From: a virus
Strand: one strand, 5' to 3'
Length of the DNA: 26,396 bases
Virus record (IMG/VR): IMGVR_UViG_3300017991_003139
Coordinates: 1 to 26,396 of that record
The translations under genes and the position numbers were made by a program. Each line of letters opens with the position of its first letter. Position 1 is the first letter of the stretch. Positions 1-26,396 of the stretch are shown here, piece after piece. The notes under the pieces are model-generated. The model saw only the letters and a list, made by a program, of their open reading frames with translations. It was not told where the DNA came from and did not search any database.

Positions 1-1
1 G

Positions 2-265
2 CAAATCGGTGCAAGGGCTGTAGGAAGATTAGGTATAGCTCAATCCGATTCTGGAGAAAGGATGGTTGATGAAAACGTCACATTCAGAATAGATATTGCT
101 TCAAGGACAAGCATATCTAATATAAATGACATAGCAGATGCTATTAATGATATATTAATGGTTGAAGGTTATGAAAAAATGGGAGAAATAGATACATTCG
201 ATGAAAATAAAAATACATATATAAGAACTTTAACTTTTAGATTAGTAGATGTTTATTCTTATTAA
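2..265 (+). CDS. Tail terminator / tail completion-like protein (5' partial)
   Basis: The reading frame is open from the first bases of the window (…GRLGIAQSDSGERMVDEN…) and ends at a TAA, so the gene begins upstream; the internal ATG at 62 is probably not the start. The visible 87 residues show a sharply predicted alpha/beta piece ending in 'TYIRTLTFRLVDVYSY', the type of final beta strand seen in small head-tail joining and tail terminator proteins. Its place immediately before the tail-tube genes is where siphoviruses keep this gene. Role inferred: capping the tail tube and joining it to the capsid connector. The family call rests on position and general pattern, not on a diagnostic motif. 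Confidence 0.55.
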   Translation, partial: QIGARAVGRLGIAQSDSGERMVDENVTFRIDIASRTSISNINDIADAINDILMVEGYEKMGEIDTFDENKNTYIRTLTFRLVDVYSY

Positions 266-337
266 ATTGTTGAGAGAGAAAATAAAAAGAAGAGGAAAAT
301 AGAAATTGTTTAAGAAATAAAAGAAGGTGTAAATAGA

Positions 338-775
338 ATGGGAACGTCAATTTTAACAGGAAAGAAAGCAAAGATTCAAATTGGTGGAACTAACAATAGT
401 CATTCGGTATACGGTATATCAGAATTCTCCATAGTATTCAATCGGGGTACAAATGAACAACCATTGCTCGGTGCTGAAGGTAATGAATATTACGAAGGTC
501 CGTTATCAATTGAAGGGTCTTTAACTTGTTGTAAGTTTGCTGCAAGTGGTAATAGTAAGTTACTGGATTCTATCGTGAGTGGAAGTATTGTATCTATATC
601 TGGTGCTGTGAGTGGTTCTACGGATATTAGATGGTTTTTACATTCATGTCAGGTAACTTCATACAACGTTTCTGCTGGTGATGCTGGTACTATCTCAGAA
701 GCATCAATAGATTTCGTATGTCTTAATCCACATCAAGTGTCTTATGATAGTGATACAGGTAAGGTGAATGACTAA
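338..775 (+). CDS. Tail tube protein, copy A
   Basis: A 145-residue, beta-rich, Gly/Ser-rich protein with no Cys-based or enzymatic motif. It is clearly homologous along its length to the next gene: shared blocks include RGT.E.PL.G.EGN, S.EGS.T, LDSI, ISG, AGDA.T.S and DF..LNP. Size, composition and position (after the terminator-like gene, before the chaperone pair and tape measure) fit a major tail tube subunit that polymerises into the tail tube. An AAGGTG ribosome-binding site lies upstream of the ATG. The stop overlaps the next start as TAATG. Function is inferred from synteny; I cannot tell which of the two copies is the main tube subunit. Confidence 0.7.
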   Translation: MGTSILTGKKAKIQIGGTNNSHSVYGISEFSIVFNRGTNEQPLLGAEGNEYYEGPLSIEGSLTCCKFAASGNSKLLDSIVSGSIVSISGAVSGSTDIRWFLHSCQVTSYNVSAGDAGTISEASIDFVCLNPHQVSYDSDTGKVND

Positions 776-1248
776 TGGCTGCTGTACAAGGTACTACTCA
801 CTCTGGTAAAGATGTTGCTATAGAAATTGGTCTTTCAGGTCAAACAGGTAAGTCAAATAGCACTCTTGCTGTGGGTGATTGGTCACTTACAATAGATAGA
901 GGAACAGTAGAAGTTCCGTTAACTGGTGAAGAAGGTAACTACAGAACACAAGGAGCTATCAGCGTAGAGGGTTCAGTTACTTCTGCAAAACTTGGTAAAG
1001 ATGCTGCTGGTATATTCTTAGATTCAATTATAAACGGTAATAAAGCACATCGTATGTGGATTTCTGGCTCATGTGGTTCAGATTCACTCGGATTCTACTT
1101 TAGTAGCATAATGATTACTGGATTCACTGTGGATGCAGGAGATGCTAATACAGTGTCTATGGGTTCAGTTGATTTTATGGTTCTAAATCCAGCAGATGTG
1201 AATGAAAGTGCTCCATCAGGACAATCAAGAGTTTGGGTAAAAGCTTAA
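775..1248 (+). CDS. Tail tube protein, copy B
   Basis: A 157-residue paralogue of the preceding gene, starting inside its stop codon (TAATG), so the two are probably translated together. It keeps the same block order (RGTVEVPLTGEEGN, SVEGSVT, LDSIINGN, WISGSCG, VDAGDANTVSMGSVDF, LNPADV) with a few insertions near the N-terminus. Tandem tail-tube genes could give a mixed tube or a special subunit at one end; the sequence does not decide. A run of ten T follows about 12 bases after the stop and may reduce transcription into the downstream genes. Confidence 0.7.
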   Translation: MAAVQGTTHSGKDVAIEIGLSGQTGKSNSTLAVGDWSLTIDRGTVEVPLTGEEGNYRTQGAISVEGSVTSAKLGKDAAGIFLDSIINGNKAHRMWISGSCGSDSLGFYFSSIMITGFTVDAGDANTVSMGSVDFMVLNPADVNESAPSGQSRVWVKA

Positions 1249-1256
1249 ACCCATCT

Positions 1257-1275
1257 GTTCTTTTTTTTTTATTTT
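1257..1275 (+). terminator. T-tract, possible archaeal-type terminator or attenuator
   Basis: Ten consecutive T (1261-1270) followed by ATTTT, just after the second tail-tube gene and with no strong hairpin in front. Runs of T on the coding strand are sufficient terminators in archaea. Partial termination here would let the abundant tube proteins be made in excess over chaperone and tape measure. Confidence 0.4.
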
Positions 1276-1292
1276 AAGTAGGAGAAGATATA

Positions 1293-1538
1293 ATGATTCT
1301 TAAAGTAGCATGGGATGATGGTAAATCAACAATCATTGATGATATATCATTAGTTGATTATAACAAATATAGACGTAGTGACTTACAAGAAGTAGATATA
1401 CAAGGTAATCCTAATAGAGATATTGTTTATGAAATAGTATATAGTAAGAATAACGAAGATAAAAAAGAAAAAATATATATTGCTGCTAGATTTTTTATCA
1501 TGAATGATAATGGTCGCACAATAGATGTAATAAAATAA
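1293..1538 (+). CDS. Small hypothetical tail-module protein
   Basis: An 81-residue protein with an ATG preceded by a good GGAGA ribosome-binding site. It begins 'MILKVAWDDGKSTIIDDISL' and is mostly alternating hydrophobic and charged residues, consistent with a small beta-barrel or beta-sandwich; no known motif is visible. It sits between the tail-tube pair and the chaperone pair with 13 bases to the next gene, so it belongs to the tail operon. Some siphoviruses have a small unknown gene at this place. I do not recognise it. Confidence 0.75.
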   Translation: MILKVAWDDGKSTIIDDISLVDYNKYRRSDLQEVDIQGNPNRDIVYEIVYSKNNEDKKEKIYIAARFFIMNDNGRTIDVIK

Positions 1539-1551
1539 AGGAGTAGATATT

Positions 1552-2016
1552 ATGAATAAAGAAGAAAAAGAGAAAAAAGAAAAAGAATTAAGAGAAAAAT
1601 CAAAGAAAGAAAATAAAGTTTCAGCTAAAGATTTATCAAAGCAATTAGCAACTAGGGAGATTCTTGAACGTGATTATAAAGAAGATATTATTTATGTTAA
1701 ATTTAAATCATCTACACAGACTGAACGTTATGTTGAGGCTCTTAAACCATCTAATAAACAAATGAGTCAAATCATGACTTTGTTCGCTAAAGCACAAAAA
1801 TTCCAAGAATCACAAGATGCTGATTCAATTGAAGAATTAAATAAAGTTTATCTGGATATGGCTAAATTAGTAGGTGCATTAACTACTGATAAAAATTTAG
1901 ATTCTAAATTCTGGAATGAATACACATCCAACTCAACGCTTAATGACTTTGTGATGAACCTAGTCACTACAGCACAAGGAGTAACTAAAGAAGAATTAGA
2001 TTCCTTTCGTAAATAG
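1552..2016 (+). CDS. Tail assembly chaperone, upstream part (lambda G-like)
   Basis: A 154-residue protein with a highly charged N-terminus (Lys/Glu-rich, about residues 1-30) followed by an alpha-helical body ('ALKPSNKQMSQIMTLFAKAQKF', 'VYLDMAKLVGAL', 'FWNEYTSNSTLNDFVMNLV'). It has no motif of its own, but it lies between the tail tube and tape measure and is followed immediately by a second ORF in another frame, the G/GT arrangement of siphovirus chaperones that bind the tape measure and recruit tube subunits. A strong AAAGGAG ribosome-binding site precedes the ATG. Its last codons, TCC TTT CGT AAA TAG, contain a plausible +1 slip site. Confidence 0.65.
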   Translation: MNKEEKEKKEKELREKSKKENKVSAKDLSKQLATREILERDYKEDIIYVKFKSSTQTERYVEALKPSNKQMSQIMTLFAKAQKFQESQDADSIEELNKVYLDMAKLVGALTTDKNLDSKFWNEYTSNSTLNDFVMNLVTTAQGVTKEELDSFRK

Positions 2017-2254
2017 TCCTTACGGTATACTTGAATTTGAACTATGTAAGTTCTTTCAAACAACTCCCGATGAAATAGGGCGAAAAAGAAAAGAGAATCC
2101 AATTGGGATGTATTTCATAGAAAAGTCATTACTTGAACGTCTTAAACATAATGGTGGAAGTAATCCGCAAGGATTAACTAATACTAATGATGATGGATTG
2201 AAAAGTAGGAATATGTCAGAAATCCAAAGACGTATTAAGTATGGCAACAAATAA
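2006..2254 (+). CDS. Tail assembly chaperone, downstream part (T-like), read by +1 frameshift
   Basis: This frame is open from 2000 and codes 'NSPYGILEFELCKFFQTTPDEIGRK…GMYFIEKSLLERLKHN…RIKYGNK'. The helical 'FFQTTPDEI' followed by a helix ending in 'SLLERL' resembles the C-terminal half of siphovirus tail chaperones. No convincing start with a ribosome-binding site precedes it; the first ATG (2108) would lose half the domain. It lies +1 relative to the gene before. At 2005-2008 the sequence TTT C would let tRNA-Phe slip from UUU to UUC, giving a fusion of about 233 residues. The frame and conserved coding content are seen; the shift itself is inferred. Confidence 0.6.
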   Translation, partial: FVNSPYGILEFELCKFFQTTPDEIGRKRKENPIGMYFIEKSLLERLKHNGGSNPQGLTNTNDDGLKSRNMSEIQRRIKYGNK

Positions 2255-2394
2255 GGTATTTATAATAACAACCTAAACGCACAGTATTTTACATTTTGAT
2301 GATAACACTATCGCTTTAGGGTTGATTATACATTACCTCTGTCTTATTTTTGTTATTGATTAATTAACGATAGATTTAGGAAGGAGCAGATTAT

Positions 2395-2817
2395 ATGAAT
2401 GATTATAAAAATAAGCAATTAGAAAATATTAAAAAACTTAAGGATAAAAATAATAAAATATATATAAGACAAAATGGTAATAAGGTACATTCAGGAATGG
2501 ATGTGTGGGTAGGAGTAAATAAATTTCCTACTTATATGATTAATGCAGGTATTAAAGATATTACTTTAGAAGCTACCTCAGAGAAATGCACACTCACAAT
2601 TAATTTTATATATGATTATATTAAACCTTTAGTGATATCTAATGAGCCTAGATTAGATTTAGTAGCTGATTTCAGAGATTTTACATTGATATCTAATGGA
2701 TGCGTTGGTGGTAATCGTTTATATTTCAATGACAAAGAAATTAAATCAACTGCTGAAATAAAAGCTGCATTTGGTGATTCAGAAACAATATCTGAATTAG
2801 AAGTTATATTTTGTTAA
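2395..2817 (+). CDS. Hypothetical protein before the tape measure gene
   Basis: A 140-residue protein with a strong GGAAGGAG ribosome-binding site before the ATG. Residues 1-30 are Lys/Asn-rich and probably disordered or helical; the rest ('MDVWVGVNKFPTYMINAGIKDITLEATSEKCTLTINFIYDYI', in two parts: MDVWVGVNKFPTYMINAGI then KDITLEATSEKCTLTINF) looks beta-rich. It follows a 140-base gap after the chaperone pair in which I see no gene, and is itself followed by a 138-base gap holding a repeated motif. Position suggests a tail or virion role. No family recognised. Confidence 0.7.
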   Translation: MNDYKNKQLENIKKLKDKNNKIYIRQNGNKVHSGMDVWVGVNKFPTYMINAGIKDITLEATSEKCTLTINFIYDYIKPLVISNEPRLDLVADFRDFTLISNGCVGGNRLYFNDKEIKSTAEIKAAFGDSETISELEVIFC

Positions 2818-2879
2818 AAGGGCTATAAATAGATTTTAAGACATTTATGATGCGATGAGACTTATTGTACCTAATTATT

Positions 2880-2923
2880 GTTAAAGCCTCCCAAATTGGC
2901 TTAAAACCATGTTTAAATTAAAA
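2880..2923 (+). promoter_or_regulatory. Repeated 20-bp-spaced motif, copy A, upstream of tape measure gene
   Basis: GTTAAA at 2880 and CTTAAAA at 2900 are direct repeats exactly 20 bp apart, with CCCAAATTGG between them. A TATA-like TTTAAATTA follows at 2912. The start codon of the tape measure gene is about 50 bases downstream. Copies with the same 20-bp spacing occur at 10545, 20298 (- strand) and 24925. Either an operator with half-sites on one DNA face or a promoter (BRE-like AAAT plus TATA-like TTAAAA). Confidence 0.4.
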
Positions 2924-2955
2924 ATAATAATATAGATTGATTAGAAAGTGATATA

Positions 2956-5900
2956 GTGACGAATGTCGGCACAATTAGTGTTTTGATTACTGCGAGAACA
3001 GGTCAATTCACAAAAGGAATTACTCAGGCAACTGCTGTCTTAAATACGTTTGCAAGAAATGCAGGTAGGATTGCAGGAGCTATTACTGCACCAACTAAGA
3101 ATGTAGAAGGACTTGGCTCTGCATTAAGTAAGAATCAATCTAAACTCACTGACTTTGGTATGACAGGTGTACAAGCTGGAAAACAAATGGGTCAGATGGG
3201 TAAAGGTATGGGTCAAGCTGCAAATGCTATTGGTAATAATGTAGGTAAGGCACAAAATAGTTTATTAAGTTTACAATCATTTGTTGGTAAGATTTCTCAC
3301 TATATTACATTTAGTATAGGTGTTCAGATGGTTATGGGAATCAAACGTGGTTTCCAATCATTGATAGATACAACGATAGAATTTGAGAAACAGGCTGTGA
3401 GAACAGCAGGTGTGGCTGGTAGATTAGGTGGTGCATTTGATAAAACAGTTGAAAATCTACAACAGGTATCTAGGACTCTAGGTGCAACTACAATTTTCTT
3501 CGCAACAGATGCAGTTAATTCTATGTATGATTTAGCTAGTGCAGGATTTGATATAGCAGATGCTATGGAAGACGTTACAAATGGAGTTAATGTTATGACT
3601 CCTATCCTTGAATACGCTGCTGCACAACAAATAGAGTTAGCAGATGCTACGGAAAGTGTAGCAAAGGCATTAAAGATGTTTGATGAAGATTTAAGTGCAA
3701 CAAAATCCACAGTGGATACATTTACTGCTGCGATTGCTAATTCTTTCTTGACTGCTGACAAACTATCTGATGCTCTTAGATATTCTGGAGCTATGGCTCA
3801 TACATTAGGTCTTAATTTGCAAGAGACTGTAGCTGGTGCAATGGCATTGGCTGATGCTGGTTTAACTGGTTGTTATGATAATGAAACTAAAGTATTAACC
3901 AATGAAGGTTTTAAATATTTTAAAGATTTAAATAAGAGTGAGAAATTCTTAACATTAAATCTTAAAACTGGAAAAATGGAATGGCAAGAAGCATATGATT
4001 ATATAGAGTATGAGGTTGATAGACCAATTTATAGATTAAAAAATAGACATTTAGATTTATTTGTTACACCTAACCATAATATGGTTGTAAGACCTAGAGG
4101 AAAAAATGATTTCCAAATTATGAGAGCAGACGAAGTATATGGAAAGGATGTAGAATATAAATTAGCAGGGAGTTGGCATAATAGAAAAAAGAATTTTAAA
4201 TTACCTAGTATAAAATCTAAGTTTAGTACATACACTAAGAAATCCAAAGCATTAGAAATAAATGGGTTATTGTGGGTTAGATTCATGGCATTTTATCTTG
4301 CAGAAGGGCACTACACTGGTAATGTACATAATAGCAACTACGGAGTGTTTGTATCACAGAAGAAGAATGGAAAAGCATATAAAATCATAAAAGAAACATT
4401 AGATAAATTACCATTTGATTATAAATATCAAAAAAATGGTCAGTTTAGGATTAATAATAAGCAATTGCATTCATATGTTAAACAGTTTGGTAGGTCTTAT
4501 GATAAATATATTCCAGAATGGGTAAAAGAAAATAGTAAAGAATATTTAGAAGAGTTTTATAGAATATATAATCTATGTGATGGAGATAACCAAGGTAATA
4601 TTTATACATGCTCACCTACAATCATTAATGACTTAATTGAGATATTAATTAAGATTGGTTATGGAGCTAAGATTTATAAACATAGGGAAAAAGGAGAAAA
4701 ACATTGGATTAAAGACCATTATGGTACATGTAAATATGACCAATATATTATATATGTAAATAAGAATCATACAACTCCACGCTTTGCAAGAAAGGAATAT
4801 ACTAATTGGCATAAAGGTAGATATGGGGATAGTTGGGGTAAATCAATAAAAGAAGAATGGAAACATTATAAAGGTAAGGTGTATTGTGTTACAGTTCCAA
4901 ATCATACATTAGTAGTAGAAAGAAATGGTAAAGTACAAATATCTGGTAATTCCCAAGCAGGTCAGCGTTTAAATATGATTTTGACTAAATTAATTGACCC
5001 AACAGAAGAAGCAAGGAGAACGTTAACAAGATTAGGTATAACTATTGAGGATATCAATCCTGAACTTCACTCATTTACAGAAATATTATATACATTAGAA
5101 GCTGCTGGATTTAAAGCTGCTGATGCTGCAACTATGTTTCGTGCTAGAACTGCTGGTGCTGCTGCTATGTTAGTTAATAGTGCAGATGCAGTAGGACAAT
5201 ATATTAGAGTTCTTAACGGTGCAAGTAATATCACATCAGAATTAGCAGAGAAACAGAGAGATACTCTTTGGGGTACTCTTAAATTAGTAGCTGCTGCTTT
5301 TCAAGATGTAGGAATAGGACTAGGACAATTATTAATTCCAATATTTAAAACATTTGCTAGTTTTTTAAAAGGAGTAGTTGTACCTGTACTTAAAGGTACT
5401 GTAGAAAGCATCAAAGTATTATATGAAATTTTAAAACCAATAGCTCCAGCATTAAAAGGAGTTGCAGTTGGTTTAGCTATTGCTACTGCTGCATTTGTAG
5501 CATATAAGTTATCAACGATATCTGCCACAAAATCAACATTACATTTTTTTGCTGTATTAGCTGCTAATCCTCTTACATGGATTATTAGTGCAATAGGTGC
5601 TGTAATAGCATTATTTATCCACTTTGCAAAAAAAACAGGGGGACTATCTAATATAATGGATGGGTTATCAGATGTAATATCTGGTGTTTCAAGTGCAGTT
5701 ATGGCATTCATAGATGCACTTAAACCCGTTGCAGATGTCATTGGTAAAGTATTGCTATATACAACTCCGTTAGGTTTATCTTTAGTCCTCCTATCAAAAT
5801 TATTTAAAGATAATAATACAGAATTAGCCCGTGCAAGGAAATTCTATGACCAAATTTCAGATGAAGTTAAGGAATACGAAACATCATTAGGTGCATTAGA

Positions 5901-8370
5901 AGATAAGCTAGAAGAACAAAAAAGATTAGAAGAAGAAATAATTGAACTTCAAAAAGATGAGACAGCAAGTATCGATGAGTTATCAGAGAAAAAAGGTGAA
6001 TTAAAAGAAGTAACTGAGGAAGTAGAAGCAGCAGAGAAAGATTTCTTAGCAACAACTACTGAGCTAGTAAGAGAAATACAAAAATTATCAGAAGATTTGG
6101 ATATTTATGCTAATAAATTTGCAGACATTATTGAAATCAGTAACAAAATAACAAATGCTGAAGCGGATAGAGCAGATGTAGAAGAAGAAATTCTTGATTT
6201 GCAGGAAGAATATAATAAAGCAGTTGCAGATTATGGACTCACATCATTAGAAGCAACAGAAATTTTATCTAAATTAGCAGATAAAGAACAAGAAATTATA
6301 AAGATTGATAAACAAATTGCAGAATTATCAGACGATAAAACAGAAGCAATGAAAGAAGAAGAGAAACAACTTAATAAACTTAATAGTACAGAAAGAACTT
6401 ATGCTGATATAATACAAACAGTTCTTGATGGAGAAGATAAATTATCTGATTTACGAGTCAAGAAAGCTAAATTAGCAGCTAAACAAAACGTTTTAATATC
6501 AACTAGAAATAAATTTGAAGGTTATTTTGAAGAGCAAGTTAACGCACTAAGAGATGCAGAAACAAAATTATATGAAATAGAAGCTAAGTTATATCAACTT
6601 AGATACGGTCAAATAGATTCATATAGAGATTTATTTGATGCTATAGCTTCACAAGGAGTTGCATCTAAAGAAGTTATTGAAGCATATAGAAATATGGAAA
6701 TATCGCAAGGTAAAGCTAAGAAAGAACAAATCGACTATTCTAAAGTATTGGAAAGGTTATCAGATGCTAATAGAGAAAAGGCAATGGAATGGACACAGGC
6801 ATATGTTGAAGCTGTTAGTGATGGAGCTACACATTCAGAAGCTATGATAAAAGCAAATTCAGAATTAGGATACACATTAAGTAACGTAAGTGGAGTAACT
6901 AATTCAGTAAGAAAAGAGATTATGGAGTATGCAGAAGCACAAGGATTGGCTAATAAACTAGCCAGTGAATTTAGAGGGACATCACTTAATCTTGCAGAAG
7001 ATTTAGTTAATTCAGGTCAAGCATCTACAGAGGTTGCTAAGGCATATTATACATTACTTAAAAATTCAAATGATTTAGAAAAAAGTGAGAATGAATTAAT
7101 TAAGGTAGAAGATGATGCAGTAGATGCATCTAAGGACTTAATTAAAACTACTGGTAGGCTATATAATTATTATGAAAATATAGAAGGATTAGAAGATGAT
7201 AGAACTGGCATCGTTATGAATATGGTTGATGCTATGAACTTATCAAACAGAGCAGGAGAAACCCAAGCAGATGTATTAGATAGTCTTAATTATTTCTACG
7301 GTACAAATAAAGAATCATTAGAAGAATTTGATGAAGCAGAAGTTGTAGCAGCATTATCAGCGATGCGATTAGCTGACTCATTAGATTACTTAAAAGGAAA
7401 GAAATTAGCAAAGGATGATATTCTTCCAGAACTTCCATTGGATGATTGGGATACATTCATATCACTTGCATATGAAACAGCGCAAGAACAAAATGTATTT
7501 GATGACCTTACATCATCACTCACTGGATTAGATGAGGATATTGCAGCTTTAGTTAAATCGTTATCTGGATTTGATGATATCATAATAGGATTAACAATAG
7601 ATAACCCTGCTGATGAACCTACATGGTGGGAAGAAGTTAAATCTACATTTCAAGCAGGATGGAAAAGTATACTTGAAGGTACTGACCCGTTAGGCATAGG
7701 GGATTGGTGGAGTCATGTAACTGAAACACTAAGTAAAGGATGGGAAAATATTACAAAGGGCTTAGACCCATTAAATATTAAAGATTTATTTGTTGGTGGA
7801 TTCAAATGGTTTTCTGAACAATTAATAAATTCTGCTAATGGAATTATAACAGTTGCAGATATAATTGCTGGTGGATTTGGATGGCTTAAGGATAGATTAG
7901 TAGATACATTAACAGGAATTATTGACATAGGTAGCATGATAACTGGTGGAGTTTCTGGTGCTGTAGATACAGTGTCAGGATGGTTTGGTGGACTATTTGG
8001 TGAGAAAGGCATTGTTGCTGCTGCAAGAGGTATCACTGAGACTAGAGGACCGACACCTGCAATTATTGGTGAGAATGGTGCTGAAGCAGTTGTTCCACTA
8101 CAAGGAATTAATAGAAGAAACGGTTTAGAAATTCTAAAACGCATTATACCAGAACACTTTCCAGAATTGACACCAATGGAATCAGGAAGCATAGTTTCAT
8201 CATCATACGGTGGTGTTAAGACTAACCCAAGTGGACCTGCAACAGTAGTACAAGGAAATAAGGAATATCATATACATGGTGATATAAATGTGTATGGTGT
8301 ACAGGATGTAGATGAGTTCATGGATGAGCTTATGAGAGAACTAGAAGAAAGAAAGCGTATGGTGGAATAA
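2956..8370 (+). CDS. Tail tape measure protein with in-frame intein
   Basis: Translation from GTG (GTGAT ribosome-binding site just before) gives 1804 residues; removing the intein (306-665) leaves 1444. The N-terminal part (about 1-300 and after 665) is the TP901-type tape measure core: alternating helices with many Ala/Gly and, rejoined, 'DAGLTG-SQAGQRLNMILTKL', the family's conserved G-S-x-A-G-x-x-L motif. Two hydrophobic stretches (about 832-855 and 871-893) are typical of tape measures that enter the membrane at infection. Residues about 970-1150 are a Glu/Lys-rich coiled coil. Near 1700 the sequence 'TPAIIGENGAEAVVPL' matches the usual C-terminal tape measure block. It sets tail length and is extended inside the tube. 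The stop overlaps the next gene (TAATG). Confidence 0.92.
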   Translation: MTNVGTISVLITARTGQFTKGITQATAVLNTFARNAGRIAGAITAPTKNVEGLGSALSKNQSKLTDFGMTGVQAGKQMGQMGKGMGQAANAIGNNVGKAQNSLLSLQSFVGKISHYITFSIGVQMVMGIKRGFQSLIDTTIEFEKQAVRTAGVAGRLGGAFDKTVENLQQVSRTLGATTIFFATDAVNSMYDLASAGFDIADAMEDVTNGVNVMTPILEYAAAQQIELADATESVAKALKMFDEDLSATKSTVDTFTAAIANSFLTADKLSDALRYSGAMAHTLGLNLQETVAGAMALADAGLTGCYDNETKVLTNEGFKYFKDLNKSEKFLTLNLKTGKMEWQEAYDYIEYEVDRPIYRLKNRHLDLFVTPNHNMVVRPRGKNDFQIMRADEVYGKDVEYKLAGSWHNRKKNFKLPSIKSKFSTYTKKSKALEINGLLWVRFMAFYLAEGHYTGNVHNSNYGVFVSQKKNGKAYKIIKETLDKLPFDYKYQKNGQFRINNKQLHSYVKQFGRSYDKYIPEWVKENSKEYLEEFYRIYNLCDGDNQGNIYTCSPTIINDLIEILIKIGYGAKIYKHREKGEKHWIKDHYGTCKYDQYIIYVNKNHTTPRFARKEYTNWHKGRYGDSWGKSIKEEWKHYKGKVYCVTVPNHTLVVERNGKVQISGNSQAGQRLNMILTKLIDPTEEARRTLTRLGITIEDINPELHSFTEILYTLEAAGFKAADAATMFRARTAGAAAMLVNSADAVGQYIRVLNGASNITSELAEKQRDTLWGTLKLVAAAFQDVGIGLGQLLIPIFKTFASFLKGVVVPVLKGTVESIKVLYEILKPIAPALKGVAVGLAIATAAFVAYKLSTISATKSTLHFFAVLAANPLTWIISAIGAVIALFIHFAKKTGGLSNIMDGLSDVISGVSSAVMAFIDALKPVADVIGKVLLYTTPLGLSLVLLSKLFKDNNTELARARKFYDQISDEVKEYETSLGALEDKLEEQKRLEEEIIELQKDETASIDELSEKKGELKEVTEEVEAAEKDFLATTTELVREIQKLSEDLDIYANKFADIIEISNKITNAEADRADVEEEILDLQEEYNKAVADYGLTSLEATEILSKLADKEQEIIKIDKQIAELSDDKTEAMKEEEKQLNKLNSTERTYADIIQTVLDGEDKLSDLRVKKAKLAAKQNVLISTRNKFEGYFEEQVNALRDAETKLYEIEAKLYQLRYGQIDSYRDLFDAIASQGVASKEVIEAYRNMEISQGKAKKEQIDYSKVLERLSDANREKAMEWTQAYVEAVSDGATHSEAMIKANSELGYTLSNVSGVTNSVRKEIMEYAEAQGLANKLASEFRGTSLNLAEDLVNSGQASTEVAKAYYTLLKNSNDLEKSENELIKVEDDAVDASKDLIKTTGRLYNYYENIEGLEDDRTGIVMNMVDAMNLSNRAGETQADVLDSLNYFYGTNKESLEEFDEAEVVAALSAMRLADSLDYLKGKKLAKDDILPELPLDDWDTFISLAYETAQEQNVFDDLTSSLTGLDEDIAALVKSLSGFDDIIIGLTIDNPADEPTWWEEVKSTFQAGWKSILEGTDPLGIGDWWSHVTETLSKGWENITKGLDPLNIKDLFVGGFKWFSEQLINSANGIITVADIIAGGFGWLKDRLVDTLTGIIDIGSMITGGVSGAVDTVSGWFGGLFGEKGIVAAARGITETRGPTPAIIGENGAEAVVPLQGINRRNGLEILKRIIPEHFPELTPMESGSIVSSSYGGVKTNPSGPATVVQGNKEYHIHGDINVYGVQDVDEFMDELMRELEERKRMVE
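3871..4950 (+). other. Intein with degenerate LAGLIDADG endonuclease, inside the tape measure protein
   Basis: The 360-residue insert starts with Cys ('CYDNETKVLTNEGFKYFKDL', block A), has block B 'LFVTPNHNMVV' (Thr and His in TxxH), and ends with block F 'VYCVTVPNHTLVV' and block G 'VQISGN' followed by Ser. So Cys1, terminal Asn and +1 Ser are present, while the usual penultimate His is Gly. Between them lie two DOD-type motifs: 'FMAFYLAEGH' (intein residues about 138-147) and 'YRIYNLCDGDNQ' (about 230). Both keep an acidic residue where LAGLIDADG enzymes place the catalytic Asp/Glu, so cleavage activity is possible. It interrupts the conserved GSxAG motif of the tape measure core; splicing must work for a functional tail. 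Confidence 0.93.
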
Positions 8371-9770
8371 TGGTAGATTTTACAGTTGAATTGTATTCTG
8401 GTCAATCTGCTACTAAACGGATGACTATCACTAGAGATTCAAGAGTCAGCGGAAATATTAACTATTTTAATTTTATTAAATCCAATGACACTATGTATCA
8501 GACTGGTGTTGTTAAATTATATAACATTAAAGAAGAGCCAGTAATAAATGATAAAGTCACAATTGATATTAATGGTACTAATAAATTCACTGGATATGTC
8601 AGAGCAGTTGATAGGGTATTAGAAAAGAGTGATACTAGAGTAGTTCGTCTGATAGGCAAAACATATGATTTATGGAGAGAACCTATTGCTAGTGGCAATG
8701 CGGAATATGGCAATGATTACACAAGTAACATAATTAAAGACATATTAGATACATATACAAGTATTGATACTACTCTTATGCCAACAGATTCAGGTCAGAT
8801 TATTAGTGGTAAGAGAACTTATCTATATTTCTCTGTTGGAGATGCAATAGAAACTGTATCTGAATATGATGATTATAGATTCTTTATAGATAAGGATGAT
8901 AAGTTTCATTATTATAAGCCATCAACTAATCAAAAAACCATAACCGAAAGTAATCTTATAAAAGTAAAAGATATCAAAAAGAATGATAAGGATATATGGA
9001 ATCATATCATTGTTGTTGGTTCTGGGAATATAGTTTCACAGGTTTCTAACCAAACAAGTATAGATACTTATGGTAAATACTTAAAGATAATTAGAGATTA
9101 TAATATAAATAAAAGCGGAGATGCTACATCATTAGCTAATAAATATCTTACAGAATATGCTACTCCAGTCTATGAAGGAACTATATTAATAGATGGAGAT
9201 GAAACTTTAGATTTAGAACAAGAAGTTGAACTTAGTTTTACAAATTTAAATATAACTGGTAATCATGAAATAACTAGCTTAAAGCATAAATTTGACGAGA
9301 TGGGATTTACAACAGAGTTAAGATTTGGAAGAGCACCATTTAATCCATCAATAGATGTTAAAAATTTAAATATTAGGATGGTAAAGTCTGAGAAAAAAAT
9401 AACTGAAATTCAAGGAACTAGCTATACTAGAAATTCAACAATGCCATCAGTTAATGTTACTATAAGTGCATTTCCTACATATTATGATGTTCCAGCTACG
9501 AATGACCAGTTGATTACATTAGTACATCATATAAAATTAAGTGGTAATACTGGTTCATCGACTATAAAACATACATGTTGGGATGGGTCATCAGTGTATT
9601 ACTTTAGTGGTCAGGTACAATTAATTAATAATAATGCTGGTGTCATGGAAGAAAGACGTTCAATCACATTCTTAGCTAAAGCAGGTTCACAATGGCATAT
9701 TAGTCGTTTAACTACAAGTGGTAATGTATCTACAAAAGCAACAATAGTTAATTTGACGGTGAATGGATAA
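8370..9770 (+). CDS. Baseplate / tail hub-like protein (late control D-type)
   Basis: A 466-residue protein directly after the tape measure, with TAATG overlaps on both sides. The N-terminal ~340 residues are beta-rich with 'KVTIDINGTNKFTGYVRAVDR' (two adjoining strands) and 'VRLIGKTYDLWREP', followed by 'TSNIIKDILDTYTSI' and a long run ending in 'NHEITSLKHKFDEMGFTTEL', a layout like gpD/gp27-type hub proteins that form the ring capping the tube. The last ~120 residues ('MPSVNVTISAFPTYYDVPAT…VSTKATIVNLTVNG') look like a separate beta-sandwich, perhaps for carbohydrate or fibre attachment. Role follows from position and these patterns; no single motif proves it. Confidence 0.65.
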   Translation: MVDFTVELYSGQSATKRMTITRDSRVSGNINYFNFIKSNDTMYQTGVVKLYNIKEEPVINDKVTIDINGTNKFTGYVRAVDRVLEKSDTRVVRLIGKTYDLWREPIASGNAEYGNDYTSNIIKDILDTYTSIDTTLMPTDSGQIISGKRTYLYFSVGDAIETVSEYDDYRFFIDKDDKFHYYKPSTNQKTITESNLIKVKDIKKNDKDIWNHIIVVGSGNIVSQVSNQTSIDTYGKYLKIIRDYNINKSGDATSLANKYLTEYATPVYEGTILIDGDETLDLEQEVELSFTNLNITGNHEITSLKHKFDEMGFTTELRFGRAPFNPSIDVKNLNIRMVKSEKKITEIQGTSYTRNSTMPSVNVTISAFPTYYDVPATNDQLITLVHHIKLSGNTGSSTIKHTCWDGSSVYYFSGQVQLINNNAGVMEERRSITFLAKAGSQWHISRLTTSGNVSTKATIVNLTVNG

Positions 9771-9979
9771 TGATAAGCAAGATTTGTACAAAGTGCAAAA
9801 AAGAATATCCAGCAACAGTGGAATATTTCTCAAAACATCCAGAAACAAAAGATGGTCTTAAATCGCACTGTAAGTATTGTAGGAGAAGGGCACAAAAAGA
9901 ATATTATAATGAAAATATAAAACATAGATTTATGGTAAATCAAATTGTAGAACAAGTATATCATAATAGTGGTGATTAA
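9770..9979 (+). CDS. Mini zinc-finger protein (CxxC…CxxC)
   Basis: A 69-residue protein starting in the previous stop codon (TAATG). Cys pairs 'CTKCKKEYP' and 'CKYCRRR' about 24 residues apart form one zinc-binding site; the 'FSKHPETKDGLKSHCKYC' pattern and following 'AQKEYYNENIKH' resemble the zinc-ribbon start of many phage HNH/endonuclease VII-like proteins, but no nuclease motif follows, so it is not a complete nuclease. Its end overlaps the next gene by 11 bases. It may be a DNA- or RNA-binding accessory; its place inside the tail operon is unusual. Confidence 0.7.
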   Translation: MISKICTKCKKEYPATVEYFSKHPETKDGLKSHCKYCRRRAQKEYYNENIKHRFMVNQIVEQVYHNSGD

Positions 9980-10373
9980 AATTTCTCATACTAAAGCTCT
10001 AAATATATATTACAGTGGTCAGGTTGTTTCTGGTAATACAAATTATATTACTGTAAAGTGTTCTGATTGGACTGATGATAAGTGGACTGTATCTTTAACT
10101 TTGGTTATGAATACATCTGATAGAAATACATTATTTGATAATATAACTCCAGGTGCATATAGGCAATTATTTGAAGTATTAGCAGATAAGTATTTTGCAG
10201 ATACAACATTCACATCTGGCAATACATTAATACTTAACCCTGTATCTGGAAGTAAACTACATGATATGTATGATGATACAACTATAGCTGTTAAATCTAT
10301 AGATGATTATCCCACAGGTAGTAAGAATCCTAATGATATCTGGGGAGTTAAATTAGTAGGAGTGAAGTTATAA
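9969..10373 (+). CDS. Small tail protein, paralogue of the C-terminal domain of the 17162-17818 product
   Basis: Starts at one of two GTG codons (9969 or 9972) overlapping the gene before; 134 residues. It aligns with the last ~125 residues of the protein encoded at 17162-17818: L-x-I-Y-Y start, 'CSDWTDD' against 'CNDWRTH', 'ITPGAYRQLFEVLAD' against 'IKPGGVKKLMEVLGE', and 'ADTTFTSGNTLILNPV' against 'VDTTYNGGNTLKFTPV'. The two copies bracket the giant adhesin gene. Most likely a distal tail or fibre-adaptor protein; not recognised beyond this. Confidence 0.7.
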   Translation: MVIKISHTKALNIYYSGQVVSGNTNYITVKCSDWTDDKWTVSLTLVMNTSDRNTLFDNITPGAYRQLFEVLADKYFADTTFTSGNTLILNPVSGSKLHDMYDDTTIAVKSIDDYPTGSKNPNDIWGVKLVGVKL

Positions 10374-10519
10374 TGAGTAAAAAATGTTGTGGAAAAGAAA
10401 TGGATGAATACTATTCAGTTTTTATTTGTCATGATTGTGGTAAACAAAAGTGGAAGAAGTTTGCTATAGATTATGCTAAGGATTTACAGAAACGTATGAA
10501 TAAGCCTGAAACTAAGTAA
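10373..10519 (+). CDS. 48-residue zinc-ribbon mini-protein
   Basis: A short gene whose ATG lies in the previous stop codon (TAATG). The product begins 'MSKKCCGKEMDEYYSVFICHDCGKQKWKKF'—split here as MSKKCCGKEMDEYYSV and FICHDCGKQKWKKF—giving a CC pair and a CxxC pair that could bind one zinc, followed by a basic helix. The overlap, intact frame and Cys spacing support it as real. Function unknown. It is followed by a 76-base gap with motif copy B. Confidence 0.65.
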   Translation: MSKKCCGKEMDEYYSVFICHDCGKQKWKKFAIDYAKDLQKRMNKPETK

Positions 10520-10544
10520 GTCTGGTATATTTACATTCATGAGA

Positions 10545-10571
10545 CTTAAAACTTCTCAGAATGGCTTAAAA
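10545..10571 (+). promoter_or_regulatory. Repeated 20-bp-spaced motif, copy B, upstream of adhesin gene
   Basis: CTTAAAA at 10545 and again at 10565, exactly 20 bp apart, with CTCAGAATGG between. The adhesin ATG is at 10596 with a GAGGTTT ribosome-binding site in between. Same layout as copies A, C and D. Confidence 0.45.
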
Positions 10572-10595
10572 TCAATATTATGAGGTTTAAAGAAA

Positions 10596-13500
10596 ATGTG
10601 GTTAGTAGTAGGATTAGTAGCATTCCTAGTATCTATTCTATTTGTAGGATGGGTATTTCAGGAAGAGATTAAGAAAGCATGGAAGAATAACAAAAAGAAA
10701 ATCGTAGCTGTAGCTATGGCTTCCTCTGCTGCATCAGGTGGCTTAATGATGCTTCCAGATAGTGCATTAGAGGATATGGAGATGACTCTTATAGATTCAT
10801 TAGATGTCTATGAGAAGTTTGGTTTTGATGTGGACAAAATAGAAAAACCGTATATATATGAGAAAGAAATATTATGCGAAGGACATATGCCTTTTGTTGT
10901 ACAACTAAATTTATCGTCTGATATATATATGGATAAAGCAGATTCTAGTAATTTACTTAGAACTACCCAAGATTATGATAAAGTCTCTTTTAAAAATAAA
11001 TTACTTATTGATGATTTTGAATATAAAATATTAGTAAAGAAGGATTATTCGTATGACATTCCAGTATATGAAGAGGTAGAGAAAAAAATATCTATATTTA
11101 ATAATACTACCCAGAAATCAGAATTTATACTAAAAACAGAAGAGATTGTTACTGACTACGAAACAATTGAAGATTACAAATATGTTTGGGAAGATTTATC
11201 TAGCTATGAACAATTATTAAAATCTAAAAATGCATTAGTAATTGATATTGTTGGATATACTAAAGCTCAAATTGGTAAACGTAAAGTAGATATTATTCCA
11301 ACACTTAGTTTTGAAAAACAAGCTAAAACATTCCCACAGTATGCGTGGTGGAATTCAAACTGGTTATTTTATAAATCTATTACATGGGATACTTCACAAA
11401 TTCCAAGTGAATTACATAATGTACCTATCCTTATTAATATTACTGACACAGATTTAAGAGATAATGCTCAAGCTGATGGTGGAGATATTGCTTTTGTCAC
11501 ACATGATAATTTAACACAATATTATCATGAAATTGAAGAATATGATTCTACAACTGGATATTTAGCTGCATGGGTCAACGTCACATCGATAAATACAACC
11601 ATACCAATTATTGGAATGTATTATGGGAATGCAGGTGCAGCAGACCAATGGGATGCAGCAAATACATGGAATGATAACTATTCTTGTGTATTACATATGA
11701 ACCAAGACCCAACAGGTGGTGCTGATACATTTACTGATAGTACAGGAAGTGGTAATGATGGTACTCCTGTAAACTTAGATGCTGCTGATTCAATTACTGG
11801 TATTGCATCTAATTGTATTAACTTTGATGGTGGTGGAGAAAGATTATCTCTTGATTCAAGTGCTGCTACATTCGGTACTTATGATAAAGGAACTTTTGAA
11901 TGTTGGGGATTACCTGATGCTGATTCAGGTTATTATTATACTTTAAATGATTATGATGATGCAGCAGATTATATATATCATGCCATTCGTGCATCTAATG
12001 ATTATGTTACTGCTGATATAGGTGATGGGGGGAGTTGGCGATTTGATGGTGATACAGATGTTGCTACTGGAAAGTTTGTACATGTTGTAGGTGGTAGTTA
12101 TGGAAATGGTGTTGGTAATAATTTCCTTTATACTGATGGATTGGAAAATTCACTAACATTTTTACAAGGTTCTAATGATGGTACTCATTGGGATGATACA
12201 GATGGTGGAGAGGATACATTTTCATTAGGTGGATTATATCGTGCTTCACCAATTTGGAGTACAATTACAATTGATGAGTTTAGGGTATCCACAACTGTTA
12301 GAAGTGCTGATTATTATTTATTACTATACAATAATGGGGCTAATGCAAGTGATGGGGGATTTTACACTTTAGGTTATGAGATAGGATTTGGTTTCACAAA
12401 TGAAAGTCCAACAGATGATAGTACAAATCAACAAATAATACCTAGAGTAAGTATAGACGTTGAAGAAAGTACAGGAGCATCATTTGATTTAACATTCGCA
12501 TCTAACTATTCTGGTTCATGGACAAACTATCAAACAAATACATCATGTTCTAACGGAACATATACTTGGGACTTTACAGGTGCAAATGTTTGTTTACAAT
12601 CATATTGGTGGAAAGTATATAAAGATAACGGTACAGATAATGTTACAAGTAGAATATATAAATTTACAACTGGACCTGCTCCATCAGTACAAGAGTTAAT
12701 AAGTCCACAAAATGAAAGTATATGGATAGATTTTAGTCCAACATGCACAGTAAATGTAACTGCTAACCCATATTTTGATAGTGTAAATGTTTCCTTTTCA
12801 TCTAATTATTCAGGAAGTTGGATAACATATAAGACAGATACATATGTTACAGTAGATACAACATCTAGTTGGGACTTTACAGGTGCAAGTGACGGATTAA
12901 CTACATATTGGTGGAAAGTAATAACATCTAATGGAACATATTCAAATACATATATTTATCACTTTACAACAAAAGAAGATATAAGTGATTGGCAATATTA
13001 CAAACAATTTGATATATGTGATGGAAATAATTCTAATTATAACTTATTAATAAATGTAACTAATAGTAGTGGTGGCGATATTAATTGTGAAAGTCATGCT
13101 CAAGCTGATTTCGATGATATTAGATTTTATAGAGATGATACAACATCTAATTTGTCATACTATATTAGTGAAGTTTCAAATAGTAACTATGCTATATTTA
13201 TAGTTACTTTGCCTACAGATATAACAGTTAATGATACATTAAGAATTTATTATGGATATGTTGGCACAGGAAATATTAGTGAAGACGACAGAATCTATGA
13301 AGGTACACTGTTACATAGTGATGATTTTTCTACTGACCCAAGTTTATCTGGTAGTGGACAGGATTGGTATATAGGTATTAATGGGACTAATAGCACAACA
13401 GGATTAAATTGGATATTTGATTATGAACAATTAGATGGAACATATAATTCATTTGGTCCTTATGGCAAATTATACCTTCAAAATACCACTGAGAGTGATG

Positions 13501-16500
13501 ATACAGGATTATATTTACATGATGACTTAGATACAGATGGTAGTGAAGGTTGGTCATTTGGAGATACTGGTGGGAGTGAAACATCCACATGGAAGGGATA
13601 TTACCAAGATGAATGGTATACAATTCAAGCTAAATCATCAGGCATTGGAACTGCACAAGGTGAATGGTTTCATGCAAATTCTACAGGAGAGAATTATACA
13701 ACTGGTGGCACATTTAATGTAGTGAGTCATAATGTATTTGACCGTATTCACTTCCATTTAGATGATTCTGGTGGTGGTTTTTCTTTGGTAACTGGAGAAT
13801 GGGACAATACAAATGAGGATATTCATTTCCGTTGGGAACGAACTGATTTATCTTTATATCAAGAATATAGATTTGATAATCTATATGTTTATGATATATT
13901 AACAACGTATGTATGTAATGTACAAAATGAGATAAATACTAAAACTCCAAATTTAGATTCTCCCTCTCCAGCAAATAATTCAATAGGTGCATCAATAGAC
14001 ACAGATTTAGGAGTTTCTATTACACACCCCCTAGGCATATCTAACGATATAGAATATAGAACAAATGCATCTGGAAGTTGGGAAACTATTGATACAGCTA
14101 CTAATATCGTTAATGGTAGTTCATCAATAACAACATCTGGTTACTTCACTGAATATAATACTAAGTATTGGTGGAGTGCCAATGCAAGTGATGTTGACGG
14201 ATATTGGGATAATGAAACTTATAATTTTATTACAGAGTTCAATACAACTGGATACAATTATAATGAAATAATTACAATTGACTCAACTTATGTAGATGCA
14301 GATATTACTGATTTTGTAGTACCAGTAGAAATAAATCATACGATATCACAGTATTGCGATAGCGGCAATTCTATCCTATTTACAACATCATCAGGAGGAT
14401 TACTTTATCATGATTTAGAATTCTTTAGTGATAATGTACCATCATATTGTCATGTTAGAATCCCTGCATCAGAAACAATTACATCAGCTAGTGATTATAC
14501 ATTTAAATTATATTTTAATAATAGTAATGCAGTATCAACTGCAAATGCAACTGAAGTTTGGGAGAATTATGAGATGGTTTATCATTTCTCTGAAGCATCA
14601 GGAGATATTATTGATAAAACAGGCAATACATACAATGCTACTGTTGCTTACAATCCAACATATAGAGCAGGAGGACAATTTGGTTATTCTATGGACTTTG
14701 ATGGTTCTGAAGACTTTTGTGCAATACAAAATAAATCATACTCATCTACAACACTATCAGATATGTTAGTTCTTGCCATAGTTAAAAGTGAAACTACATT
14801 TACTGGAACTGTAAGAGAGGTATTTTCATTTGATGAAAGTGATTACTATAGTATATCTACAGACAGTGATAGTGAACATCCTATATGGACTACAGAAAAT
14901 GATGCATTGGAGGGAGATGAAGACGTTACAAATAATACATGGGTAACATTAACAGGTGTATTTAATTCAGGAACGAGATATTTGTATATTAATGAATATC
15001 AAAATCAAAGTGATGTTGTTGCAAATACATTTGGTAGTGGTAATACAAGATATGGCTTTATTGCAGAGGGGTCTGATGCAACATCGTTTAATGGAACTAT
15101 AAGTAACACTCCATTTAATGGTAAGATTGATGAGATTATAGTTAGAGAATCAATTCCATCTGAATTGGATGCTTGGGTGAAACTTAAACATAATCTTTAT
15201 AATGGTAATGCAATCTCTGGTGTGGATAATACATGGGGAGAGCCAGTATTGAATAGTGCTTCTCCATCAAACGGTACAACATGTGTAGAATATGCAGTTG
15301 ATATTACTGTTGATATATCTGACCCAGATAATGAGAATATGGATGTTCATATATTTTCAAACTACACAGATGCAGAATGGATAGAAGTTGCAACAATAAA
15401 TGATGTAACAGATGGCGAATATACTGCTACTGACATAACAGAATTTAGTAATTCTGATACAAAATACTGGTATGCAGTCAATGTTAGTGATGCAACTGGA
15501 AATTCATTAAATGAGACTAGATATTTTACTACAGCAGATAATCAAGCAGTTAACACATATTATCCTAGTAATACTTCAACTGACATAGATTATTTACCTA
15601 CATTATTCTTTAATGTAACATCGACTTGTGATGTGGATGCTAGTGTTAGTTTTTATGAAAATACAACAGGAAGTTGGGTATTGATAGAAACTGATACTGG
15701 AATTAACTCTGGTAATGGAGCAAGTTGTACATACGATGAGGTATTAGAAGGAGATACTATGTATTGGTGGAAAGTTGTTGTTGATAATGGGTATGATGAT
15801 ACTACAACTTATATTTATCATTTCACAACTACAGCAAATCCAACTGCTGAAGTTAGTTATCCAACACATCAAACAATGGATGTAGAAAAATCCCCGACAG
15901 TATCAGTGTGGGCTAATGAATCTGATGGGAGGGATTTAAAAGTTACATTTTATAGATGGACAGGTGCAAGTTATTCACAATCCCAAGTAAATGATTCTGT
16001 TTCAAGTGGCACATTAGTAGAATGGATTTACGCAGAAGCCAATACAGCAGATACATTATATAACTGGTCAGTAAAGGTACAAGCATATGAGGATACTACA
16101 TTGTGTGGATATATACAAGTATATAAAGAATTTACAACTGCTGAAGCTCCTGTAATTGATAGTTATGTTCCTTCTGATGGAACATGGTATTGGAGTGTAA
16201 AGCCAGTATATTTCAATGTAACAATTTCTGACCCTAGTGGTTTAACAATGGATATTGAATTACATAATGGTAGTGGCTTTACAGATTTATTCAACTCATC
16301 ATCTAGTGTTAGTAATGGAACAGTTAGTCATACAAATAATACTTGGGTAGATGACTATGACACAATACATTGGTCAATATCTGTTGTAAATTCGAAAGGA
16401 TTTTATACTAATGATACAACTCCATATTTCTATAGGGGAAGAGCAGCGAGTGCATTATTTACATCAACTAACTTACCTGTAACAAATACTCCAGTTAGTT

Positions 16501-17162
16501 TTACAGATTCGTCAACAAATGCTACATCATGGGATTGGGACTTTGGTGATGCAAACACATCAACTAATCAAAATCCTAATAATAATTATAGTTATATGGG
16601 AAATTATACAGTAAATTTAACTATTAATGATGGGGAAACATATTGGCAAACTGTATATTATGAAACTTATATTTATATAGGATATAACCAAACAATAAGT
16701 AGTGGAGAAGATTACTTTATTTGGATGGGAAATACATCCACAATTACAGATATTAATACAACTATCGGAACTTCTAATTATACTTATTATTGGGATGGAA
16801 GTACATGGAATAATACAGGAACACTTTCAGTTCCACAGTTTAGTGTACTTAAGAAAAATAATTCATGGACTGCATCATTTAGAACTCCTGCTAATCACAC
16901 AGTAGATTATTCTGCTAAAAGAAATGTATCACTCAGTACAGGATGGAATGTTGAAGTATGGACTAATAATACTGCATCTACAACGAAAAGTATTTCAACT
17001 GGAATTCCACAATCAGTTCCAGAATTTGTATCATATTGGGATGGTTCAGCATGGGTAAATTATATTGCAACTAAATCACCTGATAGCTATAGTAGAACTG
17101 TTAATTTATATGATATCATCATTATTGCTATGGATGATAGTGACCATTGGGTGGAGATATAA
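10596..17162 (+). CDS. Giant adhesin-like surface protein (DUF2341, LamG-like, FN3-like, PKD)
   Basis: 2188 residues. The N-terminus has a strong hydrophobic segment (about 2-20), a Lys-rich loop and a weaker hydrophobic stretch (about 38-55), so it may be membrane anchored. Residues about 250-350 are DUF2341 ('WWNSNWLFYKSITWD', 'IGMYYGNAGA'), followed by a LamG/ConA-like domain (about 355-595). FN3-like repeats ending in 'YWWKV…FTT' occupy about 600-795; a second DUF2341 ('WQYYKQFDICDG') starts near 798, an FN3-like unit near 1109, and a third DUF2341 plus LamG-like domain near 1220-1545. Four more FN3-like units follow to about 1950, then a PKD domain ('SWDWDFGD', near 1979) and a Trp/Asn-rich C-terminus. 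Dozens of NxS/T sequons are visible. Role inferred: receptor binding on the virion, or a virus-made host surface protein. Confidence 0.85.
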   Translation: MWLVVGLVAFLVSILFVGWVFQEEIKKAWKNNKKKIVAVAMASSAASGGLMMLPDSALEDMEMTLIDSLDVYEKFGFDVDKIEKPYIYEKEILCEGHMPFVVQLNLSSDIYMDKADSSNLLRTTQDYDKVSFKNKLLIDDFEYKILVKKDYSYDIPVYEEVEKKISIFNNTTQKSEFILKTEEIVTDYETIEDYKYVWEDLSSYEQLLKSKNALVIDIVGYTKAQIGKRKVDIIPTLSFEKQAKTFPQYAWWNSNWLFYKSITWDTSQIPSELHNVPILINITDTDLRDNAQADGGDIAFVTHDNLTQYYHEIEEYDSTTGYLAAWVNVTSINTTIPIIGMYYGNAGAADQWDAANTWNDNYSCVLHMNQDPTGGADTFTDSTGSGNDGTPVNLDAADSITGIASNCINFDGGGERLSLDSSAATFGTYDKGTFECWGLPDADSGYYYTLNDYDDAADYIYHAIRASNDYVTADIGDGGSWRFDGDTDVATGKFVHVVGGSYGNGVGNNFLYTDGLENSLTFLQGSNDGTHWDDTDGGEDTFSLGGLYRASPIWSTITIDEFRVSTTVRSADYYLLLYNNGANASDGGFYTLGYEIGFGFTNESPTDDSTNQQIIPRVSIDVEESTGASFDLTFASNYSGSWTNYQTNTSCSNGTYTWDFTGANVCLQSYWWKVYKDNGTDNVTSRIYKFTTGPAPSVQELISPQNESIWIDFSPTCTVNVTANPYFDSVNVSFSSNYSGSWITYKTDTYVTVDTTSSWDFTGASDGLTTYWWKVITSNGTYSNTYIYHFTTKEDISDWQYYKQFDICDGNNSNYNLLINVTNSSGGDINCESHAQADFDDIRFYRDDTTSNLSYYISEVSNSNYAIFIVTLPTDITVNDTLRIYYGYVGTGNISEDDRIYEGTLLHSDDFSTDPSLSGSGQDWYIGINGTNSTTGLNWIFDYEQLDGTYNSFGPYGKLYLQNTTESDDTGLYLHDDLDTDGSEGWSFGDTGGSETSTWKGYYQDEWYTIQAKSSGIGTAQGEWFHANSTGENYTTGGTFNVVSHNVFDRIHFHLDDSGGGFSLVTGEWDNTNEDIHFRWERTDLSLYQEYRFDNLYVYDILTTYVCNVQNEINTKTPNLDSPSPANNSIGASIDTDLGVSITHPLGISNDIEYRTNASGSWETIDTATNIVNGSSSITTSGYFTEYNTKYWWSANASDVDGYWDNETYNFITEFNTTGYNYNEIITIDSTYVDADITDFVVPVEINHTISQYCDSGNSILFTTSSGGLLYHDLEFFSDNVPSYCHVRIPASETITSASDYTFKLYFNNSNAVSTANATEVWENYEMVYHFSEASGDIIDKTGNTYNATVAYNPTYRAGGQFGYSMDFDGSEDFCAIQNKSYSSTTLSDMLVLAIVKSETTFTGTVREVFSFDESDYYSISTDSDSEHPIWTTENDALEGDEDVTNNTWVTLTGVFNSGTRYLYINEYQNQSDVVANTFGSGNTRYGFIAEGSDATSFNGTISNTPFNGKIDEIIVRESIPSELDAWVKLKHNLYNGNAISGVDNTWGEPVLNSASPSNGTTCVEYAVDITVDISDPDNENMDVHIFSNYTDAEWIEVATINDVTDGEYTATDITEFSNSDTKYWYAVNVSDATGNSLNETRYFTTADNQAVNTYYPSNTSTDIDYLPTLFFNVTSTCDVDASVSFYENTTGSWVLIETDTGINSGNGASCTYDEVLEGDTMYWWKVVVDNGYDDTTTYIYHFTTTANPTAEVSYPTHQTMDVEKSPTVSVWANESDGRDLKVTFYRWTGASYSQSQVNDSVSSGTLVEWIYAEANTADTLYNWSVKVQAYEDTTLCGYIQVYKEFTTAEAPVIDSYVPSDGTWYWSVKPVYFNVTISDPSGLTMDIELHNGSGFTDLFNSSSSVSNGTVSHTNNTWVDDYDTIHWSISVVNSKGFYTNDTTPYFYRGRAASALFTSTNLPVTNTPVSFTDSSTNATSWDWDFGDANTSTNQNPNNNYSYMGNYTVNLTINDGETYWQTVYYETYIYIGYNQTISSGEDYFIWMGNTSTITDINTTIGTSNYTYYWDGSTWNNTGTLSVPQFSVLKKNNSWTASFRTPANHTVDYSAKRNVSLSTGWNVEVWTNNTASTTKSISTGIPQSVPEFVSYWDGSAWVNYIATKSPDSYSRTVNLYDIIIIAMDDSDHWVEI

Positions 17163-17818
17163 TGACAACTCCATTTCCATTTCCAGCGTATGGGAATGTC
17201 AATGATAATAATGGAAATCCTAAATCTGGACTAACAGTTACATTTTATGCTCCTGCTGGTCAGGTATCAGCTACTACAGATGCAAATGGTTACTTTCAAG
17301 CAGATTTACAAAGTATAGCTAGTGATGGAGATACAATATATGTTTCTGGAAATACTTCTAATTATTTTGGCTCTTCAAGTTATGTTTTAGATGTTAATGA
17401 CTTATCACATGATTTTTCATTTGATTTAGATAAAGAATATACAGATTTAAAGATATATTATGGGAGTGGTCTTAGTAGCTATGTTAGAGTATGGTGCAAT
17501 GATTGGAGAACGCACAATAAGGAATTATCTATCACAACAGTCCTATCAAAAGCCCAATTAGATAATATACGGGATAATATAAAACCTGGAGGAGTTAAGA
17601 AACTCATGGAAGTATTGGGTGAGATTACATATGTTGATACTACATATAATGGAGGGAACACATTAAAATTTACTCCTGTGGATATAGACAGTTCTGATTT
17701 AGCTACATATAGAAGAGAGACAACTGCTTATGTTAAAGCTATTGCCATTTCCCCAATGGAAGGACAGCAAGAGTTCATAGTTAAATTCAATTGCTTCATA
17801 TCAGGTTCAACATGGTGA
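17162..17818 (+). CDS. Tail/fibre protein: carboxypeptidase-regulatory-like domain plus small-tail-protein domain
   Basis: ATG at 17162 lies in the stop of the adhesin gene (TAATG) and has GGTGGAGAT before it; a longer frame from TTG at 17147 is less likely. Of 218 residues, about 5-60 form a transthyretin-like repeat ('GNVNDNNGNPKSGLTVTFYAP', 'TTDANGYFQADL') as used in surface proteins. From about 95 to the end it is a paralogue of the protein at 9969-10373 ('LKIYYGSG', 'CNDWRTHNKELSITT', 'VDTTYNGGNTLKFTPV'). It probably joins the adhesin to the tail or forms part of the fibre. Only 7 bases separate it from glmS. Confidence 0.75.
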   Translation: MTTPFPFPAYGNVNDNNGNPKSGLTVTFYAPAGQVSATTDANGYFQADLQSIASDGDTIYVSGNTSNYFGSSSYVLDVNDLSHDFSFDLDKEYTDLKIYYGSGLSSYVRVWCNDWRTHNKELSITTVLSKAQLDNIRDNIKPGGVKKLMEVLGEITYVDTTYNGGNTLKFTPVDIDSSDLATYRRETTAYVKAIAISPMEGQQEFIVKFNCFISGSTW

Positions 17819-17825
17819 TATTCTT

Positions 17826-19631
17826 ATGTGTGGCATCATTGGTTATTCTGGTCATCGTAATGCAAGAGATATACTTATTAAAGGTTTAAAGAAACTAGAA
17901 TACCGAGGATATGATTCATCTGGAATATCGATATTGAATAAAAAGATAACTACATACAAAGAAGTAGGACATGTTAATAAGTTAATTAAGAAAGTTCCAA
18001 AACTAGATGGGAATATAGGAATTATACATAATAGATGGGCTACTCACGGTAAGATATGTATAAAGAATGCTCATCCTCACATTAGTAATAATAAAAAGTT
18101 TTCTTTGGTACATAATGGTATTATAGAGAATTATGCAGAGATAAAAGATAAGCTTATCAAAAAAGGATACGTATTCTCATCAGAAACGGACTCTGAAGTG
18201 ATTATCCACCTGATAGATGATAAGTATAAGGGTGACTTAAGAAAAGCTGTCTATGAGGCTCTAAATGAGGTTCAGGGCTATTATGCTATCATAGTTATGT
18301 GTTCAGACCATCCAAATACATTGATTGGTGCAAGAAAAGGCTGTCCATTAGTTGTTGGGCATGGAAGAGAAGAAAATTTTCTATCATCTGACATCACACC
18401 AATTATTAAATATACTGATGTTGTTACTTACTTACACAATGATGATATATGTGAGATTACAAATGTTGGGTGCAGAATATTTGATTCTAATAATAATCAA
18501 ATAAAAAGAGTTAGGGATGTAACTACATATAGTGCTGATTGTATAGATAAAATGAATTATGACCATTATATGCTAAAAGAAATTTATGAACAAGAGAATG
18601 CAATAAAAGTTGCTACAAATAATTATATAAAAAATAATATAATAAATTTTGGAGATAAAATAAATGAGCAGATTGCTAAGAATCCTAGCATGGTTAATAT
18701 CATTGCTTGTGGTACATCATATCATGCTGGTCTAATAGGAAAATATTTAATTGAAGGATTGGCTAAGATACCCGTCAGAGTAGAAATGTCATCAGAGTAT
18801 AGTTACTATGGAGTGTATAATAGAAATGCTCTTAGTATCGGTATTAGCCAATCTGGTGAGACTTATGATACATTGTCAGCTATACAGAAATCTATAGATA
18901 GTGGTTGTGATTGTTTAGGAATAACTAACATAAGAAAAAGTTCTATCACTAGACTATGTGAAAATACTATACTTACCCATTGCACTCCAGAGATTGGTGT
19001 TGCAGCAACTAAGACATTTATAGTACAAGTATTTATTATGTTACTCATTGCATTAAAACTCGCACTAAGTAATAAATCAATAACAATAGATAAATATAAT
19101 TATTATATAAATGAGATTAGAAGGATACCTAACTATATTAATTACTCACTTAATCAAGTAGAATCAATAAAAAGTTTAGCAAATAAATTAAGTGATTATA
19201 AAAATATTATATTTGTTGGTAGAGGATTAGGATATCCTTTATCGATGGAGGGAGCTTTAAAACTAAAAGAGATATCATATATTCATTCTAGTGCTTACTG
19301 TGCAGGTGAACTCAAACATGGACCTTTTGCTTTATTGTCTAAAGATGTTCCAGTAATAGCTATAATGAATCATGATAAAACATATGATAAGATGATAGCA
19401 AACGTAGAAGAGATAAAAGCTAGGAACTCCCCGATAGTTGAAATCTGTAGTGATGAAGATAAACAATTAGATAAATATACAGATTTGATAAACTATCCAC
19501 GCATATCAAAAGAATTATCTTATTTTCCAATTATAGTCCTGCTACAACTGATTGCTTATCATATTGCTAATAAAAAAGGCTGTTCAATAGACAAGCCAAG
19601 AAATCTTGCTAAGTCTGTGACAGTTGAATAA
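17826..19631 (+). CDS. glmS: Glutamine-fructose-6-phosphate aminotransferase (isomerizing)
   Basis: Converts fructose-6-phosphate and glutamine to glucosamine-6-phosphate and glutamate, the entry to UDP-GlcNAc. 601 residues, the usual full length. The N-terminal amidotransferase keeps Cys2 ('MCGIIGYSG'), 'EYRGYDSSG', 'HNRWATHG' (about 76), 'HNGIIENY' and 'ETDSEV' (about 120). The isomerase half has two SIS domains with 'CGTSYHAG' (about 295), 'SQSGETYDT' (about 342), 'MEGALKLKEISYIHS', 'GELKHGP' and the terminal 'DKPRNLAKSVTVE' that carries the catalytic Lys. All key residues are present, so it should be active. GGTGAT lies 7 bases before the ATG. It follows the tail operon directly, which is odd for a housekeeping enzyme and points to an acquired metabolic gene. 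Confidence 0.97.
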   Translation: MCGIIGYSGHRNARDILIKGLKKLEYRGYDSSGISILNKKITTYKEVGHVNKLIKKVPKLDGNIGIIHNRWATHGKICIKNAHPHISNNKKFSLVHNGIIENYAEIKDKLIKKGYVFSSETDSEVIIHLIDDKYKGDLRKAVYEALNEVQGYYAIIVMCSDHPNTLIGARKGCPLVVGHGREENFLSSDITPIIKYTDVVTYLHNDDICEITNVGCRIFDSNNNQIKRVRDVTTYSADCIDKMNYDHYMLKEIYEQENAIKVATNNYIKNNIINFGDKINEQIAKNPSMVNIIACGTSYHAGLIGKYLIEGLAKIPVRVEMSSEYSYYGVYNRNALSIGISQSGETYDTLSAIQKSIDSGCDCLGITNIRKSSITRLCENTILTHCTPEIGVAATKTFIVQVFIMLLIALKLALSNKSITIDKYNYYINEIRRIPNYINYSLNQVESIKSLANKLSDYKNIIFVGRGLGYPLSMEGALKLKEISYIHSSAYCAGELKHGPFALLSKDVPVIAIMNHDKTYDKMIANVEEIKARNSPIVEICSDEDKQLDKYTDLINYPRISKELSYFPIIVLLQLIAYHIANKKGCSIDKPRNLAKSVTVE

Positions 19632-19671
19632 TTACCCTTACGTTTTCTTTTTTTCTTATTTGTAAGGGTAA
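19632..19671 (+). terminator. Inverted repeat between convergent operons
   Basis: TTACCCTTAC (19632-19641) and GTAAGGGTAA (19662-19671) are a perfect 10-bp inverted repeat around a 20-base loop that is almost all T and C on the + strand. It starts in the base after the glmS stop codon and lies before the - strand operon's last gene ends at 19725. A T-rich tract here could end + strand transcription; the stem could protect transcript ends on either strand. Confidence 0.5.
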
Positions 19672-19724
19672 AATATATGTCGGTATAAAAACTATTATTT
19701 AAATGTTACCTACATATGGACTTC

Positions 19725-20216
19725 TCATTTTTTCTTTAATCCAAGAATTAATCTTTGTTTTTGTATACCCCTAGGAGTTCTTCTTAAGTAAGTTGCCATA
19801 TCCTCATCAGATAGTGATAAATAGTTTTCTCTTAGATAATCATTGTCTCTTACACTATATACACATCCTATATTTGGGTATCCTAATGAATGATTTATTA
19901 ATTTCCATTTCCTGTTGCTACAATACTTACTATCTCCGTATAATCTAACATAATCATTAAATAATCCTCCTTTAATATATACATAGTAACAATCCTTATG
20001 TTTTGGATTATGGTGTATAGATTTTCGTAGAGATGTTTCTATGCCTATACTATTTAAAATATTTGACACATTTATCGCCCAATCATATTCAACTGTTGTT
20101 ACAGCACATATAAGTGGTCTTTTTCTATGCGAGTATGATACCCAACCATCTGTAGATATCAATCCCAATATCCAATTTATTATTATCTTCTTCTCTTGTT
20201 CATTATTATTAGTCAT
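19725..20216 (-). CDS. Free-standing LAGLIDADG homing endonuclease
   Basis: From ATG at 20216 (GTGAT just before; a GTG at 20225 is the alternative) 163 residues. 'INWILGLISTDGWVSY' is a LAGLIDADG-type helix with the catalytic Asp, followed by the beta strand pattern of the fold ('CAVTTVEYDWAINVSNIL', 'IGIETSLRKSI', 'YYVYIKGG'). Only one motif is seen, so it would act as a homodimer. The C-terminus 'DNDYLRENYLSLSDEDMATYL…IQKQRLILGL' is the Myb/SANT-like DNA-binding end common on phage homing and HNH proteins. It is the last gene of the - strand cluster and appears intact. Confidence 0.85.
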   Translation of the reverse strand: MTNNNEQEKKIIINWILGLISTDGWVSYSHRKRPLICAVTTVEYDWAINVSNILNSIGIETSLRKSIHHNPKHKDCYYVYIKGGLFNDYVRLYGDSKYCSNRKWKLINHSLGYPNIGCVYSVRDNDYLRENYLSLSDEDMATYLRRTPRGIQKQRLILGLKKK

Positions 20217-20271
20217 ATTTATCACATTTGTTTACTTTGGTGCATATAATTGCGAAATAATGAAAAAACGT

Positions 20272-20298
20272 TTTTAAGCCATTTCTAGCTTATCTAAT
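20272..20298 (-). promoter_or_regulatory. Repeated 20-bp-spaced motif, copy C, upstream of endonuclease gene
   Basis: On the - strand ATTAGA (from 20298) and CTTAAAA (from 20278) are 20 bp apart, with AGAAATGG before the second half, as in copies A and B. The first half-site is the weakest of the four copies. The endonuclease start codon is about 55 bases downstream. Confidence 0.35.
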
Positions 20299-20336
20299 AG
20301 CATTGAATGGTATTATATAGGCATAGTGGAAACATT

Positions 20337-20372
20337 GCCTCAGAATCCATCTATGACATGTTTAAATTAAAA
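20337..20372 (+). repeat. Second copy of the GCCTC…CATGTTTAAATTAAAA block
   Basis: GCCTC, then CATGTTTAAATTAAAA 20 bases later. The same pair occurs at 2886 and 2908-2923 (22 bases apart). Both are in non-coding DNA. A single 16-base match is close to what chance gives in DNA this A+T-rich, so only the pairing and location make it notable. The rest of 20226-20404 holds no gene that I can see. Confidence 0.3.
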
Positions 20373-20404
20373 TAAAAGGCTAGGCAATTATAATTTTATT
20401 ATTT

Positions 20405-20509
20405 TTATCTACATATACAAGGAACAATAGATTCTTTCCATTTATCAAATTTAGCTTTATTGGTAGGCATAACTATTTTGCTAATAACTTTTTTCTGTTT
20501 TTTACTCAT
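20405..20509 (-). CDS. Possible 34-residue basic peptide
   Basis: ATG at 20509, five bases after the stop of the gene upstream. Product 'MSKKQKKVISKIVMPTNKAK' continuing 'FDKWKESIVPCICR', Lys-rich. The upstream stop and spacing allow coupling and the previous gene's GGG codon could act as a weak ribosome-binding site, but there is no clear one. May be chance. Confidence 0.35.
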   Translation of the reverse strand: MSKKQKKVISKIVMPTNKAKFDKWKESIVPCICR

Positions 20510-20514
20510 ATTAA

Positions 20515-20844
20515 TCATAATTTCAGCCCTATAATAGAATCCTCATCAATTTTATTAATATCATCATCTGAGTCTATTCTGTATATGTACAATTCAGATA
20601 TATTATCTTTACATACACTACAATTAAATACTACTTCTCTATGTTTAAATATTCCCGTAATCACAGTTTCTATATCTAATTTTATAGTAAGATGCATATT
20701 ACTACTACTATAATTCCAATATAAACATTTACCAACACAAGCATTATCATCGATGATAATTAGTAATTTTAATACTTTTCCAGTAGGTGCAGAAAATCTC
20801 ATATTATATATTAGAAAATCGCTAACTGTATTTATTCTTCTCAT
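20515..20844 (-). CDS. Small paralogous-family protein, member 1 (C-terminal DEDSIIGLKL)
   Basis: 109 residues; preceded by AAAGGTGAT, the best ribosome-binding site in the - strand cluster, so it may be translated independently. It has 'GKVLKLLIIIDDNACVGKCL' near 22-41, matching the 'G-K-hydrophobic-x-I-G' core of its relatives, and ends in an acidic stretch plus 'IIGLKL', the family's terminal signature. A longer middle part and two CxxC-like Cys ('CSVCKD') set it apart. Function unknown. Confidence 0.65.
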   Translation of the reverse strand: MRRINTVSDFLIYNMRFSAPTGKVLKLLIIIDDNACVGKCLYWNYSSSNMHLTIKLDIETVITGIFKHREVVFNCSVCKDNISELYIYRIDSDDDINKIDEDSIIGLKL

Positions 20845-20897
20845 TGATTATCACCTTTTGTAATATATATCTTCCTATCTATACAAAACAATTAAGT

Positions 20898-21167
20898 CTA
20901 AAATAATAATGAAGAATTTATACCAGTAATCCCATCAAATATTTTACTATATTTGAATATTGGTTGTGTTGATGCAGATAATACCCTAACATCGTTATAT
21001 TTACATTTATCACATTGTAAATCTAAATTACTATAGTCTATCCCACCGTCTGGTTTAAGATGCCATTGTTTACCTTCAATTGATGTATCACTTATGTGAT
21101 TACAGTGTTTACAACTAAATTTCACTTTTGTTTCTAAAACTACATAACTACTCATTATATCACTCAT
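20898..21167 (-). CDS. Zinc-ribbon protein with two CxxC pairs
   Basis: 89 residues, ATGA overlap with the gene upstream (21164-21376). 'FSCKHCNHISD' and 'LQCDKCKYNDVRVL' about 32 residues apart make one four-Cys zinc ribbon. The C-terminus 'GITGINSSLLF' only faintly recalls the neighbouring family's tail. No enzymatic motif. Probably a nucleic-acid- or protein-binding accessory expressed with the small-gene cluster. Confidence 0.7.
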   Translation of the reverse strand: MSDIMSSYVVLETKVKFSCKHCNHISDTSIEGKQWHLKPDGGIDYSNLDLQCDKCKYNDVRVLSASTQPIFKYSKIFDGITGINSSLLF

Positions 21168-21376
21168 GTCAAATAACCTAACTTTCTAAGACGGTCTTTT
21201 ATTTTTTCTTCTTCTTGTTTGGTTAATTCTGTTGCTTTATCAATATCTTCTAACTCATCTAGCCTTTGCCTAACAATACCTAATATAAATTTATCAACAC
21301 TATCATATTTCTTACCAAGTTGTTTTCGTATACGATGGAATAAACTATTTGGTATTAATACTCTCAATTCTGGCAT
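21164..21376 (-). CDS. Ribbon-helix-helix-like DNA-binding protein
   Basis: 70 residues. The short N-terminal strand 'ELRVLIP' followed by helix 'SLFHRIRKQLGKKYDSVDKF' and helix 'ILGIVRQRLDELED' is the ribbon-helix-helix layout (compare archaeal 'v..l...i.....sv.e.i...l...l'). The C-terminus 'TKQEEEKIKDRLRKLGYL' is a tail common on small archaeal RHH proteins. GAGGT stands before the ATG, which overlaps the previous stop as TAATG. It is the only clear transcription-factor candidate in the window and might act on the repeated CTTAAA motif or autoregulate. Confidence 0.7.
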   Translation of the reverse strand: MPELRVLIPNSLFHRIRKQLGKKYDSVDKFILGIVRQRLDELEDIDKATELTKQEEEKIKDRLRKLGYLT

Positions 21377-21546
21377 TATTTCATACCTCGTTTAGTTCTC
21401 ATAGTCCTTTTACTATACTTAATATCTATAAATGATATAGCTGATTTACAATGTGGACAATACCATCCATCTTTATTTATTTCTATGTCATTCTTAAAAC
21501 AAACTGGACAGGTTTCTCCCTTAACTCCTTTCTTAATTCTTACCAT
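21376..21546 (-). CDS. 56-residue zinc-ribbon protein
   Basis: ATG at 21546 (ATG at 21552 is an in-frame alternative), stop overlapping the next ATG as TAATG. 'GETCPVCFKNDIEINKDGWY' followed by 'CPHCKSA' gives two CPxC pairs 17 residues apart, a compact zinc ribbon, with basic ends ('VRIKKGVKG', 'KRTMRTKRGMK'). The basic tails suggest nucleic-acid binding. Cluster position and overlap support it. Confidence 0.7.
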   Translation of the reverse strand: MVRIKKGVKGETCPVCFKNDIEINKDGWYCPHCKSAISFIDIKYSKRTMRTKRGMK

Positions 21547-21558
21547 CTTCATCACTCA

Positions 21559-22092
21559 TTATTCTTTCATATAATTTTCATACCATTCACACCATGCAGC
21601 AGAACAATCTTTGCATAACGATGCATATTGACCACACATGGGAATAAATGGAATTCCTTTTGCTTTCTTTTTACAATTATCACACACAAATGAAAAGTCG
21701 CTTGTATTAATAATTATGTGCTTTTCTCTATACATATCCTCTATTTCTGTGTTCATTTCTTTGTTTTTAAAGTCCTCTTTCATTTTTTCTACATTTCCTC
21801 TAATTAATTTTGATTTTGTGTTTGGTTTTATATCTACTTTATTATCTTGATAGGAACAATGTTTACATTCCCAGATATCTGTAAATCCAAATACCTCATC
21901 TCCGCATTCTGCACAGATTACATAATATTCCCTTCCTACTTCTTTACCTTCTTTTATTATTGGTTCATTTACTATTCTTACTAATGATGAGCCACAGTGA
22001 CATCTGGAGATATTTTCTACGTTAAGGTCGGAATGCTTTTGAGTTATCATATATTCTTTTTCTACTAATACTTCTTTTTTATCTTCATGCAT
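21559..22092 (-). CDS. Multi-zinc-ribbon protein, 177 residues
   Basis: AAAGGTAGAT stands before the ATG. Two zinc-binding regions are visible: residues about 32-80 with 'CHCGSSLVRI', 'CAECGDEVFG' and 'CKHCSYQD', and about 136-170 with 'FVCDNCKKKAKG', 'MCGQYASLCKDC' and 'WCEWYE'. Between them is a charged, helical linker. No catalytic motif. The largest product of the - strand cluster after the PseB-like enzyme. Could be a transcription-modulating or scaffold protein; unknown. Confidence 0.75.
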   Translation of the reverse strand: MHEDKKEVLVEKEYMITQKHSDLNVENISRCHCGSSLVRIVNEPIIKEGKEVGREYYVICAECGDEVFGFTDIWECKHCSYQDNKVDIKPNTKSKLIRGNVEKMKEDFKNKEMNTEIEDMYREKHIIINTSDFSFVCDNCKKKAKGIPFIPMCGQYASLCKDCSAAWCEWYENYMKE

Positions 22093-22097
22093 ACTAT

Positions 22098-22226
22098 CTA
22101 CCTTTTTAATTCATTATAATTACAATTCTTACAAGTATATTTAATTATTTCTTTTCTACCCATAAATATAGAAATTTTCTTCATCGGCTTTCCACATTTC
22201 TTACATTTCTTAATATCTTCACTCAT
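22098..22226 (-). CDS. 42-residue zinc-ribbon mini-protein
   Basis: ATGA overlap with the stop of the gene upstream (22223). 'KCKKCGKPMKKISIF' and 'TCKNCNYNELKR' give two CxxC pairs 19 residues apart. Complete, basic, and followed five bases later by the next ORF. Overlap and Cys spacing make it credible despite its size. Confidence 0.65.
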   Translation of the reverse strand: MSEDIKKCKKCGKPMKKISIFMGRKEIIKYTCKNCNYNELKR

Positions 22227-22519
22227 AGTAGATACCCAGACTCTTCTGATTTAGATAATAAATAAACAACACTTCCTAGCCAAAAATAACGTTCTTTATT
22301 TCTTCTTGCACTAATCTCATTACCTTCAATTCCTCTAATTGACTCGTACATATTCTTATTTAATATTTTTCCTAATATTTTATTGTTGCTTGGATATTCG
22401 ACAATTATTAATCTTCCCCTTAAATCTTCTTTCCAATTATCTAATGCTGCGTGGTGTTTATATTTTCCATCATCACAATCATATACTCGTCTTACATTCA
22501 TTATATTTAACTTTTTCAT
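22223..22519 (-). CDS. Small paralogous-family protein, member 2 (C-terminal SEESGYLL)
   Basis: ATG at 22519 overlaps the previous stop as ATGA; a GTG at 22525 is the alternative. 98 residues. 'NWKEDLRGRLIIVEYPSNNK' then 'ILGKILNKNMYESI' is the family core (W, G-R/K, hydrophobic strand, I/L-G-x-I-L). It ends 'VVYLLSKSEESGYLL', the shared tail with Gly four codons before the stop. Function unknown. Confidence 0.7.
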   Translation of the reverse strand: MKKLNIMNVRRVYDCDDGKYKHHAALDNWKEDLRGRLIIVEYPSNNKILGKILNKNMYESIRGIEGNEISARRNKERYFWLGSVVYLLSKSEESGYLL

Positions 22520-22686
22520 TTCCACTCACTCTTCAGCACATCAAAACATTTCTTGCTAATCTTAATACTGACTTCGTTTTCGTTTTTCTTCTTATAGTTC
22601 AGAAAATAATTATTTCCACGTTTACTAATTGAGAAGCCTCTCCTATCCATTTTATATACTGGACAGTAAAAATATTTTTCTCCCAT
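22516..22686 (-). CDS. 56-residue basic hypothetical protein
   Basis: Starts in the previous stop (TAATG) and its own stop overlaps the next ATG (ATGA). 'MGEKYFYCPVYKMDRRGFSI' and 'KNENEVSIKISKKCFDVLKS' look like a small alpha/beta protein. It lacks the family tail of its neighbours. The exact overlaps at both ends are the main support. Confidence 0.65.
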   Translation of the reverse strand: MGEKYFYCPVYKMDRRGFSISKRGNNYFLNYKKKNENEVSIKISKKCFDVLKSEWK

Positions 22687-22982
22687 TATATCATCATCCC
22701 TAAATACTCTTCTTCATCTAATAAATAGACTGCATCGTTTGGATTGAATAATTTAATATAACCTTTATGATACATATTCCTTTGATATGGATGTGTAACT
22801 TTGATAACTTTCAATGTCTTAAATGAAAATTGATGAATTAATTCTGCAACTAATTCTGTATCTCCTATTTTATCACTATATCTATTTCTAACAACGTATA
22901 TCTTTTTAGTTTTTAACTCATCATCCCAATCGGTAATAACTCCTCTATTATCTTTAGTTATCTTAATAGTTAATTGTTTCAT
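22686..22982 (-). CDS. Small paralogous-family protein, member 3 (C-terminal DEEEYLGMMI)
   Basis: 98 residues, ATGA overlap with the gene upstream. 'GVITDWDDELKTKKIYVVRN' leads into 'ELVAELIHQFSFKTLKVIKV', which aligns well with member 6 ('EIIAKIVDAFTFKAVRIIKQ'). It ends 'AVYLLDEEEYLGMMI'. All visible secondary structure is beta-like; a small barrel is plausible. Members 3 and 6 are the closest pair in the array. Confidence 0.72.
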   Translation of the reverse strand: MKQLTIKITKDNRGVITDWDDELKTKKIYVVRNRYSDKIGDTELVAELIHQFSFKTLKVIKVTHPYQRNMYHKGYIKLFNPNDAVYLLDEEEYLGMMI

Positions 22983-23242
22983 ATTAATAAACCAGCTACC
23001 ATTTCATCATCGGTGATTAGATAACATTCTGATGGAAAATATTTATTCAGTCCAATTATATTAGAACGCTGTGTATCTGAGATGAACTTTTTCTCTATCT
23101 TAAATATATAACGTTCATAAAATAACATTCTCTCAAATGTTAATTTGCAAATAAATATATTCCAAGGGTAAACTATCATAAAATGTTCATTTAGACATGC
23201 ACCAATTGTATTATGTATATCTTCCTTTGACATTCTAATCAT
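22979..23242 (-). CDS. Small paralogous-family protein, member 4 (C-terminal DDEMVAGLLI)
   Basis: 87 residues, ATGA overlap on both sides. The ribosome-binding site GTTGGAGTT is inside the codons for the last residues of the gene upstream. The N-terminal half ('HNTIGACLNEHFMIVYPWNI') is different from other members, but the end 'ECYLITDDEMVAGLLI' carries the full tail signature. Function unknown. Confidence 0.68.
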   Translation of the reverse strand: MIRMSKEDIHNTIGACLNEHFMIVYPWNIFICKLTFERMLFYERYIFKIEKKFISDTQRSNIIGLNKYFPSECYLITDDEMVAGLLI

Positions 23243-23490
23243 AACATAACTCCAACTAAATCATCATCATTGTCTAATAAAAATACTTTATCTTCAGATG
23301 ACAATGGATATATTCTAAGATTTTTCCCACAGTTAGTCTTTCCTTCTTCTACGCTATAAGCACTTCTATAGTATATATTTCCAATTTTTTTCTCCCCATT
23401 TGATAATAGAACACATATTAGTTTATAATTTAAATCTCGATTATAGCCAATTATGCATCCATATTTATCAAGCTTCAATTCCCTCATCAT
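23239..23490 (-). CDS. Small paralogous-family protein, member 5 (C-terminal DDDLVGVML)
   Basis: ATG at 23490, in ATGA overlap with the stop of the gene upstream and 5-9 bases after GGATGG, is preferred over the in-frame ATG at 23499; 83 residues. 'LDKYGCIIGYNRDLNYKLIC' then 'VLLSNGEKKIGNIYY' is the family core, and the protein ends 'KVFLLDNDDDLVGVML'. Function unknown. Confidence 0.7.
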   Translation of the reverse strand: MMRELKLDKYGCIIGYNRDLNYKLICVLLSNGEKKIGNIYYRSAYSVEEGKTNCGKNLRIYPLSSEDKVFLLDNDDDLVGVML

Positions 23491-23804
23491 AACAACCATC
23501 CAGCAACTTCATGCTTATCTAGTAATCTAATGCAGTCATTTATCCATATCGTTACTTTCTCTCCAGATTTGAAACTAATCCCTTTCTGTTTTATTATCCT
23601 AACTGCTTTAAATGTAAAAGCATCTACAATTTTAGCAATGATTTCATATTGCTCTGTAGTACCGACTTCAAAATCTTGTCTGTATGTTATTAAAGCATAT
23701 CTTCCAACGTATTCTTCTTTAAAATCTACAATATAACCTTCATTATCATTATAGTCGTATTCTTGTGTTGAATTGTATCGCTTAACAACATTCAATGGGG
23801 TCAT
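23487..23804 (-). CDS. Small paralogous-family protein, member 6 (C-terminal KHEVAGWLL)
   Basis: 105 residues, ATGA overlap with the gene upstream. 'GYIVDFKEEYVGRYALITYR' and 'YEIIAKIVDAFTFKAVRIIK' align with member 3 through the body as well as the tail. It ends 'CIRLLDKHEVAGWLL'. Function unknown; the pair 3/6 is the best seed for a family alignment. Confidence 0.72.
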   Translation of the reverse strand: MTPLNVVKRYNSTQEYDYNDNEGYIVDFKEEYVGRYALITYRQDFEVGTTEQYEIIAKIVDAFTFKAVRIIKQKGISFKSGEKVTIWINDCIRLLDKHEVAGWLL

Positions 23805-24109
23805 AATTTTAAACCTACATATTCTTCTTCTGATATTAAATAATAATTCGTTGGATTTACATCTGTATAATAATCTGTATTATGAAAGATACGTATTCTA
23901 TCATCATTAACATTCCAACATAAATCATTCAGTGATTCTATTTCTTTATATTTATATTTTGATAGTATAATTCCAATGCATTTAGAATATTTATCAATGA
24001 TGAGAATATATTTTCCCTCCATGGATTTATTCCAACATTTTATATGGCTCTTTTGTATACTCCCATCTGATGATATTGGTGTGGAATTATTTAAAATTAA
24101 TTTTTCCAT
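23801..24109 (-). CDS. Small paralogous-family protein, member 7 (C-terminal EEEYVGLKL)
   Basis: 102 residues, starting three bases after the previous stop. 'IKCWNKSMEGKYILIIDKYS' and 'KCIGIILSKYKYKEIE' show the family core (W, G-K, hydrophobic strand, IG-x-I-L), closest to member 2. It ends 'NYYLISEEEYVGLKL'. Function unknown. Confidence 0.72.
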   Translation of the reverse strand: MEKLILNNSTPISSDGSIQKSHIKCWNKSMEGKYILIIDKYSKCIGIILSKYKYKEIESLNDLCWNVNDDRIRIFHNTDYYTDVNPTNYYLISEEEYVGLKL

Positions 24110-24112
24110 TTT

Positions 24113-24403
24113 TTAATACACTTCTATTACATCTGGAATTTCTGTTACTATTAAACCTAAGCCAAGCACTTTAGATACTTTACTAACATCTCGCTTATCA
24201 TTCGTTTGAGATTGAATATTCCTAAGACACTCAATATATAAATCTGCATAATCTTTTGATATCACTACATATTTCGGAGTGTATCCTTTTTGCTTAACAG
24301 AGATTACCTTAGTCTGTATTTTTACAATTAATCCTTTGAATATGTCTTTTGATGTATCCATCTTCTCTAATTTCTTTTTGGTCTCTTCTAATTTGTCTAC
24401 CAT
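24113..24403 (-). CDS. Hypothetical 96-residue protein, unrelated to the array
   Basis: GAGGAAATAATT precedes the ATG. An N-terminal Lys/Glu coiled-coil ('LEETKKKLEKMDTS') is followed by 'GYTPKYVVISKDYADLYIEC' and 'VLGLGLIVTEIPDVIEVY'. This 'x-P-x-x-I-x-I-S-x-x-x-Y-x-x-L … GL-x-V-x-V-(acidic)' pattern is familiar from small phage and plasmid proteins of unknown function, but I cannot name the family. It lacks the array's tail signature. Confidence 0.7.
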   Translation of the reverse strand: MVDKLEETKKKLEKMDTSKDIFKGLIVKIQTKVISVKQKGYTPKYVVISKDYADLYIECLRNIQSQTNDKRDVSKVSKVLGLGLIVTEIPDVIEVY

Positions 24404-24405
24404 AA

Positions 24406-24570
24406 TTATTTCCTCTTTAATTTATCATAATACATACAGTTGCCTGTCTTCATAGAATGTCTTTGAAGTATTAAGCATCTATGTCTATCTTTATCATAAA
24501 ATCTACACTTGTTACATTTTGCTCTTAGAAGTAATCTTTCTATTTTCCATATAATTTTTGTTAGTGTCAT
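24406..24570 (-). CDS. 54-residue Cys-rich basic protein
   Basis: ATGA overlap with the stop of member 8. 'LLLRAKCNKCRFYDKDRHRC' and 'MKTGNCMYYDKLKRK' provide four Cys (residues 19, 22, 32 and 45) that could hold one zinc; otherwise Arg/Lys-rich. The start lies exactly where the overlap pattern predicts. Function unknown. Confidence 0.65.
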   Translation of the reverse strand: MTLTKIIWKIERLLLRAKCNKCRFYDKDRHRCLILQRHSMKTGNCMYYDKLKRK

Positions 24571-24836
24571 ATTAAATACCCTGCCACATCATCTTCATTG
24601 TCTAAAACAACAACAAAATCCCAATTAATTATTGTCCATATATTACCATCTATTACTGGTGCTTCACATTTATATATTCCATCGCAATAATCATTAACTA
24701 TAAATCCGATATCGCATTCTGTGCTTTTAAGGATTGTACCTGTAATCTGAGAAGAGAGATGATAAGTTCTATATTCTCCAGTATAGATAAATGTAAACTT
24801 TTCACCAGTGAATTCATTATTATAAAGAAATAACAT
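24567..24836 (-). CDS. Small paralogous-family protein, member 8 (C-terminal NEDDVAGYLI)
   Basis: 89 residues, first gene of the small-protein cluster. AGAGGTAT lies 7 bases before the ATG. The body ('FTFIYTGEYRTYHLSSQITG', 'DIGFIVNDYCDGIYKC') is the most diverged, but it ends 'FVVVLDNEDDVAGYLI' with every element of the tail. An 89-base gap upstream with TATA-like elements suggests a promoter here. Confidence 0.68.
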   Translation of the reverse strand: MLFLYNNEFTGEKFTFIYTGEYRTYHLSSQITGTILKSTECDIGFIVNDYCDGIYKCEAPVIDGNIWTIINWDFVVVLDNEDDVAGYLI

Positions 24837-24855
24837 AATGTATACCTCTATTTTC

Positions 24856-24874
24856 TATTTAAATTGATTTTAAA
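24856..24874 (-). promoter_or_regulatory. Candidate archaeal promoter for the small-gene cluster
   Basis: On the - strand TTTAAAAT (from 24874) and TTTAAATA (from 24863) match the archaeal TATA-box consensus in the only sizeable gap between the PseB-like gene and the cluster. The distance to the ATG (about 20-30 bases) is short, and in DNA this A+T-rich such matches are common, so this is tentative. Confidence 0.3.
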
Positions 24875-24922
24875 TCCTATTAGAGCTATTTTAATTCTAT
24901 TTAGGTACAAAACCATTGAAAG

Positions 24923-24951
24923 GCCTTAAACACTTTCAGATTGCCTTAAAA
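24923..24951 (+). promoter_or_regulatory. Repeated 20-bp-spaced motif, copy D, over the 3' end of the PseB-like gene
   Basis: GCCTTAAA at 24923 and GCCTTAAA at 24943: identical 8-mers 20 bp apart, with ACTTTCAGATT between. It is the most regular copy but overlaps the last codons and stop of the - strand PseB-like gene and points towards the right, where no + strand gene follows. It could act on the - strand cluster if orientation does not matter. Confidence 0.35.
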
Positions 24952-25885
24952 GCTCTTTTAATTGTTTAACATTTAATAAACATTCTTTATTATTACTAGC
25001 ATATTCAAATTCAGTAGCAAAGATTGACCTACCATATTCGTCTTTAATAACATAATAATCATAATCTTCTATACAATGCACACTTTCCTCTTTGGATATC
25101 AGGACTTCATGTAGTCTTTCTCCTTTCTGTGCACCAAGTAGTCTAATCTTAGCATCTGGAGCTATAGCTTTTGCCATTGTCATAATATCAGAACTTGGTA
25201 ATTTAGGCACAAAGATTTCTCCACCACACATTAGAGATATACTTTTTATTATAAACTGGACTATGTTTAATGGAGTCAGCCAGAATCTAGTCATGTCTTT
25301 CTCTGTGATAGTCAATTCTCCTCTTTTCTTTTGTTCATTAAATAATGGGACAATACTTCCTCTGCTACCAATCACATTACCACTTCTCACACATGAAAAC
25401 ATAGTTTTAGTGCCTCTGTTAGCTTCTATAGTTAGTTTCTCTCCTATCATCTTTGTAGCACCATACAGATTAACTGGATAGACTGCTTTATCTGAACTAA
25501 CAAATAAGACTTTCTCTACATTATTTTTGATTGCTGCATTATTTATATTGTCAGTTCCATCTATATTTGTTTTGATTACTTCTGTTGGATTCTCCACTCC
25601 GATATGAACATGCTTAAGTGCTGCTGTATGGATTACGATATCCACTCCTTTCATTACTTCATCCATTCGTTCTTTGTCTCTAACATCGCCAATGATGAAC
25701 TCAATATTTGAATTGCCTTCCCATTCTCTTCTCATCATACATTGTGTGTACTCCCCACTTGAAAGTATTCTGACCTCCTTTGGTTTATAATTAGAAAGTA
25801 TATATTTTGCTAATGTACTTCCTATTGTTCCTGTACCACCTGTAATTAGGATGGTTTTTCCATCTATTGCATTTTTATAATTCAT
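24926..25885 (-). CDS. UDP-N-acetylglucosamine 4,6-dehydratase-like (PseB/FlaA1 family)
   Basis: ATG at 25885, in ATGA overlap with the previous stop and after GGAGTTG, is chosen over the in-frame ATG at 25930; 319 residues, normal for short PseB-type enzymes. It has the Rossmann 'TGGTGTIG' (about 15-22), 'GDVRD', 'HTAALKHVHIGVENP', 'SSDKAVYPVNLYGATK' (about 130-145, with the active-site Asp-Lys and Tyr-x-x-x-Lys), 'MTRFW' and 'AIAPDAKIRLLGAQKGERLHEV'. The family turns UDP-GlcNAc into a 4-keto-6-deoxy sugar (often with C5 inversion) for pseudaminic acid, bacillosamine or related sugars. No partner aminotransferase is in the window. Confidence 0.88.
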   Translation of the reverse strand: MNYKNAIDGKTILITGGTGTIGSTLAKYILSNYKPKEVRILSSGEYTQCMMRREWEGNSNIEFIIGDVRDKERMDEVMKGVDIVIHTAALKHVHIGVENPTEVIKTNIDGTDNINNAAIKNNVEKVLFVSSDKAVYPVNLYGATKMIGEKLTIEANRGTKTMFSCVRSGNVIGSRGSIVPLFNEQKKRGELTITEKDMTRFWLTPLNIVQFIIKSISLMCGGEIFVPKLPSSDIMTMAKAIAPDAKIRLLGAQKGERLHEVLISKEESVHCIEDYDYYVIKDEYGRSIFATEFEYASNNKECLLNVKQLKELLRQSESV

Positions 25886-26157
25886 ATATTCAACAACTCC
25901 TTTATTTCTGGAAATTGTTTTGAAATCCATTCTTTCCTATATCTTTTTAATAACTTTTGACCAAAACTAGGGCTAGTAATATTTTGATTATAATATCCAC
26001 ATACCCATCCGTCATGGTATATAATAATTTCTCCATCCCCCAGTTCGTATTTATCTACAGTTACATCTTTATTATCATTTGCATATTTGATTACTTTATT
26101 ATCATAATATCCACGTTCTAGTAAGAATATAATCTGTTTTAATTTTTCTGTATTCAT
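25882..26157 (-). CDS. Hypothetical protein upstream of the PseB-like gene
   Basis: ATG at 26157 (five bases after GAGTGA; GTG at 26166 is an alternative) gives 91 residues and a stop overlapping the PseB start as ATGA. Body: helix 'KLKQIIFLLERGYYDNKVIK', a beta hairpin 'YELGDGEIIIYHDGWVCGYY' and a basic helix 'GQKLLKRYRKEWISKQFPEI'. Looks like a compact alpha/beta domain; not recognised. Coupling suggests co-expression with the sugar enzyme. Confidence 0.68.
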   Translation of the reverse strand: MNTEKLKQIIFLLERGYYDNKVIKYANDNKDVTVDKYELGDGEIIIYHDGWVCGYYNQNITSPSFGQKLLKRYRKEWISKQFPEIKELLNI

Positions 26158-26158
26158 T

Positions 26159-26338
26159 TTATTCACTCATAATTTCATTAAGAATTTCCCATTTCTCTGT
26201 TTCTTTATCTTCTGAGCATTCAGTCCCATCCCATCGGTCATTCCAGATTGTTTCAACTGCTTTATTTAGTAATATTTTTAATCTTTGTTTACTAAGATTT
26301 TTAATTAAATCATTAGTTGTTTCCATTTTTTGTGACAT
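26159..26338 (-). CDS. 59-residue hypothetical protein
   Basis: GGGAGAG precedes the ATG, which directly follows the stop of the gene upstream (TAA-ATG). Product: helical 'MSQKMETTNDLIKNLSKQRL' and 'LLNKAVETIWNDRWDG', then an acidic tail. Likely all-helical. Function unknown; start and spacing fit the operon. Confidence 0.62.
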   Translation of the reverse strand: MSQKMETTNDLIKNLSKQRLKILLNKAVETIWNDRWDGTECSEDKETEKWEILNEIMSE

Positions 26339-26396
26339 TTATTTACTCTCCCATACATACATCTGTTTAGATAAGTCTGGATAGTCTTGCCAACTA
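26339..26396 (-). CDS. C-terminal end of a gene cut by the window edge
   Basis: The last 18 codons of an open frame run '…SWQDYPDLSKQMYVWESK' to a TAA placed immediately before the next ATG, matching the tight spacing of the operon. Too short to identify. Confidence 0.4.
   Translation of the reverse strand, partial: SWQDYPDLSKQMYVWESK

Follow-up and report, generated by a model that had tools for sequence, protein, structure and literature searches.

Introduction

In archaeal viruses such as SIRV2, anti-defence genes are found among small orphan genes that lack annotation (PMC11065993). The early and anti-defence regions of SIRV2 are clusters of small, diverged orphans with very low sequence conservation (PMC11065993), and the array of eight genes described here is of the same appearance. 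However, the SIRV2 genes are mostly single and have a promoter in common, whereas the genes of the array have a common protein tail and overlap with the next gene. One array member, m3, is predicted to form a small barrel suggestive of the Sm/LSm proteins (PF01423; e.g. yeast SmF, 1n9r, and archaeal SmAP, 1i5l). Where Sm/LSm proteins have an N-terminal helix, the m3 model has a helix of 3 residues before the first long strand, and its main helix is C-terminal (residues 97-104). Also, the residues of the Sm/LSm RNA site are not conserved in the array family. An Sm-like barrel is found in Rof (YaeO), which acts as a protein inhibitor of Rho and not as an RNA binder (PMC11018626). Rof is bacterial and not a member of a paralogue array, and the comparison is only an analogy.

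Results

Genomic setting and probable host

The window, i.e. the whole stretch of DNA analysed (26,396 bases), is the complete IMG/VR record IMGVR_UViG_3300017991_003139 and is probably a genome fragment. Genes on the two strands are arranged as follows:

Plus strand, up to about 19.6 kb: tail genes (tail terminator; tape measure; tail proteins; 2,188-residue PKD-domain protein) and a GlmS-like enzyme
Minus strand, from 26.3 to about 19.7 kb: one block of mostly short genes, including the array

The tape measure holds an intein-like insert, and a sugar-nucleotide epimerase is encoded in the minus-strand block upstream of the array. The array itself sits among short zinc-ribbon and orphan ORFs, at a distance from the genes for virion proteins and encoded on the other strand. 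Virions often contain small barrels, and the array proteins could be imagined as minor virion or assembly components, e.g. decoration or neck proteins. This is very doubtful, given their position on the strand opposite the tail genes and the lack of any match to a PHROG structural family below E 0.05.

A sister contig, IMGVR_UViG_3300018080_000575, derives from the same virus (99.9% identity across positions 1-17805 of the window). It extends 6.7 kb upstream and includes the major capsid protein, but stops short of the array. The best matches of the major capsid protein were haloarchaeal tailed viruses, the tape measure partially matched a Methanosarcinales virus, and the best relatives of GlmS were found in ANME-2/Methanosarcinales genomes (43-44% identity). 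As the best matches of all three proteins point to archaea, the sequences suggest a tailed virus whose host is probably archaeal.

Arrangement of the eight genes

All eight ORFs of the initial annotation were present with the ends described there. Listed in the direction of transcription, together with a possible promoter element, they are:

24856..24863, minus strand: TTTAAATA, candidate for an archaeal TATA box in front of m1 (pattern match)
24567..24836, minus strand: m1, 89 aa, first gene after an 89-nt gap; tail VVLDNEDDVAGYLI
23801..24109, minus strand: m2, 102 aa; tail YYLISEEEYVGLKL
23487..23804, minus strand: m3, 105 aa, modelled with AlphaFold2; tail IRLLDKHEVAGWLL
23239..23490, minus strand: m4, 83 aa, could also start at an in-frame ATG at 23499; tail FLLDNDDDLVGVML
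22979..23242, minus strand: m5, 87 aa; tail YLITDDEMVAGLLI
22686..22982, minus strand: m6, 98 aa; tail VYLLDEEEYLGMMI
22223..22519, minus strand: m7, 98 aa, possible in-frame GTG start at 22525; tail VYLLSKSEESGYLL
20515..20844, minus strand: m8, 109 aa, own leader with a strong Shine-Dalgarno (SD) sequence (AGGTGAT); tail INKIDEDSIIGLKL

The TATA-box pattern is not enriched in the window as a whole, where 22 occurrences were found and 17.6 were expected by chance. The genes had been described as a tandem array, which applies to the five directly contiguous genes m2-m6 (23801-22686) but not to m1, m7 and m8. Two unrelated genes (54 aa and 96 aa) lie between m1 and m2; m6 and m7 are separated by one gene of 56 aa, and m7 and m8 by five genes, of which several look zinc-ribbon-like by eye. 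A 70-aa orphan at 21164-21376, which gave no Pfam or PHROG match, could by eye be a ribbon-helix-helix protein and is a candidate for an Aca-like DNA-binding regulator.

In all eight cases the stop codon of the member overlaps the start codon of the next gene, as ATGA in seven cases and as TAATG in one (after m6). Since stop and start codons overlap on one strand, synthesis of the members is probably coordinated, and they would be made together in similar amounts.

The C-terminal tail

Each member carries a glycine at position -4 from the C-terminus and a leucine or isoleucine at position -1, with a hydrophobic strand and a cluster of acidic residues ahead of the glycine. A pattern derived from the eight tails was found in all eight members, in none of 110 further ORFs from the window and the sister contig, and in 0.05-0.2% of within-protein shuffles. 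This pattern was defined post hoc; the fairer test is a profile built leave-one-out from the last 12 residues and compared with 441 control tails from low-GC sequence. At most one of the 441 control tails equalled any member in this profile, also when the glycine column was omitted, and the tail of m1 outscored all 441. When the last four residues were removed, controls reaching the score of the member numbered 7/441 for m8, 13/441 for m7 and 2/441 for m5. The common C-terminal signature that the initial annotation had noticed in the eight proteins is thus borne out. Mean pairwise identity was 34% in the tail vs about 19% in the body, and the only residues conserved family-wide are M1 and the tail glycine.

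The initial annotation had made no mention of the overlap between the tail and the ribosome-binding site of the following gene. The glycine codon (GGN) is found 9-11 nt upstream of the following start codon, i.e. at the position expected for a ribosome-binding site, and for most of the following genes the only SD-like stretch (3-4 nt, spacing 7-9 nt) includes the GG of this codon. As the stop codons overlap the next start, the tail could have been an artefact of SD position, and the control tails were therefore of importance. In other gene pairs joined by ATGA, glycine at -4 was observed in 7/33, some of these pairs coming from contigs that had been selected with a related pattern. One non-member in the window likewise ends in GYLT. 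Because the glycine recurs in such pairs and in the GYLT protein, part of its conservation may be a translation signal. With the profile lacking the glycine column, 7/8 members outranked all 51 control tails ending in ATGA. This rules out the ribosome-binding site as an explanation of the whole tail, while it may still contribute to the glycine.

Similarity of the bodies

The bodies were compared after the last 14 residues had been cut, against a tiny database, so that the E-values hold within these comparisons only. The body of m3 matched those of m6 (E=6e-7) and m7 (E=2e-4). Against a profile of m3, m6 and m7, the body of m2 scored above 110/110 decoy ORFs and above 500/500 of its own shuffles. 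The body of m4 matched m7 with E=0.005, and its profile scores were reached by 6-14 of 500 shuffles. For m1, the scores were reached by 29/500 shuffles in the leave-one-out test and by 36/500 with the three-member profile, and the bodies of m5 and m8 were indistinguishable from their own shuffles in the profile test. At the level of sequence similarity, homology of the bodies is therefore firm for m2, m3, m6 and m7, probable for m4 and borderline for m1.

These results bear on the possibility that only the tail is shared, e.g. as a docking or degradation tag, or as a 3′ end that recombines together with the next ribosome-binding site, on bodies that are partly unrelated. In m1, m5 and m8 nothing but the tail stands out, similarity between copies at the DNA level was observed at the 3′ ends (44 nt for m4/m1, 37 nt for m6/m4), and the glycine codon provides the GG before the next start, as in the GYLT non-member. 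However, the similarity is not confined to the last ten residues in m2, m3, m6 and m7, which match without the tail, as m4 probably does; the bodies of m5 and m8 match no better than shuffles. In addition, the profile without glycine still separates all members, also from ATGA-ending genes, and in the m3 model the tail forms a natural structural unit (last strand and capped helix). Sharing of the tail alone is therefore regarded as unlikely, while still deserving some weight.

Predicted fold

An AlphaFold2 model of m3, calculated from the eight-row alignment, showed a small all-beta barrel followed by a short helix (pLDDT 79.4, pTM 0.72). The predicted strands comprise residues 22-25, 36-44, 50-59, 64-72, 75-77, 83-85 and 91-94, with the helix at 97-104. 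The model of m8 was of low confidence (pLDDT 52, pTM 0.44); its strands and C-terminal helix follow a similar order, likewise ending with a strand and a helix (101-108), but this is not decisive, and the alignment behind the model included the other members. A small-barrel fold, as the initial annotation had supposed, is thus predicted for m3, the m8 model being of too low quality for a judgement. In all tails, S, T, D or N is found at the end of the strand and is followed by mostly acidic residues, which we take to be a helix-capping box. The signature is accordingly read, from the one predicted model of m3, which places both elements there, as the last barrel strand (YLL/FLL), a helix cap and a short C-terminal helix (..VxGxxL). 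The earlier description of a fast-diverging, beta-rich small-barrel family is supported for the core members, in view of the body matches, the m3 model and the low body identity, and is not established for all eight; a barrel fold for the core members is plausible from the modelling.

In a VIA-align comparison, nearly all top matches of the m3 model were Sm/LSm proteins, with Z up to 6.4 and an rmsd of 2.4 A over 63 residues; this Z is below the trustworthy level of VIA-align, as values below 8 may reflect merely a common arrangement, and the likeness to the five-stranded Sm/LSm barrel is only suggestive. The low-confidence model of m8 retrieved avidin- and lipocalin-like barrels (Z up to 4.3) in a VIA search, and not LSm. 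A Foldseek search of the PDB with the m3 model gave no match below 1e-3, and its closest viral predicted structure was an uncharacterised protein of 150 aa (E 3.4e-3, TM 0.52). Neither the PF01423 profile at E<=1 nor a Pfam scan detected an LSm protein in the window. Comparison with archaeal LSm by hhalign gave scores of 8.6-8.8, below those of column-shuffled controls (up to 14.1). Tested by sequence, membership of the LSm family thus fails.

It is quite improbable, then, that the paralogues form a hetero-oligomeric, RNA-binding ring like that of eukaryotic Sm/LSm proteins. The structural matches of m3 point in this direction, and a heteromeric ring would go well with a set of seven to eight diverged paralogues that are translated together. 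The missing profile match, the hhalign scores and the low Z argue against it, as do the absence of the Sm N-terminal helix from the m3 model and the restriction of family-wide conservation to M1 and the tail glycine.

Search for relatives

No significant match for the array members was obtained with Pfam, PHROGs or NCBIfam, and a sequence search of the PDB with the family profiles gave nothing. Searches by tblastn yielded nothing convincing, either with m3 and the eight joined sequences against 50,697 phage records or with the eight joined sequences against 72,556 plasmid records. Scans of IMG/VR with array members, tail patterns and virion genes as queries recovered no relatives of the array family; as this search requires near-exact short peptides and would miss diverged arrays, the absence is weak evidence. 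DNA patterns of the tail plus ATGA, which would recover only about 3/8 members, found 17 stretches in IMG/VR, mostly short or unrelated reading frames and none family-like. None of the relatives of the protease-AAA gene (L057-L061) carries an array member. Similar arrays, which had been expected in related viruses, were thus found neither in the near-exact IMG/VR scans nor among the protease-AAA relatives.

Profile searches of 186 and 393 genomes from the order and the phylum of the ANME-2 relative (partly overlapping sets; about 580 archaeal genome searches) likewise revealed no relatives. Three weak archaeal matches (E 0.001-0.01) were at about the chance level for that many genomes, and the one inspected reads as a thymidylate kinase. 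PADLOC reported a match of m3 to Cas11a (E=0.0017). Cas11 is helical, m3 is predicted to be all-beta and no other member matches, and the result is therefore taken as chance.

Discussion

The eight genes appear to be a real and ancient set of translationally coupled paralogues in one virus, orphan as far as the searches reach. They would descend from one small beta-barrel ancestor of which the end was kept while the remainder drifted, the tail presumably being conserved since it completes the fold.

The net charge of the bodies varies from -6 to +6 across members, and together with the diverged barrel surfaces this argues for a poor fit to one common nucleic-acid or ligand site. From the charge range, the 19% identity between bodies and the accessory location of the array, each member would bind a distinct host (or defence) protein, much as the small inhibitors of a viral early region do. 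Judged from gene context and divergence, the likeliest role is binding to proteins of the host. We tentatively favour, at somewhat short of an even chance, the reading of the array as old paralogues of one small beta-barrel in a tailed virus of probably archaeal host, each member probably having its own binding partner among host or defence proteins.

In a stricter form, the array could be a counter-defence island in which every protein acts as the inhibitor of a single host defence system (such as CRISPR or toxin-antitoxin). In its favour, the genes are small and diverged orphans in a strand-coherent accessory block, and archaeal anti-defence genes occur among small unannotated genes (PMC11065993). 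However, the SIRV2 genes are mostly single and promoter-sharing (PMC11065993), whereas those of the array are coupled. No array member matched a known anti-defence protein, the PADLOC models being for defence and not anti-defence. This stricter form is considered unlikely.

Seven to eight co-translated barrels might also build a defined hetero-oligomer, a viral equivalent of the ring of Sm/LSm proteins, or serve as adaptors with constant tail and variable barrel that tie different host targets to one partner via the C-terminal helix; both ideas are speculative and of low probability.

What makes the array interesting is that a highly diverged set of paralogues can be traced in a virus whose host is uncultured and probably archaeal. 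When viruses of uncultured archaea carry arrays of diverged small genes, these can rarely be interpreted; here a structural tail traces common ancestry. If the members assemble together, they would constitute a new viral multi-subunit machine. If, as we favour, they bind different host proteins, they could be used directly as probes of host targets or defence systems in an archaeal lineage that has been little studied.

Tape measure insert and protease-ATPase fusion

Window 2956-8370, plus strand: tape measure protein gene
L002 (a viral locus other than the window) 487-3294, plus strand: Peptidase_S78 prohead protease-AAA ATPase fusion gene

An insert covering roughly residues 304-664 split the tape measure protein. 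It begins with C and ends with GNS, and the PHROG matches within it were ribonucleotide reductase and thymidylate synthase families. Judged from its sequence, the insert looks intein-like. In L002, a single protein of 935 aa joined a prohead protease (Peptidase_S78) to an AAA ATPase and also had an end that is acidic and scaffold-like; its AAA part had a 55-57% identical counterpart in two further low-GC viral contigs.

Look-alike proteins and short ORFs

Window 338-775 and 775-1248, plus strand: adjacent tail-region gene pair
Window 20898-22226, minus strand: cluster of cysteine-pair (zinc-ribbon-like) short ORFs

By eye, the two tail-region proteins look like mutual paralogues. A common C-terminal stretch was likewise seen by eye in the plus-strand proteins of 9969-10373 (..NTLFDNITPGAYRQLFEVLADKYFADTTF..) and 17147-17818 (..QLDNIRDNIKPGGVKKLMEVLGEITYVDTTY..). 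The cysteine-pair ORFs (42, 177, 59 and 89 aa) sit between the family members m7 and m8. The short frame ASWDCDEELVGVIV, which closes with an ATGA overlap, was present in identical form in four viral contigs (L023, L025, L026 and L028); it is unrelated to the m1-m8 family.

Probable sugar-nucleotide genes and a homing endonuclease

Window 17826-19631, plus strand: full-length GlmS-like glucosamine-6-phosphate synthase
Window 19725-20225, minus strand: free-standing LAGLIDADG homing endonuclease
Window 24926-25930, minus strand: Polysacc_synt_2 nucleotide-sugar enzyme

The homing endonuclease is flanked by GlmS on one side and by the small-gene block on the other. The presence of both the GlmS-like and the Polysacc_synt_2 enzyme in one virus suggests sugar-nucleotide synthesis during infection.
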